Shown: piece after piece, positions 1 through 64,000 of the stretch
Layout of the letters: every line of letters begins with the position of its first letter
Position numbering within the stretch: the stretch's first letter is position 1
Assembly: GCA_017525235.1 (NCBI GenBank)
Contig: JAFXTC010000002.1
Location: 44,064 to 108,063, forward strand
Source: Bacteroidaceae bacterium
GTDB lineage: Bacteria > Bacteroidota > Bacteroidia > Bacteroidales > Bacteroidaceae
Length of the DNA: 64,000 nucleotides
Direction of reading: 5' to 3'
Notes under the pieces: generated by a model
What the model saw: only the letters and a program-made list of their open reading frames with translations
Told to the model about the DNA's origin: nothing
Databases searched by the model: none
Made by a program: the position numbers and the translations under genes

Positions 1-736
1 GAAGCATATATTTCTTCTTGATAACTTCTGCCTCTTCAAATTTCAGTTCGAGGGCCAAATGTTTCATTTGCGCCATCATCTTCCGTTGCAAATCAGCGGT
101 ATTTCCTTTCAGAATTTCTTTTGATTCAGCTATGTACTGCAGGTATTCTTCAACACTTTGTCTGCCTGTACAAGGGGCTTTGCAATTTTTTATATGATAT
201 TCCAGGCATTCTTTGTGTTTCCCTTTCTCAATACTTTCTGGCGTAATGAATTCGTGGCATCTTCTTAAAGGATATAAGTTCTTAATCAGATCCAAAAGTG
301 CGTACATCGTCGGTACATGGCTATAAGGCCCAAAATATGTGCCAAACTTCTTGTTTATTTTTCGTGTTTGAAATATTCTTGGCAGGAATTCGTTGGTTAC
401 AACGATACTTGGATAGGTTTTCCCGTCCTTCAGAAGTATGTTGTACCTTGGATTCCACTCTTTTATGAGGTTGTTTTCTAGTAAAAGAGCGTCTTCTTCG
501 GTATTTACAACAGTATATTTAATGTCCCATATCTTGCTGACAAGAATAGCCGTCTTTCTGTTTTCGTGCTCTTTGCTAAAGTAAGAATAGACTCTTCGTC
601 TTAGGTTTTTTGCCTTTCCAACGTATATAATGGTCCCTTTGTCATCTAAATACTGATAACAACCAGGTTTCTCGGGTAAACTGCTGACGATGATCTTTAG
701 CTTTTGCAGACGTGTCTCATTCTCATTCTTTGTCAT
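1..736 (-). CDS. uvrC: UvrABC system protein C, N-terminal part (cut by window edge)
   Basis: Excinuclease subunit that makes the incisions during nucleotide excision repair. Reading the minus strand from the ATG at 736 gives about 245 residues with no stop before the window edge, so the 3' part of the gene is missing. The GIY-YIG nuclease domain is at the N-terminus (GTIIYVGKAKNLRRRV at about residues 29-44), followed by the motif FGPYSHVPTMYALLDLI and by PLRRC. The last visible residues (LALELKFEEAEVIKKKY) match the start of the UVR domain that contacts UvrB. The start lies 22 bp after the apt stop, so the gene is probably the last of an mnmG-apt-uvrC operon. Identification is secure; the C-terminal endonuclease and helix-hairpin-helix domains cannot be seen. 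Confidence 0.95.
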   Translation of the reverse strand, partial: MTKNENETRLQKLKIIVSSLPEKPGCYQYLDDKGTIIYVGKAKNLRRRVYSYFSKEHENRKTAILVSKIWDIKYTVVNTEEDALLLENNLIKEWNPRYNILLKDGKTYPSIVVTNEFLPRIFQTRKINKKFGTYFGPYSHVPTMYALLDLIKNLYPLRRCHEFITPESIEKGKHKECLEYHIKNCKAPCTGRQSVEEYLQYIAESKEILKGNTADLQRKMMAQMKHLALELKFEEAEVIKKKYML

Positions 737-758
737 TTTGCTTATTTATAATGAAGCT

Positions 759-1286
759 TTATATGACCATAAGTGTTGTAAGGTCCATGTCCTTAAACAA
801 ATCACGACCATGTAGTCCCTCGTCTGTAATTTCTATGATGAAATTGATGTATACTTTCTTTGGATGAAAATGGTTCACAAGTTTACATACAGCTTTTGCA
901 GTTCCGCCAGTTGCCAATAAGTCATCATGAATCAATACAACATCATCAGGTTCAATAGCATCCAAGTGCATTTCTACGGTGTCAACTCCATATTCCTTGC
1001 TGAATGACTCCTTGATAACTGTTGCAGGAAGCTTACCTGGTTTTCTTGCTAAAACTACACCGCAACCTAATTTTCCAGCTAATGCTGCAGCCATGATAAA
1101 ACCACGACTTTCAACGCCTACAATTTTTGTGATTCCCTTGTCCTTGTATAGCTCATACATCTCGTCGAGCATTATCTTCATACACTCTGCGTTTTTGTAC
1201 AGTGTCGTAACATCTCTGAAGTTGATTCCTTTCTTGGGAAAGTCTGGAATTGCTCTTAAATTCTCTAACAGTTTAGGATTATTCAT
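759..1286 (-). CDS. apt: adenine phosphoribosyltransferase
   Basis: Purine salvage enzyme that converts adenine and PRPP to AMP and pyrophosphate in the cytoplasm. At 175 residues it has the normal length. The N-terminal IPDFPKKGINFRDVTTLYKN is typical of Apt, and the PRPP-binding loop is VVLIHDDLLATGGTAKA (about residues 115-131). VESRGFIMAAALAGKLG and ARKPGKLP are the other conserved blocks. The gene sits between mnmG (88 bp upstream) and uvrC (22 bp downstream) on the same strand, an order I know from other Bacteroidetes, and is probably co-transcribed with both. Confidence 0.97.
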   Translation of the reverse strand: MNNPKLLENLRAIPDFPKKGINFRDVTTLYKNAECMKIMLDEMYELYKDKGITKIVGVESRGFIMAAALAGKLGCGVVLARKPGKLPATVIKESFSKEYGVDTVEMHLDAIEPDDVVLIHDDLLATGGTAKAVCKLVNHFHPKKVYINFIIEITDEGLHGRDLFKDMDLTTLMVI

Positions 1287-1374
1287 GTTATTTTATCTTT
1301 AAGTTGTTTTTGATTTTCAGTTTGTTGGTTTTGTCTTGTTCCACGTGAAACCCTCCGTCTCTTAAAGTAGTACT

Positions 1375-3246
1375 TTATCTTTTCATGAGCACGAGTAGCA
1401 CGTTTATATCACTTGGACTTACTCCAGGAATACGACTTGCCTGAGCCATTGTTTCCGGATCTATTCGAGTAAGTTTCTGTCTTGCTTCTGTTGAAAGAGA
1501 CTGTAGAGAGTTATAATCAAACTTTCCTTTTATCTTTATGTTTTCAAGGCGTATCATCTTGTCGGCCAACTCTCTTTCCCTTGTGATATAGCCGCTATAC
1601 TTCATTCTGATTTCTGCAGCTTCTGTAATCTCTTCTCTTCTTTCAGAAATAGCTTCAAGTTTTGTTTTCAGCGCTGGAATATAGTTTGATAAGTTCTCTA
1701 AGGTAAGACTTGGGCGTGAAATAAGGTCAACAAGTTTACATCCTCTTTGCAGTTCTGTGCTACCTAATGACTTTAGTCCTTGGTTTATTAGAGCAGCTTT
1801 TACACTATATGTCTTGCAGAAGATTTCTAATTCTTCTATGGCATTCTTTTTTTTCAGCCAATGATTATATCGCTCCGATGTTGCTAATCCTATGTTATAG
1901 CTCTTTTCTGTAAGTCGAGCATCTGCATCATCTTGCCTAAGCAAGATTCTGTACTCTGCTCTACTGGTGAACATGCGATAAGGCTCATCTACACCTTTTG
2001 TAACCAAATCATCAATAAGTACACCGATGTAAGATTCGTCTCTTTTCATGGTAAAAGGTTCAGATTCACCGCATTTTCTTGCAGCATTTATACCTGCAAC
2101 CAAACCTTGCCCGGCAGCCTCTTCATATCCGGTGGTTCCGTTGACCTGTCCAGCCATAAATAGTCCATCAACCAATTTGCTCTCCAACGAGTGTTTCAAT
2201 TGTGTCGGATCAAAGTAATTGTATTCTATGGCATAACCAGGTCGGTATACTTCTAAATCTCTGAATGCAGGTATCAGCTTTAGGGCTTCCAATTGCGCTT
2301 CTATAGGCAGACTGCTACTGAAACCATTCAAATAATATTCACTTGTATTGGTGCCTTCTGGTTCCAAAAACAATAGGTGCTCCTCCTTGTCTGCAAATGT
2401 AACCAGTTTTGTTTCTATGCTGGGGCAATAACGTGGCCCTATACTTTGTATTTGACCATTGTAAAGTGGAGAATCTGCTAAGGAAGCTTTCAACCTGTCG
2501 TGTACCTGTTTGTTAGTGTATGTAATCCAGCAGGGCAGTTGAGGAAGGTTCCTTGGTTCACCCATAAAGGAGAATTTGTGGAAGTCCGATTCGCCTGGTT
2601 GTTCGGTCATTTCCTCAAAGTGTACAGATGTTCCGTTTATTCGCACCGGGGTTCCTGTTTTCATTCTTCCTGCCGTTACTCCATGTCTGGTAATACTTTC
2701 AGTAAGGTGTAGGCTGGGGGGCTCTGCGCATCTTCCTCCTGGCAGTTTTGTTCTGCCTATATGCATTAAGCCGTCCAAAAATGTTCCGGTTGTTATCACC
2801 ACACATCTGGCTTTGAAGGTAACATCCAAATAAGTAAGTACACCCGTTACCTTTTTGTTTTCCACCAGAATCTCCTTCACTTGGTCTTGCCAGATGCTAA
2901 GGTTAGGTGTGTTCTCAAGAATCTCGCGCCAAGCCCAAATGAATTTGCCTCTATCGCACTGAGCTCGTGGGCTCCACATTGCAGGTCCTTTGCTTCTGTT
3001 GAGCATACGGAATTGAATGGCAGTGCGGTCAGTAACTTCGCCCATGTGCCCTCCAAGTGCATCTATCTCCCTGACAATCTGTCCTTTAGCAATACCTCCG
3101 ACGGCAGGATTGCAACTCATTTGTGCAATCTTGTTCATGTCCATTGTTATCAGACAGGTCTTTGCCCCCAATTTTGCGCTGGCTGCAGCAGCTTCACATC
3201 CTGCGTGTCCTGCACCAACCACCACAACGTCAAAAATCATTTCCAT
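1375..3246 (-). CDS. mnmG: tRNA uridine-5-carboxymethylaminomethyl modification enzyme MnmG (GidA)
   Basis: FAD-dependent subunit that acts with MnmE to install carboxymethylaminomethyl groups on the wobble uridine of certain tRNAs. The 623 residues match the family length. The dinucleotide-binding motif VVVVGAGHAGCEAAAASAKLG is at residues 7-27, followed by CNPAVGGIAKGQIVREIDALGG. GRTKLPGGRCAEPPS and TSRAEYRILLRQDDADARLT are further GidA signatures. The chosen ATG at 3246 gives MEMIFDVVVVG; an ATG two codons later would serve equally. A possible minus-strand TAATTTTG box lies at 3272-3279. It probably heads the operon with apt and uvrC. Confidence 0.97.
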   Translation of the reverse strand: MEMIFDVVVVGAGHAGCEAAAASAKLGAKTCLITMDMNKIAQMSCNPAVGGIAKGQIVREIDALGGHMGEVTDRTAIQFRMLNRSKGPAMWSPRAQCDRGKFIWAWREILENTPNLSIWQDQVKEILVENKKVTGVLTYLDVTFKARCVVITTGTFLDGLMHIGRTKLPGGRCAEPPSLHLTESITRHGVTAGRMKTGTPVRINGTSVHFEEMTEQPGESDFHKFSFMGEPRNLPQLPCWITYTNKQVHDRLKASLADSPLYNGQIQSIGPRYCPSIETKLVTFADKEEHLLFLEPEGTNTSEYYLNGFSSSLPIEAQLEALKLIPAFRDLEVYRPGYAIEYNYFDPTQLKHSLESKLVDGLFMAGQVNGTTGYEEAAGQGLVAGINAARKCGESEPFTMKRDESYIGVLIDDLVTKGVDEPYRMFTSRAEYRILLRQDDADARLTEKSYNIGLATSERYNHWLKKKNAIEELEIFCKTYSVKAALINQGLKSLGSTELQRGCKLVDLISRPSLTLENLSNYIPALKTKLEAISERREEITEAAEIRMKYSGYITRERELADKMIRLENIKIKGKFDYNSLQSLSTEARQKLTRIDPETMAQASRIPGVSPSDINVLLVLMKR

Positions 3247-3309
3247 ATATCTTTGGCACTCAATTTAGCTGCAAAATTAATGTTTTCTGTTAACATTTGA
3301 GCCAAAATC

Positions 3310-3340
3310 TTGTTCAAATCACATTTTTAATGTATTTTTG
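3310..3340 (+). promoter_or_regulatory. Bacteroidetes-type promoter of frdCAB
   Basis: TTG at 3310-3312 and TATTTTTG at 3333-3340 are separated by 20 bp, which fits the Bacteroidetes -33/-7 consensus (TTTG, 19-21 bp, TAnnTTTG). The predicted transcription start is about 70 nt before the frdC ATG, giving a 5' leader in a highly expressed operon. This is a pattern match only. Confidence 0.6.
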
Positions 3341-3416
3341 CGCGGAATAATGTACTTAATATAAGGTATACGAAAGAAAAATAAACAAAATATTCAATAA
3401 TTAAATTCAATCATTT

Positions 3417-4124
3417 ATGTGGTTAATCAATTCATCAATCGGTAGGAAAGTGGTGATGTCTGTAACAGGCATTGCGCTTATCCTGTTCTTGACCTTTCAT
3501 GCGTCAATGAACGTCGTAGCCCTCATTAGTGCTAAGGGTTACAACATGATTTGTGAGTTCCTTGGTGCCAACTGGTATGCTGTTGTAGCAACTATCGGTT
3601 TGGCAGGCTTGGTAGCTCTTCATTTTATTTTTGCCATTTGGCTGACTCTTCAGAACAACAAGGCTCGCGGTAACAGCAAGTATGCTATTACTAACAAGCC
3701 CGAGAAAGTAGAGTGGGCAAGCCAGAACATGTTGGTTCTTGGTATCATCGTTGTTATAGGTATGGGTCTTCACCTGTACAATTTCTGGTACAACATGATG
3801 TATGCTGAGTTGGCTGGTATAGAAAACGAGATTGCTGCAACAGATGGTGTTGGTTACATCATTCAGACATTCTCTTGTCCTTGCTACGCTGCTGTTTATC
3901 TGGTTTGGCTGGTAGCTTTGTGGTTCCACTTGACTCATGGTTTCTGGAGTGCTCTTCAGACATTGGGTTGGAATGGCAAGATTTGGTTCAATCGTTGGCG
4001 TGTTATCAGTTGCATCTACACGACCATAGTTGTTCTTATGTTTGTTGCTGTGGTGGTTGCCTTTGCCTGTGGTTATGTGCCCTGCGACTACAATGGTAAT
4101 GCGCCCAGTTGTGGTGCTTGCTAA
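3417..4124 (+). CDS. frdC: fumarate reductase/succinate dehydrogenase cytochrome b subunit
   Basis: Membrane anchor of the quinol:fumarate reductase complex that passes electrons from menaquinol to the iron-sulfur subunit. The 235-residue protein has about five hydrophobic segments (for example residues 16-34, 46-72, 101-121, 150-176 and 195-220) and histidines inside or near them (H27, H75, H119, H178, H181), consistent with the dihaem b558 family. It is followed after 30 bp by frdA and then frdB, giving the C-A-B order common in Bacteroidetes. In anaerobic Bacteroidales this complex runs as fumarate reductase and makes succinate, so frd is the better name, although databases often use sdh. 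Confidence 0.93.
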   Translation: MWLINSSIGRKVVMSVTGIALILFLTFHASMNVVALISAKGYNMICEFLGANWYAVVATIGLAGLVALHFIFAIWLTLQNNKARGNSKYAITNKPEKVEWASQNMLVLGIIVVIGMGLHLYNFWYNMMYAELAGIENEIAATDGVGYIIQTFSCPCYAAVYLVWLVALWFHLTHGFWSALQTLGWNGKIWFNRWRVISCIYTTIVVLMFVAVVVAFACGYVPCDYNGNAPSCGAC

Positions 4125-4154
4125 TTATGAATAACGAATTAAGCATTTAAGATT

Positions 4155-6137
4155 ATGGCAAAGAAAATAGATTCAAGAATTCCTGAAGGCCCAATAGCAG
4201 AAAAGTGGACCAACTATAAGGCTCACCAGCGTCTCGTTAACCCAAAGAACAAACTGAAGCTTGACGTTATTGTCGTAGGTACCGGTTTGGCTGGCGCCAG
4301 CGCTGCAGCTTCTCTTGCCGAGATGGGCTTCAACGTATATAACTTCTGTATTCAGGACTCTCCTCGTCGTGCACACTCTATTGCTGCACAGGGAGGTATC
4401 AATGCTGCAAAGAACTATCAGAACGACGGCGACTCTGTTTATCGTCTGTTCTATGATACAGTAAAGGGTGGCGACTATCGTGCCCGTGAGGCCAATGTAT
4501 ACCGTTTGGCTGAGGTAAGTAACAACATCATCGACCAGTGCGTGGCTCAAGGTGTTCCCTTTGCTCGTGAATATGGCGGTATGCTGGCCAACCGCTCTTT
4601 TGGTGGTGCTCAGGTAAGCCGAACTTTCTATGCTAAGGGACAGACTGGTCAGCAGTTGCTGCTGGGTGCTTACTCTAGCCTTTCTAAGGAAGTACAGAAG
4701 GGTAAGGTTAAGCTCTTCACCCGTTATGAGATGGAGGATGTTGTTATTATCGACGGTCGTGCTCGTGGTATCATTGCCAAGAACCTTGTTACTGGTAAGC
4801 TGGAGCGCTTCAGCGCCAACGCCGTTGTTATTGCAACCGGTGGTTACGGAAACGCATACTTCCTCAGCACAAACGCTATGGGTTGTAACTGTACAGCTGC
4901 TATCCAGTGCTATCGCAAGGGTGCTATGATGGCTAATCCCTCATACGTACAGATTCACCCCACTTGTATTCCCGTTCACGGTGACAAGCAGTCTAAGCTG
5001 ACCCTTATGTCAGAGTCTCTGCGTAACGATGGTCGTATCTGGGTTCCCAAGAAGTTGGAGGATGCTAAGAAACTTCAGGCTGGCACACTGCAGGGTTGGG
5101 AGATTCCCGAGGAAGACCGCGACTACTATCTGGAGCGTCGCTATCCTGCATTCGGTAACTTGGTTCCCCGTGACGTTGCTTCACGTGCTGCTAAGGAGCG
5201 TTGTGATAAGGGCTTCGGTGTTAACAATACCGGTTTGGCTGTATTCTTGGACTTCTCAGAGAGTATCCAGCGTTTGGGTATCGACGAGATTCGTCAGCGT
5301 TATGGCAACCTCTTCGATATGTACGAGGAGATTACTGATGTTAATCCTGGTGAGAAGGCTTGCACAAAGAACGGTGTAGATTACTACAAGCCTATGATGA
5401 TCTTCCCCGCTATCCATTATACTATGGGTGGTGTTTGGGTTGACTACGAGTTGCAGACCACCATCCCCGGCCTCTTTGCTATTGGTGAGTGTAACTTCTC
5501 TGATCACGGAGCTAACCGTTTGGGTGCTTCTGCTCTTATGCAGGGCTTGGCTGATGGTTACTTCGTACTGCCTTATACCATTCAGAACTATCTGGCAGAT
5601 CAGGCTATTTGGCCTCGCTTGAGTACCGATCTGCCCGAGTTTGATGCAGCAGAGAAAGCTGTCAATGCCGAGATAGACCGTCTGATGAACATCAAGGGTA
5701 AGCGTTCTGTTGACTCTATCCACAAGGAGCTTGGCCACATCATGTGGGAGCACGTAGGTATGGGTCGTACCAAGGAAGGCTTGGAGGAAGGTCTGAAACT
5801 GTTGAAGGATCTCCGCAAGGAGTTCGATTCCAACCTCTTCATTCCTGGCTCTAAGGAAGGTTTGAACGTTGAGCTCGATAAGGCTATCCACCTGCGTGAC
5901 TTCATCCTCATGGGTGAGCTTGTTGCTTACGATGCCCTCCATCGTGAGGAGTCTTGTGGTGGTCACTTCCGCGAGGAGCATCAGACCGAGGAAGGTGAGG
6001 CTAAGCGTGACGACAAGAACTTCTTCTACGTTGGTTGCTGGGATTATCAAGGCACCGACGACAAGAAACCAGAACTCGTTAAAGAGCCCTTGGAGTATGA
6101 GGCAATTAAGGTACAGACACGTAACTATAAGAACTAA
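4155..6137 (+). CDS. frdA: fumarate reductase/succinate dehydrogenase flavoprotein subunit
   Basis: Catalytic subunit carrying covalently bound FAD; interconverts fumarate and succinate on the cytoplasmic face of the membrane. It has 660 residues, normal for the Bacteroidetes/epsilon-type enzyme. The FAD-binding motif [14 protein letters not shown] is at residues 38-51 and the FAD-linking histidine is in [16 protein letters not shown] (H74). The substrate site segment is [20 protein letters not shown], and [15 protein letters not shown] follows the capping domain. [15 protein letters not shown] and [20 protein letters not shown] are further conserved blocks. It sits between frdC (30 bp) and frdB (5 bp). 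Codon use is strongly biased, as expected for an abundant enzyme. Confidence 0.96.
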
Positions 6138-6142
6138 AGATT

Positions 6143-6901
6143 ATGGCTAAGAATATTTCTGTTACAATAAAGTTCTGGAAGCAGAACGGACCCAAGGAGA
6201 AGGGTCATTTCGATACCCACCAGTTGAAGAACATCCCCGATGACACTTCATTCCTGGAGGCACTCGACATCATGAACGAGGAGCTTATCAACGAGGGCAA
6301 GGAACCTTTCGTGTTCGACCACGACTGCCGCGAGGGTATCTGTGGTATGTGCTCTCTGTACATCAACGGTACTCCTCATGGTAAGACAGAACGTGGAGCT
6401 ACTACCTGTCAGCTCTATATGCGTAAGTTCAAGGATGGTGAGACCATCACCGTTGAGCCTTGGCGCTCAGCAGGTTTCCCTGTTATCAAGGACTGTATGG
6501 TAGACCGTAACGCCTTCGACAAGATTATGCAGGCTGGCGGTTATACCACCATCCGTACAGGTCAGGCTCAGGATGCCAACGCTATTCTTATCCCTAAGGA
6601 GGATGCAGACGAGGCTATGGATTGCGCCAGCTGTATCGGTTGCGGCGCTTGCGTAGCTGCTTGTAAGAACGGCTCTGCTATGCTCTTCGTCAGCAGTAAG
6701 GTTAGCCAGCTGGCTCTCCTGCCACAGGGTCAGGTTGAGGCTGCTAAGCGTGCTAAGGCTATGGTTGCCAAGATGGACGAGCTGGGCTTCGGTAACTGTA
6801 CTAATACCCGTGCTTGTGAGGCCGTTTGTCCTAAGTGCGAGACCATCAGCAACATCGCCCGTCTGAACCGCGAGTTCATCAAGGCTAAGCTAGCTGATTA
6901 A
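6143..6901 (+). CDS. frdB: fumarate reductase/succinate dehydrogenase iron-sulfur subunit
   Basis: Electron-transfer subunit linking the cytochrome b subunit to the flavoprotein. The [2Fe-2S] ligands are visible as C62, C67, C70 and C89 ([11 protein letters not shown] and TTCQ). The second domain carries the ferredoxin-like cysteines [14 protein letters not shown] (about 160-173) and later [15 protein letters not shown] (about 218-231), enough for the [4Fe-4S] and [3Fe-4S] clusters. About 251 residues, of normal size. It starts 5 bp after frdA and is followed by a 20-bp RNA stem before murQ. Confidence 0.96.
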
Positions 6902-6915
6902 AACATCTGACAGAT

Positions 6916-6975
6916 TGTGAGGTTTTAAGGTTATGAGGTAATTTCATGGTTGCCCCATAACTTTAAAGCCTCACA
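6916..6975 (+). terminator. long hairpin between frdB and murQ
   Basis: The arms TGTGAGGTTTTAAGGTTATG (6916-6935) and CATAACTTTAAAGCCTCACA (6956-6975) pair over 20 positions. The two DNA mismatches become G-U pairs in RNA, so the stem is continuous around a 20-nt loop. It begins 15 nt after the frdB stop and ends 12 nt before the murQ ATG. It is followed by CTTTTATAAT rather than a long U run, so it may be a 3' stabiliser, a leaky terminator or an attenuator. Confidence 0.65.
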
Positions 6976-6986
6976 TCTTTTATAAT

Positions 6987-7799
6987 ATGAAGACAGAAAA
7001 CAAGATTACCGAGCAACCATCGCATTACGATCATCTGGAGCAGATGTCGGTTGGCGAATTGCTGCAGCACATCAACCAAGAGGATATGCTGGTAGCTGAG
7101 GCTGTGCGTAAGGCTATACCTCAGATACAGGCCCTTGTAGAGGCAATAGAGCCGCGAATGAAGCGTGGAGGCAGGCTATTTTATGTCGGGGCTGGAACAA
7201 GCGGCCGTCTGGGTGTTCTGGATGCCAGCGAGCTGCCTCCAACCTTTGGCGTAACGGAAGACCGCGTGATAGGCCTTATAGCCGGAGGCGACAGAGCTTT
7301 GCGCCATGCTGTAGAAAAGGCCGAAGATTTCCCCGAGAAAGGTTGGCAAGATTTGCAGGCTTTCCATCCTACGGCCGATGACACAGTCTTGGGTATCGCA
7401 GCCTCAGGAACTACGCCATACGTTATCGGAGCTGTCAGCGAGGCTCGCAAGAACGGCCTTCTTACGGGCTGTATCACCAGCAACCCTGATACGCCTTTGG
7501 CAGCAGCAGCTGAACATCCCATAGAGACCATTGTGGGCCCGGAATTCGTTACTGGCAGCAGTCGTATGAAGAGCGGCACAGCCCAGAAGATGGTGCTGAA
7601 TATGATTTCATCTACGCTAATGATTCGTATGGGGCGCGTGAAGGGCAATCGAATGGTCAAGATGCAACTCACCAACGCTAAGCTCGTGGATCGCGGCACT
7701 CGCATGATTCAGGAATCCCTTGGCCTTAGTTACGAAGAGGCACAGGAACGTCTGCTTGAAGAGGGTAGTGTGGATAAAGTGCTTAAAGAAAAAGATTAA
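6987..7799 (+). CDS. murQ: N-acetylmuramic acid 6-phosphate etherase
   Basis: Cleaves the lactyl ether of MurNAc-6-phosphate to give GlcNAc-6-phosphate and lactate during recycling of cell-wall sugars. The 270 residues include the SIS-domain phosphosugar site VGAGTSGRLGVLDASELPPTF (about 67-87) and the block GPEFVTGSSRMKSGTAQKMV (about 181-200), both diagnostic of MurQ. It is slightly shorter than the E. coli enzyme at the C-terminus. No PTS transporter, anhydro-MurNAc kinase or MurR regulator is adjacent; a peroxiredoxin follows after 21 bp. Confidence 0.95.
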   Translation: MKTENKITEQPSHYDHLEQMSVGELLQHINQEDMLVAEAVRKAIPQIQALVEAIEPRMKRGGRLFYVGAGTSGRLGVLDASELPPTFGVTEDRVIGLIAGGDRALRHAVEKAEDFPEKGWQDLQAFHPTADDTVLGIAASGTTPYVIGAVSEARKNGLLTGCITSNPDTPLAAAAEHPIETIVGPEFVTGSSRMKSGTAQKMVLNMISSTLMIRMGRVKGNRMVKMQLTNAKLVDRGTRMIQESLGLSYEEAQERLLEEGSVDKVLKEKD

Positions 7800-7820
7800 T
7801 TCGTTTAAGAATAAGCAACC

Positions 7821-8276
7821 ATGAAAATTGGAGACAAAGCGCCTGAGATTTTGGGCAAGGATGAGCAGGGACGGGATATCCGTCTGAGTGATTACAAAGG
7901 CCGTAAACTGGTCCTGTATTTCTATCCCAAGGATAATACCAGCGGCTGTACGGCAGAGGCTTGCAGCCTCCGTGACCGTTATCAGGAACTGCAGGGAGCC
8001 GGCTATGAGGTAGTTGGTGTTAGCAAGGATTCTGCTGCTTCTCACGTCAAGTTCAAGGAGAAGCACGCTTTGCCTTTCCCCTTGATAGCTGATATTGATA
8101 AAACTCTCTTGGAGGCAATGGGAGCCTGGGGCGAGAAAACCATGTATGGCAAGAAGACAATGGGTACTATCCGCACCACCTTTATTATTAATGAGGAGGG
8201 CATCATAGAGCAGATCTTCTCAGGCAAGCAAGTCAATACAAAAGAACATGCCGCCCAAATTTTAGGCGACATGTAA
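7821..8276 (+). CDS. bcp: thioredoxin-dependent peroxiredoxin, Bcp/PrxQ type
   Basis: Thiol peroxidase that reduces hydrogen peroxide and organic peroxides. In 151 residues the active-site segment NTSGCTAEACSLRD holds the peroxidatic C43 and a resolving C48, the five-residue spacing of the 2-Cys PrxQ/Bcp group. YFYPKDNTSGCT is the family signature. It follows murQ by 21 bp on the same strand and could be co-transcribed. No other peroxide-defence gene is nearby. Confidence 0.94.
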   Translation: MKIGDKAPEILGKDEQGRDIRLSDYKGRKLVLYFYPKDNTSGCTAEACSLRDRYQELQGAGYEVVGVSKDSAASHVKFKEKHALPFPLIADIDKTLLEAMGAWGEKTMYGKKTMGTIRTTFIINEEGIIEQIFSGKQVNTKEHAAQILGDM

Positions 8277-8304
8277 TACTATTTAAACTAAAACAACACT
8301 AGCT

Positions 8305-8676
8305 TTATGCTACAGCGTGCTTGATGTTTCGTGCGGATGTCATGTGGGCATCGTAGCGAATCTTCAGCTCACGGGTATGTGGATTCCACTTGGTGTCCAT
8401 TACACCCCTTACACGCTTTGCCTTAGCTACGGCATATTTATGGGGAGTATGGCGGCTAACCTTCACGATGCAGGTCTTGATATCAGGTCTGTAAACAGGC
8501 TTTTTGTGTATATCATGGCCAGCGGGGCTCCTGTGGTTATTTACAACAACGGCATGATCTCTTCTGCCGCTGATTACGTTCTTGTGGTTATCAGCCGTTG
8601 CCGGCATTGCGTATGCGATGGCCATCATTATCATGGCAGCTATCACTTTATTCATAATGTTCTTCATAACTTTCAA
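8305..8676 (-). CDS. small exported HMA-like protein without the CxxC metal motif
   Basis: 123 residues with a signal peptide (hydrophobic run to about residue 25, AYAMPATA before the likely cleavage site). A His-rich stretch follows (residues 30-62, with about seven histidines), then a roughly 55-residue domain. That domain reads beta-alpha-beta-beta-alpha-like (TCIVKVSRHT, HKYAVAKAKRVRGV, MDTKWN, RELKIRYDAHMTSARNIKHAV). This resembles heavy-metal-associated ferredoxin-fold domains, including the RVRGV and YDAHMTS turns, but the CxxC loop is replaced and only one cysteine remains. A metal role is therefore an inference; a structural or partner-binding role is equally possible. The ATG at 8676 was chosen; an ATG four codons later also works. 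It converges on bcp, 28 bp away. Confidence 0.7.
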   Translation of the reverse strand: MKVMKNIMNKVIAAMIMMAIAYAMPATADNHKNVISGRRDHAVVVNNHRSPAGHDIHKKPVYRPDIKTCIVKVSRHTPHKYAVAKAKRVRGVMDTKWNPHTRELKIRYDAHMTSARNIKHAVA

Positions 8677-8921
8677 ATTTTAATGGTTTGACTTTTGTTC
8701 TGAATTACATTGCAAAGGTAAGGCGTTTCTATAAACCCCAAAAACGAATTGTCCTACAATGCAGGGCAAAAATCCCTAAACGTGCTGAGGGATTTCCTCT
8801 ATACAAAAAGATTGAAAGTTCCCGTTAACGTTTTGCGATTTCTCAAAAAACAAAATGTAGTGTCTTCTTTTGTATGCGACATCTTTTTACGGAAATTGCC
8901 ACAAAGAAATAAAAGTTTTTG

Positions 8922-8929
8922 TATCTTTG
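8922..8929 (+). promoter_or_regulatory. -7 promoter box for the 8957 gene
   Basis: TATCTTTG at 8922-8929 lies 27 bp before the ATG at 8957. A TTG at 8896-8898 is 23 bp upstream, slightly long for the Bacteroidetes consensus. The box sits between the upstream in-frame ATG at 8870 and the ATG at 8957 and so favours the latter as start. Confidence 0.5.
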
Positions 8930-8956
8930 CATACGAAAGCGGCTAATAAGTGGCTT

Positions 8957-9442
8957 ATGAAAAGTATGAGTAGTCAACAACTGGATTTATTTAACGATTA
9001 TGCCTTAGACATGCAGAATCAACAGGCCGCAGAAAGTCTTGCAGTGTTCTTTGAGGCTACAGGCATCTATTGCTCAGCCCCTTTGGTTTATGGAGAGGAT
9101 AATCCTATTTGTCAGAAGGAAGTCTACGTGCCCACCATCCAGGGGAAGAATGTCGTTGTCTTTTATCAGATAATAGGTAATCTTGGCGGTTATGCAAATA
9201 AGGAATATTTGGATGACACCAATGTGGTTATGCTTCCTGATGACACAATAAGGAAACTGGAGCAGGGTGTCAAAGACGATGTTGTCCTTGACATTGAGAA
9301 ACGTTACAACAAGAACAGCATAAAGTTTCAGAATATTCAGTTTACCTGTGAGTCAGATTTCATTGACTGGGTAAAACACAGAACGGAAACTTCTCCTGAC
9401 AAAAGTACCCAAGAGCTGCTGGAGATGTACGGGAAAGGCTGA
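8957..9442 (+). CDS. conserved-looking hypothetical protein, 161 aa
   Basis: Not recognised. The start at 8957 (MKSMSSQQLDLFNDY) was chosen because a good -7 box at 8922-8929 lies just upstream and a longer frame back to 8870 would run through it. The product is acidic and soluble, with no signal peptide or membrane segment. The motif QQLDLFNDYALDMQNQQAAES at the N-terminus looks helical, the middle (KNVVVFYQIIGNLGGYANKE) looks like beta strands, and the C-terminus is charged. The gene stands alone between two minus-strand units and ends 1 bp before the convergent DUF3237 gene. Confidence 0.65.
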   Translation: MKSMSSQQLDLFNDYALDMQNQQAAESLAVFFEATGIYCSAPLVYGEDNPICQKEVYVPTIQGKNVVVFYQIIGNLGGYANKEYLDDTNVVMLPDDTIRKLEQGVKDDVVLDIEKRYNKNSIKFQNIQFTCESDFIDWVKHRTETSPDKSTQELLEMYGKG

Positions 9443-9443
9443 G

Positions 9444-9941
9444 TTATTTCACCATCCAGACATTGAGGATGATGCCCTTGAAGTCCTGCGACCATTCGGG
9501 GGTGCAGACAAATAGGGCGTTGTTGAGCCAAGCATACTTACTGTCGGAAGGCGCCTCAAAGGTTGGAGCGGCGCGGAAGTAGAAAGTGGGATTGCCTTCT
9601 GCATCCTTACCATTATATATTATACCCTTGTTCCGGACATGGATATTTACTCCATCGTCGGTCTTGATGCAATAGATGGCTTCCAACTCCGTACGGTTTT
9701 CTGTATTAAGTTGATAATCGGCTCCTCCGTTTATGATGGTACCTTTCAGTTTGGGGCCTTCAAAGGTGCCTCCCGTGATGGGGATTACTGTGCGACGCCC
9801 ATGCTGGGTGTTATCTATGCCGTAAGCTTTACCTATTGTTACCTTCAGCTGTAAAGCAAACTCAAGTTCCGGAGCCTTACCCTGTGCGTTAATATGCAGG
9901 GCGAAAAGAGAAAAAAGTACGCTGAAAAGGGCCGTTTTCAT
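9444..9941 (-). CDS. DUF3237 family exported protein
   Basis: 165 residues with a signal peptide (MKTALFSVLFSLFALHINAQ, cleavage probably after INA). The mature part carries the DUF3237 pattern: ITGGTFEGPKLKGTIINGGADYQ, then ELEAIYCIKTDDGVNIHVRNKG, and FRAAPTFEAP near the C-terminus. DUF3237 is a beta-barrel family of unknown function. The gene starts 5 bp after the stop of the BASS-type transporter, so the pair is probably one operon. A link between substrate handling and the transporter is inference only. Confidence 0.85.
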   Translation of the reverse strand: MKTALFSVLFSLFALHINAQGKAPELEFALQLKVTIGKAYGIDNTQHGRRTVIPITGGTFEGPKLKGTIINGGADYQLNTENRTELEAIYCIKTDDGVNIHVRNKGIIYNGKDAEGNPTFYFRAAPTFEAPSDSKYAWLNNALFVCTPEWSQDFKGIILNVWMVK

Positions 9942-9946
9942 ATATG

Positions 9947-10918
9947 TTACTCTTCTTTTTCGGTTTTCTTATCGAATCTTAGGAAAATGCCGGCTAGGAT
10001 GGTTCCGCTAATGCTGTGCCAAGCACAAGAAATGGCACAGGGGAGTACTGCCAAGGGCTGGGCAGCAAAGAAGTTGCCTGCCAAGACGGTAGCAAGTCCC
10101 GCATTCTGCATACCCACCTCGATAGAGATGGTGCGTTTCTTGGCTTTGTTGAATCCAGATACCTTTCCAGCCATATAGCCCAGCACGTAACCCAGGGTGT
10201 TGTGGCAGAAGACAACGGCAAATGTCCACAGGAAGAGCCAGAGACCACGGGCAATCAAACTGTCGTGAACCGTTGAGATAACACCACCTACAATGCAGGC
10301 CAAGCTGATGACACTCAGTCCTGGCATCAAACTCTGTATAGTGGGGAAATGCTTGCTCTTTGAATAGTTGTAATTAAGGAAACAACCGATTCCGACGGGA
10401 ATAATGGTTACTATCAGGATGTTCAGGAACATGCCTATGGCGTCTATCTCTATAATCTGGCCTGCAGTGAGTTCCATCAGCAATGGCGTCATAACAGGAG
10501 CCAATAGGGTAGAGGCACAAGTCATTCCTACGGAGAATGCCACGTCGCCATGACAAAGGTATGACATAATGTTGCTGGAAACACCACCGGGGCAACAACC
10601 GACGAGCAGAATGCCCAATGCCAAAGCGGCCTCTAAGTGGAAAACCCTAACCAGCACGTATGCTACGCAAGGCATAATGAAGAACTGGGCACACGCACCA
10701 ATGAGAATATCATGGGGACGACGAGCAAGGATGCGGAAATCATCCGTTGTAAGCGTGAGTCCCATAGTAAGCATAATAATACCCAGGATAACAGTCTGTG
10801 TGGTACCTCTGACCCATAGAAAGAGGTCAGGCACAAAGAAGGTTAGCACCGCAATGGCGATGATAAACAAGGAGGCGTTGCCTGCGAGCCATCGGCTCAA
10901 ACGTATAAAAAATTGCAT
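9947..10918 (-). CDS. bile acid:sodium symporter family transporter (BASS)
   Basis: 323-residue integral membrane protein with about nine or ten hydrophobic segments. Family features include LTMGLTLTTDDFRILARRP near the third segment, GCCPGGVSSNIMSYLCHGDVA (the crossover region with the conserved proline-glycine pair) and KRTISIEVGMQNAGLATVLAG near the C-terminus. Bacterial BASS proteins move organic anions with sodium; the substrate here is unknown and bile acid uptake should not be assumed. It is divergent from the NagX-like gene at 10998, with a minus-strand box at 10939-10946 (TATCTTTG) next to the plus-strand box at 10968-10975. Confidence 0.92.
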   Translation of the reverse strand: MQFFIRLSRWLAGNASLFIIAIAVLTFFVPDLFLWVRGTTQTVILGIIMLTMGLTLTTDDFRILARRPHDILIGACAQFFIMPCVAYVLVRVFHLEAALALGILLVGCCPGGVSSNIMSYLCHGDVAFSVGMTCASTLLAPVMTPLLMELTAGQIIEIDAIGMFLNILIVTIIPVGIGCFLNYNYSKSKHFPTIQSLMPGLSVISLACIVGGVISTVHDSLIARGLWLFLWTFAVVFCHNTLGYVLGYMAGKVSGFNKAKKRTISIEVGMQNAGLATVLAGNFFAAQPLAVLPCAISCAWHSISGTILAGIFLRFDKKTEKEE

Positions 10919-10938
10919 CTTTTTATCTTTTTTGGGAG

Positions 10939-10975
10939 CAAAGATACTGTTTTTTCTTGGAATACACTATCTTTG
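10939..10975. promoter_or_regulatory. back-to-back divergent -7 boxes
   Basis: TATCTTTG occurs on the minus strand at 10939-10946, 20 bp before the BASS transporter start, and on the plus strand at 10968-10975, 22 bp before the NagX-like start at 10998. Their -33 regions would overlap. I see no good TTTG at the right spacing for either, so strength is uncertain. Confidence 0.5.
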
Positions 10976-10997
10976 CAGAAACAAAAATACTAATACA

Positions 10998-12116
10998 ATG
11001 CAATCAAAACTCACAAACAACCGACTGGAATCGCTGGACGCCCTAAGAGGTTTCGACATGTTTTTTATTACTGGTGGAGCAACGCTGCTTACAGCCATTG
11101 CCGCCTTTTTCCCTGATTCAACTGTTTGGCAGACCATAGCCAAACAAATGGAACATGTGCCTTGGGATGGTCTGGTACATCACGATACCATCTTCCCGCT
11201 TTTCCTTTTTATTGCGGGTATCTCCTTCCCCTTCTCGCTACAGAAGCAGAAAGAGAAAGGCAAGTCTATGACTAGTATCTACCTGAAGATTCTGCGTCGT
11301 GGCCTTATCCTCGTTTTCTTGGGCTTGGTAGTCAGCGGTTTCCTAAGGTTTGAGTTTGAGACACTTCGTTGGCCCAGCGTATTGGGGCGCATTGGTTTGG
11401 CTTGGATGTTTGCAGCCTTTATCTTTACGGCAACTGGCAAGAAGTTGTGGCCTAAGGTTGCTGTGATTCCTGTTATTCTGATTGGCTACTGGTTGGTTTC
11501 TGCTTTTGTTCATGCACCAGGTGTAGATCCTTCCATCGACCCATTAACACGAGAAGGTAACATTGCCTGCTATATCGACCGCACGCTGTTAGGTCCTCAT
11601 TGCTATAAACCCGATTACGATCCAGAAGGACTTCTTTCTACGCTGCCTGCTATATGTACTGCAATGTTAGGTATGCTTACAGGCGTTTTTGTGCAGCGAA
11701 ATAAACCAACCAACAAGACAACCCTTGTAATCTTTGGTGCTGGTGTGGTTTGTGCCATCTTAGGTGCAGCCTGGAACATTATCTATCCTATCAACAAGGC
11801 ATTGTGGAGCAGTTCCTTTGTGCTGGCTGTTGCTGGTTATTCGCTAATTATGTTTGCCCTCTTCTATTATATAATAGATGTTCGCGGGTGGAGGAAATGG
11901 GATTTTTACTTTAAGGTGATAGGTATGAACTCCATCCTTATCTATATGGCCCCAAGGTTTATAGATTTCTCAAAACTGAACCATCGTGTTTTTGATGGCG
12001 TATTCAGCCTTCTTCCTGAACAGTATTACGCTGTGGCAGAAACCCTTGGTTACATGCTTGTTCTTTGGCTCTTCATGTACTTTATGTACCGTCAGAAGAT
12101 TTTCCTGAAAGTATAG
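10998..12116 (+). CDS. NagX-like membrane acyltransferase (DUF5009 / heparan-alpha-glucosaminide N-acetyltransferase-like)
   Basis: About 372 residues from the ATG at 10998. A longer upstream frame exists but overlaps the divergent transporter and lacks a promoter. The N-terminal signature RLESLDALRGFDMFFITGG is typical of this family, and about ten hydrophobic segments follow. HDTIFPLFLFIAGISFPFS and the block around residues 155-215 (VLGRIGLAW, DPEGLLSTLPAICTAMLG) match NagX/HGSNAT-type proteins, which acetylate amino sugars at the membrane. It precedes a glycosidase-like gene and a GH29 fucosidase on the same strand, which fits glycan use. The exact substrate is unknown. Confidence 0.88.
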   Translation: MQSKLTNNRLESLDALRGFDMFFITGGATLLTAIAAFFPDSTVWQTIAKQMEHVPWDGLVHHDTIFPLFLFIAGISFPFSLQKQKEKGKSMTSIYLKILRRGLILVFLGLVVSGFLRFEFETLRWPSVLGRIGLAWMFAAFIFTATGKKLWPKVAVIPVILIGYWLVSAFVHAPGVDPSIDPLTREGNIACYIDRTLLGPHCYKPDYDPEGLLSTLPAICTAMLGMLTGVFVQRNKPTNKTTLVIFGAGVVCAILGAAWNIIYPINKALWSSSFVLAVAGYSLIMFALFYYIIDVRGWRKWDFYFKVIGMNSILIYMAPRFIDFSKLNHRVFDGVFSLLPEQYYAVAETLGYMLVLWLFMYFMYRQKIFLKV

Positions 12117-12127
12117 GAAGCCCCTTC

Positions 12128-12147
12128 GCGCTCCCCGAGGGGAGTGC
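12128..12147. repeat. GC-rich palindromic element, copy 1 (intergenic)
   Basis: GCGCTCCCC and GGGGAGTGC form a hairpin 11 bp after the stop of the NagX-like gene. The core CTCCCC..GGGGAG is shared with copies at 12206-12236, 33156-33196, 33260-33297, 40681-40713 and 44764-44793. It could also act as a terminator. Confidence 0.7.
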
Positions 12148-12178
12148 AAAAAGAGGTGATCTCACAAATATCGCACTA

Positions 12179-14401
12179 ATGAAGTTATTATCATTTCTAA
12201 CAAATCTCTCCCCTACAAGGGGAGTTGGAGGGGTCTTTCTTTTCCTTACCCTTTCATTATCGGCTCAGGAGAAGACAACTTTTCAGACTTCAGGGCCTTG
12301 GAAGCCTGTTACGGATATCCGTTCGGACTTGGTTATGGTGTATGGGGCCAATGATAAACGGCAAATGACATTCCGCGAGCGAGTGGATTCTTGGCGTAAC
12401 CATGGTTATACTGCACACTTTATGACGGGTATTGCCTGGGGTGAGTATCAGGATTATTTTACAGGTAAATGGGATGGTAAGTGGCATCTTGACGAGGGAC
12501 AGAAGACGGCCCAGGGCGATACTATCTGGCATGGTCGGCTTATACCTTATATTATACCTACCAAGAACTATCTCGCTTACTTCAAGGAGCGCCACATAAA
12601 GCCTGTGATAGATGCAGGTATAGATGCCATCTTCCTGGAAGAACCTGAGTTTTGGGCTCGGGCCGGATACAGCGAGGCTTTTAAACGCGAATGGCAGGAG
12701 TATTACGGTTTCCCATGGCGACCTCAACATGAGAGTGCCGAAAACACCTATCTCTCCAACAAACTCAAGTATCATCTATACTATCGTGCCCTTGATGAGG
12801 CTTTCACCTATGCCAAGCAATATGGGCGTGAGAAGGGGATGAATATCCGCTGTTATGTGCCCACACACTCTTTGCTTAATTATTCCCAGTGGCAGATTGT
12901 GTCGCCTGAGGCTTCTCTTGCCTCGATGGAGAGTTGCGACGGATACATTGCCCAAGTGTGGACGGGCACCTCGAGAGAGCCTAATTACTTTAACGGCAAA
13001 GACAAAGAGCGCGTATTTGAGATAGCTTTCCTTGAGTATGGCTGCATGGAGTCTATGACGCGTCCTACAGGTCGTAAGATGTTTTTCCTGACCGACCCTA
13101 TTGAGGATCGTGCTAAGGATTGGGAAGACTATAAGCGCAACTATCAGGCTACCTTTACGGCACAGTTGCTCTATCCCCAGATTGCCGACTATGAGGTAAT
13201 GCCTTGGCCCGACCGTATCTACGAAGGTTTGTACAAGGTGAGTGCCAACAACGATGAAAAGGCGCACATTCCCCGTTTCTATTCTACACAGATGCAGGTG
13301 ATGATAAACACACTGAACAGTATGCCACTTTCAAAAAATAAAGTGAGCGGCTCGCAGGGCATCTCTGTACTGATGGCTAACTCGCTGATGTTTCAACGTT
13401 CGCCACGACCTGTAGAGGGATATGATGATCCTCAGCTCTCGAACTTCTATGGCGAGGCTCTTCCTTTGCTGAAACGTGGGGTGCCAGTAAGCATTACACA
13501 CATTGAGAATGTGGGCTATGCTGAGACATGGAAGGATGTGCGTGTGCTGCTGATGTCTTACAGCAACATGAAACCGCTCTCCAAAGATGCTCATACGCAT
13601 CTGGCAGAATGGGTAAAGAATGGTGGCATCATTGTTTATTCCGGTAGAGATGACGATCCCTACCAGCGTGTGCAAGAATGGTGGAACCAGAATGGATTGC
13701 ACTATACAGCGCCTTCGCAACACCTCTTTTCATTGATGGGTATTCCCGAGAAAGCAGAAGAGGGTGTGTATAAATATGGCAAGGGAAGGGTGTATGTGCT
13801 TCGCCATGATCCCAAGGAGTACGTACTCAAGAAAGGTGGAGATAAGCAGTTTGTGGATGTTGTTACTCAAGCATACGGCAAATTACAACAAAAGAACTCT
13901 TTTTATTTGGAGCGCGGACCCTATACCCTTGTGGCTGTGTTAGATGAAAACGTGGTTAATAACGATCCTTTCATGATTAAAGGCGATTATATCGACCTTT
14001 TCTCACCCGAACTTACTTATTATTCCGAGACCAGCATACTGCCCGGGCACCAGGCTTTCTTCTTCGATTTAAGGAAGATAAATAAAAAACGGCCTCAGGT
14101 GATAGCTGCCGCCTCGCGCCAATATGATGAGAAGATAACGAAAGACTGTTACAGCTTTACTTGCAAATCACCCCTTAACACTACCAACATTATTTGCCTT
14201 TATCTTCCTAAGGAGTTTGGTTTGGTAGATATTAGTTGTACAAATGCATATGGGAAATCTGTCAGTTATATGGCGAGAAGTATTACGGCTCCAGTCAACG
14301 CTATTTCTCATCGTCTTCTCTGGCTCACTTTCGAGAATTCTCCAGAGGGCGTTAATGTTCAAATTGAGAAAATGTTAAATATTCAATTCGAAGATAACTG
14401 A
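12179..14401 (+). CDS. unclassified TIM-barrel glycoside hydrolase-like exported protein
   Basis: 740 residues from the ATG at 12179 (MKLLSFLTN). Residues about 10-19 of the signal peptide (LSPTRGVGGV) are encoded by a GC-rich palindromic repeat; FLFLTLSLSA then gives the hydrophobic core and cleavage site. The body looks like a (beta/alpha)8 barrel: HFMTGIAWGEY, KPVIDAGIDAIFLEEPEFWARAG, MNIRCYVPTHSLLNYS, MFFLTDPIEDRAKDW. Acidic pairs in FLEEPEF are candidate catalytic residues. Residues about 410-580 (VLMSYSNMKPLSKDAHTHLA, GGIIVYSGRDDD) resemble the class I amidotransferase-like trimerisation domain of beta-galactosidases. I cannot assign a CAZy family. The neighbour is a GH29 fucosidase 15 bp downstream, so co-transcription and a role in fucosylated glycan breakdown are likely. 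Confidence 0.75.
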   Translation: MKLLSFLTNLSPTRGVGGVFLFLTLSLSAQEKTTFQTSGPWKPVTDIRSDLVMVYGANDKRQMTFRERVDSWRNHGYTAHFMTGIAWGEYQDYFTGKWDGKWHLDEGQKTAQGDTIWHGRLIPYIIPTKNYLAYFKERHIKPVIDAGIDAIFLEEPEFWARAGYSEAFKREWQEYYGFPWRPQHESAENTYLSNKLKYHLYYRALDEAFTYAKQYGREKGMNIRCYVPTHSLLNYSQWQIVSPEASLASMESCDGYIAQVWTGTSREPNYFNGKDKERVFEIAFLEYGCMESMTRPTGRKMFFLTDPIEDRAKDWEDYKRNYQATFTAQLLYPQIADYEVMPWPDRIYEGLYKVSANNDEKAHIPRFYSTQMQVMINTLNSMPLSKNKVSGSQGISVLMANSLMFQRSPRPVEGYDDPQLSNFYGEALPLLKRGVPVSITHIENVGYAETWKDVRVLLMSYSNMKPLSKDAHTHLAEWVKNGGIIVYSGRDDDPYQRVQEWWNQNGLHYTAPSQHLFSLMGIPEKAEEGVYKYGKGRVYVLRHDPKEYVLKKGGDKQFVDVVTQAYGKLQQKNSFYLERGPYTLVAVLDENVVNNDPFMIKGDYIDLFSPELTYYSETSILPGHQAFFFDLRKINKKRPQVIAAASRQYDEKITKDCYSFTCKSPLNTTNIICLYLPKEFGLVDISCTNAYGKSVSYMARSITAPVNAISHRLLWLTFENSPEGVNVQIEKMLNIQFEDN
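12206..12236. repeat. GC-rich palindromic element, copy 2 (inside a signal peptide)
   Basis: CTCCCC (12208-12213), a 5-nt loop, and GGGGAG (12219-12224), followed by the tail TTGGAGGGGTCT. It lies in frame inside the N-terminal coding region of the 12179 gene and encodes LSPTRGVGGV of its signal peptide. Confidence 0.8.
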
Positions 14402-14416
14402 AAAAAATGATATCCT

Positions 14417-15886
14417 ATGAGACATTTCTTTTTTGCAGCCATGTTACTGCTTGTACATAGCTTATGGGCGGAGAAGATTTCAAGCCCTCAGCCCCTTCCC
14501 CCTTTGCCTTTGGCCAAGCAAGTGGAGTGGCAGAAGATGGAGACGTATGCGTTTGTCCATTATGGATTGAATACCTTTAATGATAGTGAATGGGGCTATG
14601 GTGACGCAGACCCAAAAGTATTTAATCCCAGCCGAATGGATGTAGAACAATGGGTGCGGACCTTCAAGCAGGCAGGCATGAAGGGTGTGATTATTGTCGC
14701 TAAGCATCACGACGGGTTTACCATGTGGCCCAGTCCGCTTACAGAATACAATATTACACATTCTTCTTACAATGGTCCTAAAAACAAGGCAGGCAAAGTG
14801 GATGTGCTTGCTGAGTTGCGTAAGGCTTGTAACAAGTATGGTCTAAAGATGGGCATTTATCTTTCACCTTGGGACAGAAATCATGCCGAGTACGGACGTC
14901 AGGCTTACGTTGATTACTACCATCAGCAAATGACGCAGCTGGTTACGGAATACGGCCCGCTCTTCGAGGTGTGGCTTGATGGCGCCAATGGTGGCGACGG
15001 CTACTACGGAGGAGCCAAGGAGACACGCAAGATAGATCGTCGTAACTACTACGACTTCCCAAAGATACATTCCATTATTGAGACGAACCAGCCACAGGCC
15101 ATTATCTTCAGCGATGGAGGTCCCGGTTGTCGATGGGTGGGCAACGAAAGGGGAGAGGCAGGCACTATCAACTGGGCTTTCCTGCGCAAGAACGAGGTCT
15201 ATCCAGGCTATGACAAAAACAGGGAGTTACAATCTGGGCACATCGACGGTGATAGCTGGATTCCTGCCGAGTGCGATGTCTCTATCCGTCCAGGATGGTT
15301 CTATCATCCGGAAGAAGATAATAAAGTAAAGACACCAGAGCAGTTGGCGGATTTGTATTATAAATCTGTAGGTCGCAATGCTACCTTCCTGTTGAATTTT
15401 CCTGTAGACCGGGAGGGCAGGGTAAATGCCATAGACAGTGCCAATGCTGTGGCTTTCCGCCATATCATCGAAGAAGATTTGAAGACGAACCTCTTGAGCA
15501 AGGCTGTTGCTTCTGCCAGCAGCGAGCGCGGCAAGAAGTTTTCTGCCCAAAAGCTGATAGATGGTAAATGGGATACCTATTGGGCAACTCCAGATGGAAC
15601 GAACAGTGGAACAGTAACCTTTACCCTTAGCAAAGCCACTCGTATGAACCGCATTATTTTGCAGGAATATATTCCATTAGGTCAGCGTGTGAAGGCGTTT
15701 GCCGTTGAGGCTCTTGTAGGTGACAAATGGCAAATGGTGGATGCAGGCGAACCCACAATCACTATTGGCTACAAGCGTATCCTGCGCTTCCCAACAATAG
15801 AAGCAGCTGCCATAAGGCTTACCATAAAGGATGCTCGCGGCCCTCTTTGTATCAACAACATTGAGGCATATTATGCTAATCGGTAG
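14417..15886 (+). CDS. alpha-L-fucosidase, GH29, with C-terminal F5/8 type C-like domain
   Basis: Exported exo-acting fucosidase that would release fucose from glycans such as mucin or plant oligosaccharides. The 489 residues begin with a signal peptide (MRHFFFAAMLLLVHSLWA). The catalytic barrel spans about residues 30-330, with HHDGFTMWPSPLTEYN and the nucleophile-bearing FEVWLDGANGG (D188 is the likely nucleophile). The C-terminal 140 residues (VASASSERGKKFSAQKLIDG, YWATPDG, LQEYIPLGQRVKAF) form a discoidin/CBM32-like beta-sandwich. It follows the unclassified glycosidase by 15 bp. Its 3' end overlaps the convergent dprA by 16 bp. Confidence 0.92.
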   Translation: MRHFFFAAMLLLVHSLWAEKISSPQPLPPLPLAKQVEWQKMETYAFVHYGLNTFNDSEWGYGDADPKVFNPSRMDVEQWVRTFKQAGMKGVIIVAKHHDGFTMWPSPLTEYNITHSSYNGPKNKAGKVDVLAELRKACNKYGLKMGIYLSPWDRNHAEYGRQAYVDYYHQQMTQLVTEYGPLFEVWLDGANGGDGYYGGAKETRKIDRRNYYDFPKIHSIIETNQPQAIIFSDGGPGCRWVGNERGEAGTINWAFLRKNEVYPGYDKNRELQSGHIDGDSWIPAECDVSIRPGWFYHPEEDNKVKTPEQLADLYYKSVGRNATFLLNFPVDREGRVNAIDSANAVAFRHIIEEDLKTNLLSKAVASASSERGKKFSAQKLIDGKWDTYWATPDGTNSGTVTFTLSKATRMNRIILQEYIPLGQRVKAFAVEALVGDKWQMVDAGEPTITIGYKRILRFPTIEAAAIRLTIKDARGPLCINNIEAYYANR

Positions 15887-16995
15887 CAACCTCCGCTAAG
15901 CAATCGGACCACTCCCTTCATCTCTAAGTTGAAGAGAAGGCTGGTAAGTTTGCCAATGGGTATTGCTGTATCTATGGTAAGGATGTTGATTTGCTTACTG
16001 TCGGTTCCTGTTAAGGCTTTTACAATACGCTGTTCTTCTTCGGAAAGCTCAGGGAAAAGTTCTTGCTGTAGTCCTTGACTCAGTTGTTTATGTGTCTGGA
16101 CCTCTGTTTCCCATCCCATAGCCTGGATAAAATCTTCGGCATTGGCGATGAGGCCCGCACGATTGTTCTTTATCAAATTGTTACAGCCTTGGGAGTAGGT
16201 ATCACCAATTCGACCAGGGAAAGCAAACACATCACGTCCGTAGCTCTCGGCAATCTCTGCCGTAATAAGTGAGCCGCCTTTCTTGGCGCTTTCAACTACA
16301 ATAGTTGCATCGGCTACACCTGCAACAATGCGGTTTCGCTGCACAAAGTTCTTCTTGTCGGCATTGCTTCGCGAGGGAAATTCGGTAAGCAGTCCTCCAT
16401 GTTGAACCATCTGCACGGCAGTATCACGATGCATACGAGGATAAATCTGGTCGAGTCCGTGTGCCAGTACGCCTACCGTTTCCATATCTTGTTCCAGTGC
16501 AGCTCTGTGGCAGTGAACATCTACGCCATAAGCCAGTCCGCTTACCACCAGTGCGTCTGGACAAAGCCGTTTAAGATCCTTTATAAATTCACGGCAAATA
16601 CCCTTTCCGTACGGAGTGATTTGTCGCGTTCCCACCATACTAATGATGTGCTGGGAATTCAAAGATGCTGTTCCTCTGTAATAAAGAAGGATAGGAGCGT
16701 CGGGACATTCGCGCAGTCTGGCTGGGTAAGCTTCATCATTATAACCGATGCATTGTATGTGTCCATTCTGAGCAAACCTCAGTTCTTCTTCTGCCCTTTT
16801 CAGATGGATATCCATCATAGCCAACGCTTCTAACGTGGATTTGTTGGCATTGGGGATTATCTCCTTCAGGTTCCGACGTTGTTCAAAAATCTCAGAAGCA
16901 GATCCCATCTTCTCAAACAGCATTTTCCTGTTGAGAAGATTCATGCGCGGAACAAACGATAAAGATATGGCGTTAAGAGTTTCCTGTTCTGTCAT
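15871..16995 (-). CDS. dprA: DNA processing protein DprA (Smf)
   Basis: Binds incoming single-stranded DNA and loads RecA during natural transformation. The ATG at 16995 overlaps the upstream thioesterase stop as ATGA, so that start (374 residues, MTEQETLNAISLSFVP) is preferred over one 15 codons further up. The Rossmann-like core has ISMVGTRQITPYGKGICREF, VVSGLAYGVDVHCHRAAL, TVGVLAHGLDQIYPRMH and RNRIVAGVADATIVVESAKKGG, all classic DprA blocks. The C-terminal 60 residues (SEEEQRIVKALTGT to the end) form the winged-helix-like DML1 domain. It is the last gene of a DUF2851-thioesterase-dprA operon with 4-bp overlaps. Confidence 0.95.
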   Translation of the reverse strand: MTEQETLNAISLSFVPRMNLLNRKMLFEKMGSASEIFEQRRNLKEIIPNANKSTLEALAMMDIHLKRAEEELRFAQNGHIQCIGYNDEAYPARLRECPDAPILLYYRGTASLNSQHIISMVGTRQITPYGKGICREFIKDLKRLCPDALVVSGLAYGVDVHCHRAALEQDMETVGVLAHGLDQIYPRMHRDTAVQMVQHGGLLTEFPSRSNADKKNFVQRNRIVAGVADATIVVESAKKGGSLITAEIAESYGRDVFAFPGRIGDTYSQGCNNLIKNNRAGLIANAEDFIQAMGWETEVQTHKQLSQGLQQELFPELSEEEQRIVKALTGTDSKQINILTIDTAIPIGKLTSLLFNLEMKGVVRLLSGGCYRLA

Positions 16996-17399
16996 GCTTT
17001 TTCGAAATAAGGTTCCAATAAAGCTTCCAGTTCGGGACACTCACCCAGTTGCCCGTTTACCACACAGACAGTATCTATCTGGCTGCGAAGGACCATCGTT
17101 TCATCGGGTAGACGGAAGATATCCTGATAGAACACAAAGCGTACGCCTTCTTTCTTGATGCGCATTCGGCAAACAAACTCATCGCCACTTTTCAAGGGAA
17201 CCTTAAATGCCATTTTCAGGCGGGCCACAACGGCATCTATACCTCGGTTATGCATGTCGGCAAAGCTGATACCGGCCTGCAGTAAGAACTCATGACGTGT
17301 GTGTTCTGTGTAATGTTGGTAGTTGGCATTGTTGACAATGCCCTGAAGGTCGCACTCATAGTCGCGTACCTTCATCTTTAGTTCATATACGTACTTCAT
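16992..17399 (-). CDS. acyl-CoA thioesterase, 4HBT hotdog fold (YbgC/FadM type)
   Basis: 135 residues. The N-terminal block VRDYECDLQGIVNNANYQHYTEHTRHEFL contains the 4HBT active-site region, with D/N positions equivalent to those in YbgC-type thioesterases (YECDLQGIVNNANY). RIKKEGVRFVFYQDIFRLPDE continues the hotdog strands. It should hydrolyse a short- or medium-chain acyl-CoA in the cytoplasm; the natural substrate is unknown. It overlaps DUF2851 upstream and dprA downstream by 4 bp each, so all three are translated from one message. Confidence 0.9.
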   Translation of the reverse strand: MKYVYELKMKVRDYECDLQGIVNNANYQHYTEHTRHEFLLQAGISFADMHNRGIDAVVARLKMAFKVPLKSGDEFVCRMRIKKEGVRFVFYQDIFRLPDETMVLRSQIDTVCVVNGQLGECPELEALLEPYFEKA

Positions 17400-18610
17400 T
17401 GTTTTAAGAATTCATATGCAAAGCGACAGCGTAGGCAATCCCTACGGTCGCAGTATTCACGTTTTAGTTGTATCAACGCTTGGCTGTCAGCAGCGGTATT
17501 AACATTTAGTCCGCAAGCTTTCCATTGCCGCAAGATGTAGTTGTCTTCGGCAGGAAGTTCCCCAAGCAGTGCAGTTGCCTTCTGAATAAGTTTTTCCTCT
17601 GCTTTGTGTGTGCCGTAGGCATAAAGCAACGGCACAATGGTATTGATGATAAGCAGGTTACGGCTTTTTGCCGATGTTCCTCCAACGCCCAGAATCCGAT
17701 GCATTTCCTGTGTATCTTTAGCTTCTGTGAGTGCCGACATCTGTGCTTTTCCACTATGGTACAGCTCTGCTATCTGCAGGATGCGGATGTGGGGAAAGTT
17801 CTTGGGGCGGGTACGGAGAAATTTCCAGTCGGAAGCTTTCATGGGTTCTGGCAATTGGAATTTATGTGAGAGAAAGCTGAACTCACGTTTCCACCGTTCT
17901 GCCATTTCCTCACCTTTTACTTGTGCTGCATCATCTATTAATCCTGCCATCCCAAGGAAGATGGCTTCTATTTGAAATAGGTTATCCCGGTGCTTGCCAA
18001 TGCCTTGAAGAGGAATCATCATTGCCCAGCGCTCGAACGTATCACCGTTCAGTCCAAACCCAAAGTTGCGGCAAAGTGTCACGAAGGTAGCCTGTTCCCA
18101 GTCGCCATTCAGTCGGTCTGCTCGTTCTTGCACCTTCTGTGCACGTTGCTTCATGCGTTGTGCTAGCAAAGCATCCATCCACATGTGAGCCTTCATAGTA
18201 GGAATAGACGGAATGATGCGGTGACAGCGGGGATAGTCGTCGGTTTGATACAACTCTTGGTAATTATGATATAGTTGGGCGGGAATGTCCAGTTGCAGCT
18301 GGGGCGGGTTATTCCCATCTTCTGTTGTTACCTCGCAGTCAACCACTTGTGCAATATGCAGAATGGTATTGTTGTACGAAGGGTCGGAATTGTGCCCATG
18401 CCGGAACCAATCGGAAGATTTCAGGTGCAGTTCAACGTTTCCCGCCCATAGTGTTTCGCCAACCTTGACTTTTGCATTGAAGAAATCGGGTCCTTGGTTC
18501 GTGTTGTATGTTCCGGGGTCTATGATTTCTATCTCGCGCCCATCTGTTGTGAGGAGCGATTTCAGGGGAAGTATCTTATGTTTCCACACGTAGTGGAGCA
18601 ACTTTTCCAT
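17396..18610 (-). CDS. DUF2851 family protein
   Basis: 404 residues, soluble, no signal peptide. The N-terminus (EKLLHYVWKHKILPLKSLLT, EIEIIDPGTYNTNQGPDFFNA, AGNVELHLKSSDWFRHGHN, YNNTILHIAQVVD) matches the conserved part of DUF2851, a family found mainly in Bacteroidetes. The fold resembles a restriction-endonuclease-like core (D..GPDF, V.E.H.K.SDW), which hints at nucleic-acid cleavage, but I know of no demonstrated function. The C-terminus has a Cys cluster (CDRRDCLRC) that could bind zinc or an Fe-S cluster. It heads the operon with the thioesterase and dprA; a minus-strand TACTTTTG box lies at 18644-18651. Confidence 0.88.
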   Translation of the reverse strand: MEKLLHYVWKHKILPLKSLLTTDGREIEIIDPGTYNTNQGPDFFNAKVKVGETLWAGNVELHLKSSDWFRHGHNSDPSYNNTILHIAQVVDCEVTTEDGNNPPQLQLDIPAQLYHNYQELYQTDDYPRCHRIIPSIPTMKAHMWMDALLAQRMKQRAQKVQERADRLNGDWEQATFVTLCRNFGFGLNGDTFERWAMMIPLQGIGKHRDNLFQIEAIFLGMAGLIDDAAQVKGEEMAERWKREFSFLSHKFQLPEPMKASDWKFLRTRPKNFPHIRILQIAELYHSGKAQMSALTEAKDTQEMHRILGVGGTSAKSRNLLIINTIVPLLYAYGTHKAEEKLIQKATALLGELPAEDNYILRQWKACGLNVNTAADSQALIQLKREYCDRRDCLRCRFAYEFLKQ

Positions 18611-18643
18611 ACGTTACAATCTTCATTAACTTAATTTTATATA

Positions 18644-18681
18644 CAAAAGTAGTGAATTTCGGTGTAAAATCCGTACTTTTG
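18644..18681. promoter_or_regulatory. divergent promoter boxes, DUF2851 operon and dapB operon
   Basis: TACTTTTG reads on the minus strand at 18644-18651 (34 bp before the DUF2851 start) and on the plus strand at 18674-18681 (24 bp before dapB). Both match TAnnTTTG exactly. The -33 elements are weak, so the two promoters may share regulatory DNA. Confidence 0.55.
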
Positions 18682-18704
18682 CACGTGAAATATATAATAA
18701 GGTT

Positions 18705-19421
18705 ATGAAAATAGCATTGATTGGGTACGGAAAGATGGGCCGGATGATAGAGGAGATAGCCCTTTCCAGAGGTCATGAGATTGTCAGCATTATAGATATT
18801 GACAACCAGGAGGAGTTTGAATCTACGGCATTTGCAAGTGCTGATGTGGCTATCGAATTCACTACTCCTTGGACAGCATACGAAAATTACCTGAAAGCTT
18901 GGAAAGCTGGCGTGAAGGTGGTAAGCGGTAGCACAGGTTGGATGAAGGACCATGAGGCAGAGGTTCGTAAGGCTTGTACCACAGAGGGCAAGACGCTCTT
19001 TTGGGCCAGCAACTTTAGTGTGGGTGTTGCCATCTTTAGTGCCGTGAACAAATATCTGGCTAAGATTATGAATCAGTTTCCTCAGTACGATGTTAATATG
19101 GTTGAGACCCATCATGTTCATAAGTTGGATGCTCCTTCGGGAACAGCCATTACTTTGGCAGAACAGATTGTGGAGAATCTGGACCGCAAGGAGCGTTGGG
19201 GACTGCACGAGACAAAGCCCGAGGTGCTGCGTATTGATGATATTCGCCAAAAGGAGGTTCCCGGAATCCATACTATTACATACGATTCCCCCGAGGATAT
19301 GATTACCATCACCCACGACGCTCATAACCGTCGCGGTTTTGCTATGGGCGCTGTTTTGGCAGCCGAATATACGGCTAGTCACGAGGGATTGCTTACGATG
19401 TCTGACTTATTTCAGTTTTAA
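18705..19421 (+). CDS. dapB: 4-hydroxy-tetrahydrodipicolinate reductase
   Basis: Reduces hydroxytetrahydrodipicolinate in the lysine/diaminopimelate pathway. At 238 residues it is shorter than the E. coli enzyme (273), as is usual in Bacteroidetes. The nucleotide-binding motif is IGYGKMGRMIEEIALSRGH (residues 5-23), the catalytic region VETHHVHKLDAPSGTAITLAEQI. SGSTGWMKDHEAEV replaces the more usual G-T-T-G loop. It heads a five-gene operon: lepB starts 2 bp later, and wbqC, rluA and php overlap one another. Confidence 0.95.
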   Translation: MKIALIGYGKMGRMIEEIALSRGHEIVSIIDIDNQEEFESTAFASADVAIEFTTPWTAYENYLKAWKAGVKVVSGSTGWMKDHEAEVRKACTTEGKTLFWASNFSVGVAIFSAVNKYLAKIMNQFPQYDVNMVETHHVHKLDAPSGTAITLAEQIVENLDRKERWGLHETKPEVLRIDDIRQKEVPGIHTITYDSPEDMITITHDAHNRRGFAMGAVLAAEYTASHEGLLTMSDLFQF

Positions 19422-19423
19422 AT

Positions 19424-20878
19424 ATGAAGAAGAAAAAGAATAAGGTTTCTTGGGCCGATTGGGCACGTGTCATCATATACAGTGGTTTATACATTTGGTT
19501 TTTGTATTGGGTAGATGCCTGGTGGGGACTGATTGTACTTCCTTTCATTTTTGATGCTTACATAACACGTTTCATTCCTTGGACTTGGTGGAAGGATGCT
19601 GATAATCCTATCGTCCGGACCGTAATGGGATGGGTGGATGCTATTGTCTTTGCTTTGGTGGCTGTATATTTTGTAAACGTCTATTTCTTCCAGAACTACG
19701 TTATCCCCTCAAGTTCTTTGGAGAAGAGCCTTTTGGTAGGTGATTACTTGCTTGTTAGCAAGATGAGCTATGGCCCCCGTGTGCCGCAGACTCCCTTGCA
19801 TATGCCTCTCTGCCAGCACACTCTTCCCTTCGGATTGGGAAAGAGTTACATAGAATGGCCTCAGTGGGATTACAAGCGCGTAAGTCCCAAGCCTGTGAAA
19901 CTGAACGATATTGTTGTCTTCAACTACCCCGCAGGAGACACCATCGTTTCCAACCCGTCATACCAGACAGAATATTATTCTATGTGTTATGGCATTGGTT
20001 ATCAGCTATGGCAGCAACAGGCCGAGATGCCTGTTCCTAATCTGGACAGCCTGACAATACTCGAGCAACGTCGGTATTTTCAGATGGTATATGATCTGGG
20101 TAAAGCATATATTAAAGCATCTCCCAATGACTTTGGAAAGGTGGATTGGCGTCCTGTTGACCGTCGTGAAAACTATGTGAAGCGTTGTGTGGGTCTGCCT
20201 GGTCAGACGTTACAGATTAAGAATAAGGTGATATACCTTGACGGAAAGGTGAATCCCGATGCCGAGAATGTACAATATAAGTATAATGTGGATCTCAAGA
20301 CTAGCTACATCCCAGAGGATGTGTGTCATGAGATAGGGTTGAGTATGAGCGATGTACAGGATATGTACGGCTCCGGTCAGATACCTCTTACTAAGGCAGC
20401 AAAGGTTGCATTGGAGAATCAAACCGCTTATATCAATAGCATTATACCCGTAGAGGAGCGTGAAACAGGTATGCTTTATCCGCAGAATGGATATACAGGT
20501 TGGACTCAAGACAACTATGGTCCTATTTGGATTCCTAAGAAGGGTGAGAAGATTAAACTTACATTGGAGAACCTGCCCATCTACGAGCGTCCCATCCATG
20601 TGTATGAAGGGAACGATTTGCAAGTTACCTCTGATGGTAAGATTTTTATCAACGGCGAGGAAACCAACGAGTACACCTTTAAGATGGACTATTACTGGAT
20701 GCTGGGCGATAACCGCCATTGTTCTGCCGACAGTCGTTTCTGGGGCTTTGTTCCCGAGGACCACATCGTAGGCAAACCTATTGTCATCTGGTGGAGCACC
20801 GATGTTGATCGTCCTTGGCTCAGCGGGCATCACATTCGTTGGAGCCGCCTCTTCCGTTTGGTGGATAATATCAAGTAA
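19424..20878 (+). CDS. lepB: signal peptidase I, long Bacteroidetes form
   Basis: Membrane-bound serine-lysine protease that removes signal peptides from exported proteins. The 484 residues include two N-terminal hydrophobic segments (about 15-45 and 69-89). The catalytic serine lies in NYVIPSSSLEKSLLVGDYLL (probably S98) and the lysine in NYVKRCVGLPGQTLQ (K252). MLGDNRHCSADSRFWGFVPEDHIVG is the conserved C-terminal box. The two catalytic residues are about 150 apart, compared with about 55 in E. coli, because of a large insertion (about 140-245) typical of this phylum. It sits 2 bp after dapB. Confidence 0.95.
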   Translation: MKKKKNKVSWADWARVIIYSGLYIWFLYWVDAWWGLIVLPFIFDAYITRFIPWTWWKDADNPIVRTVMGWVDAIVFALVAVYFVNVYFFQNYVIPSSSLEKSLLVGDYLLVSKMSYGPRVPQTPLHMPLCQHTLPFGLGKSYIEWPQWDYKRVSPKPVKLNDIVVFNYPAGDTIVSNPSYQTEYYSMCYGIGYQLWQQQAEMPVPNLDSLTILEQRRYFQMVYDLGKAYIKASPNDFGKVDWRPVDRRENYVKRCVGLPGQTLQIKNKVIYLDGKVNPDAENVQYKYNVDLKTSYIPEDVCHEIGLSMSDVQDMYGSGQIPLTKAAKVALENQTAYINSIIPVEERETGMLYPQNGYTGWTQDNYGPIWIPKKGEKIKLTLENLPIYERPIHVYEGNDLQVTSDGKIFINGEETNEYTFKMDYYWMLGDNRHCSADSRFWGFVPEDHIVGKPIVIWWSTDVDRPWLSGHHIRWSRLFRLVDNIK

Positions 20879-21429
20879 TGATACTGCCATGCTGTTATCT
20901 TGCTCCGATTTCGCATTATTCGGCTTTCTTTCGTGCCGATGAGGCGCAGCTTGAGGTAAACGACCATTACCGCAAGCAAACCTTCCGCAACCGTTGTTTG
21001 ATAGACAGCCCGCAGGGAGCTTTGGCGTTGAGCATCCCCGTCGTGAAACCTGAGCCTCATGCCTTGATGCGTGATATCCGAATCAGCGACCACGGCAATT
21101 GGCGTCATCTTCATTGGAATGCGTTGCAGAGCAGCTACCGCCAATCGCCCTTTTTTGAATATTATGCTGATGACTTTGCTCCTTTTTACGAGAAGAAGTG
21201 GGAGTTCCTGGCAGATTTCAACGAGGATCTCCTCCGCCTCATCTGCACCCTTATAGATATTGATACCCCCATCATTCGCACTACTGTTTATGCCGGAGAA
21301 CAATCGCCGTTTCCCCCAAGGGAGACACCTTACTATCAGGTTTTTGCCCGCAAGCATGGTTTCCTGCCAGACCTCAGCATAGCGGATTTACTTTTCAATA
21401 TGGGTCCAGAGTCGCTATTATTGTTATGA
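20878..21429 (+). CDS. WbqC family protein
   Basis: 183 residues. The opening MILPCCYLAPISHYSAFFRADEAQLEVNDHYRKQTFRNR and VKPEPHALMRDIRISDHGNW match the WbqC/WbmP family, named from genes in O-antigen clusters. The biochemical function is uncertain. In Bacteroidetes the gene is often found next to lepB, as here; its ATG overlaps the lepB stop by one base (TAATG) and its own stop overlaps rluA. The operon position suggests cell-envelope work, which is inference. Confidence 0.87.
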   Translation: MILPCCYLAPISHYSAFFRADEAQLEVNDHYRKQTFRNRCLIDSPQGALALSIPVVKPEPHALMRDIRISDHGNWRHLHWNALQSSYRQSPFFEYYADDFAPFYEKKWEFLADFNEDLLRLICTLIDIDTPIIRTTVYAGEQSPFPPRETPYYQVFARKHGFLPDLSIADLLFNMGPESLLLL

Positions 21430-23027
21430 TGTTACACCCACTTCCTCCCAAGTCGGCAGAAATCCCTTCACCCAAGAGATTCACTTATCCGTTCTGCTAT
21501 CAGCCCCATCCCTTGTGTGTGATGGCCGCACAGGAAGTCCGTGAGTATCTGCAGACACAGCCTCAGTGGGCAGCAGAACTGAAGGCCGGCAAGATGTTTG
21601 GCGTGCTAGTAGTTAAGCCTCCCCACTCGGGGGGACGTTTGGAGAGGGGGGTTCTTGCAGCTTTCTCTGGAACATTGGACGGCAAGACTCGTCACTCATA
21701 TTTTGTTCCCCCTGTTTTCGATCTTATGGAGCCTGGCTGCTATTTTCAGCAAGAGCAGGAGCAGATATCAGCCATCAATGTTCAGATATCTTTCCTGCAA
21801 ACCCAAATAAAGGAAAGTCCCTTGCGCCAGCAGATGCAAAATGAACTGGAAGCTTTCCGTTTGATGATGCAGGCAGCAAAAGAAGAACGCCACCGTTTGC
21901 GGGCAGAACTCTCTGCCGAGGAACTGGCAGCCAGAGAGCCAGAAATGATTAAGCAGAGCCAATACCAAAAGGCACAATATAAACGTTTGCAGCAGGAATG
22001 GACGCAAAGAATAGAGGCCGATGAGGCTTCTTCCCGCGAACTACGGCAGCAGATGACGCAACTACAGCAGGAACGGCACGACCGCAGCATCGCCCTGCAG
22101 CAATGGCTCTTTCAACAGTTTTCCTTCTTGAATGCAAAGGGTGAGAGCAGGAATTTGCTGGAGCTATTTCATGATGCGCTGCCTCCAAGTGGGGCGGGCG
22201 AGTGCTGTGCACCCCGTCTTTTGCAGGCAGCTTATAAGGAAGGGCTCAAGCCGTTATGTATGGCTGAGTTTTGGGTGGGCGATTCGCCTTGCGATGAACT
22301 TAGGCAAGAGGGTCATTTCTATCCCGCCTGTAACAGCAGGTGCAAGCCCATCTTGGCTCACATGCTGCAGGGGCTTCTGGTGGAGGACAACCCTTTGCTG
22401 TCTCAGCAGCCACAGACGTTGGAGGTCATCTACACAGACCCGCAGATGGCCATTGTGGTAAAGCCGCATGGGATGCTTTCTGTTCCTGGAAAAGAAGGCA
22501 TGCCAAGCGTGCAAAGTGTTGTAAGAGAAATGTTCCCACAAGCCATGGGGCCGATGATTGTCCATCGCTTAGATATGGACACTTGTGGACTGATGGTAAT
22601 AGCGCTTACCGACGATATGTATCATCAATTACAAGAGGATTTCCGCCGACATAAGGTACAGAAGAACTATCGTGCCCTTTTGGAGAGGGAAATGCCCGTT
22701 GGTCAGCAAGGCGAGATTCGTTTGTCCCTACGTCCCGACATTATGGATCGTCCCCGACAGATGGTCGATTATCAACACGGTCGTACGGCTATAACTTATT
22801 ATAAGGTAATGGACAATATTGAAGGTCATGCCTTGGTAGAACTTCGTCCGCAGACGGGACGGACGCATCAGCTGCGTGTTCATTGTGCGCACCCTGATGG
22901 CCTTGATAATCCCATTGTCGGCGACCGTCTGTACGGTAAAGCCTCCCACCATCTTTGTCTACAGGCCTATCAGTTGATTATTAATGGCAGAGCGTTTACT
23001 TTGCCCTCCAAATATAAGATAAAATGA
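21426..23027 (+). CDS. RluA-family pseudouridine synthase with long N-terminal extension
   Basis: 533 residues, about twice the size of a minimal RluA. The catalytic domain is C-terminal (from about residue 338, YTDPQMAIVVKPHGMLSVPG), with the catalytic aspartate in IVHRLDMDTCGLMV (about D383) and PQTGRTHQLRVHCAHPDG at about 478-495. The first 330 residues include a Glu/Gln-rich coiled coil (about 105-235). Residues about 64-76 (KPPHSGGRLERGV) are encoded by a GC-rich palindromic repeat. The rRNA or tRNA target is unknown. The ATG overlaps the WbqC stop by 4 bp, and the PHP gene overlaps its end by 4 bp. Confidence 0.9.
   Translation: MMLHPLPPKSAEIPSPKRFTYPFCYQPHPLCVMAAQEVREYLQTQPQWAAELKAGKMFGVLVVKPPHSGGRLERGVLAAFSGTLDGKTRHSYFVPPVFDLMEPGCYFQQEQEQISAINVQISFLQTQIKESPLRQQMQNELEAFRLMMQAAKEERHRLRAELSAEELAAREPEMIKQSQYQKAQYKRLQQEWTQRIEADEASSRELRQQMTQLQQERHDRSIALQQWLFQQFSFLNAKGESRNLLELFHDALPPSGAGECCAPRLLQAAYKEGLKPLCMAEFWVGDSPCDELRQEGHFYPACNSRCKPILAHMLQGLLVEDNPLLSQQPQTLEVIYTDPQMAIVVKPHGMLSVPGKEGMPSVQSVVREMFPQAMGPMIVHRLDMDTCGLMVIALTDDMYHQLQEDFRRHKVQKNYRALLEREMPVGQQGEIRLSLRPDIMDRPRQMVDYQHGRTAITYYKVMDNIEGHALVELRPQTGRTHQLRVHCAHPDGLDNPIVGDRLYGKASHHLCLQAYQLIINGRAFTLPSKYKIK
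21615..21655. repeat. GC-rich palindromic element, copy 3 (inside rluA-like gene)
   Basis: CCTCCCC, a 4-nt loop and GGGGGG form a hairpin at about 21618-21634, followed by a tail with GGAGAGGGGGG. It lies in frame in the N-terminal extension. A weaker, decayed-looking copy (CTCCAAGTGGGGCGGGCGAG) lies at about 22183-22207 in the same gene. Confidence 0.7.
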
Positions 23028-23740
23028 AAACATTACTTGATGTACATACCCACACCGTAGCCAGCGGGCACGCTTACAGTACCATTCAGGAGATGGCTCA
23101 GGAAGCTGCTGAGCGAGGCTTACAGATTCTAGGTATCACAGAACATGCTCCGGGCATTCCCGGAACTTGCGACCCCATTTATTTCCGTAACCTGCATGTT
23201 GTTCCCCGTCAGATGTATGGCGTTCGCTTGTTGTTGGGAGCAGAGTTGAATATTCTGGATACCAAGGGAACACTCGACCTTGACGAAAAGCATTACCGTA
23301 TATTGGATATCCGAATAGCAGGGGTGCATGGCTTATGTTGGCAAGGTGGAACAAGGGAAGAGAACACTGCGGGTGTAGAGGCAGCCATCCGTAATCCTTG
23401 GACGCACATCATCAGTCATCCGGGTGATGGGACTGCCGATTTGCTATTTGAGCCACTTGTCCTTGCGGCAAAAGAAACAAAGACATTGTTAGAGATTAAC
23501 AATAGCAGCTTGAATCCTTTACGGCATAAAGACGTTGCTGTTGCTAACAATCTTGAGATTCTACGTCTTTGCAAACAATACGAAGTGCCTGTTATCCTGA
23601 GCAGCGATGCACATATCTCCTATGATATTGCCGACTATGGGTTCATCCATCCGCTCCTTTTCAAAACGGAGTTCCCCGAGGCGCTCATCATGAATGATAA
23701 GCCCGAGGCCTTCCTCGCTTATCTGAATATCCCCCTTTGA
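23024..23740 (+). CDS. PHP-domain phosphatase, YcdX type
   Basis: Probable metal-dependent phosphoesterase of 238 residues. The N-terminal DVHTHTVASGHAYSTIQEM gives the first PHP metal ligands (H-x-H), ITEHAPGIPGTCDPIYF the second block, and HIISHPGDGTADLLF and SSDAHISYDIADYG the later histidine and aspartate ligands. This spacing is that of the YcdX trinuclear-zinc group rather than of histidinol phosphatase proper. It is the last gene of the dapB operon, overlapping rluA by 4 bp, and ends inside a hairpin terminator. Confidence 0.9.
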   Translation: MKTLLDVHTHTVASGHAYSTIQEMAQEAAERGLQILGITEHAPGIPGTCDPIYFRNLHVVPRQMYGVRLLLGAELNILDTKGTLDLDEKHYRILDIRIAGVHGLCWQGGTREENTAGVEAAIRNPWTHIISHPGDGTADLLFEPLVLAAKETKTLLEINNSSLNPLRHKDVAVANNLEILRLCKQYEVPVILSSDAHISYDIADYGFIHPLLFKTEFPEALIMNDKPEAFLAYLNIPL

Positions 23741-23762
23741 CCTTTTAAATCAAAGAGGGATA
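23728..23762. terminator. bidirectional terminator between php and luxS
   Basis: TATCCCCCTTTGA (23728-23740) pairs with TCAAAGAGGGATA (23750-23762) with one C-A mismatch, around a 9-nt AT loop. The TGA in the left arm is the stop codon of the PHP gene. An A-rich run and TTTT follow, and luxS converges 8 bp further on, so the hairpin can serve both strands. Confidence 0.75.
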
Positions 23763-23769
23763 AAAAGTT

Positions 23770-24285
23770 TTATGCATCAAAGAAGTTCATGCTGCCTTGT
23801 ATCTTGGGTCGTTCAACGCCTGGATAGGTACAGCAGAAGTTGTTCTTGAGTCGGTCTACGTAACGTTTTGCTTCCCATTTTGCCATTGGAAGGTCGTGCA
23901 TTAGATAATTGCCGCAGGTGGCGGGGGTGGTGCCGGGGACTTCGCCCTCGAAATCTACCACAAACAGAAAAGCCTTTATCATCAACTGTCTAATGACTTC
24001 CGGCTCGTGGCTTCCTTTCATAATCAAGTAATTACCTGTAAGGCAACCCATAGGTCCCCAGTAGATGATATAGTCTTTCCATTCGGAGTTGTTGCGCAAA
24101 TAGGTTGCTACTAAATGCTCAATGGTATGAATGGCTGCCGGAGCAAGGGCGGGCTCCTGATTAGGAGCCGTCATTCTGATGTCGTATGTTGTAACTGCTT
24201 CACCTCCCACTTTATCCTGTCGAGAGATGTAAATTCCGGGTTGCAGGTTTGTATGATCAACAGCAAAACTTGGTATCAAATCCAT
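23770..24285 (-). CDS. luxS: S-ribosylhomocysteine lyase
   Basis: Splits S-ribosylhomocysteine into homocysteine and DPD, the precursor of autoinducer-2. The 171 residues have normal length. Metal ligands appear in AAIHTIEHLVATYLRN (H53, H57) and in PATCGNYLMHDLPMAK (about C123). WGPMGCLTGNYLIM supplies the catalytic cysteine (C81). The gene stands alone; no pfs or metK is adjacent. It shares a terminator with the convergent dapB operon. Confidence 0.95.
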   Translation of the reverse strand: MDLIPSFAVDHTNLQPGIYISRQDKVGGEAVTTYDIRMTAPNQEPALAPAAIHTIEHLVATYLRNNSEWKDYIIYWGPMGCLTGNYLIMKGSHEPEVIRQLMIKAFLFVVDFEGEVPGTTPATCGNYLMHDLPMAKWEAKRYVDRLKNNFCCTYPGVERPKIQGSMNFFDA

Positions 24286-24330
24286 AATTTAATAATCTTC
24301 TTAATTGTTAAATCTTAAGGCCTGAAGGTC

Positions 24331-27300
24331 TCAATATAGAATCTTCTTTCCGTTGACGATATACACTCCTTTGGGTAATTGGTTATTGAGCATTGCGGAT
24401 TGGTCATTAACAAGTTTTCGACCTTGAAGGTCGTAAACAGAATGTTCAATGTTCAATGGCGAATGTTCAACGTTAAGTAATTTTGTCGGAAGTGGACGAA
24501 TGCCGGACAGACCGAAGTCGATATACTGACCTCCTCCTTTGTTGACGCACTCAATGGCAATAATGTTGGTATCATCTGGTGTGAGAGCGTCCAAGGCTTC
24601 CTGATTGATGGTGAGATTCTTATAGTAGGTAAGATAGCCGCTCTCTTGAAATGCCACCACGCCATTAAAGTAAACGGTTACGTCTTCGTCGTGATGGATT
24701 CTGCCTTTCAGAGCCTCTATCTGTTCTTGTGTGAATCCCGTTAAATCCAGGTGATAGCGAATGCGAATGACAGAGGTTGTCCATTCGGTATTTACGACAC
24801 TTCCTGGAGGATTGCTGGCGCCAAAGCCAGCCAAGCCGTCTTTCCAAGAGGTATCCCGGTATTCTTTTCTTGTCCAGCTTGTATTGGCAGCTGTGCTGCT
24901 GGCAGTCTGGTATTTCCACGTCTGAGGTTCTTTCTCTGCAGTTGGAAGTACATCACATTCCTCGTAGAAGAAAGTGTTCAGAATGGCATCTAGCTCGTCG
25001 GTCGAGATAACTATCACACTACCTTCCTCGGCCTCTTCCGGAAGGGATAGTTCGTTTTCGTCACAAGGATACCATTTGTTCTCGCTGACATTACCGCTCT
25101 TGCTCATTGTCTGTCCGCCGTTTTCAATCGGGTTATACAGCAAGAACCAACCGTTGTTGTCAAATGCGGGGAAGGTTTGTGGTGCACACGACTTGGGAAT
25201 CTGCGAACTGAAGATGCGCTGCGGTTCAGAGAATTTAGGCGAGGTAACCTTTAAGGCATTTGTCTGTGTGGTACAGATGTTCTGCTTGTCGTTGTAGAAG
25301 AATCCCGTGTAGAAATCTCCCGTTTTCTCTATATGCATATTGTTAACAGCAAGGTCGGGAGCAAAGAAAACGCGAGGGTTGGTAAATTTCTTCCAATCCT
25401 TCGTTGTTGACAGATAGACGCTGTTCTTGTTGCTGTTTTTTGCTGTCCAATAGATAAAGAAATTCGATGTGGCTTCATCATATATCCATTCGGGTGAATC
25501 TCCTTTGCTTGCTTCTGCTGTTGAGGGTCTCACCAGAATGTTTCCATTCTCAGCCGTAGTCCAGTGAACGAGGTCTTCGCTTTGCAGGTGATAGAATCCC
25601 GCCTGGTTGGCATCTAAGGGATCTGCCAGTAGATGGAAGGTGGTTTTGCCGTCCTCGTTAAATCTCCGTATGAAGGGTGCGTTCATCTCTGTGTTGGCAA
25701 ATTCGTCTTGCAGAATGCCTCGATTGCCGTTGATGGTGGTCCATTTGGCGCCGTCCAAACTGTACGCATAGTGTAGCAGTTTGCTTGTGGGCAGTGTGTA
25801 GGTCAGCAGGTAAGCTTTGCTACTCTCGCTCTTGAATTCGGGTGCTGGCGTTTTTTGTGGCATAGGACTTACCTCCAAATCGGAATTGTCGGTATACTGG
25901 CATAGCTTCAGTCCGCAGTCAATAAACTGACCGCCTGTTGTCTGCTTGCAATGGATGGCTATCACGTTGTCTGTTCCGTCCAAATTAAGTGCATTAAGAC
26001 CTTCGGGCAACAAGGGCCATACTTCATATTGGGTGTTATATCCAGTAACTTTGGCAGCAAGTATGCCGTTGATGTAAATCTCGGCATCTTCATCGTGGAA
26101 CATCCACAAGCGGAGTTCCTGCAGTTGGCTTTCGTCCAGATTGGTTATCTTGAAGTTACGACGAATCCAAATGTCGCTGCTTGACCAAGCAGTTCTTCCG
26201 TTTCCGCCAAATCCTGCGGCACCAGTCCTCCAACCAGTAGCCGTAAAGTCTGTTGTGTACCAGTCACTGGCAGGCTCTGTTGTCGTATATTTCCATTGGA
26301 TGTTGGAACTCTCGTCGCCTGCCGCAACAATGGTCTTTGTTCCATTGGGTCGGTAGTTAATGGTACGGCGTATCTTGGCTTTCATGCCGGCTTGCTGCTC
26401 GGGAGAAACTTTAAGTACTTTTCTGTCGTAGGTCATCAGACCGTTACATTCCTGCTCAACGTCGGTAATCTGTGTATAAACCGACATCCACAAGCCTTTC
26501 TCTGTCTGTAATCTTTGCAGACAGTCGGTATAGTGATCATACAGATTGGTGTAAGTCTCTGCATCTTCTACGGTGGTGTAGTTTACGTCGGAGCCTGCCC
26601 ACATGTGGTTTTCTATAAACAGATTGATGCCGCCAAATTCTCCGCACGACGCAATTCTTTCGTTCACCGGATTGGTAGCTGCCCCAGGAGCGGGGTAGGA
26701 GTGTACATCTAGGAAATCGCCCATCTCAACATCTACCCATCCCGTTACGGCGTGAACAAATCTTCCTGGGTCATGATTGGCTGCCATAACACTGTTTACA
26801 GCTCTTCGGGTGTGAGCCATTCCTCGCTCAGGGTATTGACCCCAGCCTTCGTTCCAAACCACCCAGGCACCAATACACGGATGATGTTGAGTAGCTTCTA
26901 TTAGCGCTTCATTTTCGCGATAGAAGTTCTTCATGTTATAATCCAACGTGCCCACTTGTCCGCTTCCGCAGCCCGAGGGCATATCTTGCCAGACAACTAA
27001 TCCGTTCTTATCGCACCAATCAAACCACAGGTCGTTCTCCAGTTTGATGTGCTTGCGAACCATATTCATGCCAAAGTCCTTCATCACCTGCAGGTCATAG
27101 ACCATTGCCTCGTATGAGGGTGGGGTAAGCAATCCGTCGGGCCACCAGCCTTGGTCAAGAGGGCCATACATATAAAGAGGTTTGTTGTTGAGCAGTACAC
27201 ACGGACGTCCGTCCACCATGCCACGCGAGAACTTCCTCATACCAAAGTAGCCGCTTACCTTATCGGTCTCTTTCCCCTGTTCCTTTACTGTGATGTCCAG

Positions 27301-28188
27301 ATTGTACAGATTGGGCTCGTCGGGACTCCATAGTTTTGCCGATGGAATGGAGAGCGTAAACGCATCGTCCGAGTTTCCTGTCTGTTCTGCAACCGTGTTG
27401 TCTCCGTCTTTTACGGTCAATGTTACATCGCATGGAGCTGATGTTTTCACCTTTATAGATACGGTGGAGTTGTCAATATCTGGGATAGGCTCGTAACTGA
27501 GGATGTGAGTGGGACTTACGGGCTCCAACCAAACAGTTTGCCATATTCCACTGTTAGGTGTATACCAGATGCCATTTGGCGAATTGGTCTGCTTTCCGTG
27601 TGGTTGTCCGCCATCATTGGTGGGGTCCCAAACGGCAACCTGTAATTCCTGTTCTTCGCCTGGTTTCAATAAAGATGTTATATCAAAGAAGAAAGGAACG
27701 GAGCCGCCGTCATGTGTCCCTGCCAATTCTCCGTTTACATATACATAGCATCGCCAGTCTACCGCGCCAAAATGCAGCAGGATGTTCTTCCCTTCAAAAG
27801 ATTCCGGCAATGTAAATGTTCGTCGGTACATGTGGGTGGCTTTCTTGTTGGCCGAGAAGTTTTTGTCCATGATTCCCGAGAGCGCTGATTCTACGGGGAA
27901 GGGCACCAGGATAGCTTTCGAAAAGGATGAGGCATTCTTTTCGTAATCATATTTAATGGTAGAGCGCTTAAAGTATTGCCATACACCATTCAGGTTCATC
28001 CAGTCTTTTCTTAGCATGGATGGGCGCGGATATTCTTGCCAAACATTATCGGCTGTGAGTTGTTCGCCCCAAGGTGTCATCACAGGGGCTGTTTGTTTCT
28101 TCCACGAACTTTGTGCACAGGCACTTTCTGTAATGGTAAGCAAGATGATTGCTATAATCATCAGGTTCTGGATAGTTTTTTTTCTCAT
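24331..28188 (-). CDS. multimodular GH2 glycoside hydrolase with beta-propeller and two jelly-roll modules
   Basis: 1285 residues from the ATG at 28188 (a TTG two codons earlier is less likely). After a signal peptide (to about residue 27) come GH2 N-terminal sugar-binding and immunoglobulin-like domains (30-325) and a GH2 barrel with the acid/base in VVWNEGWGQYPE (E447) and the probable nucleophile in SCGEFGGI (E517). Residues about 640-785 and 1090-1235 are two related jelly-roll modules that share the motifs HDEDAEIYINGILA / HHDEDVTVYFNGVVA and GGQFIDCGL / GGQYIDFGL. Between them (about 795-1085) is a five-bladed-propeller-like GH43/GH32-type domain. The C-terminus (VYDLQGRKL, LPKGVYIVNGKKI) is a type IX secretion-like sorting tail. 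It is divergent from an AraC regulator and a beta-mannanase. The substrate is unknown; a mannose- or galactose-containing polysaccharide is plausible. Confidence 0.88.
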   Translation of the reverse strand: MRKKTIQNLMIIAIILLTITESACAQSSWKKQTAPVMTPWGEQLTADNVWQEYPRPSMLRKDWMNLNGVWQYFKRSTIKYDYEKNASSFSKAILVPFPVESALSGIMDKNFSANKKATHMYRRTFTLPESFEGKNILLHFGAVDWRCYVYVNGELAGTHDGGSVPFFFDITSLLKPGEEQELQVAVWDPTNDGGQPHGKQTNSPNGIWYTPNSGIWQTVWLEPVSPTHILSYEPIPDIDNSTVSIKVKTSAPCDVTLTVKDGDNTVAEQTGNSDDAFTLSIPSAKLWSPDEPNLYNLDITVKEQGKETDKVSGYFGMRKFSRGMVDGRPCVLLNNKPLYMYGPLDQGWWPDGLLTPPSYEAMVYDLQVMKDFGMNMVRKHIKLENDLWFDWCDKNGLVVWQDMPSGCGSGQVGTLDYNMKNFYRENEALIEATQHHPCIGAWVVWNEGWGQYPERGMAHTRRAVNSVMAANHDPGRFVHAVTGWVDVEMGDFLDVHSYPAPGAATNPVNERIASCGEFGGINLFIENHMWAGSDVNYTTVEDAETYTNLYDHYTDCLQRLQTEKGLWMSVYTQITDVEQECNGLMTYDRKVLKVSPEQQAGMKAKIRRTINYRPNGTKTIVAAGDESSNIQWKYTTTEPASDWYTTDFTATGWRTGAAGFGGNGRTAWSSSDIWIRRNFKITNLDESQLQELRLWMFHDEDAEIYINGILAAKVTGYNTQYEVWPLLPEGLNALNLDGTDNVIAIHCKQTTGGQFIDCGLKLCQYTDNSDLEVSPMPQKTPAPEFKSESSKAYLLTYTLPTSKLLHYAYSLDGAKWTTINGNRGILQDEFANTEMNAPFIRRFNEDGKTTFHLLADPLDANQAGFYHLQSEDLVHWTTAENGNILVRPSTAEASKGDSPEWIYDEATSNFFIYWTAKNSNKNSVYLSTTKDWKKFTNPRVFFAPDLAVNNMHIEKTGDFYTGFFYNDKQNICTTQTNALKVTSPKFSEPQRIFSSQIPKSCAPQTFPAFDNNGWFLLYNPIENGGQTMSKSGNVSENKWYPCDENELSLPEEAEEGSVIVISTDELDAILNTFFYEECDVLPTAEKEPQTWKYQTASSTAANTSWTRKEYRDTSWKDGLAGFGASNPPGSVVNTEWTTSVIRIRYHLDLTGFTQEQIEALKGRIHHDEDVTVYFNGVVAFQESGYLTYYKNLTINQEALDALTPDDTNIIAIECVNKGGGQYIDFGLSGIRPLPTKLLNVEHSPLNIEHSVYDLQGRKLVNDQSAMLNNQLPKGVYIVNGKKILY
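24441..24472. repeat. AATGTTCA tandem words in the GH2 C-terminal linker
   Basis: Four degenerate units of AATGTTCAA(T/C)G lie in the coding sequence just before the sorting tail and encode NVEHSPLNIEHS. The same words occur in the ccsA gene at 49985-50048. Confidence 0.7.
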
Positions 28189-28228
28189 TGTCAATCTTAT
28201 AAGGGTGTGACTGTTGGTTATGTGTGCA

Positions 28229-28236
28229 CAAATGTA
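28229..28236 (-). promoter_or_regulatory. candidate -7 box of the GH2 gene
   Basis: On the minus strand TACATTTG matches TAnnTTTG, 41 bp before the GH2 ATG at 28188. No convincing -33 TTTG was seen at 19-21 bp, which would suit an activator-dependent promoter served by the adjacent AraC regulator (inference). Confidence 0.4.
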
Positions 28237-28296
28237 CGCAAAATAATTAAGATGAGTGCGCGTGCCATCATCTTTTGACTAGTTTTTGATATAAAA

Positions 28297-28328
28297 TTTG
28301 CTTATTTCGCTTCTTTTGTGTACCTTAG
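28297..28328 (+). promoter_or_regulatory. promoter of the AraC-family regulator
   Basis: TTTG at 28297-28300 and TACCTTAG at 28321-28328 are 20 bp apart. The -7 box departs from TAnnTTTG at one position. The predicted leader is about 20 nt. Confidence 0.55.
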
Positions 28329-28355
28329 CGGCCAAAATAATACAATTTTAATATT

Positions 28356-29231
28356 ATGGACAACGTAATTACGGAGATAACTCCTTTATCTGAGAAAGAT
28401 TGTTTCTACATGATGGATAGGGATAAGGAATCATTTACTTATCCACTTCATAAGCACGAGGAAATGGAGCTTAACTTTGTGGAGAATTGTGATGGTGCTC
28501 GACGAATTGTGGGTGACAGTATTGAGGTCTTGGGCAAATACGATCTTGTGCTGGTAGGTAGCGGTTTGGAGCATACGTGGGATCAGTATGATTGTCAAAG
28601 TCGATCTATACATGAGATTACCATCCAGTTTCCCGTTGATTTGTTGGGCGATCAGTTCCTGCAGAAGAATCAGCTCAGTAGCCTTAGGGCCATGTTCGAG
28701 AATGCAAAGCGAGGCATTGCTTTTGATCTTCCTGCTATCATGGGATTGTATGGAAAGATTACCCGCATAACTCAGGCACAACCTGGCTTCTACCGTATGC
28801 TTGGGTTGTTGGAGATTCTATATGAACTCTCTTTGCAAGAGGATTATCATCTGCTGGCAAGTAAATCGTTTGCCAATGTGAAGAATGCTCCTGAGAGTAA
28901 GCGTGTACGTGAAGTAGAGGAATATATTGATAAAAACTACAAGCAGGAAATTCGCCTTAAAACATTGTCTGATATTGCAGGAATGACCCCAGCTGCATTT
29001 AGCCGTTTCTTCCGTATGCGTACAGGAAAAACCGTCTCTGATTATATGATAGATATCCGATTAGGTCATGCTGCCCGTTTGCTGGTTGACTCTCCCACAA
29101 GTGTAGCAGAAATCTGCTATCTTTGCGGATTCAACAACATCAGTAATTTTAATCGTATTTTCAAGAAGAAGAAAGGCTGTTCACCTACAGCATTCCGTGA
29201 CAACTATCACAAGAGTAAGATTATCATCTAA
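28356..29231 (+). CDS. AraC-family transcriptional regulator
   Basis: 291 residues. The N-terminal part (FTYPLHKHEEMELNFVENCDGARRIVGDSIEVL, DLVLVGSGLEHTW) is a cupin-type sensor domain. The C-terminal 100 residues hold two helix-turn-helix units (IRLKTLSDIAGMTPAAFSRFF and SVAEICYLCGFNNISNFNRIFKK) and end with GCSPTAFRDNY, the AraC signature. It lies between a divergent GH2 gene and a GH5 gene that starts 5 bp downstream, so it probably controls both in response to a sugar. Confidence 0.93.
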   Translation: MDNVITEITPLSEKDCFYMMDRDKESFTYPLHKHEEMELNFVENCDGARRIVGDSIEVLGKYDLVLVGSGLEHTWDQYDCQSRSIHEITIQFPVDLLGDQFLQKNQLSSLRAMFENAKRGIAFDLPAIMGLYGKITRITQAQPGFYRMLGLLEILYELSLQEDYHLLASKSFANVKNAPESKRVREVEEYIDKNYKQEIRLKTLSDIAGMTPAAFSRFFRMRTGKTVSDYMIDIRLGHAARLLVDSPTSVAEICYLCGFNNISNFNRIFKKKKGCSPTAFRDNYHKSKIII

Positions 29232-29236
29232 GCTCA

Positions 29237-30574
29237 ATGAAACAGTCAACCATTCTTGCATTATTTTTTTGCCTCATCGGTTTTTGTGCTTGCAATCAAT
29301 CAGCAACAACCGAGGCAGAGTTCGTAACTACTAAGGACGGCAAGTTCTTCCGTGGTGGCGAGGAATACCGATACATAGGTGCAAACTTCTGGTATGGCGC
29401 CATTCTTGGTAGCGAAGGACGGGGCGGAAACAGAGAACGTCTGCAGAAAGAGCTCGACCTGATGAAGGAGACGGGTATCACCACCATCCGTGTTTTGGTG
29501 GGCGCTGATGGTCCCGACTGTTTAGGCAGACACGTTTCTCCCATTCTTCAGTCCAATCCGGGTGAATACAATGATACAATTTTGCAGGGTTTGGATTACT
29601 TGCTCTCGGAGTTGGAGAAGCGCGATATGACGGCAACGCTATATCTCAATAATGCCTGGGAATGGAGTGGCGGTTATGGCGCCTATCTGGAGTGGGCTGG
29701 CTGCGGTCCTGTACCCGATCCCGACGATTGGGATGCATTCCTGAAGTATCACTGCCAGTTCGTGCAGAATGATAAAGCTAAGGAGTTTGCTGCCAACCAC
29801 GTGAAGTATATTGTTAGTCGTACCAATACCATTACCGGTAAACCTTATACCGAGTCGCCCGCAATCCTTGCTTGGGAGTTGGCCAACGAGCCTCGTGCCT
29901 TTGCTAGTGACTCAGTCTGCAAGGCAAGCTTTGCACAATGGGTGAAGGATCAGGCAAGCCTCATCAAGAGCCTCGATTCCAACCACATGGTTACAACTGG
30001 TAGCGAAGGTATTGTGGGGTGTGAGTTAGATTCTGCTCTTTTCCGAAAGATTCACGCTTATCCCGAGATTGACTTCATCTGCATTCACATCTGGCCATAC
30101 AACTGGCATTGGATAGGTCCTGTATCAGGTCCGATAGCTATAGCCAAGGACATCAACGGCCCCACTTCCATGATTGACAACTTGGATAATGCCTGCAATA
30201 ATACTTTTAAGTACATGAACGAATGCTACCATGCAGTTTGGGATTTGGATAAGCCTATTGTATTGGAGGAGTTCGGTTATCCCCGCGACAACTATTCCGT
30301 TGAGCCAGGGTCGCCAACACTCGGTAGAGACCGTTATTTCTGGGATGTTTTCAGCTTGATAGATATGTATCGTAAGCAGGATGTTGTAGGCGGAAAGATT
30401 GTTGGTTGCAGTTTCTGGGGCTGGGGCGGATATGCTTCACAGCTTCATTACAAGTGGCAGCCTTGGGACGACTATACTTGTGATCCCGCCTTCGAGGAAC
30501 AGGGGCTCAACTCTGTCTTTGCCGCAGACACCTCCACGCTGCGCATCATCAAAGAGTTTGCAAGCAAAGAATAA
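29237..30574 (+). CDS. GH5 endo-beta-1,4-mannanase-like lipoprotein
   Basis: Surface or periplasmic lipoprotein of 445 residues with a lipobox (IGFCAC, lipidated C19). The barrel starts with FFRGGEEYRYIGANFWYG and RLQKELDLMKETGITTIRVL. The acid/base glutamate is in AILAWELANEPRAF (E218) and the nucleophile in PIVLEEFGYPRDN (E345). This layout, with IDFICIHIWPYNWHW between them, is typical of GH5 subfamily 7 mannanases. It starts 5 bp after the AraC regulator, so the two are probably one transcript. Together with the GH2 protein it suggests mannan or galactomannan use; no SusC/SusD pair is in the window. Confidence 0.9.
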   Translation: MKQSTILALFFCLIGFCACNQSATTEAEFVTTKDGKFFRGGEEYRYIGANFWYGAILGSEGRGGNRERLQKELDLMKETGITTIRVLVGADGPDCLGRHVSPILQSNPGEYNDTILQGLDYLLSELEKRDMTATLYLNNAWEWSGGYGAYLEWAGCGPVPDPDDWDAFLKYHCQFVQNDKAKEFAANHVKYIVSRTNTITGKPYTESPAILAWELANEPRAFASDSVCKASFAQWVKDQASLIKSLDSNHMVTTGSEGIVGCELDSALFRKIHAYPEIDFICIHIWPYNWHWIGPVSGPIAIAKDINGPTSMIDNLDNACNNTFKYMNECYHAVWDLDKPIVLEEFGYPRDNYSVEPGSPTLGRDRYFWDVFSLIDMYRKQDVVGGKIVGCSFWGWGGYASQLHYKWQPWDDYTCDPAFEEQGLNSVFAADTSTLRIIKEFASKE

Positions 30575-30614
30575 CATGCTCGTCATATATTTGCTAACCG
30601 CTAATCGCTAACCG

Positions 30615-30674
30615 TTTTGTCACGCTTAGACAAAACTTTGTCAGCTCTTTGACAATGTTTTGTCAACGTTTGAC
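30615..30674. repeat. array of alternating TTGTCA half-sites
   Basis: TTTTGTC (30615), GACAAAA (30629), CTTTGTCA (30636), TTTGACAA (30648), GTTTTGTCAA (30657) and GTTTGACA (30667) form six half-sites in alternating orientation over 60 bp between the GH5 gene and the nitrilase promoter. They can fold into several mutually exclusive hairpins. They may be an operator array or a terminator cluster for the GH5 transcript. Confidence 0.6.
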
Positions 30675-30742
30675 AGAGGCAGAGACGACGCGTGGCATCG
30701 ATAAACTTCGAAGTTACTTCCATTCAGAAATATCCAAATAAA

Positions 30743-30774
30743 TTTGGTATTTCTCTCACTTAATCGTAACTTTG
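30743..30774 (+). promoter_or_regulatory. promoter of the nitrilase / iorAB unit
   Basis: TTTG at 30743-30746 and TAACTTTG at 30767-30774 are 20 bp apart, an exact match to the Bacteroidetes consensus. The start codon is 22 bp after the box, leaving a leader of roughly 15 nt. Confidence 0.75.
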
Positions 30775-30796
30775 CAAGCCGAAAGGTATTAATAGC

Positions 30797-31540
30797 GTGA
30801 AGGTAAGCATTATACAGCACGATATTGTGTGGGGAAAGCCCGCAGAAAACAGACTCCGGTTGCAGCAGCAGATAGAGGCTCAACAGGGAGCTGACTTGTA
30901 TGTGCTGACGGAGATGTGGTCAACCGGCTTCGCCACAGAGCCTATGGGCTTGGCAGAGCGCGATGATGCCTCGCTCCAATGGATGAAACAGATGGCACAA
31001 CAGCAGAATGCAGCCATAGCCGGAAGCATTGCGATGGAGAAGAACGGTAAGTTCTATAACCGCTTGTACTTTGTGAAGCCCGACGGTTCTGTGGCAGCCT
31101 ACAATAAGCGCCACCTTTTCGCTTATGGCGGCGAGGACAAGTACTACGAGCGTGGCACCGAGCGTGTGGTGGTGGAATGGAGAGGCGTAAGGATACTGCT
31201 GATGGTATGTTATGATTTGCGTTTTCCTGTCTGGATGCGTTGTCGCAACGATTATGATGCCATTATCTGTGTGGCTAACTGGCCTACGGTTCGCATAGAA
31301 GCGTGGAAAACGTTGCTCAGAGCACGGTCCATTGAGAACCAATGCTACGTGATTGGTGCAAACCGTGTGGGGCACGACGAGAATTGCGAATATTGCGGCG
31401 AATCCGCTATCATTCACCCCTACGGCCACGCAATAGCAGAGTGCGAAAGAGACAAAGAAGGCTCTCTACAAGCGGTTCTCGATATGGAGAAACTAAGGGA
31501 ATTCCGTAAGAAGTTTCCCGTATTAAAGGATGCAGACTAA
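30797..31540 (+). CDS. nitrilase-superfamily amidase (omega-amidase-like)
   Basis: 247 residues from a GTG start that directly follows a consensus promoter. The Glu-Lys-Cys triad is visible: VLTEMWSTGF (E39), AAYNKRHLF (K104) and LLMVCYDLRFP (C138). YDLRFPVWMR and ENQCYVIGANRVGHDE match the YafV/Nit2 group, which deaminates alpha-keto acid amides such as those formed when glutamine donates its amino group to aromatic keto acids. The position 18 bp before iorA and near an aminotransferase fits that role (inference). Confidence 0.88.
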   Translation: MKVSIIQHDIVWGKPAENRLRLQQQIEAQQGADLYVLTEMWSTGFATEPMGLAERDDASLQWMKQMAQQQNAAIAGSIAMEKNGKFYNRLYFVKPDGSVAAYNKRHLFAYGGEDKYYERGTERVVVEWRGVRILLMVCYDLRFPVWMRCRNDYDAIICVANWPTVRIEAWKTLLRARSIENQCYVIGANRVGHDENCEYCGESAIIHPYGHAIAECERDKEGSLQAVLDMEKLREFRKKFPVLKDAD

Positions 31541-31558
31541 TTATGAATTAAACTAAAT

Positions 31559-33184
31559 ATGGAAAAGAAATTATTATTGGGTGATGAGGCTGTGGCACTG
31601 GGTGCCTTGCATGCCGGACTTTCTGGCGTGTATGCTTATCCCGGTACCCCCTCTACCGAAATTACGGAGTTCATTCAGTTACATCCGTTGGCTAAGGAGC
31701 GCAAGGTTCATAGTCGCTGGTGCACCAACGAGAAGACGGCTATGGAGGCCGCTCTGGGTATGTCGTTCATGGGCAAACGTGCTCTTGTGTGCATGAAGCA
31801 TGTTGGTATGAATGTTTGTGCCGACCCGTTTGTGAACAGTGCAATGACGGGCGTGAACGGTGGTGTGGTTGTGTTGGTTGCAGATGATCCATCCATGCAC
31901 AGCAGTCAAGACGAGCAAGACAGTCGCTTCTATGGCAAGTTTGCCATGATTCCTACGTTCGAGCCCTCCTCTCAGCAGGAGGCCTATGATATGATGGAGG
32001 CCGCTTTCGACTACTCTGAAAAGCAATGTCTTCCTGTGCTGATGCGTGTTACAACCCGTATGGCACACTCCAGAGCTGTAGTAGAGGTTAAGGATGAGGC
32101 TCGTAAGGAAAACGAGCTGAACTATAACGCCGTAGCAGCCAACTGGGTGCTGCTTCCTGCTAATGCTCGTAAGCGTAACGATAAGGTTACAGCTCAGCAA
32201 GCACAACTGGAGGCAGATGCAGCCAACTCTCCTTACAACAGGCTAACACTTAGCGCTAAAGCTCCTTTGGGCATCATTGCTAGTGGCATCGCCTATAATT
32301 ATGTGAAAGAATCAGGTGTGGATGTCCCTATCCTTAAGGTTTCTCAGTACCCTCTACCCAAGAAGTTGGTGCGCCAACTGTTGGACAGCTGCGAGAAGGT
32401 GATGGTGGTAGAAGAAGGCCAACCTTTCATCGAAGAACAGGTTCGTGGTGTTTTCGAGAGCCAGAATATCTTGGGCCGTCTCACAGGCGAACTTCCCCGC
32501 ACAGGCGAATTAACGCCCGACTGCGTGGCAGCAGCGCTGAATGCGCAGCTTTCGGAGAATCCAAAGAATCAGGAAATTTTGGAGGTTCCAGCTTTAGTTG
32601 CTGCTCGACCACCACAACTTTGTCAAGGGTGCGGCCACAGAGATGTTTATACTGCTCTTAACGAAGTGCTGAAAGAGTATGAGAATCCCCGTGTATTCGG
32701 CGATATCGGTTGCTACACATTGGGCTTCCTGCCCCCTTATCGTGCCATTCACTCTTGCGTGGATATGGGAGCCAGCATCACTATGGCCAAGGGTGCTAGC
32801 GATGCCGGTCAGTGGCCTGCAGTAGCTATTATTGGTGACTCTACTTTTACCCACAGCGGAATGACAGGTCTCTTGGATGCTGTAAACGAGAAAGCAAACA
32901 TTACCGTCATTATCTCAGACAATCTCACCACCGCCATGACAGGTGGTCAGGACTCTGCCGGTACCAATAAGTTCGAGGCTATATGCATGGGTCTGGGCGT
33001 AGAACCCGAGCACCTGCATGTGGTAGTTCCCCTTCCCAAGAACATGCCGGAGATTGCTCGTATCATCCGCGAGGAGATTAACTACCACGGCGTCTCCGTC
33101 ATCATTCCCCAGCGCGAATGCATCCAAACGTTCAAGAGGAAAGCCAAGCAAAAGAAGACTCTCCCCCAAACCCCTCCCTGTTAA
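31559..33184 (+). CDS. iorA: indolepyruvate:ferredoxin oxidoreductase alpha subunit, without ferredoxin domain
   Basis: Thiamine pyrophosphate enzyme that oxidatively decarboxylates aryl pyruvates to aryl-acetyl-CoA with ferredoxin, and can run in reverse. In 541 residues the N-terminal pyrimidine-binding part has SGVYAYPGTPSTEITEF and RALVCMKHVGMNVCADP. The C-terminal part has PPQLCQGCGHRDVYTAL and the TPP/Mg site GDSTFTHSGMTGLLDAV..SDNLTTAMTGGQ. The archaeal-type C-terminal 2[4Fe-4S] ferredoxin domain is absent; the protein ends soon after SVIIPQRECIQTF. The last residues (LPQTPPC) and the stop codon come from a GC-rich palindromic element. Confidence 0.92.
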   Translation: MEKKLLLGDEAVALGALHAGLSGVYAYPGTPSTEITEFIQLHPLAKERKVHSRWCTNEKTAMEAALGMSFMGKRALVCMKHVGMNVCADPFVNSAMTGVNGGVVVLVADDPSMHSSQDEQDSRFYGKFAMIPTFEPSSQQEAYDMMEAAFDYSEKQCLPVLMRVTTRMAHSRAVVEVKDEARKENELNYNAVAANWVLLPANARKRNDKVTAQQAQLEADAANSPYNRLTLSAKAPLGIIASGIAYNYVKESGVDVPILKVSQYPLPKKLVRQLLDSCEKVMVVEEGQPFIEEQVRGVFESQNILGRLTGELPRTGELTPDCVAAALNAQLSENPKNQEILEVPALVAARPPQLCQGCGHRDVYTALNEVLKEYENPRVFGDIGCYTLGFLPPYRAIHSCVDMGASITMAKGASDAGQWPAVAIIGDSTFTHSGMTGLLDAVNEKANITVIISDNLTTAMTGGQDSAGTNKFEAICMGLGVEPEHLHVVVPLPKNMPEIARIIREEINYHGVSVIIPQRECIQTFKRKAKQKKTLPQTPPC

Positions 33185-33196
33185 GGAGGGGAGTGG
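33156..33196. repeat. GC-rich palindromic element, copy 4 (iorA 3' end)
   Basis: CCCCTCC (33171-33177), loop, and GGAGGGG (33185-33191), preceded by AAGACTCTCCCCC. The iorA stop codon TAA at 33182-33184 is in the loop. The element is the inverted counterpart of copy 5 at 33260-33297. Confidence 0.85.
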
Positions 33197-33233
33197 TTAC
33201 TTTTCAATAATAGTAATATAAAATATTTAAAAG

Positions 33234-33869
33234 ATGAATACAAACAGTCAAATACATACAGCTCCCTCCTTATCAGGGAGGGCGGGGGGAGAGTCCTTCA
33301 ACTGCGACATAATTTTATGTGGTGTGGGAGGCCAAGGCATTCTCTCCATAGCCACTATCATTGGCGAAGCCGCCATGAATGAGAACCTATATATTAAGCA
33401 GGCTGAGGTACACGGAATGAGCCAACGAGGCGGCGATGTGCAAAGCAACCTGCGCATCAGTAGCAATCCTATAGCTAGCGACCTTATCGCCCTGGGTGGA
33501 GCTGACGTTATCATTTCCATGGAACCCATGGAGGCCTTGCGCTACTTACCTTATTTGAACAAGGAAGGTTGGGTTATTACCTCCAGCGCTCCGTTCGTTA
33601 ATATCCCCAACTATCCCGATATAGAGGAAATTAAGGCTGAACTCGTTAAGCTCCCCCACGTGGTAGCCATAGATATTGAACAGTTGGCCAAGGATAACCA
33701 AGTACCTCGTTCCGCCAACGTTATCCTGTTGGGAGCCGCCCAGAAGGCTCTTGGCATAGACTACGACAAACTGGAAGCTGCCATCCGTCGTGTCTTTGCT
33801 CGTAAAGGCGATGCCATTGTCGATGCCAACGTCAAGGCACTGGCATTAGGACGTGATGCACAAAAATAG
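33234..33869 (+). CDS. iorB: indolepyruvate:ferredoxin oxidoreductase beta subunit
   Basis: Gamma-type subunit of the same oxidoreductase, 211 residues. The family block CDIILCGVGGQGILSIATIIGEAA begins only at residue 24, and VHGMSQRGGDVQSNLRI follows. IAIDIEQLAKD, PRSANVILLGAAQKALG and RVFARKGDAIVDANVKAL complete it. Residues about 10-22 (APSLSGRAGGES) are encoded by a palindromic repeat, so the N-terminus is longer than in typical IorB. The ATG at 33234 is the first in frame after iorA, 49 bp downstream. Confidence 0.93.
   Translation: MNTNSQIHTAPSLSGRAGGESFNCDIILCGVGGQGILSIATIIGEAAMNENLYIKQAEVHGMSQRGGDVQSNLRISSNPIASDLIALGGADVIISMEPMEALRYLPYLNKEGWVITSSAPFVNIPNYPDIEEIKAELVKLPHVVAIDIEQLAKDNQVPRSANVILLGAAQKALGIDYDKLEAAIRRVFARKGDAIVDANVKALALGRDAQK
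33260..33297. repeat. GC-rich palindromic element, copy 5 (iorB 5' coding end)
   Basis: CCCTCC (33264-33269), loop TTATCAG, and GGAGGG (33277-33282), followed by CGGGGGGAGAGTCCTT. Its reverse complement matches copy 4 closely over about 38 bp. It lies in frame within iorB. Confidence 0.85.
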
Positions 33870-33899
33870 TTAATGGTTTAGTGATGAGAGTTTATAGAT

Positions 33900-35213
33900 A
33901 TGAAGGAAACTCCTATAAAGAAAGAAATTGTTGACGGACTGATAGCCAAACTGGGTATTCAGGATTTTGCGAAGGCTACTATTCGTGAGGTGAAGCAGGT
34001 GGCTGCGATGGCCGAGAAAGAGAGTGGTGTAGAGTTTATTAAGATGGAAATGGGTATTCCTGGGTTGCCTGCCGCCAAAGTGGGCGTGGATGCTCAGATC
34101 AATGCGCTACAGGACGGCATCGCTCATAGTTACCCCGATATTCAGGGTTACCCCGAACTAAAGAAGCAGGCGTCGCGCTTTGTGAAGGCATTTATTGGTG
34201 TAGACATTGCTCCTGAGGGCTGTGTGCCTGTTACAGGAAGTATGCAGGGAACGTATGCTTCGTTCCTGACTTGCTCTCAGGCTGATAAGAAGAAGGATAC
34301 AGTGCTATTCATCGATCCTGGCTTTCCCGTTCAGAAGATGCAATTGCAGGTACAGGGCGTAAAGTATGAGACGTTTGATGTGTACGATTTCCGAGGTGAG
34401 AAGTTACGTGGTAAGTTGGAAAGCTACCTGAAGAACGGCAACATCTGCGCTATTGTTTATAGCAATCCCAACAATCCTTCGTGGGTATGTCTGACAGAGC
34501 AGGAGTTACAGACCATAGGTGAACTTGCAACAAAGTATGATACGATTATTATGGAGGACTTGGCTTACTTCGCTATGGACTTCCGTCAAGATTTGAGTGT
34601 TCCCTTCCAAGCTCCTTATCAGCCCACTGTGGCTCGTTATACGGATAATTACATGCTGCTGATCAGTGGCTCCAAAGCGTTCAGCTATGCTGGTGAGCGT
34701 ATCGGCGTGGTGTGCATCAGCGATAAGTTGTTCCACCGCCATTACGACGATTTGGCCGCCCGTTACGAGGGTCTACCCTTCGGACTGGTGTTCAGCACCC
34801 GTATGCTGTATGCCCTTAGTAGCGGCACCAGTCACTCGGCACAATATGCGTTAGCCGAGATGTTCCGCGCTGCCTGTGATGGTGAATATCGTTTCCGTGA
34901 CGAAGTGAAGGTCTATGGTGAACGTGCCAAGAAGCTGAAGGAAATCTTCTGTCGTCACGGCTTCTATGTAGTTTATGATAAGGACGGTGACCAGCCTGTG
35001 GCCGATGGCTTCTATTTTACCATAGGTTATCCTGGTATGACCAGCGGACAGTTGGCACAGGAACTGATGTACTACGGCGTCTCTGCCATCTGCCTGATTA
35101 CAACGGGTAGCCATCAGGAGGGATTGCGTGTCTGCACATCGTTCATCGAAGACCATCAGTATGAACAGTTGGAAGAAAGAATGAAAGTTTTTGAGTCAAA
35201 TAATAGACTTTAG
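33900..35213 (+). CDS. PLP-dependent aminotransferase, class I/II
   Basis: 437 residues, cytoplasmic. The PLP-binding region is visible as YSNPNNPSWVCLTEQEL, IMEDLAYFAMDFRQ and the Schiff-base lysine in LLISGSKAFSYAGERIGVV (about K260). The N-terminus has the short helix and MEMGIPGLPAAKVGVDAQI typical of this fold I group. Its place directly after iorAB (30 bp) and before two PaaK genes suggests an aromatic aminotransferase that interconverts Phe, Tyr or Trp with their 2-oxoacids. Specificity is inferred from context. The final codons and the TAG stop come from a TTTAG-type tandem repeat. Confidence 0.88.
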   Translation: MKETPIKKEIVDGLIAKLGIQDFAKATIREVKQVAAMAEKESGVEFIKMEMGIPGLPAAKVGVDAQINALQDGIAHSYPDIQGYPELKKQASRFVKAFIGVDIAPEGCVPVTGSMQGTYASFLTCSQADKKKDTVLFIDPGFPVQKMQLQVQGVKYETFDVYDFRGEKLRGKLESYLKNGNICAIVYSNPNNPSWVCLTEQELQTIGELATKYDTIIMEDLAYFAMDFRQDLSVPFQAPYQPTVARYTDNYMLLISGSKAFSYAGERIGVVCISDKLFHRHYDDLAARYEGLPFGLVFSTRMLYALSSGTSHSAQYALAEMFRAACDGEYRFRDEVKVYGERAKKLKEIFCRHGFYVVYDKDGDQPVADGFYFTIGYPGMTSGQLAQELMYYGVSAICLITTGSHQEGLRVCTSFIEDHQYEQLEERMKVFESNNRL

Positions 35214-35236
35214 GCTTTAGATCTTAGGCTTTAGTT
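35205..35236. repeat. TTTAGRCTTTAG tandem words
   Basis: AGACTTTAGGCTTTAGATCTTAGGCTTTAG-type words run across the aminotransferase stop codon, so the repeat supplies the stop. Related blocks are at 36369-36400, 56867-56893 and 63079-63110. Confidence 0.75.
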
Positions 35237-35261
35237 ATTTAACATTATAATTAATTTAACA

Positions 35262-36365
35262 ATGGAACTAAAACACATTAGTAAAACGCTGGCTGTGGCT
35301 TTAGCTATCTTCAGCAGCACGGCCGCCATGGGACAAGAAACAGTGAAAGGTGACTCCGCCAAAACATCATTTTTAGATCAAAAATGGGTGAAGGAGCTCA
35401 CAAGCCGTATTCAGTTGCACGGCTACGCACAGGGTGGTTACAACTATACCCATAAAGGCGGTGAAAACACCAACACATTTGAATTGAAACGTGTTCTCTT
35501 CTGGGCAAATGCCCAAATTACCGACCGCTGGTCGTTTCTTTTCATGCACGACTTCTCGAGTGTCGTACAGGAATTTTACACAGACTTTCGCATCACTAAG
35601 AACAAAGCACTAACCGTTAGGGTGGGTCAGTTTAAGAATGGTCTGTCACTCGAGAATCCCCTTTCTCCCACTTCAATGGAAGCCATCGATGTTTATTCAG
35701 AAGGTGTTACCTATCTTACAGGATGTGGTAGCGATCCCTTGCTAGGTGTTCAGTATGGTCGTGATTTGGGACTCTCTCTGTTCGGCGAAACCAACAACGG
35801 CAAGTTCCACTATGAGTTGGAAGTAATGAACGGACAGGGCATCAACAAAAAAGATGGTAATAACTTTAAGGACATCATTGCGCGTCTGGAATACCGACCC
35901 GTGACAGGGCTGAATCTGGTGGCAACGGGACAGATAGGTAGAGGGCATAATATCCTTACCGACGGCAAAACTTCGGTTTATAATCCTAAAATTCAGAATG
36001 GCGAGGATTACAAACGCAATAGATGGACTTTAGGTTTTGATTATAAATGCAAAGCGTTTAATGCTCACGGCGAATACTTGGAAGGTATTGACGGCGACGT
36101 TGTTAGCCGAGGTGGTTACTTGACAGGTGCTGTGCCTTTGGGTACACCCAAACTGGAGCTTGTTGGCTCGTATGACTATTTCAATTACAACACATCGTCA
36201 AGCATGGATCAGCACAAGGCAATAGCCGGACTTCAGTATTGGTTCTATAAGAAGTGTCGTGTGCAGGTGCAGTATGTTTACAAGAGTGCATATGTGGATA
36301 ATAATACGTTTATCAAGGACGACTGTCATGCTGTAATGTGTCAGTTGCAAGTGAGATTTAACTAA
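35262..36365 (+). CDS. outer-membrane porin, OprO/OprP-like
   Basis: 367 residues with a signal peptide (to about residue 25, SSTAAMGQ). The mature protein is rich in alternating strands ending in aromatic residues, and includes IQLHGYAQGGYNYT, FELKRVLFWANAQITDRWSFLF and KNKALTVRVGQFKNGLSLENPLSP, which match the phosphate-selective porin O/P group. It ends with a typical strand, CQLQVRFN. It lies between the aminotransferase and an SSS symporter, so porin and symporter may import the same solute; an aromatic acid or amino acid is a reasonable guess. Confidence 0.85.
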   Translation: MELKHISKTLAVALAIFSSTAAMGQETVKGDSAKTSFLDQKWVKELTSRIQLHGYAQGGYNYTHKGGENTNTFELKRVLFWANAQITDRWSFLFMHDFSSVVQEFYTDFRITKNKALTVRVGQFKNGLSLENPLSPTSMEAIDVYSEGVTYLTGCGSDPLLGVQYGRDLGLSLFGETNNGKFHYELEVMNGQGINKKDGNNFKDIIARLEYRPVTGLNLVATGQIGRGHNILTDGKTSVYNPKIQNGEDYKRNRWTLGFDYKCKAFNAHGEYLEGIDGDVVSRGGYLTGAVPLGTPKLELVGSYDYFNYNTSSSMDQHKAIAGLQYWFYKKCRVQVQYVYKSAYVDNNTFIKDDCHAVMCQLQVRFN

Positions 36366-36368
36366 ATT

Positions 36369-36410
36369 CAGACCTTAGGTTCTAGACTTTAGTCCTTAAA
36401 CTTTTTGAAC
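36369..36410. repeat. TTAG/TTAAAC tandem words between porin and symporter
   Basis: CAGACCTTAGGTTCTAGACTTTAGTCCTTAAAC-type degenerate words fill the 63-bp gap between the porin stop and the symporter start. They share the TAGACTTTAG word with other gaps in the window. Confidence 0.65.
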
Positions 36411-36428
36411 TCTTAAACAGTTGAATTT

Positions 36429-37955
36429 ATGTTTATAAAAGTAATCTTAACCATAGTTTTCTTAGCCATCATGATTGGTGTTGGCCTTTATAGTCGTAAA
36501 CAAGCAAGTAGTGTGGAAGGCTTTGTCCTGGGCGGACGTTCTGTCGGTCCTTGGTTGTCGGCCTTTGCCTTTGGTACCAGTTACTTCTCAGCTGTAGTAT
36601 TTGTGGGTTATGCCGGTCAGTTCGGTTGGAAGTATGGTCTTTCTTCGGCTTGGATTGGCATCGGCAATGCCATCATCGGTTCGTTGCTGGCCTGGCTCAT
36701 CTTGGGTAAGCGCACCAAACTGATGACGCAACACATTGAAAGCCGTACGATGCCGGATTTCTTCGGTACACGTTTTTCCGACCAGAAGTTGCGTGTGGTG
36801 GCTTCCGTCATCGCCTTCGTATTCCTGATTCCTTATACCGCAGGTGTTTATAGCGGCATTTCCAGGCTTTTCGAAATGGGTTTCAATATACCTTATGAAT
36901 ATTGTGTGGTCATCATGTCGGCCCTCACCGCTGTGTATGTCATCCTGGGTGGCTACAAGGCCACAGCCATGAACGACTTCATTCAGGGTATCATCATGCT
37001 TTTTGGTATTGTGGCTGTTATCGCCGCAGTGCTTTCGGCTCAGGGTGGACTCACGGAAGCCGTTGGAAAATTAGCCCAACTGCCTGCAGATGGAGCAACA
37101 GAACCTGGTAGCGGAATGTTTGCCACATGGCTGGGTCCCGATCCATGGGGACTGCTTGGCGTTATTATCCTAACGTCGCTTGGTACGATGGGACTGCCTC
37201 AGATGGTAGGTAAGTTCTATAGCATTACCGATGAAAGTGCCATCAAGCGCGGCACCATTATCAGCACCATCTTTGCTTTCATCGTAGCCGGTGGCTGTTA
37301 CTTTCTGGGTGGGTTTGGTCGTCTGTACGACCCCGTGATTGGTGCCAATGGTAAGATTGCCTTTGACTCTATCGTACCCGCTATGCTGGTAACGTTGCCT
37401 GATGTGCTCATCGCCCTTGTGGTGCTGCTAGTATTGTCCGCTTCTATGAGTACGTTGGCTTCGCTGGTGCTGACCTCCAGCTCTACCATGACCCTCGACC
37501 TTATCTATCGTGACAAGAAATCCCTTCCTGGCGAGGTAGAAGAGGGTAGCATCGATGATATCGTATCAGAAAAGATTGAAAGTCGTAAGGTGGTTGTGAT
37601 GCGTGTACTCATTGTATTCTTTATTATTATCTCTTTGATGATAGCATTGAATCCTCCCACTTTCATTGCTCAGTTGATGGGAATCTCTTGGGGTGCTTTG
37701 GCAGGTGCCTTCCTGGCTCCCTTTATGCTGGGACTTTATTGGCGCAAGGCAACAACTGCCAGCGTATGGGCTTGCTTCATCTGGGGCGTAGGTATTACGG
37801 TGTTGAATATGCTTTTGGGCAACCCTATCAGTCCTATTAACTGCGGAGCTATTGCAATGCTGGGCGGTTTTCCCGTCGTGCTGCTGGTGAGCCTTTTCAC
37901 GCCTCAGTTGCCTAAGAATGATGTGGACCGTATGTTCCAGTGCTACAAGAATTAG
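36429..37955 (+). CDS. sodium:solute symporter (SSS family)
   Basis: 508 residues with about 13 hydrophobic segments. VEGFVLGGRSVGPWLSAFAFGTSYFSAVVFVGYAG is the SSS N-terminal signature region, followed by AGVYSGISRLFE and GGYKATAMNDFIQGIIM, both conserved. SASMSTLASLVLTSSSTMTLDL matches the sodium-site helix. The solute is not predictable from sequence alone. It sits between a porin and paaK in an aromatic-acid cluster, so arylacetate or amino acid uptake is inferred. A degenerate TTCAAG/TTTAAG repeat follows at 37957-37988. Confidence 0.9.
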   Translation: MFIKVILTIVFLAIMIGVGLYSRKQASSVEGFVLGGRSVGPWLSAFAFGTSYFSAVVFVGYAGQFGWKYGLSSAWIGIGNAIIGSLLAWLILGKRTKLMTQHIESRTMPDFFGTRFSDQKLRVVASVIAFVFLIPYTAGVYSGISRLFEMGFNIPYEYCVVIMSALTAVYVILGGYKATAMNDFIQGIIMLFGIVAVIAAVLSAQGGLTEAVGKLAQLPADGATEPGSGMFATWLGPDPWGLLGVIILTSLGTMGLPQMVGKFYSITDESAIKRGTIISTIFAFIVAGGCYFLGGFGRLYDPVIGANGKIAFDSIVPAMLVTLPDVLIALVVLLVLSASMSTLASLVLTSSSTMTLDLIYRDKKSLPGEVEEGSIDDIVSEKIESRKVVVMRVLIVFFIIISLMIALNPPTFIAQLMGISWGALAGAFLAPFMLGLYWRKATTASVWACFIWGVGITVLNMLLGNPISPINCGAIAMLGGFPVVLLVSLFTPQLPKNDVDRMFQCYKN

Positions 37956-37997
37956 TTTAAGAAGTTCAAGAGTTCAAGGAGTTTAAGATATAAATTA

Positions 37998-38029
37998 TTT
38001 GTCCGAAAGTAGAATTTGTTGTACTTTTG
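37998..38029 (+). promoter_or_regulatory. promoter of the paaK-paaK-ACT unit
   Basis: TTTG at 37998-38001 and TACTTTTG at 38022-38029 are 20 bp apart, a full match to the Bacteroidetes consensus. The box is 31 bp before the paaK start, so this unit can be expressed independently of iorAB. Confidence 0.75.
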
Positions 38030-38060
38030 CATGGGACATAAACCTAAATAACAGAAATTC

Positions 38061-39368
38061 ATGATTTGGAACCCGAACAAAGAGTGCATGAGTCGCGACG
38101 AAAGGAGTGCACTGCAGGGCAAACGCCTACACAAGATTGTGGAATATGTTTACCACAACGTTCCTTTCTATCGCAACAAATTGCAGGAGATGGATATCCG
38201 TCCCGATGATATTCAGACCATCGAGGATATTCAGAAGCTACCTTTCACCACCAAGAAAGACCTCAGAGACAACTATCCCTTTGGCTTGCAGGCAGCCCCC
38301 CAAAGTGAGATTATCCGCATTCATGCTTCAAGCGGAACAACCGGAAATCCAACGATAGTGGGGTATACCCGTAGGGATATTGGTGTATGGAGCGAATGTA
38401 TGGCCCGTTGTCTGACAGCTTACGGTGTAACACGCGATGATATCTTTTCTGTTGCTTATGGTTACGGCTTGTTTACCGGAGGATTGGGGGCTCACTATGG
38501 TGTGGAGCACATAGGTGCCTCTGTAATTCCCGCAGGTACGGGCAATACTGAAAAGCATCTGAAACTGATTCGTGACCTTGGCATCACAGGTTTGGCCTGT
38601 ACACCGTCTTATGCCCTTTATTTGGCAGAAACGATGGATAAACTGGGTATCAGGAAGGAAGACTTGAAATTGCGTGTAGGTGCTTTCGGAGCTGAACCTT
38701 GGACCGAAAGCATGCGACAAGAGATAGAGGCCCGCTTAGGTCTGAAAGGCTTTAATATTTATGGTCTTTCTGAGGTGATGGGGCCAAGTGTTAGCTATGA
38801 ATGCCAAATGCAAAACGGCTCTCACATTTGCGAGGACCACTTCTATCCCGAAATCATCAATCCCGTAACACTGGAGCCGCTACCCGCAGGACAGACGGGC
38901 GAGTTGGTATTCACTACGCTTACCAAGGAGGGTATGCCTGTATTGCGTTATCGTACTCGTGACCTCTGCAGTCTGATGCCCGGTATTTGTGATTGCGGCC
39001 GTACCGAGGTTCGCATGGGACGCATACAAGGTCGTTCTGATGATATGCTCATCATTCGTGGAATCAACGTATTCCCGTCACAGGTTGAGAGCGTTGTTCT
39101 CTCACTGCCTGAATTCGCACCCCATTATTTGTTGGTTGTTGACCGCGTCAACAACCTCGATACCTTGCAGGTACAGGTGGAATTGCGTCAGGAAGTATTT
39201 ACTTCTACCTTCGATACACCTGCAGCCATTGACGAACTAGAGAAGCGCCTTGCAGCCAAGTTGAAGAGCGTGCTCAGCATTGCTGCCAAAGTTCAGCTGA
39301 AGGCTCCCGGTACAATCGAACGCAGCCAAGGCAAGAGTGCTCATGTAATTGATAAACGTAAACTATAA
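38061..39368 (+). CDS. paaK: phenylacetate-CoA ligase (copy 1)
   Basis: Activates phenylacetate or other arylacetates with ATP and CoA. The 435 residues have the family's normal length. Motifs are the P-loop-like HASSGTTGNPTIVGYT (about 92-107), FNIYGLSEVMGPSVSYEC, LRYRTRDLCSLMPGICDCGRTEVR and IQGRSDDMLIIRGINVFPSQVE. The second copy starts 4 bp downstream. The two proteins are clearly paralogous but differ in the substrate-pocket region, so they may serve different aryl acids. Confidence 0.94.
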   Translation: MIWNPNKECMSRDERSALQGKRLHKIVEYVYHNVPFYRNKLQEMDIRPDDIQTIEDIQKLPFTTKKDLRDNYPFGLQAAPQSEIIRIHASSGTTGNPTIVGYTRRDIGVWSECMARCLTAYGVTRDDIFSVAYGYGLFTGGLGAHYGVEHIGASVIPAGTGNTEKHLKLIRDLGITGLACTPSYALYLAETMDKLGIRKEDLKLRVGAFGAEPWTESMRQEIEARLGLKGFNIYGLSEVMGPSVSYECQMQNGSHICEDHFYPEIINPVTLEPLPAGQTGELVFTTLTKEGMPVLRYRTRDLCSLMPGICDCGRTEVRMGRIQGRSDDMLIIRGINVFPSQVESVVLSLPEFAPHYLLVVDRVNNLDTLQVQVELRQEVFTSTFDTPAAIDELEKRLAAKLKSVLSIAAKVQLKAPGTIERSQGKSAHVIDKRKL

Positions 39369-39372
39369 TAAA

Positions 39373-40680
39373 ATGAATACACCTTATTTTAATCCTGAAA
39401 TCGAAACTATGTCGAGGGAGCAGATAGAAGCGCTCCAACTTGAACGACTGCAAAAGACCGTGCGCCACTGCATGAACAATGAGTTCTATCGAAAGAAATT
39501 TGCAGAAGCAGGTATTACACCCGATGACATAAAATCGTTGGCGGATGTTCGTAAATTGCCCTTCACCACAAAACAGGACTTGCGCGAAACTTATCCTTTC
39601 GGGATGTCTTGTGTGCCTATGAAGGATTGCGTTCGTTTGCATTCCTCAAGCGGGACAACGGGTAATCCCACCGTTATCTTGCATACAAAAAAGGATCTTG
39701 ATGAGTGGGCTAACCAGGTGGCACGTAACCTCTGGATGGTGGGGCTTCGTCCCGATGACGTTTTCCAGAATTCCTCCGGCTATGGTATGTTCACGGGCGG
39801 CCTAGGTTTCCAGTATGGTGCCGAGAAACTGGGTATGTTGACTGTTCCTGCTGCTGCAGGTAATTCCCTTCGTCAGATTAAATTTATCAAAGATTTCGGC
39901 ACGACAGCCATTCATGCCGTTCCCAGCTATGTTACTCGTCTTTACGAGGTAATGAAGGAGGAGGGTGTAGATCCGCGTCATGACACAAAGTTGAAGGTGT
40001 TGGCTATTGGTGCCGAACCTCATTCAGAAGAACAGCGCAAGCGCATTGAGGAGATGATGGGTGTGAAAGCCTACAATTCGTTTGGAATGAGTGAGATGTG
40101 TGGTCCTGGCGTGGGTTTCGAATGTCCCGAACAGAATGGTATGCATTTTTGGGAGGATTATTATATTGTTGAGATTGTTAATCCAGAGACACTGGAGCCT
40201 GTACCCGATGGTGAGATTGGCGAGTTGGTTCTTACCTCTCTTTGTCGCGAGGCTATGCCGCTGCTACGTTATCGTACTCGTGACCTTACCCGTGTACTGG
40301 GTCGTACTTGTCCCTGTGGTCGTAATCATGTGCGTATCGACCGAATGAAAGGTCGCTCTGACGACATGATGGTGTTGCGCGGTGTAAATATCTTCCCCAT
40401 TCAGATAGAGAAGATTTTGATGCAGTTCAGTGAATTGGCCAGCAATTACCTCATTACATTAACCACTGACGAAGAGAATGACAACATGACCGTAGAAGTG
40501 GAGCTCGCTCAGCCTACCGACGACTACAAACAGTTACAAGTACTTGAAAAAGAAATTCGTCGTCGTCTGAAAGATGAAATCTTGCTCACTCCTATCGTTA
40601 AGCTGGTACCCAAAGGCTCACAGCCCGTCAGCGAAGGTAAAGCCGTCCGCGTAGTAGATAAGCGCAAGGTTTACCAATAA
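39373..40680 (+). CDS. paaK: phenylacetate-CoA ligase (copy 2)
   Basis: 435 residues from the ATG at 39373 (MNTPYFNPEIETMSREQIEA), preferred over an in-frame ATG that overlaps copy 1. It shares the motifs of copy 1: LHSSSGTTGNPTVILHTKKD, YNSFGMSEMCGPGVGFEC, LRYRTRDLTRVLGRTCPCGRN and MKGRSDDMMVLRGVNIFPIQIE. It lies 4 bp after copy 1 and before an ACT-domain gene. In anaerobes such PaaK-Ior pairs can work in reverse, so that arylacetate becomes aryl-acetyl-CoA and is then carboxylated to the aryl pyruvate. This direction is inferred from the family and the neighbours. Confidence 0.94.
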   Translation: MNTPYFNPEIETMSREQIEALQLERLQKTVRHCMNNEFYRKKFAEAGITPDDIKSLADVRKLPFTTKQDLRETYPFGMSCVPMKDCVRLHSSSGTTGNPTVILHTKKDLDEWANQVARNLWMVGLRPDDVFQNSSGYGMFTGGLGFQYGAEKLGMLTVPAAAGNSLRQIKFIKDFGTTAIHAVPSYVTRLYEVMKEEGVDPRHDTKLKVLAIGAEPHSEEQRKRIEEMMGVKAYNSFGMSEMCGPGVGFECPEQNGMHFWEDYYIVEIVNPETLEPVPDGEIGELVLTSLCREAMPLLRYRTRDLTRVLGRTCPCGRNHVRIDRMKGRSDDMMVLRGVNIFPIQIEKILMQFSELASNYLITLTTDEENDNMTVEVELAQPTDDYKQLQVLEKEIRRRLKDEILLTPIVKLVPKGSQPVSEGKAVRVVDKRKVYQ

Positions 40681-40713
40681 GGCCCCTCTCCCCGCTCCCC
40701 AAGGGGAGAGCCT
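40681..40713. repeat. GC-rich palindromic element, copy 6 (intergenic)
   Basis: CTCTCCCC (40686-40693) pairs with GGGGAGAG (40703-40710), enclosing a second CTCCCC that can pair with the same right arm. It starts at the base after the paaK stop and could act as a terminator or message stabiliser before the ACT gene. Confidence 0.8.
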
Positions 40714-40760
40714 AAAAACAAACGAATCAATAACCGATAACCAATAAACGTATTACAAAT

Positions 40761-41189
40761 ATGACTATCCCCCAACTTTCCATCTTTATTGAGAACCGTT
40801 CCGGAACTCTTATCAAGGTGCTTGACGCCTTGAAGGAAGCAAAGATTCAAATTATTGCCTCCACTATTGCAGATACTGCAGAATATGGTATCTATCGTCT
40901 GATTTGTAGTGAGCCAAAACGTGCTTGCGACGAGTTAAAAAAAGCCAATGTGGCCGTTGCCCTGAGCGATGTATTCGCTATCGAGATTGATGACCAACCC
41001 GGTCGTGCAGCAGAGGCTGTTAAAGTTTTCAGCGAGGCTGGCATCAGCATTACTTACATGTATTCGTTCCTGTTGCGTGGTAAGGGCGTCCTCATTTTCC
41101 GTACCGATGACGGGGAAAAAGCAGCGAATGTTATCAAGGCAAACAACCTCAAGAGTATCGACGAGGCTGCTCTCGCTCAGTGGGCATAA
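40761..41189 (+). CDS. double ACT-domain protein (amino acid-binding)
   Basis: 142 residues made of two ACT units: PQLSIFIENRSGTLIKVLDAL (1-70) and DVFAIEIDDQPGRAAEAVKVF (70-142). It has no catalytic domain. In many Bacteria such ACT-only proteins lie directly after paaK, and they are thought to sense aromatic amino acids or regulate the ligase. Its place 80 bp after the second paaK fits that. Ligand and partner are inferred. Confidence 0.88.
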   Translation: MTIPQLSIFIENRSGTLIKVLDALKEAKIQIIASTIADTAEYGIYRLICSEPKRACDELKKANVAVALSDVFAIEIDDQPGRAAEAVKVFSEAGISITYMYSFLLRGKGVLIFRTDDGEKAANVIKANNLKSIDEAALAQWA

Positions 41190-41201
41190 CCAATTCGTTT
41201 C

Positions 41202-42509
41202 GTGCAGAGAAAAGTAAAAAAGAAAAAACGCAGACTAAAGAAGAGTGTCAAGCGCGGCTGTCTGGGAATAATCATTTTCTTGCTGTTGCTGGCACTCTTT
41301 TTATTCTTTAGGTGTTCTCCCGCCAGGGATTTCTTGTTTGGCAATGAAGGCTTAACAGAGGATGAGGTTGTGGAGCCGGATAGTGTGGATATGGCAATTG
41401 CCGACGATGTACAGCGCCTCATCCGCCAATCTTTTCATATTGACACCACTATGCTGGCGGTGGACGTATACGATCTTACCCGTGGTTGTTATGTTTATGA
41501 ATATCATAGTCACCGCAGGTTGATTCCGGCTTCCTGTATGAAGTTGCTTACGGGTATCCGGGCCCTTAAGCAATTAGGTATAGACCATCAGTATTCTAGT
41601 CGTGAATATATCATAGGTGATGTAAAGGGCGATACATTATACGGCGATTTGCTTCTGCAAATGGACGATGACCCGCTTTTGCTTTCCTTTGATGGGTTTA
41701 TACAGGCTGTAAAAAATCGTGGTATCAGCCACGTGAAAGGTAAAGTAGTATTTGATTTGCTTCGCACAGATACTTTACGGCCTCATCACACCGCCCAGCC
41801 ATACGATATTACTTATAAGCAAGTTCCTTTATTGATGAAAGGCGCCTCGCGTGTAAAACGTGAATTCTTGTCGTCTTTAAGGACTGCGGGTATTACATGC
41901 AAAGGTGATACGCTTCTTTTTAACGTCCCTTTGGCGGACAATGCTGAATTAATTTACCTATACCAAACCCCTTTGCGGGAAGTCTTAAAGCCGATGCTGA
42001 TAAATAGCAGCAATGTAAAGGCTGAGTGCGTTTTTTATCACAACAAACATGCTCATGACCGACAGGCAGAACCGGATACCATTTTGCAGATGTCGACTTT
42101 TGATTTTATTCAAACAGAATGCATTTATGATAGAATTGCCGACTTTGTGGTGAATGACGGTAGCGGCCTTTCACCCAACAACCGACTGACGGCCGACTTC
42201 CTAGTACAGCTGATGATTTATGCATATAAGCAACCAGATATAAAACGGGTACTTATTGATGAGGCTTTAGCTACACCAGCCCACCCTGTGAGGCATGGTT
42301 CGTTGTTGGGGCGTATGTCGGCTCCCTGTTTCAGAGACCGTATCTTCTGTAAAACAGGAACATTGGTTTCTTATGCCTCTTCATCACTTACCGGTTATGC
42401 GCATCATATAAACGGAAGGTGGTTTGCCTTCAGCATCATAAATAATAATTCCCCTGTATATGATGCAAGAGAGTTTCAGGATGCGCTTTGTCACATTTTG
42501 GTAGAGTGA
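41202..42509 (+). CDS. D-alanyl-D-alanine carboxypeptidase/endopeptidase, PBP4 (S13) family
   Basis: 435 residues from a GTG start; I found no ATG with a better context. A basic N-terminus (KVKKKKRRLKKS) and one membrane segment (CLGIIIFLLLLALFLFF) anchor it with the enzyme outside. The three penicillin-binding motifs are in order: SxxK in IPASCMKLLTG, SxN in INSSNVKAE, and KTG in FCKTGTLVSYA. It trims or cleaves peptidoglycan peptides in the periplasm. It ends 19 bp inside the convergent small Cys-rich gene. It lies 12 bp after the ACT gene but is functionally unrelated to it. Confidence 0.9.
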   Translation: MQRKVKKKKRRLKKSVKRGCLGIIIFLLLLALFLFFRCSPARDFLFGNEGLTEDEVVEPDSVDMAIADDVQRLIRQSFHIDTTMLAVDVYDLTRGCYVYEYHSHRRLIPASCMKLLTGIRALKQLGIDHQYSSREYIIGDVKGDTLYGDLLLQMDDDPLLLSFDGFIQAVKNRGISHVKGKVVFDLLRTDTLRPHHTAQPYDITYKQVPLLMKGASRVKREFLSSLRTAGITCKGDTLLFNVPLADNAELIYLYQTPLREVLKPMLINSSNVKAECVFYHNKHAHDRQAEPDTILQMSTFDFIQTECIYDRIADFVVNDGSGLSPNNRLTADFLVQLMIYAYKQPDIKRVLIDEALATPAHPVRHGSLLGRMSAPCFRDRIFCKTGTLVSYASSSLTGYAHHINGRWFAFSIINNNSPVYDAREFQDALCHILVE

Positions 42510-42640
42510 CAATTCTCGCAATCACACTTAAATCCACATCCTTCACATTCAGAACAATGTGGACGTTTAAGGTATTGATAGAATGCAAAGGCTACTGCTA
42601 TCACTACGAGGCCAAGGAGCAATATGCTTTGTATATTCAT
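42491..42640 (-). CDS. FeoB-associated Cys-rich membrane protein
   Basis: 49 residues from the ATG at 42640 (MNIQSILLLGLVVIAVAFAFYQYL), one transmembrane helix, then a Cys-rich tail HCSECEGCGFKCDCENCHSTKM with six cysteines. It matches the FeoB_associated family, encoded next to feoB in many anaerobes; its role in Fe(II) transport is not settled. It lies 4 bp after the feoB stop and is surely co-transcribed with it. Its 3' end overlaps the convergent PBP4-like gene by 19 bp. Confidence 0.87.
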   Translation of the reverse strand: MNIQSILLLGLVVIAVAFAFYQYLKRPHCSECEGCGFKCDCENCHSTKM

Positions 42641-42644
42641 AATC

Positions 42645-45008
42645 TTATATGATAAGGTGGACCAAAAATGCCACAATCCATGCTATGAGGCATTGTCCGG
42701 CCATAATCAGTAAAGCCCATTTCCCACCCAACTCTCTGCGAATGGTAGCTATGGCGGCAACACAGGGTGTATAAAGCAGGCAGAAAACAAGCAGCGTAAA
42801 AGCTGTTCCTGCCGAGAAGACTTCTGTAATACTTACTCCAGCAAAGAGAGTGCTGAGTGTGCTAACGACTACCTCTTTAGCCAAAAAGCCACTGACAAGT
42901 GAGGTAACAATGCGCCAGTCGCCACACCCCAATGGGCTGAAGAGCGGTGCTACAATGCTGGCCATATTGGCGAGCATACTTTCTGATTCCTTACCAGGTT
43001 GCACCATCTGAAGGTGAAAATCGAAGGTTTGCAGGAACCAGATGACTATACTTGCCAAGAATATAACGGTGAAGGCTCTTTGCAAGAAGTCCTTCGCTTT
43101 TTCCCATAACAAACGGACAACATTCATAGGAACGGGCATACGGTAATTGGGAAGTTCCATCACAAAGGGAACAGCCTCGCCCCTGAAAAGTGTTCGCTTC
43201 AGAATCAGTGCCACCACAATTCCGGTTAGTATACCTATTATATATAATCCGGCCATTACCCATCCTGCATGGCGTGGGAAAAAGGCGGCGGCGAAGAAAG
43301 CGTAGATGGGAATCTTAGCTGTACAGCTCATAAAGGGGGTAAGCATGATAGTCAGTCGTCGGTCACGTTCACTGGGAAGTGTTCTGCTGGCCATAACACT
43401 GGGAACGGAACAGCCGAAGCCTATCAGCAAGGGAACAATACTACGACCAGAAAGTCCCAGTTTCCTGAGCATCTTATCCATCACAAAGGCAATACGCGCC
43501 ATATAGCCGCTATCCTCCAGCATACTCAGACAGAAGAAGAGGATAATGATAAGCGGAAGGAACACCAATACCGTTCCCACACCACTGTAAATGCCGTCTA
43601 TGATAAGTGAATGAATGGATGGCGCAATATTCCACGAGGTAAGAGCTTGATCTGAAATGTTTGTGAATTTCTCTATTCCCTCTTCAAAAAGTTCTTGTAA
43701 CCAGGCTCCCACACTACTGAAGGTGAGATAGAAAACAAACGCCATAATGGCTAGGAACGCAGGAATGGCGGTAAAACGACCGGTTAGAATGCGGTCGATA
43801 CGACGACTGCGTTTTTGCTCCTTGCTTTCGCGTGGATGTAAAACGGTGCGACTGCAAACCTGACGGATAAAGTTGAAACGCATATCTGCCATAGCCGCAC
43901 AGCGGTCAAGACCGCGTTCCTGCTCCATCTGCTGGAGTATATGCTCTACTGTTTCTTGCTCATTTTGCGTTAATTGTAATGCCTTGATAACTAACGGGTC
44001 GTTCTCTATGAGTTTGCCTGCAGCAAAGCGAATGGGAATATTAGCTTTGGCAGCATGGTCTTCAATAAGGTGCATGATGGCATGTAAGCAACGGTGAACG
44101 GCTCCCCCATGGTCCTCTGGACTGCAAAAATCCTGTCGGCCTGGTCCTTCCTGATATTTTGCTACATGTATGGCATGTTTCACCACCTCATCAACGCCCT
44201 CATTCTTCATTGCGCTGATAGGGATAACGGGGATGCCTAACATGCGTTCCAATAGGTTGATACGTACAGTTCCACCGTTATTTTTCATCTCATCCATCAT
44301 ATTCAACGCCAATACCATGGGTATATTTAATTCCATCAATTGCATAGTTAGATACAAGCTGCGTTCTATGCAAGTGGTATCTATGATGTTGATAATGCCT
44401 TTAGGACGACTCTCAAGGATAAACTGACGACTTACAATCTCCTCACTGGTATATGGACTCAGGCTATAAATGCCAGGAAGGTCGGTAACAAGTGTGTTGG
44501 GATACCCTTTTATTACACCGTCTTTTCGGTCGACTGTAACCCCAGGGAAGTTTCCTACATGCTGACGGCTACCGGTGAGCTGGTTGAAAAGAGTTGTCTT
44601 TCCGCAGTTTTGGTTTCCCACAAGGGCAAAGGTTAACTTCTCAGGCAGGGCAGGACCATGAAACTGTGATGGGTCGTGATATCTGGGGCCATCCTCGCCC
44701 AATCCAGGGTGTTCAACGGGACTTTCCCATTTTTCTTCATGTGTAGCAGAATTGTCTGCAGCACTCCTCCAAGAGGGGAGCGGAGAGTGAGTCTCTATTT
44801 CTATTTGTTCAGCATCTGCCAATCGCAATGTAAGCTCATAGCCATGAATACGCAACTCCATCGGGTCACCCATAGGTGCAAACTTCTGCAACTCTACCTC
44901 GGCACCAGGAATTACTCCCATGTCCAGAAAATGCTGTCTCAGAGCACCCGTTCCACCCACCTGGGTAATAACGGCCTGTTGTCCTTTCTTTAAATCTCTA
45001 AGCGTCAT
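42645..45008 (-). CDS. feoB: ferrous iron transporter, FeoA-FeoB fusion
   Basis: 787 residues. Residues 1-70 are a FeoA (SH3-like) domain: LRDLKKGQQAVITQVGGTGALRQHFLDMGVIPGAEVEL. A linker (71-125) follows, part of it encoded by a GC-rich palindromic repeat (SPLPSWRS). The G domain starts with FALVGNQNCGKTTLFNQLTG (G1), VTDLPGIYSLSPY (G3) and LALNMMDEM (G4). The membrane part carries the Gate motif IGFGCSVPSVMASRTL and a second Gate with LLYTPCVAAIATIRRELG. It imports Fe(II) across the inner membrane under anoxic conditions. A minus-strand TACTTTTG box is at 45031-45038, 22 bp before the start. Confidence 0.96.
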   Translation of the reverse strand: MTLRDLKKGQQAVITQVGGTGALRQHFLDMGVIPGAEVELQKFAPMGDPMELRIHGYELTLRLADAEQIEIETHSPLPSWRSAADNSATHEEKWESPVEHPGLGEDGPRYHDPSQFHGPALPEKLTFALVGNQNCGKTTLFNQLTGSRQHVGNFPGVTVDRKDGVIKGYPNTLVTDLPGIYSLSPYTSEEIVSRQFILESRPKGIINIIDTTCIERSLYLTMQLMELNIPMVLALNMMDEMKNNGGTVRINLLERMLGIPVIPISAMKNEGVDEVVKHAIHVAKYQEGPGRQDFCSPEDHGGAVHRCLHAIMHLIEDHAAKANIPIRFAAGKLIENDPLVIKALQLTQNEQETVEHILQQMEQERGLDRCAAMADMRFNFIRQVCSRTVLHPRESKEQKRSRRIDRILTGRFTAIPAFLAIMAFVFYLTFSSVGAWLQELFEEGIEKFTNISDQALTSWNIAPSIHSLIIDGIYSGVGTVLVFLPLIIILFFCLSMLEDSGYMARIAFVMDKMLRKLGLSGRSIVPLLIGFGCSVPSVMASRTLPSERDRRLTIMLTPFMSCTAKIPIYAFFAAAFFPRHAGWVMAGLYIIGILTGIVVALILKRTLFRGEAVPFVMELPNYRMPVPMNVVRLLWEKAKDFLQRAFTVIFLASIVIWFLQTFDFHLQMVQPGKESESMLANMASIVAPLFSPLGCGDWRIVTSLVSGFLAKEVVVSTLSTLFAGVSITEVFSAGTAFTLLVFCLLYTPCVAAIATIRRELGGKWALLIMAGQCLIAWIVAFLVHLII
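44764..44793. repeat. GC-rich palindromic element, copy 7 (FeoA-FeoB linker)
   Basis: CTCCTCC, loop, GGGGAG (44764-44780; one G-T pair), followed by CGGAGAGTGAG. It lies in frame in feoB and encodes about ten residues of the interdomain linker. Confidence 0.75.
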
Positions 45009-45124
45009 AGCATATATTCCTTTTCAACTGCAAAAGTACATCTTTTCTGTAAATGAAAAGAAAAGAGTGGTTAAGAATTTACTTGAGACGTCCTTAAGTT
45101 ACCTAATATTGGGTATTAGGGTTT

Positions 45125-46390
45125 CTACAGATAGATTAGGACGTGCAGATTCTGAGGTGCAAAGATCTGTTGGGCTGTTTCCAGAAGTTGTTTTGGCGTA
45201 AGTGCATCTAAGCGTTCAAAAAGCTCCTGCATGGTTTGCGTGCTTCCGTAGTGCAGATACCGTTTTGCTGTGGAAATTGCCAGACTCTCATAGTTGTCAT
45301 AAGAGATAGCAATCTGCCCCTTCAATTGCCTGCGGGCAGCATTCAACTTGTGTTGCGACAGGGGTGTTTCCACCAGTTTTTGCAACTCTCGTTCTACCAG
45401 TCTGAGACAGCGTTTAACATCGCAAGAATCACAGCCAAAGTAAGTCGTCCACACGCCTGAATCGGTATAGCAGGTAGCATTGCTCTCTACGGTATAGACC
45501 AACCCATAGCGTTCACGAAGTGAGAGGTTGAGCAGACTTCCCATGCAAGGTCCGCCCAACATGTTGTTAAGGAGATAAAGATCCAGGTGTTTGGCATCGT
45601 TACCACCAAAGGACCTGCCGCCAATAATCACATGTGCTTGGTGCGTATCTTTCTTTCGGGCAATGATACGTTCAGAACCATCCACATTGAAGAGAGGGGG
45701 AGTTACGCGAGGTTCTGGCTTAATGGAATAAGAAGGGTAAGATAAATCTGCTTGTAAGAGCGCTTTCTCTGCCAAGCGTATTACCTGATTGGCATCTACA
45801 TTGCCATACACAAAAAGCACCATTCTGTCTGGTCGGTACATGCGTTTGTGAAAGGTGCGCATATGTTCGCTTGTCAACTGACGGAGTAGTGAAGCTTCGC
45901 CTAAGATATTGCGGCCAAGCGGATGGTGCAGAAAGCAAATTTCCTCGAATTCATCGTAAATAAGTTCACTGGGTTGGTCGTTGTAACTCTCTATTTCATC
46001 TATCACAACTTCTACTTCCTTGTTCATCTCCTCCTGAAGGAAGGTGCTATTAAATGCAATGTCTAACAAGAGGTCTATGGCCTTAGGCAGATGTTGCTTC
46101 AGAACAGAACTGTAGAATACTGTTTCTTCTTTGCCAGTGTAGGCGTTTAGGTCGCCACCCACGGATTCCAAACGGTTGATAATCTGTCTGGCTGTGCGCT
46201 GTTGCGTTCCCTTAAAGCTCATGTGTTCTACAAAATGGGCCATCCCGCTTTCGTGAGGCAGTTCGTCTCTTGTTCCTGCATCAACGGCAATACCGCAGTA
46301 TACAACCTGTGTGGGACATGGAGCGCAAATGATACGCAAACCACACGGAAGAGTATGGGTGGTAAAGAAATTATCTCCGATAATAGGCAT
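45125..46390 (-). CDS. M16-family zinc peptidase
   Basis: About 421 residues from the ATG at 46390. An in-frame ATG at 46414 lies on the -7 box and would be outside the transcript. The inverted zinc motif HxxEH is in SGMAHFVEHMSFKGT (H52, E55, H56), with NAYTGKEETVFYSSVL downstream and the distal glutamate in the MNKEVEVVIDEIESYND block. LNLSLRERYGLVYTVES marks the second, inactive-like domain. It resembles processing-peptidase-like proteins; the substrate is unknown. No signal peptide is seen. It is divergent from mutS. Confidence 0.9.
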   Translation of the reverse strand: MPIIGDNFFTTHTLPCGLRIICAPCPTQVVYCGIAVDAGTRDELPHESGMAHFVEHMSFKGTQQRTARQIINRLESVGGDLNAYTGKEETVFYSSVLKQHLPKAIDLLLDIAFNSTFLQEEMNKEVEVVIDEIESYNDQPSELIYDEFEEICFLHHPLGRNILGEASLLRQLTSEHMRTFHKRMYRPDRMVLFVYGNVDANQVIRLAEKALLQADLSYPSYSIKPEPRVTPPLFNVDGSERIIARKKDTHQAHVIIGGRSFGGNDAKHLDLYLLNNMLGGPCMGSLLNLSLRERYGLVYTVESNATCYTDSGVWTTYFGCDSCDVKRCLRLVERELQKLVETPLSQHKLNAARRQLKGQIAISYDNYESLAISTAKRYLHYGSTQTMQELFERLDALTPKQLLETAQQIFAPQNLHVLIYL

Positions 46391-46411
46391 AATGATTGTC
46401 GCTATTTCATA

Positions 46412-46442
46412 CAAAATTATGGCAATTCTGCAAAATGGACAA
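46412..46442 (-). promoter_or_regulatory. promoter of the M16 peptidase
   Basis: On the minus strand TTG (46440-46442) and TAATTTTG (46412-46419) are 20 bp apart. The box is 21 bp before the ATG at 46390 and overlaps the alternative ATG at 46414, which decides the start. Confidence 0.7.
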
Positions 46443-46483
46443 GGTTTTGTCAGAATCTTTATCTTTATTTCAGAGAAAAGTAA

Positions 46484-46491
46484 TATCTTTG
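46484..46491 (+). promoter_or_regulatory. -7 box of mutS
   Basis: TATCTTTG at 46484-46491 is 21 bp before the mutS ATG. The -33 position has no TTTG. The divergent M16 promoter is about 45 bp away. Confidence 0.5.
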
Positions 46492-46512
46492 TACGAAGAA
46501 GACAGATAAACT

Positions 46513-49128
46513 ATGGCAAAAGAAGGGTTAACCCCTATGATGAAGCAGTTCTACGACCTGAAAGCAAAGCACCCAGATGCTCTGCTCCTATTCAGGTGCG
46601 GTGACTTTTACGAAACCTATGCCGATGATGCTGTGATAGCGTCTGAAATATTGGGCATCACGCTTACCCGTCGTAATAATGGAAAGGAAAATATGCCCAG
46701 CACAGAAATGGCCGGTTTCCCTCATCATGCATTGGATACTTATCTGCCCAAGTTGGTAAGAGCAGGAAAACGCGTTGCTATCTGCGACCAGCTGGAAGAC
46801 CCCAAACTCACTAAGACACTTGTTAAGCGCGGCATCACAGAACTTGTAACGCCGGGTGTGGCCATGAATGATACGGTGCTTAATCATAAAGAGAATAACT
46901 TTTTGGCTGCCGTGCATTTTGGAAAAGCTGCATGCGGCCTTTCCTTTTTGGATATCAGTACTGGTGAGTTCCTTATTGCAGAGGGCACTGTCGATTATGT
47001 TGATAAGCTTCTTGGTAATTTCTCTCCCAAAGAGATCTTGTATGAACGTGGCAAGCAAGGAATGTTTGAGGGTTCATTCGGGACAAAATACATCACATTC
47101 CCCTTAGATGACTGGTGCTTTACCGAGAGTACGGCCAAGGAGAAACTGCATAAGCACTTCGAGGTAAAGAACCTCAAGGGTTTTGGCATTGACCACCTTC
47201 ATAATGGTATTGTGGCAGCAGGTGTTATCCTGCAATACCTTATTATGACCCAACACCTGCAGCTAAAACATATCACATCGCTTAGGAGAATAGAGGAGGA
47301 GCGCTTCGTCCGCTTGGATAAGTTCACCATCAGAAATTTGGAATTGATGGATGCCATGAATGATGATGGTATTTCCTTGCTTGATGTAATAGATAAGACC
47401 ATCACACCCATGGGAGCTCGTATGCTGCGTCGTTGGATACTCTTTCCGTTGAAGGATGTTAATCGGATTAGGGAACGTCAAGATGTGGTTGATTATTTGT
47501 TCCGTGAGCCGGATGCCCGCGAGTTGATTTCCGACCATCTGCATAGGATCGGTGATTTGGAACGTATTATCTCTAAGGTGAGTGTGGGACGCGTCTCGCC
47601 TCGCGATGTGATGCAGTTGAAGATTGCACTCCAAAGCATTGAGCCCATAAAGGCCATTTGTGAGCAGTCTGATGATGTGGTGCTGAAACGAATCGGGGAG
47701 CAGTTGAACCTATGTGTAAGCATCCGTGATCGTATTGCTCGGGAGATACAACCCGATCCACCATTGATTGTGAACAAAGGAAATGTGATAGCAGAAGGCG
47801 TAAATGATGAGCTTGATGAGTTACGTCGTATAGCCTATCAGGGAAAGGATTACCTTTTGCATATTCAGCAACGCGAGATAGAAGCCACTGGCATTCAGAG
47901 TCTAAAGATTGGATACAACAATGTATTTGGTTATTATCTGGAGGTCAGAAATACTTACAAGGATTCGGTGCCTGCCGAGTGGATACGCAAGCAGACGCTG
48001 ACACAAGCAGAGCGCTATATTACTCAGGAACTGAAAGAGTATGAGGAGAAGATTATGGGTGCCGAAGACCGCATTCTTGCATTAGAAACGCGTCTTTTCA
48101 ACGAATTGGTGATAGCCCTTTCAGAATTTACACCATCTATTCAGGTCGATGCAAGTCTAATTGCCCAGCTCGATTGCCTGCTATCCTTTGCTGTTAGTGC
48201 TCAGGAGAATCATTACATACGTCCTGTTGTGGATGATTCGGATGTGATAGATATCCATCAGGGCCGTCATCCTGTGATAGAGAAACAGTTACCCATTGGA
48301 GAACGCTATGTTGCCAACGATGTATATATGGACACCGAGAAGCAGCAAATTATCATCATTACAGGACCTAATATGGCAGGTAAGAGTGCGTTACTCCGAC
48401 AGACCGCGCTCATAACTCTTATGGCTCAGATTGGTAGTTTTGTGCCAGCAGAAAATGCGCGGATAGGTTACGTTGACAAGATTTTTACTCGTGTGGGAGC
48501 TAGCGATAACATCTCTGTGGGCGAGAGTACCTTTATGGTTGAGATGAGCGAAGCTTCCAACATTCTGAATAATATCTCAGACCGTAGTCTTGTTCTCTTT
48601 GACGAACTTGGACGAGGAACAAGCACTTACGATGGTATTTCCATAGCGTGGGCCATTGTGGAGTATATTCATGAGAACAAGAAAGGTCGTGCCCGTACTC
48701 TTTTTGCTACACATTATCATGAACTGAATGAGATGGAGAAAAGCTTTTCCCGCATCAAGAACTTTAATGTCAGTGTACGCGAGATAGAAGGGCGAGTTAT
48801 TTTCCTACGTAAGCTGGAACGTGGTGGATCAGAGCATAGTTTTGGTATTCATGTTGCCAAGTTGGCCGGCATGCCCAGCACTATTGTGAAACGTGCCAAT
48901 GTGATTCTAAAGCAGTTGGAGGAAAATATGGATCATGAAAATCTGGGAAAAGGAATAGCTGCTGGTCCTCAGTCAGAAAAGGGTGTGCAGATGAGTTTCT
49001 TCCAACTCGATGATCCTGTTCTTGCGCAGATAAGGGACGAGTTCATCAATCTTGACATCAATAATCTGACCCCTATCGAGGCATTGAATAAACTCAACGA
49101 GATAAAGCGTCTGGTAAAAGGTAAGTAA
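46513..49128 (+). CDS. mutS: DNA mismatch repair protein MutS
   Basis: Recognises base mismatches and starts repair. The 871 residues are normal. The N-terminal mismatch-binding domain has the F-x-E motif in [16 protein letters not shown]. The ATPase has Walker [17 protein letters not shown], the signature region [21 protein letters not shown], Walker B and D-loop [16 protein letters not shown], and [11 protein letters not shown]. The C-terminus ([36 protein letters not shown]) is typical of MutS1. It is monocistronic as far as can be seen and converges on a hypothetical gene. Confidence 0.97.
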
Positions 49129-49139
49129 AAAGCAATTCT

Positions 49140-49508
49140 TCACTTTTCACTTCCATAGTAGGCATCCCATTCTTTTTGGGCTTCCTGCCAATCTACGGCT
49201 TCGCCTGAAGCAATAGCTTCTGCTTGCTTTGCTGCTTCATCTCGTGCTTTATCGCGTGCCCGTTTGGCTTTCATCGCTTCAATGGTGGCATCATCAAGAA
49301 TAAGAATCCGTTCCCTGCGGATGCATTCCTGTAGCTCATCATATCCAAATGCCTTTCCCTGTACGTTAAAATCAGAGATATTGAACTCGTAATCCACGCG
49401 CAGGGTGTGTCTAATCATCTTTTGTTGGAAGCGTGTTCCAGCATTTTTCAGCTTCAACAGCTTTCCTATCTTTTCAATTTCTTTCTGCGAGAATTTATTG
49501 CGTCCCAT
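49140..49508 (-). CDS. hypothetical protein, 122 aa, charged
   Basis: Not recognised. No signal peptide or membrane segment. The N-terminal third is basic and helical (RNKFSQKEIEKIGKLLKLKN), and the C-terminus is strongly charged and helical (ATIEAMKAKRARDKARDEAAKQ). The middle holds FNVQGKAFGYDELQECIRRE. It lies 35 bp after the ResB-CcsA gene on the same strand and may be its operon partner. It is probably a real gene because of its clean position between two units, but no function can be stated. Confidence 0.65.
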   Translation of the reverse strand: MGRNKFSQKEIEKIGKLLKLKNAGTRFQQKMIRHTLRVDYEFNISDFNVQGKAFGYDELQECIRRERILILDDATIEAMKAKRARDKARDEAAKQAEAIASGEAVDWQEAQKEWDAYYGSEK

Positions 49509-49543
49509 ATATTATAATGTTATAGCAAGTTTTGTGCAACAAT

Positions 49544-50749
49544 TTATCCTGCATAGCTGTGCATGCCGCCCAACAGGAAGTTTACACCAAAGTAAGTCAT
49601 CAGCAGACAGGCGAAAGCAAGAATCGAATAGATGCGATAGTTGCGTATGCTATTGAACCAAGGCAGGCTTTTGTTGTGAAGAGGGATACTATAGACAAGC
49701 AACGTAATAAGCGCCCAACTCTCCTTGGGGTCCCAACTCCAATAGGTTCCCCAAGAAACGTTTGCCCACACAGCACCCAGAAAGATACCTGTTGCCAGCA
49801 GGAATACGGCTGGTCTGAGCACATCTCTGCGGGCGATGCTCACCACCAGTAGAATGTAACTCAGCATGATGGTTCCCACATGAACAACAAGGTACGGAGA
49901 ACGTAATATCGGTACCAGCGGACTTCTGCTTATGGCAATCACCATGTACGAAGCCATTACGGTGCCGCAGAGGGCCAGTAATATAGTTGAGAGTTGGCCA
50001 TTGAACATTGACCATTGACCATTGAGCGTTGAACATTGAACATTGTCTGTTGGCAATTTTTCTTTATTCTCTTTTAATTTTTCATTCCTTTTCAGGGATA
50101 CCCAAATCATGCTAATGGCTAAGAGTAGGTAGCCAGCGTACGTTATGCCTGTTCCCCAAGGGTCGAAGCTGATGGTGAAGATGCTCCCTTTTAGATCCTC
50201 GTCATAGGATGTCTGATAAATGCGGTAGCCACTGATTCGGCCAATGTTGTTCATAGAGATGGTTGTCTCGTCCTTTCCCTTCTTGGTGGCTATTACCACG
50301 TGACTGATGTAGTCGCTATGTGATATCCCGTCAGCGTCATACAGAATCTCAAATTTCTGCAATGCCAGATAGAAGGGCATCTTTTCTGTCAGTGTGTACA
50401 ACCCTTGTTCATTCTTTACCCAATAAGAACGACAGGCTTCTCCCTCACGTAGATGAATCATACCCCTGTGGCTGGTGACATGTGTAGTAAGGGCCCCAAC
50501 CAGAATGATTAGGAAACTTAGATGCAGTAGAAAGACAGAGGGTTGCTTCCACATCTTACGCTTATAGATGAGCCGGCATCCTGCCAATGCCAGCAGTGCC
50601 CAAAGTGCAACAAACCACCATGCTCCATAAACATGCTGAAGGGCGTGCTGAGTGCCATAACGATTCTCCAAAACAGTAGCGACCGCTATGGCAATAACCA
50701 AAAAGATTACCAGTATAAAGGGAAGTTTAGAACTTACGGAACTTCTCAT
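49544..50749 (-). CDS. ResB-CcsA fusion, cytochrome c biogenesis (System II)
   Basis: 401 residues from the ATG at 50749 (MRSSVSSKLPFILVIFLVIA), which overlaps the RidA-like gene by 23 bp. The first half (two N-terminal membrane helices, a periplasmic region with HLREGEACRSYWV and ISGYRIYQTSYDEDLKGS, and a third helix) is ResB-like. The second half has several helices and the haem-handling WxWD motif in VSWGTYWSWDPKESWALITLL, typical of CcsA. The linker between the halves (about 235-255) is encoded by AATGTTCA-type tandem words. Such proteins attach haem to exported c-type cytochromes; the nearby dihaem and monohaem lipoproteins are natural clients. Confidence 0.87.
   Translation of the reverse strand: MRSSVSSKLPFILVIFLVIAIAVATVLENRYGTQHALQHVYGAWWFVALWALLALAGCRLIYKRKMWKQPSVFLLHLSFLIILVGALTTHVTSHRGMIHLREGEACRSYWVKNEQGLYTLTEKMPFYLALQKFEILYDADGISHSDYISHVVIATKKGKDETTISMNNIGRISGYRIYQTSYDEDLKGSIFTISFDPWGTGITYAGYLLLAISMIWVSLKRNEKLKENKEKLPTDNVQCSTLNGQWSMFNGQLSTILLALCGTVMASYMVIAISRSPLVPILRSPYLVVHVGTIMLSYILLVVSIARRDVLRPAVFLLATGIFLGAVWANVSWGTYWSWDPKESWALITLLVYSIPLHNKSLPWFNSIRNYRIYSILAFACLLMTYFGVNFLLGGMHSYAG
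49985..50048. repeat. CATTGA(A/C)CATTG tandem words inside ccsA-like gene
   Basis: About seven degenerate units of CATTGAAC/CATTGACC run through the coding sequence and encode the ResB-CcsA linker (STLNGQWSMFNGQLST). The same words, on the other strand, are in the GH2 gene at 24441-24472. Confidence 0.8.
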
Positions 50750-51866
50750 GGTGCTGCTTCTTGACTGCCACGCACTCCATCTCCACAAGCCAAGTGGGAC
50801 GACATACAGGAGCCAATGTTATTACCTTTGGAATCTCGGGGAAACGTTCGTCAAAGAGTTCTTTTACCAGCTCATAGTCGGCAGTATCTCGCAGGTAGAC
50901 AATAATCTGCATCACATCTTGGAAGTCGGCGCCGCCCTCTTTCAGTAAGGTCTCCACATTTTCCCACATGCGCTTGGTCTGTAGAACGATGTCTCCAACA
51001 TGTTCCACTTCGCCCTTGTTGTTGATGCTGGCTGTTCCGGAAATGATAATGTGATCTCTGTCGCCATATTCCACAACCGTTCCGCGTTCAAAGGTTACAC
51101 CGTATTCATAGGTAGGATTCAGGTGTGTGGGAGCATACAGATAGTGTTGCTGTTTTGGCTCCAAGCCTGTTATGGCATATGTTCCCAATTGTACCAATGA
51201 TTTTGTGTCGGCAGGGTTGCCGCCTATTCCTGTGCTGCTGATGTAATGCGTCTTTTCTGTTAAACCTTGCTGGATAAAGTTCTCACGACGTGCTTTCACC
51301 AATCCGTGATACTGTGTATCTACATCGCGGACAAAGAACCAGGTACGAATGCAATTCTCTGCTAGCGTAGCATCAAACTTCGCCAGTAGTGCCTCATATT
51401 CGGTCAGCAAAGCTTCTGTCTGCTGAGCGCTGTCGCCTTGGTTCTTGCACATGCCCATCTTCCACAGGTGTTGATAGCCATTGTGCTTTGCCACTACCAC
51501 CCCCTCTTCTTCTTTTACCTCCATGTCGCTTTGCAGATAAAGCCAGGCGGCAATCTTGCTGCCGTCCAATGGTTGCTGTTGAATAAAACTGATGGAGATG
51601 TTCTTTTCCTGTCGCATCAAAGGTTGCTGATTGGTGCTGTCTGACAGGAAGTAACGTTTCAAGATATATTTGGCGCCCCAAAATTCGGGCATATCGGGCA
51701 GACTGTCTTCTGCCTTATAAAGTCTACGGAGCTGGTCGGCAAAGGGTTGCTGTTTGCTGTCAACATGCAGCATTACATGCCATTCAGTAACGCCCTCTTT
51801 GGGCGTGAACATGGCTACTTCTGCGATTACTCCAAGCTCTTCAAATTGTATGTTATTATAATTCAT
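50727..51866 (-). CDS. RidA/YjgF-family protein, long form
   Basis: 379 residues from the ATG at 51866, placed 5 bp after a consensus promoter box. The C-terminal 130 residues (RGTVVEYGDRDHIIISGTASI, GDIVLQTKRMWENVETLLKEGGADFQDVMQIIVYLRD, ITLAPVCRPTWLVEMECVA) are a RidA domain; the arginine in VCRPTWLVE corresponds to the ligand-binding arginine of active RidA. The first 250 residues show no strong match and may be a degenerate second domain. RidA proteins destroy reactive enamines and imines. It overlaps the ResB-CcsA gene by 23 bp, so the two are translated together. Confidence 0.82.
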   Translation of the reverse strand: MNYNNIQFEELGVIAEVAMFTPKEGVTEWHVMLHVDSKQQPFADQLRRLYKAEDSLPDMPEFWGAKYILKRYFLSDSTNQQPLMRQEKNISISFIQQQPLDGSKIAAWLYLQSDMEVKEEEGVVVAKHNGYQHLWKMGMCKNQGDSAQQTEALLTEYEALLAKFDATLAENCIRTWFFVRDVDTQYHGLVKARRENFIQQGLTEKTHYISSTGIGGNPADTKSLVQLGTYAITGLEPKQQHYLYAPTHLNPTYEYGVTFERGTVVEYGDRDHIIISGTASINNKGEVEHVGDIVLQTKRMWENVETLLKEGGADFQDVMQIIVYLRDTADYELVKELFDERFPEIPKVITLAPVCRPTWLVEMECVAVKKQHHEKFRKF

Positions 51867-51871
51867 GGGTG

Positions 51872-51902
51872 CAAAGATACGATTAAGTGAGAACAATACA
51901 AA
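51872..51902 (-). promoter_or_regulatory. near-leaderless promoter of the RidA-like gene
   Basis: On the minus strand TTTG (51899-51902), 19 bp, and TATCTTTG (51872-51879). Only 5 bp separate the box from the ATG at 51866, so the transcript should have almost no leader. The same arrangement occurs at the patatin gene. Confidence 0.7.
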
Positions 51903-51975
51903 ATAAAACACTTTTTATTTTTATTGTCGAACGTGAGTGTCTTTGAAATGATAGTCTCAAATTTACGAAAAATAG

Positions 51976-52800
51976 TTATTCTAAATTGTTTATCCATTCG
52001 TCAATTAGCAGTCTTACCTCGTTCAGGTTCTCCCTGAACTGATTGCTCAAAATCTCTGTATGGTTAACGTGCAAAAGGTTTTCTCCACCTTCCGCCATTA
52101 TCTGATGAATGAGTGATTCTTGAGCATTGCCACTTACTACTCGCACCGTGCCTTCTTTACGTGTACTGGGCATGTTCACCAAATTGGCAAAAGAACGACC
52201 TTCAGTCAGATTCAGGCTTGCGGCACCCGCTCCTCCGTTTCCACCATGGCATTGTATGCAGGCCATATTGAACAATCCCTTTTGCAGAGCACCAAACCGG
52301 CTTATATCCGTAAGGCCTAAGTCCATGTGGATGGTATCTTTCTGATTGACGTAGTCGTCTAGATTCACTTTTGCAATGGTGATGATGCGTTCGCGCAGTC
52401 GGTTTGTTATAGCAAGTTCCACTGTGTTGATATCTTCTCCGATGTTGGAGAGCACCAACTCAACCCTTGTACTGTCTGGTGTAGTATTGGGTATGGTACG
52501 AACCACCTGAGCATAGTTGTCGCCAATGGTGAAACCTGCCAGGGAAACAGCGTATTTATTTTCCCACGAGTTTATGCCGAAAAGAACTGCCCTCAACTTT
52601 ACCGTTTTTCCTTTATCCGTTGTGGAAAGTGCTTGCTCCTCAATATCACCAGAGTCGCAAGAAACCAGAAAAAAAGTAAAAAGTGAAAGAGTGAAGGCTG
52701 CGATTGAGCGAGAGCAATGATAGGCTTGCTTAAACATTGCCGAGCGTGAGCAGGCTCGACCGCAGGTCAAAAGTGAAAAATAAATGAATCTTTTATGCAT
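51976..52800 (-). CDS. c-type monohaem lipoprotein
   Basis: 274 residues with one haem-binding motif, MACIQCHGGNGGAG (CxxCH). The lipobox FFLVSC marks a lipoprotein. The ATG at 52800 gives a 48-residue signal region, much of it (residues about 13-41) encoded by repeat DNA; an ATG at 52737 would give a normal 27-residue signal and may be the true start. The middle has a beta-sandwich look (VELVLSNIGEDINTVELAI). It ends with LIDEWINNLE. It lies 17 bp after the porin in the imelysin operon. It probably passes electrons or haem with the dihaem DUF1111 lipoprotein (inference). Confidence 0.8.
   Translation of the reverse strand: MHKRFIYFSLLTCGRACSRSAMFKQAYHCSRSIAAFTLSLFTFFLVSCDSGDIEEQALSTTDKGKTVKLRAVLFGINSWENKYAVSLAGFTIGDNYAQVVRTIPNTTPDSTRVELVLSNIGEDINTVELAITNRLRERIITIAKVNLDDYVNQKDTIHMDLGLTDISRFGALQKGLFNMACIQCHGGNGGAGAASLNLTEGRSFANLVNMPSTRKEGTVRVVSGNAQESLIHQIMAEGGENLLHVNHTEILSNQFRENLNEVRLLIDEWINNLE
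52670..52780. repeat. repeat-derived signal region of the monohaem lipoprotein
   Basis: AAAGTGAAA-GAGTGAAGG words, then GAGCGAGAGCAATG and CCGAGCGTGAGCAGGCTCGACCG with internal inverted pairs (GAGC..GCTC), then AAAAGTGAAAAAT again. All lies inside the N-terminal coding region. Confidence 0.6.
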
Positions 52801-52817
52801 TGTGAATCTTAAATTAA

Positions 52818-54068
52818 TCAGAAGCTGAACTGAAGTTGAACAGAAGCGTGGTGGGTAGAAATGCCCAAGTCGTCATTATCGCGGTCAAGCTGTGTCTGGT
52901 GACCATACCTTCCTGTGAACTGGTACATAGCCGAGAGTTTGAGATGCACCTTGGGAATATAGTAGTTACAAACTACAGCCGGCATGTTCAGGAAACCATC
53001 TTTTGTCGTTCCGTTTCTGTCCATAAAATCATATCTTACACCCAGTTGAACGGTAGGTGTAACAAAATATCCTACCTGAGCGTATGCACCCCAGTAGTTG
53101 AACGTATCATCTATCTTCTGACGTTTAGTAAAGCTCACATGCATCCAGTAAGCTTCGGCTCCCACATACCAACGGTTCAGTAGCATAGAGAATTCTGCTC
53201 CAAGACGAGCATCATTAGTGCTCTCGCTTTCACTTTCTACATTCAGTCCGCCGCTGACACCAAATAGCATGTGCCTTCCGTGCAGCATTTTGGCATTACC
53301 CTGTGTGGCTGGCATCTGCCCCCAAGGCATAAAGGTAAGTCGTCCGGCATAAAGTAGGGCGGGAATATGCCAATCGTCTGAGAGTGTTTTGGTGGCAGCA
53401 TTAATAGATGAGCCGCTACCATTCCACAGTCCGACGTCATAACCCATCAGCCAACTGTTGGGTTTTTTATTCAGTTTGGCAACACCATGAAATTCTACAC
53501 CAATGTCAAACCCTGTACCGATGTTAGGTGTAACTGCATTCAACACATGGGGCATGATGGTGGAAGTTGTGAGCGACGAGGGTAGAATAGGAAATAGCGT
53601 TTCACCCAACGTCGTCAGATAAGCATGTGTGAAGGGCGTTTTGAACTTTCCTACACGAAAACGAGCTGCAGGATTAATCCGATAGTCCACCCATGCCTGT
53701 TGCAAGATATCAGCACCCTTGGCTGCTGCATTAATAGAAAGGTTATAATCTAACCGACCAAAGGTTTTACCTGTAAAACCCAATATGGCGTATGGAATGG
53801 CAAAGCCAGAGTTGGCTACATTATCCTGATTGTAAGCCTTGTCCAGCCCCTCATCGTCGTAGTAATTAAATTGTCCTCGAGTTTGTAGGAACAGATAGGG
53901 TTTAAAGACGAACTTTCCGTTCTTCGACTGAAGCGTGAAGCCTCGGTCATCTGCAATTCCTAACACACCATTCTCCATATCAATGTTCAGCGAATCCTGA
54001 GCTAGAGCAAAGTTTAGAGTGAAGAGTGAAGAATGAAAAATGATAAGTACTAAAGCTATTCGTTTCAT
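52818..54068 (-). CDS. outer-membrane porin (second in the imelysin operon)
   Basis: 416 residues with a signal peptide whose core, HSSLFTLNFALA, is encoded by TTCACTCTTCACTCT-type words (about 54008-54035). The mature part is a beta-barrel: FVFKPYLFLQTRGQFNYY, FRVGKFKTPFTHAYLTTLGETLFPILP, LNAVTPNIGTGFDIGVEFHG, and a terminal strand ASVQLQFSF. It resembles phosphate-selective porin O/P proteins. It lies between the DUF1111 lipoprotein and the monohaem lipoprotein and would let an iron or haem complex cross the outer membrane (inference). Confidence 0.8.
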   Translation of the reverse strand: MKRIALVLIIFHSSLFTLNFALAQDSLNIDMENGVLGIADDRGFTLQSKNGKFVFKPYLFLQTRGQFNYYDDEGLDKAYNQDNVANSGFAIPYAILGFTGKTFGRLDYNLSINAAAKGADILQQAWVDYRINPAARFRVGKFKTPFTHAYLTTLGETLFPILPSSLTTSTIMPHVLNAVTPNIGTGFDIGVEFHGVAKLNKKPNSWLMGYDVGLWNGSGSSINAATKTLSDDWHIPALLYAGRLTFMPWGQMPATQGNAKMLHGRHMLFGVSGGLNVESESESTNDARLGAEFSMLLNRWYVGAEAYWMHVSFTKRQKIDDTFNYWGAYAQVGYFVTPTVQLGVRYDFMDRNGTTKDGFLNMPAVVCNYYIPKVHLKLSAMYQFTGRYGHQTQLDRDNDDLGISTHHASVQLQFSF

Positions 54069-54117
54069 AATTTATGTTCTTTTCTAAAGTCTATAGTCTT
54101 TTTCGTTATCGTTATCG

Positions 54118-55641
54118 TTAAAGACTTTCCAAAAATTTGATAAGCGCTGAGCGATCATCCTTGTGCATTTTCTTAAACAGGTTCTTAGAGGCTTCTCCCT
54201 CGCCTCCGTGCCATAGGATGGCTTCTTGCAGGTTACGGGCTCTTCCGTCGTGCAGGAAATAGGTGTGCGCGTTTACCTTTTCTTGCAGGCCAATGCCCCA
54301 CAAGGGTGTTGTGCGCCATTCGTTACCTCTGGCTAGACCGCTGACGTAATTGTCGTTTAGTCCTACGCCCATAATTTCCGATCCCATATCATGCAACAGG
54401 TAGTCGCTATACGGATGAATGGTTTGGTTACCTAACCAGGGGAGTTCTGTTCCGTTCAGAAGCGCAGCGCCACGTGGCTTGGTATGCAATGTTGTTACGT
54501 GACAAAGATGACATTTGGCTTCGAAGAACATCTGCTCGCCTTTTTCTATCAGTTGGCGTTCTGAGATACGCTTACCCTTATAGTCAACCTGTGTGGAAGC
54601 GCTACCCAATCTACGGGCGGGAACACCTAGCCCATGCAGATAGTAATCCACATCTTCCATATCCTCGGTCGAGATATCCAGTTTGTCATATAGCAGTCCC
54701 ATCATAGAGCCTTGCTGCATTTGCATCTGACCCTCGCAGATTTCCTCTGGATAGCGGCTGTTAGTTACACCCATATCGCTGGAGAAGCCCAATTCGACGG
54801 TCAAATCGGCATGTTGTGCTTTATTGCCCGATAAGCCCAATCGCAATTGACCTCGTTCCGTAATGTAGTTGCATCGGCCAGAGATGCCATATTCCGGATA
54901 ATTGGATTTCTGGGCCAAAGCCTCAATTTCATTGGGGTCAAGTGCCATCATTTGTCCCATACCCACATGTCGTAGAGGCACGCGGACGGTACAGAACAAA
55001 TCTTCTGGGCGGATGGGGTCGTCCGTATCTCTATAGGTGGGTTTGTACCAGTCGGTAATGGTGTATTCTGGATAGACTAGTTCGTATGGTTCACCGTCAG
55101 GGAAGGTAAACTGTTCGCTATGCCATCGGCATTCCAACTTGCCTTCGGCCGTAACACCCATGATGCTTTGATCGTGGATAACACGACCGTAATCTTGAAA
55201 GAAAGCCCCATTCTTACGAGTCACATAAACCAACATCGAAGAAAAACCATATGTTCCGCTCCCATAAACAGGTGTACCGTCTGGGTCTTGCCCATTCTGT
55301 GTCCATAGGCCAGGTTTGGTACGACCCGCATTGCGATGGCAAGAACCACAGGAGTAACCTGCATATACAGGCCCCAAACCATTACCCGAATTTAGTGGAT
55401 TGTCATAAAGACGATCGCCGTGTGTGAAACGTTTCTCGTTGGCAGGAATCTTGGCTACCCAGTCGGCCTCTGTATCGTAGGCATAGCTGGAGTTCTTAAA
55501 GACTGTAGAGGTGCCGGCAGAAAGGACAAACCCTTCCGGTACCTCTAGGTCTCGAATGTCATTCACCTCTAAACCATCATTCTCACAGCCCCAAAGAACT
55601 GTGAGAACAATGGCTAATAATAGCCTAATAATTTTTTTCAC
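54118..55641 (-). CDS. DUF1111 dihaem lipoprotein (thiol oxidoreductase-like)
   Basis: 507 residues, lipobox VLWGC (C19). Two CxxCH motifs: YSCGSCHRNAG (C98-H102) and AKCHLCHVTTLH (about residue 380). FLHDGRARNLQEAILWHGGEGE near the C-terminus is shared with dihaem peroxidases of the MauG/CcpA type. DUF1111 genes are known next to imelysin genes in Proteobacteria, where the set is iron-regulated. Substrate and electron donor are unknown. It sits 23 bp after the imelysin gene and 49 bp before the second porin. Confidence 0.88.
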   Translation of the reverse strand: MKKIIRLLLAIVLTVLWGCENDGLEVNDIRDLEVPEGFVLSAGTSTVFKNSSYAYDTEADWVAKIPANEKRFTHGDRLYDNPLNSGNGLGPVYAGYSCGSCHRNAGRTKPGLWTQNGQDPDGTPVYGSGTYGFSSMLVYVTRKNGAFFQDYGRVIHDQSIMGVTAEGKLECRWHSEQFTFPDGEPYELVYPEYTITDWYKPTYRDTDDPIRPEDLFCTVRVPLRHVGMGQMMALDPNEIEALAQKSNYPEYGISGRCNYITERGQLRLGLSGNKAQHADLTVELGFSSDMGVTNSRYPEEICEGQMQMQQGSMMGLLYDKLDISTEDMEDVDYYLHGLGVPARRLGSASTQVDYKGKRISERQLIEKGEQMFFEAKCHLCHVTTLHTKPRGAALLNGTELPWLGNQTIHPYSDYLLHDMGSEIMGVGLNDNYVSGLARGNEWRTTPLWGIGLQEKVNAHTYFLHDGRARNLQEAILWHGGEGEASKNLFKKMHKDDRSALIKFLESL

Positions 55642-55664
55642 TATTTTCTTTAGCGTTTTTAACC

Positions 55665-56834
55665 TTAATAGCTTCTTGCTTTACCGTCTTTGAATAGCAG
55701 GAATTCTAACGTGTGGAAGCCACGTACGTTTTGAGCGGCGCTAATATTATCATTATCTTCATCATATTCGCCTTCCCATATTATCAGTTCCTCTATATTT
55801 CCGCTTTCCATTACACCTTTGATGGCATCCACATCCAAAGGCCATGAGTCCATGTTGGGGTCAAGACCTAAATCGGCAACAGGACCGAAGAGGAAGGCTT
55901 CGCTGGTTTCCCAAGGTTCACGAGCTTCGATCCAAAGGTCAGCCGCACTCTTGAAGTTGGCTATTGAAGGCTCGTTGCTCAGCTCAACGATAGCCTGACG
56001 CAATGCAGTGGTCTTGCTAACCAAATCTGCGTATGTGGGAAGTACCACCTGATCAACGTAAGTGCTTACAATATTCTCCATTTCATCGTCGTCTGCATGC
56101 AGGTTGATGAAACTGATAAGATCTTTCTCCAAAACATCTACCAATGCTGCGCAAGCATCTTGAGCTGCAACAACGCTGTTGCTGCCAATGTGACTGCGGA
56201 AGGGGGCATTCATACCCTTGATGGCATTATAAGCGGTCTCAACCTTAGACTTAACAGAAGCATACAGAGTAGCGTCCTTTTCCTTTATGAAGGCTGCTAG
56301 CGAATGAGTAGCTTCTGTATTGTCGCGAGTACCATTCAAAGCGTTGCGGATGCTGAGAATGTTGTTGGAATAATCATCGATAGAATGCCAACTGTACCAC
56401 GATTCCACTGCATATACAGCCTCTGTGTATTTGCCGGATTCCCAAAGGTCGCGTGGCTCGCCAATCTTGGCAGTTCCCACCTCGCTGGCAATATCTATAC
56501 AGCCGTCTACAATCTGTTGTACGCAGGCTGCAGCACTATTGTATTCGCCACCAAAAGTTTTGAATGTCTGAGCGTAAGACTCACCATCGTTGTAACTAAC
56601 ACTCCAAGCTTGATTCAGGTCGCTGGCATCCTTAGCAAGTAGATTAGCTACGGCAGTAGCGTATTGAGTCCAGGTGGTAACATTTTCTGCCGTTACATCA
56701 ATGTTGTCTTCGTTAATGCTTACGTCAGCAGTACCTTCGGGAATGTTTTTCTCACCACCGTTTTCATCTTTGTTACAAGCTGCGAAGCCTAATCCCATAG
56801 CCAATAGGCTAATCATAATTACGTTCTTTTTCAT
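55665..56834 (-). CDS. imelysin-family lipoprotein (M75)
   Basis: 389 residues, lipobox GFAAC (C20). Mostly helical, with the imelysin motif GxHxxE in VRGFHTLEFLLFKDG (G372, H374, E377), and FLFGPVADLGLDPNMDSWPLD, characteristic of the family. Imelysins were first described as peptidases, but related proteins bind iron or haem and are made when iron is low. The gene is second in the operon, after a porin and before the DUF1111 lipoprotein. Confidence 0.9.
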   Translation of the reverse strand: MKKNVIMISLLAMGLGFAACNKDENGGEKNIPEGTADVSINEDNIDVTAENVTTWTQYATAVANLLAKDASDLNQAWSVSYNDGESYAQTFKTFGGEYNSAAACVQQIVDGCIDIASEVGTAKIGEPRDLWESGKYTEAVYAVESWYSWHSIDDYSNNILSIRNALNGTRDNTEATHSLAAFIKEKDATLYASVKSKVETAYNAIKGMNAPFRSHIGSNSVVAAQDACAALVDVLEKDLISFINLHADDDEMENIVSTYVDQVVLPTYADLVSKTTALRQAIVELSNEPSIANFKSAADLWIEAREPWETSEAFLFGPVADLGLDPNMDSWPLDVDAIKGVMESGNIEELIIWEGEYDEDNDNISAAQNVRGFHTLEFLLFKDGKARSY

Positions 56835-56866
56835 ATTATTATTGGTTTACAATTTACTGTTTGCGA

Positions 56867-56893
56867 ACTAAAGTCTAGCGCCTAAAGTCTAAT
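56867..56893. repeat. CTAAAGTCTA tandem words at the porin stop codon
   Basis: CTAAAGTCTAGCGCCTAAAGTCTAA lies between imelysin and the upstream porin and supplies the porin's TAG stop (56889-56891). It is the complement of the TAGACTTTAG family seen at 35205, 36369 and 63079. Confidence 0.75.
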
Positions 56894-58253
56894 TCTTGAA
56901 TTTCCATTTGTTGTCCTTCAGGAACCATCCTATGTATGCCACGCCAAGGGCAAATTCATTTTCTGATTTGTACTGTCCATTACCTATTCTGCGCATAGTG
57001 TAGTCTGCCTTTATTACCAGGTTGGGCAAGGGACGATAGTTCAAACCTGCCACCCACATCTGGGTTTTCAGGCGCAAATCAGCTCCCTTCAGGTTATTTG
57101 CATCCACTATTACCTTCTCCTGTGGGTTATAGTATTCGTAGCGGAAGAATGGGATGAAATCGGGCATTTTTGCATTGTTCACAAAACTTTTCAGATTCAA
57201 TCCTGCTTCAACACCGTAGCTTACCCCACGCTTAGCGATAGGAGACAAACGACTATATGGCGATTTGTTGCTTAGCCTGCTGTTCTTGGCACTCAGCAAA
57301 CTGCTGTTGCCAATATTGCCACCCAAAAGATTCCCTCGTACCGTAAAGTAGCGATTCCTGTATTGTGCATCTACCGACCAGATGGTAACGGGAACCTTGA
57401 AGGTGTAGGTCTGTGGCTTGTCGCTGTTCGCGGCGGCATTATTTACGTAATAGACAGAGGCTCCTAAGCGCAGGCCGGGTATTCCTCTGTAATTGATGCG
57501 TGCAACGTAGGCGGGAGAGGTAAAGTTATCCGTCTCAAAGAAACCCTGTTTGCCACCTGCTACCCATGTGTTACGATCGAATCCGTTTGCATTTAGGCCT
57601 GCAAGTATCATAAACTGATAATCAAATGAGGCCCATTTTTTTCCCAATTCACCGAAGAAGCTAATGCCAGTTTCATGCCAAGTACTAGGCAGTAGGGTTG
57701 TCTCGCCTTCAGGGCGTACAGTGCCAAAGAAGTTGATTGGTTCGTGGTGTGTATTGGTCAGGCCAACAGGAACTATCTGATGTCCCACGCGTACCATAAA
57801 GGCATTGTTCAGTCTGTAAGTTAGATGAAACTGCTCCAGCGCCACTTCGCCTCCTTTCTCTACTTCTGTCTCGTACTCCCCGTTTTCTGTGTTTTCTATT
57901 TCGTAGGCGGTTCCAGTACCTCCTGCTTCAAATTCTACCTCAACACCCAAGTTCCAGTGCTTGTTGAACTTGTAGTCGCCACCTATCACAAATCTTGGAA
58001 TAGAAATCGTGTTACGTTTGAAATCGCTGTTTCCCTGTGCTGTGCCGCTAAAGCGATTGATACCATAGTTCTTGAACTGAGCCAAAATCTCGCCATAACC
58101 ACCAATACGGTAACGGCCATAGCTGTCCATCTCCGTAGAATCGTTGTTCCACTGAGCGTAAGCGGCAGTGCCAATTGCCAATTGATAATTGATAATTGAT
58201 AATTGATAAGTTCCTATCATCAATACCAATGTAAGTAGTAATCTCTTCATCAT
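56889..58253 (-). CDS. outer-membrane porin-like protein, first gene of the imelysin operon
   Basis: 454 residues with a signal peptide whose core YQLSIINYQLAIG is encoded by AATTGATAATTGAT tandem words. The mature part is a beta-barrel (YRIGGYGEILAQFKNYGINRFSG, FNKHWNLGVEVEFEAGG, FMVRVGHQIVPVGLTNTHHEP) that ends with strand-like FALGVAYIGWFL. HEPINFFGTVRPEGETTLLPSTWHE matches a group of Bacteroidetes porins placed beside imelysin genes. A consensus promoter lies 26 bp upstream. It probably admits the iron source used by the operon (inference). Confidence 0.82.
   Translation of the reverse strand: MMKRLLLTLVLMIGTYQLSIINYQLAIGTAAYAQWNNDSTEMDSYGRYRIGGYGEILAQFKNYGINRFSGTAQGNSDFKRNTISIPRFVIGGDYKFNKHWNLGVEVEFEAGGTGTAYEIENTENGEYETEVEKGGEVALEQFHLTYRLNNAFMVRVGHQIVPVGLTNTHHEPINFFGTVRPEGETTLLPSTWHETGISFFGELGKKWASFDYQFMILAGLNANGFDRNTWVAGGKQGFFETDNFTSPAYVARINYRGIPGLRLGASVYYVNNAAANSDKPQTYTFKVPVTIWSVDAQYRNRYFTVRGNLLGGNIGNSSLLSAKNSRLSNKSPYSRLSPIAKRGVSYGVEAGLNLKSFVNNAKMPDFIPFFRYEYYNPQEKVIVDANNLKGADLRLKTQMWVAGLNYRPLPNLVIKADYTMRRIGNGQYKSENEFALGVAYIGWFLKDNKWKFKN
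58171..58210. repeat. AATTGATAATTGAT tandem words inside a signal peptide
   Basis: CAATTGCCAATTGATAATTG-type units, five or so with a period of about 8 bp, lie in frame in the 56889-58253 gene and encode YQLSIINYQLAI. Confidence 0.85.
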
Positions 58254-58278
58254 TCAATCATATTTTGGTTTTCGGCTG

Positions 58279-58309
58279 CAAAGGTACGGCGTGTTTCTGT
58301 GCCTCGCAA
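58279..58309 (-). promoter_or_regulatory. promoter of the porin-imelysin-DUF1111 operon
   Basis: On the minus strand TTG (58307-58309), 20 bp, and TACCTTTG (58279-58286), 26 bp before the porin start. No clear Fur box is visible; the two palindromes at 58387-58470 lie upstream and are candidates for regulator binding. Confidence 0.7.
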
Positions 58310-58386
58310 TACACAAATTCTATGAAATTGCTACTTCTGAAGTGTATGTCAGTACTTGTTTTTGATGACTTATGTTAGTTGTTTAT

Positions 58387-58404
58387 AAATTCTCTAGAGA
58401 ATTT
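58387..58404. repeat. 18-bp perfect palindrome, copy A
   Basis: AAATTCTCTAGAGAATTT reads the same on both strands. The same core with one more base on each side is found 65 bp away (centre to centre). Confidence 0.9.
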
Positions 58405-58450
58405 TCTGGAATGAAGTGTAGTTTTGGTTGTTATTAAGCTTGAATGCGGC

Positions 58451-58470
58451 AAAATTCTCTAGAGAATTTT
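58451..58470. repeat. 20-bp perfect palindrome, copy B
   Basis: AAAATTCTCTAGAGAATTTT is self-complementary over all 20 bases. With copy A it makes a spaced pair that would suit a dimeric DNA-binding protein. Confidence 0.9.
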
Positions 58471-58474
58471 TACA

Positions 58475-58550
58475 ACTTCTAACGTAGAAAATCTTCACTT
58501 GTAACGCAGGCCCCCCCTACTTGTAACGTATAAAATAACCACTTATTGTA
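58475..58550. repeat. iteron-like direct repeats, 22-bp period
   Basis: ACTTCTAACG at 58475, ACTTGTAACG at 58497 and ACTTGTAACG at 58519 start exactly 22 bp apart; a weaker ACTTATTGTA at 58541 continues the phase. The spacer sequences differ, so it is the word and its spacing that are conserved. Confidence 0.8.
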
Positions 58551-58588
58551 TGCTTCAATGCAGTTTCAAGGCTTTAATACACCAAAAT

Positions 58589-58692
58589 CATGTATCTTTA
58601 TGTAGGTATCATGTAGGCTTTATGTAGGCTTGAAAGCCAAAGAATCACGATAACTATCGGGGTAGAAAGGCAAAACCATGTAGGCATGTAGG
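58589..58692. repeat. TGTAGG word array
   Basis: TGTA(GG) starts at 58591, 58601, 58612 and 58623 (10, 11, 11 bp), then at 58679 and 58687 (8 bp). Most copies read (C/T)ATGTAGGC. The units are too short and variable for a CRISPR. Confidence 0.75.
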
Positions 58693-58768
58693 CAATTTCG
58701 TGTTTCCAAATAATTTTTTCAACAAACAAATAAACGGGAAATAATGACTTTTGTAAGTAAAAATTTCA

Positions 58769-58776
58769 TATTTTTG
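58769..58776 (+). promoter_or_regulatory. -7 box before the MORN-like gene
   Basis: TATTTTTG, 23 bp before the ATG at 58800. A TTTG at 58750-58753 is only 15 bp upstream, short of the consensus spacing. Confidence 0.4.
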
Positions 58777-58799
58777 CAGAAAGAATTAACCTGTTCATT

Positions 58800-60455
58800 A
58801 TGGCAACAGCATGTTACATCAACGTTTATAACAGTCACGTGGACCGAGGTTCCAAGGTGACTACAGTCCCTCATGAACACTACGAGGTGGACGAGAGTGA
58901 AATCGTAGTGGGCCAACCGCTGCCCAAGTTGTGTGCGACAAACACGGTGACAGCCTACGATGGCGCACAAATCACGCTTGCACTATACGGCAAGACCTAC
59001 ACCATCAAGATTGATGAGGAGGTTGAGGTGGCCTGTAGCGAGCACCATGTTGGCGGGGGTGTCTATAGCCGTAACTGCTATTGCGTCCGACTGCTTGACA
59101 CGAAAATCATCTATAAGGGTGGCTGGCAGTGGGGAGATACCATCCGGCAGGAACTGAAAGGCCCCATCGGCGACGGAGAGGTGTTCTACCCCAATGGCGA
59201 CCACTTCAAGGGCATGTTCCACCTAAGCTATGCCAGCATCAACGGACCAGCCTACGCCGCAGAGGGGCGCTACACCTTTGCCGACGGCAGCTACATTGAG
59301 CACGCATGGATACACACCTCGAAGGACAAGAAGCCTGAGTGGTGGGGCCTACACGGCGTTTTCCGCATCCAGTGCCCGCCACCCTCCGCAGCGCTTCCTG
59401 CGGCAGGAAAGCCCGATAGCATCGCTATGTTCCTGCACGGAGGGCGGCGCTATGGGTTCGAGCTGGTTCTTGACAAGGGAGCCTATGACAAGGAAAAGCC
59501 ATGGGTGAGGGAGTGGTACGCCGGCGATAGCATCGTACGCTATACGGGACCAGACGATCTCTTCCAATATGAGGTCGTGGATTATGAGTTGGACGAGAAG
59601 GCCGAGGAAGGCTTCACCGCGCTGCGACTGACGCTGAAGGACGGCAATAAGACATATAAAGTGGAGCAGCGAGGCGGCCGCTACGAAATAAACAAATATG
59701 ACAATCAGATTTATGAACCCTCGACCCGTGTCACAGTCTGGCTACCCAACGGCGACTCTCTCGACCACTATGGCGATGACGTGAAAGACTTCAAGCCCTA
59801 CGACGGCTATGTGGAAGTACACCGTGCCAAGACTGCACAATGCCGCACGGAGCATTGGGAGAAAGGCAAGCTCGTTGACGACAGGGAGTGGCAACGTGAC
59901 AACCTCTTCTCGAAAAAGGTCACACTACCCGACCCCACTGGCATCGGCAGTGAGATGCTGGCCAACGTGTGGGCAGACGGGCACATCAGTTACAACTACG
60001 GCGAATGGGTCTATGACGGCGAGGTGAAGAATGACCGTCCCGAGGGCCAAGGCGTGCTTGTGGGCAACGACTATCACGGCCGGCGCCGTTATGAGGGCCT
60101 CTTCATCGACGGACAATATGCGGAGGAAGAGACCTTCACAGGCAAGATCATGCTGCACGCTAAGAGCGGTTACAAGCACTGGTCGGTTTACAGCGATGGC
60201 GAGTGGAAGTATAAGGAGTACGACATGGAGGCCAAACTCGGCACGCTGGGTGCCGACGGTTTTTGGAACTATGAGATTACGAAAATCACCCAAGAAGCCA
60301 TCACCATCTCCTTCTACGACAAGACCTACACTCTCACGCCCGACAATCCGCTGAACCTCCCCATTTCCGTAATAGAGGGCCACGAATACAGCGACGGCTG
60401 CGTGTACGACGGCGATGACTATTCGCTGGAATTGACGTGGAAAAGTGAAATTTGA
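58800..60455 (+). CDS. MORN-repeat-like protein, 551 aa, GC-rich
   Basis: No signal peptide or membrane segment, so probably cytoplasmic. MORN-type units are visible: GDGEVFYPNGDHFKGMFHLSY and AAEGRYTFADGSYIEHAWI (about 120-165) and YDGEVKNDRPEGQGVLV with RRYEGLFIDGQYAEE (about 405-440). The short motif YGKTYTIKIDEEVEV near the N-terminus recurs near the C-terminus as YDKTYTLTPDNPLNLP, which suggests an internal duplication. Base composition is clearly richer in G+C, with codons such as GGC, CTC and GAC favoured, unlike the flanking genes. Function is unknown. A second, shorter MORN-like gene follows after 40 bp. Confidence 0.78.
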   Translation: MATACYINVYNSHVDRGSKVTTVPHEHYEVDESEIVVGQPLPKLCATNTVTAYDGAQITLALYGKTYTIKIDEEVEVACSEHHVGGGVYSRNCYCVRLLDTKIIYKGGWQWGDTIRQELKGPIGDGEVFYPNGDHFKGMFHLSYASINGPAYAAEGRYTFADGSYIEHAWIHTSKDKKPEWWGLHGVFRIQCPPPSAALPAAGKPDSIAMFLHGGRRYGFELVLDKGAYDKEKPWVREWYAGDSIVRYTGPDDLFQYEVVDYELDEKAEEGFTALRLTLKDGNKTYKVEQRGGRYEINKYDNQIYEPSTRVTVWLPNGDSLDHYGDDVKDFKPYDGYVEVHRAKTAQCRTEHWEKGKLVDDREWQRDNLFSKKVTLPDPTGIGSEMLANVWADGHISYNYGEWVYDGEVKNDRPEGQGVLVGNDYHGRRRYEGLFIDGQYAEEETFTGKIMLHAKSGYKHWSVYSDGEWKYKEYDMEAKLGTLGADGFWNYEITKITQEAITISFYDKTYTLTPDNPLNLPISVIEGHEYSDGCVYDGDDYSLELTWKSEI

Positions 60456-60495
60456 AATGGTCAATTGTAAATCGCCAAACAGTAAATTGGAAATT

Positions 60496-60990
60496 ATGGA
60501 AGCAAGAAAGATTATCCGTTTGAACTACGATGGTGATAAAGATACCCAGGGACTACCGCACGGCGAAGGGTACATGGAATACATTGTGGATGAAGAGCAC
60601 ATCCCCTTCCCGCAATACCCCGACCTGCAGAACTATTACAGAGACGTAGGTCAAATGATCTACAAAGGCCACTTCGAGCACGGTATCCGGCAGGGCAAGG
60701 GCTACCTGTCCATGCTCGGTCTCAGGCGAGCCGACCGCTACGAGTGGTACTCCGAGGGCGATTACGACTGCGGTCGCCTTATTCATCCCGCACACCCCGA
60801 TGGCTCCTACCGTGACGACGTGTGCACGAAATACTGGTTCACACTCTTTGAGGGAACGTGGGAGGACGATATGCCGCTCAAGCCACGCTATCCCGAACAA
60901 AAGCTCCGTGAGGATGACCTTATCGACATCCGCCGCACCAGCAAGGAGGAACTGGAAAAGATATTCAATTTCTCTTCCATTCCTTTATAG
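60496..60990 (+). CDS. MORN-repeat-like protein, 164 aa, GC-rich
   Basis: The ATG at 60496 (MEARKIIRLNYDGDKDTQG) was chosen because the DNA before it (60456-60495) is an AATTGTAAAT/AAATTGGAAATT repeat stretch like those between other genes here; an ATG at 60445 overlaps the upstream gene. Visible MORN-type units are LPHGEGYMEYIVDEE and MIYKGHFEHGIRQGKGYLSML. Codon use matches the upstream 551-residue protein, so the two probably arrived and work together. The C-terminus (DLIDIRRTSKEELEKIFNFS) looks helical. Function is unknown. Confidence 0.75.
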   Translation: MEARKIIRLNYDGDKDTQGLPHGEGYMEYIVDEEHIPFPQYPDLQNYYRDVGQMIYKGHFEHGIRQGKGYLSMLGLRRADRYEWYSEGDYDCGRLIHPAHPDGSYRDDVCTKYWFTLFEGTWEDDMPLKPRYPEQKLREDDLIDIRRTSKEELEKIFNFSSIPL

Positions 60991-61075
60991 TTTTCTTGTA
61001 CCTACTTTTGATGATTTTTGCGCCATTGATAGCATACTGCTTATCAAAAAAGGTGGCTGATTGTGAACTTTGTTG

Positions 61076-61083
61076 TACCTTTG
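61076..61083 (+). promoter_or_regulatory. -7 box of the hemerythrin-LuxR regulator
   Basis: TACCTTTG at 61076-61083, 21 bp before the ATG at 61105. It excludes an upstream in-frame ATG at 61063 as start. No TTTG was found at the expected -33 position. Confidence 0.5.
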
Positions 61084-61104
61084 CATCAGAAAAACAAAGA
61101 TACA

Positions 61105-62079
61105 ATGACAGAGAAATATCACGAGTTGGATCCTATGAGCGATGTCATCAGTGATGACTATCGCATGTTGCAGATGCTGGGACGTTTTGGCATAACCCTG
61201 GGATTTGGAAATCAGACGGTGGGAGAGACGTGTAAGGCTGCAGGAGTGGATGTAACGACCTTCCTCACGGTTGTAAACTACGTAAAAGATGCGGCTCATG
61301 CACACATTAATGAGATGGTAGAGCAGATTAGCTTGCCTTGCTTGATACGCTACCTGAAGAATTCACATAGCTATTTTGTGGATTTCCGTCTGCCAAATAT
61401 CCGTAGGAAGCTTTTGGAGGCTATCGACTGTTCATCCTCTAACCAGATTGCCATGCTGATACTCAAATTCTATGATGAGTATGCTGCCGAGGTGGCTCGT
61501 CACATGAAATACGAGGATTCTCATGTTCATCCTTTTGTCGAGAATCTGCTTAACGGAAAAGTTGGGGCTGAGACGTTTGATACGGTGGTCCGTCAGCATG
61601 AAGACAATCATGCTTCCATAGAAAAGAGTATTGCCGAACTGAAGAACATCATTATTAAATACTATCCTAACGACAATGCTGCACAGCTAATGGGTGAGGT
61701 CCTGATGGACATCTTTATGACCGAGGAGGATTTGCTTACCCACTGTCACATGGAGGATACGCTCTTTGCCGAGTGTGTAAGACGCTTAGAATTTCAGGTG
61801 CGCCAGAATGGTGGTTCAGAGGTGGAAAGTTCCGAAGAATATGAAGAGAAAAGTACGCCTGCTTCTAACGACCTGAGTGAGCGTGAAAAAGATATTGTGG
61901 TGCAGGTGGCCAAGGGACTTTCTAACAAAGAGATTGCCGACAGGCTCTTCATCTCAGTGAATACCGTTATGACGCACAGACGTAATATTAGCCGGAAGTT
62001 GCAGATTCACAGCCCTGCTGCTTTAACCATTTATGCATTGGTAAATGGACTGGTAAATCTCGATGAAATTGCTGTTTAG
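61105..62079 (+). CDS. RIC/hemerythrin-domain LuxR-type transcriptional regulator
   Basis: 324 residues. Residues 25-60 (GRFGITLGFGNQTVGETCKAAGVDV) resemble the ScdA_N domain of RIC iron-centre repair proteins. Residues about 80-230 form a hemerythrin-like four-helix bundle with the candidate ligands H88 (NSHSYF), H133 and E137 (RHMKYED), H165 or H169 (RQHEDNH), and H213 and E217 (THCHMED). One histidine of the E. coli YtfE set (H105) has no clear counterpart. Residues 257-316 are a LuxR/GerE helix-turn-helix (LSEREKDIVVQVAKGLSNKE, FISVNTVMTHRRNI). It looks like a one-component sensor of oxygen, nitric oxide or iron state that binds DNA directly. It stands alone between the MORN genes and a convergent PfkB gene. 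Confidence 0.88.
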   Translation: MTEKYHELDPMSDVISDDYRMLQMLGRFGITLGFGNQTVGETCKAAGVDVTTFLTVVNYVKDAAHAHINEMVEQISLPCLIRYLKNSHSYFVDFRLPNIRRKLLEAIDCSSSNQIAMLILKFYDEYAAEVARHMKYEDSHVHPFVENLLNGKVGAETFDTVVRQHEDNHASIEKSIAELKNIIIKYYPNDNAAQLMGEVLMDIFMTEEDLLTHCHMEDTLFAECVRRLEFQVRQNGGSEVESSEEYEEKSTPASNDLSEREKDIVVQVAKGLSNKEIADRLFISVNTVMTHRRNISRKLQIHSPAALTIYALVNGLVNLDEIAV

Positions 62080-62149
62080 CCCTTTAATTGTTTATTGTTT
62101 ATCGGTTATTGGTTAGCGAACACGGCGGTAGCAAATTCTTCATTCTTCA

Positions 62150-63070
62150 CTAAACGAGAGGGTGAAACCCTCGAGAGATATAGTTTTCTTTGCTTTGGCA
62201 TGCGTTGCCAGCAAACTGGCAGGCGATGCCAATAAGCTCTTTCCATTGCTCCTCTGTTAAGTTGGGAAGCATTCCTTTTGATATCCCTTTCCAGATAAGC
62301 GCGCAAGAGATTCCTGCATTGAAGCTATCGCCTGCACCAACCGTACTAACCACATTATCTATTTTGGGAACCTGAAAGGTAAGGATGCCTAATGGTGTGC
62401 AGACGGTAACCTTCTCTGCTCCAGCGGTGCAGATAAAGATGGGGCAGTGGGCTCGTATATACTGTCGGTAGACGGTTTGTGCATCTCGTGTACCATACAT
62501 AATTTCGAAATCGTCTGCACTGCCTCTGACGATGCTGCTTTGACTAAAATTACTCAAGATGTTTGGCATCAACGTCTTCAGTTCATGGGCATGACTACGA
62601 CGGTAATTCAAGTCATAATACACAACGGCTCCCACCTGATTGGCTTCTTCCAAAAGTTGGGTAATCATGGGGCGAGTGCCCTTGCAAACGGCATAGTATG
62701 AACTGAGCAAGAGCACATCATTAGCATCAAGGGTAGGGGCATTCCAACCTTTTGGCGTAAAAGGCGGCTGTTTGTAGAAGACGTAGTTGGCATCGCCTTT
62801 GTCGTTCAGGAAAGCCAGGCTGACGGCACTCTTTTCTTCCGCTAACACCTTAAAGTATTCGGTAGACACACCATTTTCTTGCATAAAGTTCACTGTCTGC
62901 TGTCCCACAATATCGGCACCTGTATAGCCTACAAAGGCACAGGGAACTCCAGCCCTGCCTACACTGATAATGCTGTTGAAGCTGCTGCCTCCTGCCACAG
63001 CTGCCACCGGCTGATTATTCTTAAAGAGAATATCCAAAATGGTTTCTCCAACTCCGAGAACTTTATTCAT
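62150..63070 (-). CDS. PfkB-family carbohydrate kinase
   Basis: 306 residues. N-terminal VLGVGETILDILF and AVAGGSSFNSIISVGRAGVPCAFVGYTGAD are the first PfkB block. The second, with the catalytic aspartate, is DNVVSTVGAGDSFNAGISCAL. The likely reaction is phosphorylation of a sugar such as fructose, or of a nucleoside; the sequence does not settle which. It lies 41 bp after the patatin gene on the same strand, separated by TTTAG-type words. Confidence 0.9.
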   Translation of the reverse strand: MNKVLGVGETILDILFKNNQPVAAVAGGSSFNSIISVGRAGVPCAFVGYTGADIVGQQTVNFMQENGVSTEYFKVLAEEKSAVSLAFLNDKGDANYVFYKQPPFTPKGWNAPTLDANDVLLLSSYYAVCKGTRPMITQLLEEANQVGAVVYYDLNYRRSHAHELKTLMPNILSNFSQSSIVRGSADDFEIMYGTRDAQTVYRQYIRAHCPIFICTAGAEKVTVCTPLGILTFQVPKIDNVVSTVGAGDSFNAGISCALIWKGISKGMLPNLTEEQWKELIGIACQFAGNACQSKENYISRGFHPLV

Positions 63071-63078
63071 TGTATTTC

Positions 63079-63110
63079 AGACTTTAGGCTTTAGACCTTA
63101 GACTTTAGTT
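63079..63110. repeat. TAGACTTTAG tandem words between patatin and PfkB genes
   Basis: AGACTTTAGGCTTTAGACCTTAGACTTTAG-type units fill the 41-bp gap. The word set is nearly the same as at 35205-35236, 28 kb away. Confidence 0.8.
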
Positions 63111-63111
63111 A

Positions 63112-63963
63112 TTATTCCTTGTTCAGAAAATCCTTAATCTTATTCAATTGTTCTTCTGCGCACTTGCGCCCCATTTGGTACACGTGGCGCATTTTTTCTT
63201 CATTCTGTTCTGTGCGGCCAATGGGTAAAACCTCTTCTGGATAGATAAGGAGAACATTTCCTTTGCGCTCTTCTTCTGCCAAATATTGAAGTTGCTCATT
63301 ATACATTAGATGCCTGCGCCCCATTGCTTTTATGATAGCAGGGTATTTGCGCATGGTCAGTTGGAAGAGCGGCATCAGCTTGGTACGCTTCTTAAAGAAA
63401 CCTTTGGGCTGGGTTAGTACCACTATGTTACGTTTGAAGCCCAGTTCTTGAAAATGCTTCAGGGGAATGGAGTTGACAATGCCACCATCCAGAAGTTTTT
63501 TGCCATCCAAGTGAACGGGTCGGGATACAATAGGCATAGAGGCAGAGGCGCGAATCCAGTCGAGTCCCTCATCGTTCATTATGTCTAAACGCTTGTATAC
63601 AACTTCTCCAGTTTCTGCATCTGTGCAAACAACATGAAACTCCATGGGGTTCAGGCGAAAGGTTTCGTAATCAAAGATGTCCAGTTCATTGGGCAGGGTG
63701 TGATAGCTAAACTCAGCGCCTACCAGGTCCCCCGTTTTCAAGAAAGAACGCCAACTCATATATCTGGGGTCATCCTTAAAGGCAATGTTGTAACGCAGGG
63801 CACGACCAATTTGTCTAGATTTGTAGTTACAGCCAAAGGTCGCTCCAGCAGAGACACCAATCAGTCCGTCGAACTTTATTTGGTTCTCCATCATCACGTC
63901 GGTAACGCCTGCACTAAATAATGCTCGCAAGCCACCTCCTTCTAATACCAAACCTTTCTTCAT
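63112..63963 (-). CDS. patatin-like phospholipase
   Basis: 283 residues. The oxyanion loop is GLVLEGGGLRALFSAGV (5-21), the nucleophile elbow GVSAGATFG (about 37-45, serine in G-V-S-A-G), and the catalytic aspartate in KLLDGGIVNSIPL. This is the catalytic Ser-Asp pair of patatins, which hydrolyse phospholipids or other acyl esters. No signal peptide. The later part (LMPLFQLTMRKYPAIIKAMGRRH) matches the YjjU-type group of bacterial patatins. A minus-strand TATCTTTG box is at 63969-63976, 5 bp before the ATG, so the message should be nearly leaderless. Confidence 0.92.
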   Translation of the reverse strand: MKKGLVLEGGGLRALFSAGVTDVMMENQIKFDGLIGVSAGATFGCNYKSRQIGRALRYNIAFKDDPRYMSWRSFLKTGDLVGAEFSYHTLPNELDIFDYETFRLNPMEFHVVCTDAETGEVVYKRLDIMNDEGLDWIRASASMPIVSRPVHLDGKKLLDGGIVNSIPLKHFQELGFKRNIVVLTQPKGFFKKRTKLMPLFQLTMRKYPAIIKAMGRRHLMYNEQLQYLAEEERKGNVLLIYPEEVLPIGRTEQNEEKMRHVYQMGRKCAEEQLNKIKDFLNKE

Positions 63964-64000
63964 GGCTGCAAAGATACGATATTAAGTTGAAAATTGAAAA

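Follow-up and report, generated by a model that had tools for sequence, protein, structure and literature searches.

Imelysins of the M75 family occur beside haem proteins in several described systems. EfeUOB combines an M75 protein and a haem enzyme with a link to iron; its EfeB component is counted as a DUF1111 protein in one paper (PMC3143127) and as a DyP protein in another (PMC3577903). The Fur-regulated genes PA4370–PA4373 of Pseudomonas aeruginosa comprise an imelysin and an EfeB/DUF1111 homologue, without EfeU (PMC3143127). The imelysin of Bacteroides ovatus (PIBO; 3n8u, 3oyv) resembles the protein described below in its permutation, site residues, lipoprotein nature and DUF1111 link; by thermal shift, no binding of haem or Fe(III) to the purified protein was seen (PMC3143127). 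An imelysin structure has been solved since 2011, and we found no agreed ligand in published work. For MliR of Bizionia, the genes for imelysin, Rieske and cytochrome c proteins are reported as co-regulated (PMC9478572).

In Bacteroides thetaiotaomicron, BT2473–BT2482 are 63–324-fold up in low iron, are induced alongside the Hmu haemin locus, and rise in mouse colitis as well (Lewis and Gui 2023, PMC10434189). The locus belongs to those that this major gut commensal strongly induces when iron is low, and we found no published function for it. Here, we analysed a stretch of 64,000 nucleotides from a Bacteroidaceae bacterium (GCA_017525235.1, contig JAFXTC010000002.1; hereafter the window), which holds an operon of matching annotated gene order. 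An earlier sequence-only reading took the gene set to be one not known as described; it was new to that reading, but has already been printed as an iron-responsive locus.

Layout and promoter of the operon

The sequence-only reading had proposed a porin, an imelysin, a di-haem protein, a second porin and a mono-haem protein in one operon, and all five reading frames were found. They lie on the minus strand with intergenic gaps of 54, 23, 49 and 17 bases. The features, in the direction of reading of the operon, are as follows.

61063–62079, plus strand: hemr, hemerythrin domain and LuxR-type HTH, candidate regulator
58353–58368, minus strand: distal dyad position upstream of the promoter, drifted copy TCATCAAAAACAAGTA, candidate regulator site
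58310–58325, minus strand: proximal dyad position, drifted TCATAGAATTTGTGTA, abutting the −33 box
58279–58309, minus strand: Bacteroidota-type promoter, TTGC-N19-TACCTTTG
56889–58253, minus strand: porA, porin-like outer-membrane barrel, first gene (Porin_O_P, 31.3 bits; cut-off 20.9)
57846–57941, minus strand: acidic hairpin of PorA, residues 105–136, 11 conserved Glu
55665–56834, minus strand: imelysin (Peptidase_M75, 177.9 bits), circularly permuted lipoprotein
54118–55641, minus strand: DHOR (DUF1111; PF06537, 194 bits), di-haem oxidoreductase, lipoprotein, GTG start
52818–54068, minus strand: porB, Porin_O_P porin (154.5 bits; cut-off 20.9)
51976–52800, minus strand: cyt1, mono-haem c-type lipoprotein (CxxCH; Pfam cytochrome c matches below threshold only)
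50727–51911, minus strand: rid, FkbO/Hyg5 chorismatase-like, with a Rid-type C-terminal part (profile and alignment with 5ag3)
49544–50788, minus strand: ccs, ResB-CcsA haem c maturation protein (Pfam), true start uncertain
42645–45008, minus strand: FeoA-FeoB fusion, proposed importer, outside the operon

The motifs named beforehand are present: imelysin carries an intact GxHxxE (GFHTLE), DHOR has two CxxCH (CGSCH and CHLCH) and cyt1 has one (CIQCH). The maturation gene ccs had been placed directly downstream, but rid (50727–51911) intervenes. The lipidation cysteine is kept in all aligned rows of imelysin (44/44), DHOR (57/57) and cyt1 (44/44). Many imelysin rows have an N-terminus resembling an export signal, and in none of the 44 cyt1 rows are +3 and +4 both D or E. 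A place at the cell surface for the haem proteins, implied by the sequence-only reading, is only putative.

The operon had been assigned to one promoter. The promoter before porA is supported, since, of 45 relatives' upstream regions, 25 show its full pattern (0.31 in shuffles) and 38 its −7 box (4.6 in shuffles); a match to TAnnTTTG is, however, also present in the gap between cyt1 and rid. With up to three mismatches allowed, 27 of 46 upstream regions contain a 16-bp dyad, TACCYAAnnTTRGGTA (mean of 1.7 in shuffles, 2 of 173 in the control), the consensus of which had been chosen after viewing the same promoters. The window has no copy of this dyad within four mismatches, its promoter dyads being degenerate. 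The proximal dyad was detected by anchoring the promoters on the −7 box, and clear palindromes stand at that position in four relatives (L022, L028, L044 and L047). Two copies of a perfect palindrome, AATTCTCTAGAGAATT, precede porA; the palindrome was rejected as the operator because the same pair, with a 65-base spacing, is found at five places of the genome in a dispersed repeat, and the presence of its core in 0 of 51 loci also counts against that role.

Conservation of the core and the PorA hairpin

All five genes stand in order in 40 of 49 related loci, and contig ends cut seven of the other nine. The conserved order excludes chance, and the break-up in close relatives that the sequence-only reading had named as refuting its proposal was not found. 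Imelysin is present in 12 of 99 genomes of the order (Bacteroidales); DHOR scores above the cut-off in the same 12 and is adjacent each time. In every one of the 12 sampled Bacteroidales families with an imelysin, porA comes first, beside it, and the series porA-imelysin-DHOR was found in nine further Bacteroidota genomes outside the order. Since cyt1 and porB are absent from 8 of the 12 sampled families, the core does without them: the core of the module is porA, imelysin and DHOR. Variants include a Rieske gene between porA and imelysin (L119, L124, L125) and an imelysin-DHOR-imelysin arrangement, also within the Bacteroidota (L126–L128).

In a further variant, found in two congeneric genomes (L108, L109), a haem oxygenase gene separates imelysin from DHOR. 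This position, together with the fact that low iron induces the B. thetaiotaomicron locus and Hmu alike (PMC10434189), would favour a module that takes haem or haem-freed iron at the outer membrane, with DHOR and cyt1 acting in haem breakdown or protection. We consider this unlikely: the gene is found in only 2 of 21 core genomes (genes outside the core being mostly unclassified), and the B. ovatus imelysin melted at a lower temperature with haem, for which its pocket is too small without a change of shape (PMC3143127).

The porA alignment has 59 rows (47 of the 49 loci, 11 far genomes and the window; the fragments L005 and L032 were dropped by a length filter). Homologues of PorA were found in 58 of 296 genomes of the phylum, using a search profile built from hairpin-bearing proteins, which favours such matches at the top. 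Neighbourhoods were read at 20 of these places; two further neighbourhoods were added, picked for an imelysin alongside a porA homologue, and ten more homologues, in genomes with no imelysin match, were read for the hairpin only.

The glutamate-rich hairpin is present in the imelysin-linked PorA of 18 of 21 genomes and in none of 23 unlinked paralogues. Outside the order it occurs in 6 of 9 linked and 0 of 13 unlinked PorAs (Fisher p 0.0011), and with the sample from the order added, in 18 of 21 linked ones (Fisher p 6e-7), both values being based on the 13 unlinked places and ignoring shared descent. Ten additional unlinked PorAs likewise lack it, as do three linked ones; the PorA of L107 has the hairpin, but other residues replace four of its 11 Glu. 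Because nearly all unlinked paralogues share Glu 105, 107, 109 and 136, only the seven Glu at 118–132 are tied to imelysin. This linkage of a glutamate-rich hairpin to imelysin is new here. Judged from its sequence, the acidic hairpin argues against selectivity for phosphate or pyrophosphate, and PorA may instead be selective for iron.

Imelysin, the haem proteins and the candidate regulator

The imelysin of the window is permuted: profile positions 1–116 match residues 264–385, and positions 121–285 match the preceding part. The best solved relatives are 3n8u and 3oyv (E 6e-104), and 3n8u could be aligned with residues 39–387 in one stretch. H374 and E377 are present in all 22 rows compared (21 canonical ones and the rearranged window protein); the alignment of 44 rows excludes non-permuted rows and fragments. 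The M75 family name suggests a secreted metallopeptidase, and BT_2479 of B. thetaiotaomicron was reported in the culture supernatant (PMC6282197). The tested protease activity is, however, retained in the BT_2479 mutant (PMC6282197), and the B. ovatus structure is described as having no peptidase-like site and no zinc binding (PMC3143127). A peptidase role is extremely improbable, and for B. ovatus largely refuted already.

In DHOR, both CxxCH motifs and H417, H464 and H478 are invariant in 26 diverse rows, and in cyt1 the CxxCH and H247 are invariant. Profile searches of the PDB with DHOR, PorA and cyt1 gave no full-length relative; for DHOR the nearest related entry was a cytochrome c551 peroxidase (3o5c, E 0.36), followed by 9qdt (E 8) and otherwise short cytochrome pieces, with no MauG or MbnH. 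Covalent attachment of haem to DHOR is plausible because ResB-CcsA lies downstream. No gene other than ccs matched ResB in the genome (assembly 72.7% complete). ResB was rejected as a marker of the system, as 71 of the 99 Bacteroidales genomes contain it; its presence therefore says little and only its position is informative. NrfA as the reason for ccs is disfavoured, as 10 of the 12 imelysin genomes, this one among them, gave no NrfA match, so that ccs may there serve DHOR and cyt1. The intervening gene rid follows cyt1 in 36 loci. It scores 47.7 bits against NCBIfam TIGR04444 (FkbO/Hyg5), below the cut-off of 325, and its C-terminal vCr...liEmE aligns with VCR...LVEIE of 5ag3, which we take to be Hyg5; the matched Cys-Arg and Glu presumably have roles in that enzyme.

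DHOR could also act on imelysin itself, by oxidising residues such as an interface tryptophan, a change without which imelysin would not bind its metal; MbnH oxidises MbnP in this way, for copper. In the order sample DHOR and imelysin always occur together (12/12), and DHOR combines its two CxxCH with an HDG...His C-terminal pattern, which we take to be that of the CcP/MauG group. W308 and W331 of imelysin do not vary, and at position 301, 17 of the 20 rows that have a letter there show W. The failure of the recombinant B. ovatus protein to bind iron or haem would fit as well (PMC3143127). W308 and W331 may, however, be merely structural, W301 is F in three rows, and the nearest PDB entry for DHOR was a peroxidase (E 0.36), with no MauG or MbnH among the matches; such maturation seems unlikely to us.

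The protein encoded by hemr is the only hemerythrin match in the genome (assembly 72.7% complete) and is near the operon. Hemerythrin domains commonly sense O2 or NO, and Pfam labels DHOR a putative peroxidase. Both points would suit a defence against peroxide or oxygen, with DHOR protecting iron handling at the outer membrane, imelysin as an accessory and the regulator sensing oxygen or NO. The constant linkage to a porin is unexpected on such a scheme, and the matching locus is highly induced by low iron in an anaerobe, in which defence proteins that contain iron, rubrerythrin among them, fall (PMC10434189); we hold it to be decidedly unlikely.

Proposed iron acquisition and comparison with known systems

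The sequence-only reading had proposed an iron or haem role. An iron role is supported by the low-iron induction of BT2473–82 (PMC10434189), by FeoAB 7 kb away and by the haem oxygenase within the cluster (two genomes of one genus). The FeoA-FeoB fusion is the sole FeoB match in the genome (assembly 72.7% complete). In 6 of 21 relatives FeoB lies no more than about 10 kb from the operon. It is not close by in 15 of 22 genomes: in 2 it stands far off on the operon's contig, in 12 on a different contig, and in 1 it was not found.

A role in iron acquisition is, taken alone, very probable, and the whole mechanistic chain less so. Our preferred reading, held at about an even chance, is that the operon is the rumen-Bacteroidales form of an outer-membrane iron-acquisition module, made in iron starvation and feeding Feo. 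Iron scarcity would be sensed by the hemerythrin-LuxR protein, acting on the dyads at the porA promoter. At the outer membrane, the imelysin lipoprotein would use its conserved carboxylate/His site to capture iron or a complex of it. DHOR would change the redox state of this iron, most likely by reducing Fe(III) to Fe(II); cyt1 would serve it as electron carrier, and ccs would attach the haems. The glutamate-rich hairpin of PorA would form a cation-binding mouth, iron would cross the outer membrane without TonB, and FeoAB would import Fe(II).

More tentatively, and on balance doubtfully, PorA may be a TonB-independent iron porin throughout the Bacteroidota, with the hairpin as a carboxylate ladder for iron, an imelysin that gains competence only through the action of its di-haem partner on the iron or on imelysin itself, and receptor-free uptake under a hemerythrin-LuxR switch. 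If so, PorA would be a new kind of outer-membrane channel. The fixed partners (acidic-hairpin porin and di-haem enzyme) and the candidate regulator make the function of the locus and the ligand of imelysin directly testable.

Compared with EfeUOB, the operon has no EfeU (Ftr1) permease among its genes, no cupredoxin domain was found, and the haem protein is a c-type DHOR. PA4370–PA4373 differ in having two imelysins and, as described, no mention of a porin. PIBO was studied as a lone recombinant protein, and the word "porin" is absent from the text of PMC3143127. In BT2473–BT2482 a fimbrillin gene stands at one end, and the available text describes no function, core or hairpin; the annotated order is nevertheless shared (CcsA, hypothetical, porin, thiol oxidoreductase (DHOR), peptidase M75, hypothetical, HTH regulator). 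By this order, and by the note in the PIBO paper of a permuted B. thetaiotaomicron imelysin, BT2473–82 matches the present locus. The CdhR-type regulators (PG1236-37, BT0519-520, fused in Prevotella intermedia) likewise join a hemerythrin and a DNA-binding part and are up in low iron (PMC10434189); hemr differs in lying near the operon, to which only position and a promoter dyad tie it. PorA and PorB both score above the Pfam cut-off for Porin_O_P, the family of the phosphate porins OprP and OprO. In OprP and OprO a basic ladder serves anions, whereas PorA has the glutamate-rich hairpin.

Gene content and conservation of the operon

The operon and the gene that follows it were assigned as listed here.

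58253-51976, minus strand: porA, imelysin, DHOR (DUF1111), porB and cyt1, separated by gaps of 54, 23, 49 and 17 bases
50727-51911: rid, an FkbO/Hyg5 chorismatase-like gene, conserved after cyt1

In Pfam, the Porin_O_P family was matched by both porin-like genes, porA (31 bits) and porB (154 bits; cut-off 20.9), Peptidase_M75 by the imelysin (178 bits) and the DHOR family by DHOR (194 bits); for cyt1, a mono-haem c-type lipoprotein, cytochrome c matches were sub-threshold only. The GxHxxE motif of the imelysin, the two CxxCH of DHOR and the one of cyt1 are all present, as the sequence-only reading stated. That reading had placed ccs (ResB-CcsA) directly downstream of cyt1; it is in fact the second gene after cyt1, because rid stands between. 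Conceivably, rid is tied to iron by way of a small aromatic chelator or shuttle.

One scan of 84,980 species genomes yielded 49 related loci. All five genes occur in the same order and direction in 40 of these, a conservation beyond what the sequence-only reading could know, and 7 of the remaining 9 loci stop at a contig edge within the gene set. The two Odoribacteraceae loci (L049, L050) carry porA-imelysin-DHOR-ccs only. Of 99 genomes of the order Bacteroidales, 12 have an imelysin, and these are also the 12 with a DHOR above the cut-off (one further DHOR match fell below it); all 12, from 12 different family labels, have the order porA-imelysin-DHOR. The ccs gene belongs to the cluster in 8 of them and has a separate genomic position in the other 4, and porB-cyt1 is present in 4. 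Since the core order is kept where porB-cyt1 is absent, the unit is the three-gene core porA-imelysin-DHOR, and porB and cyt1 are an extension. Among 296 genomes of the phylum Bacteroidota, 58 gave a porA homologue and 70 an imelysin. The three core genes occur together in nine genomes outside the order (L104-L109, L119, L124, L125), with one gene separating imelysin from DHOR in L108 and L109, and one separating porA from imelysin in L119, L124 and L125. Of the other Bacteroidota loci fetched, L126-L128 hold another imelysin type in the order imelysin-DHOR-imelysin, and DHOR was not found near imelysin in L130-L132, where the imelysins are accompanied by reading frames of 445-504 and 814-891 aa.

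The acidic hairpin of PorA

The most conserved 32-residue windows of PorA start at residues 107-112, in a glutamate-rich hairpin (residues 105-136) with 11 Glu in 32 positions versus 14 in the remaining 388 positions of the mature protein. Each of the 11 is at least 97% conserved among 59 PorA sequences. From strand and turn lengths, judged by eye only, the hairpin is read as a putative extracellular loop. Glu 105, 107, 109 and 136 are likewise conserved in almost all paralogues not linked to (next to) imelysin, and the imelysin-associated part is the stretch with seven Glu at 118-132. Outside the order, 6 of 9 linked PorA have this stretch versus 0 of 13 unlinked paralogues (Fisher p 0.0011); adding the 12 order genomes gives 18 of 21 versus 0 of 13 (p 6e-7), and ten more unlinked PorA without it bring the latter to 0 of 23. 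Four of the 11 Glu are changed in L107, and other linked PorA outside the order have one Asp. The linked PorA lacking the stretch are those of L119, L124 and L125, each with a Rieske gene between porA and imelysin. The gene between imelysin and DHOR in two genomes of one genus encodes a haem oxygenase (L108:6432-7052, L109:10294-10929). The hairpin-less paralogues of L112, L113 and L115 adjoin FMN-binding-domain proteins and perhaps belong to a separate flavin-linked outer-membrane system.

Promoter and candidate regulator

A gap of 25 bases separates porA from the end of a Bacteroidota-type promoter, TTGC-N19-TACCTTTG. Of 45 relatives, 25 show the complete pattern (0.31 in shuffles) and 38 the -7 box (4.6 in shuffles). 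In relatives, a 16-base dyad, TACCYAAnnTTRGGTA, lies upstream of or abuts the -33 box. With up to 3 mismatches allowed, 27 of 46 upstream regions contain it, against a mean of 1.7 and a maximum of 6 in shuffles, a comparison that is generous because the consensus was picked after inspecting the same promoters. Only 2 of 173 control regions before inner genes contain it. In the window itself the copies have drifted beyond the 3-mismatch threshold. The 7-2-7 layout is that of NarL/LuxR-type heptamers, and the hemerythrin-LuxR gene hemr may regulate the operon. In 24 of 49 loci hemr lies upstream of porA in divergent orientation (directly so in L003 and other relatives) and in 5 more it lies downstream; among the 12 order genomes, 5 have it next to the cluster. 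In the window's genome (72.7% complete) hemr is the sole hemerythrin match, separated from porA by two genes.

58385-58760: one of five genomic copies of a dispersed repeat, immediately preceding the porA promoter; it holds GCCTACAT iterons and a pair of perfect palindromes, AATTCTCTAGAGAATT, at a spacing of 65 bases
58800-60990: the two genes between operon and hemr, one MORN-like (weak match)

A probable role in iron acquisition

The closest solved relative of the imelysin is PIBO of B. ovatus (3n8u/3oyv, E 6e-104). The imelysin is circularly permuted, the start of the Pfam profile matching the protein end and the remainder the part before. By our own numbering shift, the PIBO site residues listed by Xu et al. 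2011 (PMC3143127) map to E118, K123, E144, S148, D154, N158, R305, E309, E312, D325, D329, H374 and E377. In 21 unpermuted imelysins plus the rearranged window protein, the aligned letters show no substitution at these positions apart from S148 (Ala in 4).

The lipidation Cys is invariant in imelysin, DHOR and cyt1. Surface export of SusG in Bacteroides requires acidic residues at +3/+4 (PMC6222051). Asp or Glu stands at both positions in 18/44 imelysins, 17/57 DHOR and 0/44 cyt1; two adjacent acidic residues within +2 to +6 occur in 35/44, 34/57 and 24/44, respectively. According to two papers, the B. thetaiotaomicron imelysin BT_2479 was detected in the supernatant, its mutant retained the tested protease activity (PMC6282197), and its signal peptide was used for colicin secretion via vesicles (PMC13192842). 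Together with the export-type N-termini, the supernatant and vesicle results place the imelysin probably outside the cell; for the haem proteins DHOR and cyt1 such a position is a possibility.

The sole FeoB match in the genome is a FeoA-FeoB fusion ending 4.5 kb beyond ccs. Among 21 relatives, FeoB follows cyt1 at a distance of 3.8-10.3 kb in L004, L012, L017, L018 and L041, and in L020 it lies some 2 kb upstream of porA. Two others carry it on the operon's contig at distances of 55 and 89 kb, and twelve on another contig; it was not found in one.

We favour a reading of the operon as an iron-starvation outer-membrane iron-acquisition module; iron acquisition in itself is well supported and very probable. 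The imelysin would capture iron, DHOR with cyt1 would alter its redox state, presumably by reduction, PorA, with a suggested cation role, would admit it through the outer membrane, and FeoAB would import it. The foremost rival, in our view, is a role of DHOR in maturing the imelysin; the failure of recombinant PIBO to bind anything would then be accounted for.

Of the proposals in the sequence-only reading, the iron role is supported by a published locus, and the surface electron path is at present a hypothesis. In the available text of Lewis and Gui 2023 (PMC10434189), BT2473-BT2482 (fimbrillin, CcsA, hypothetical, porin, thiol oxidoreductase, peptidase M75, hypothetical, HTH regulator) is induced 63-324-fold by low iron and raised 14-33-fold in a colitis study, and no function for it was found there; its gene order, compared by annotation alone, fits the operon. 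Our search, with most subscription journals outside it, found no publication describing the core or the hairpin. The operon belongs with the imelysin-DUF1111 iron systems, and its distinguishing feature is the glutamate-hairpin porin, which could be a new principle.
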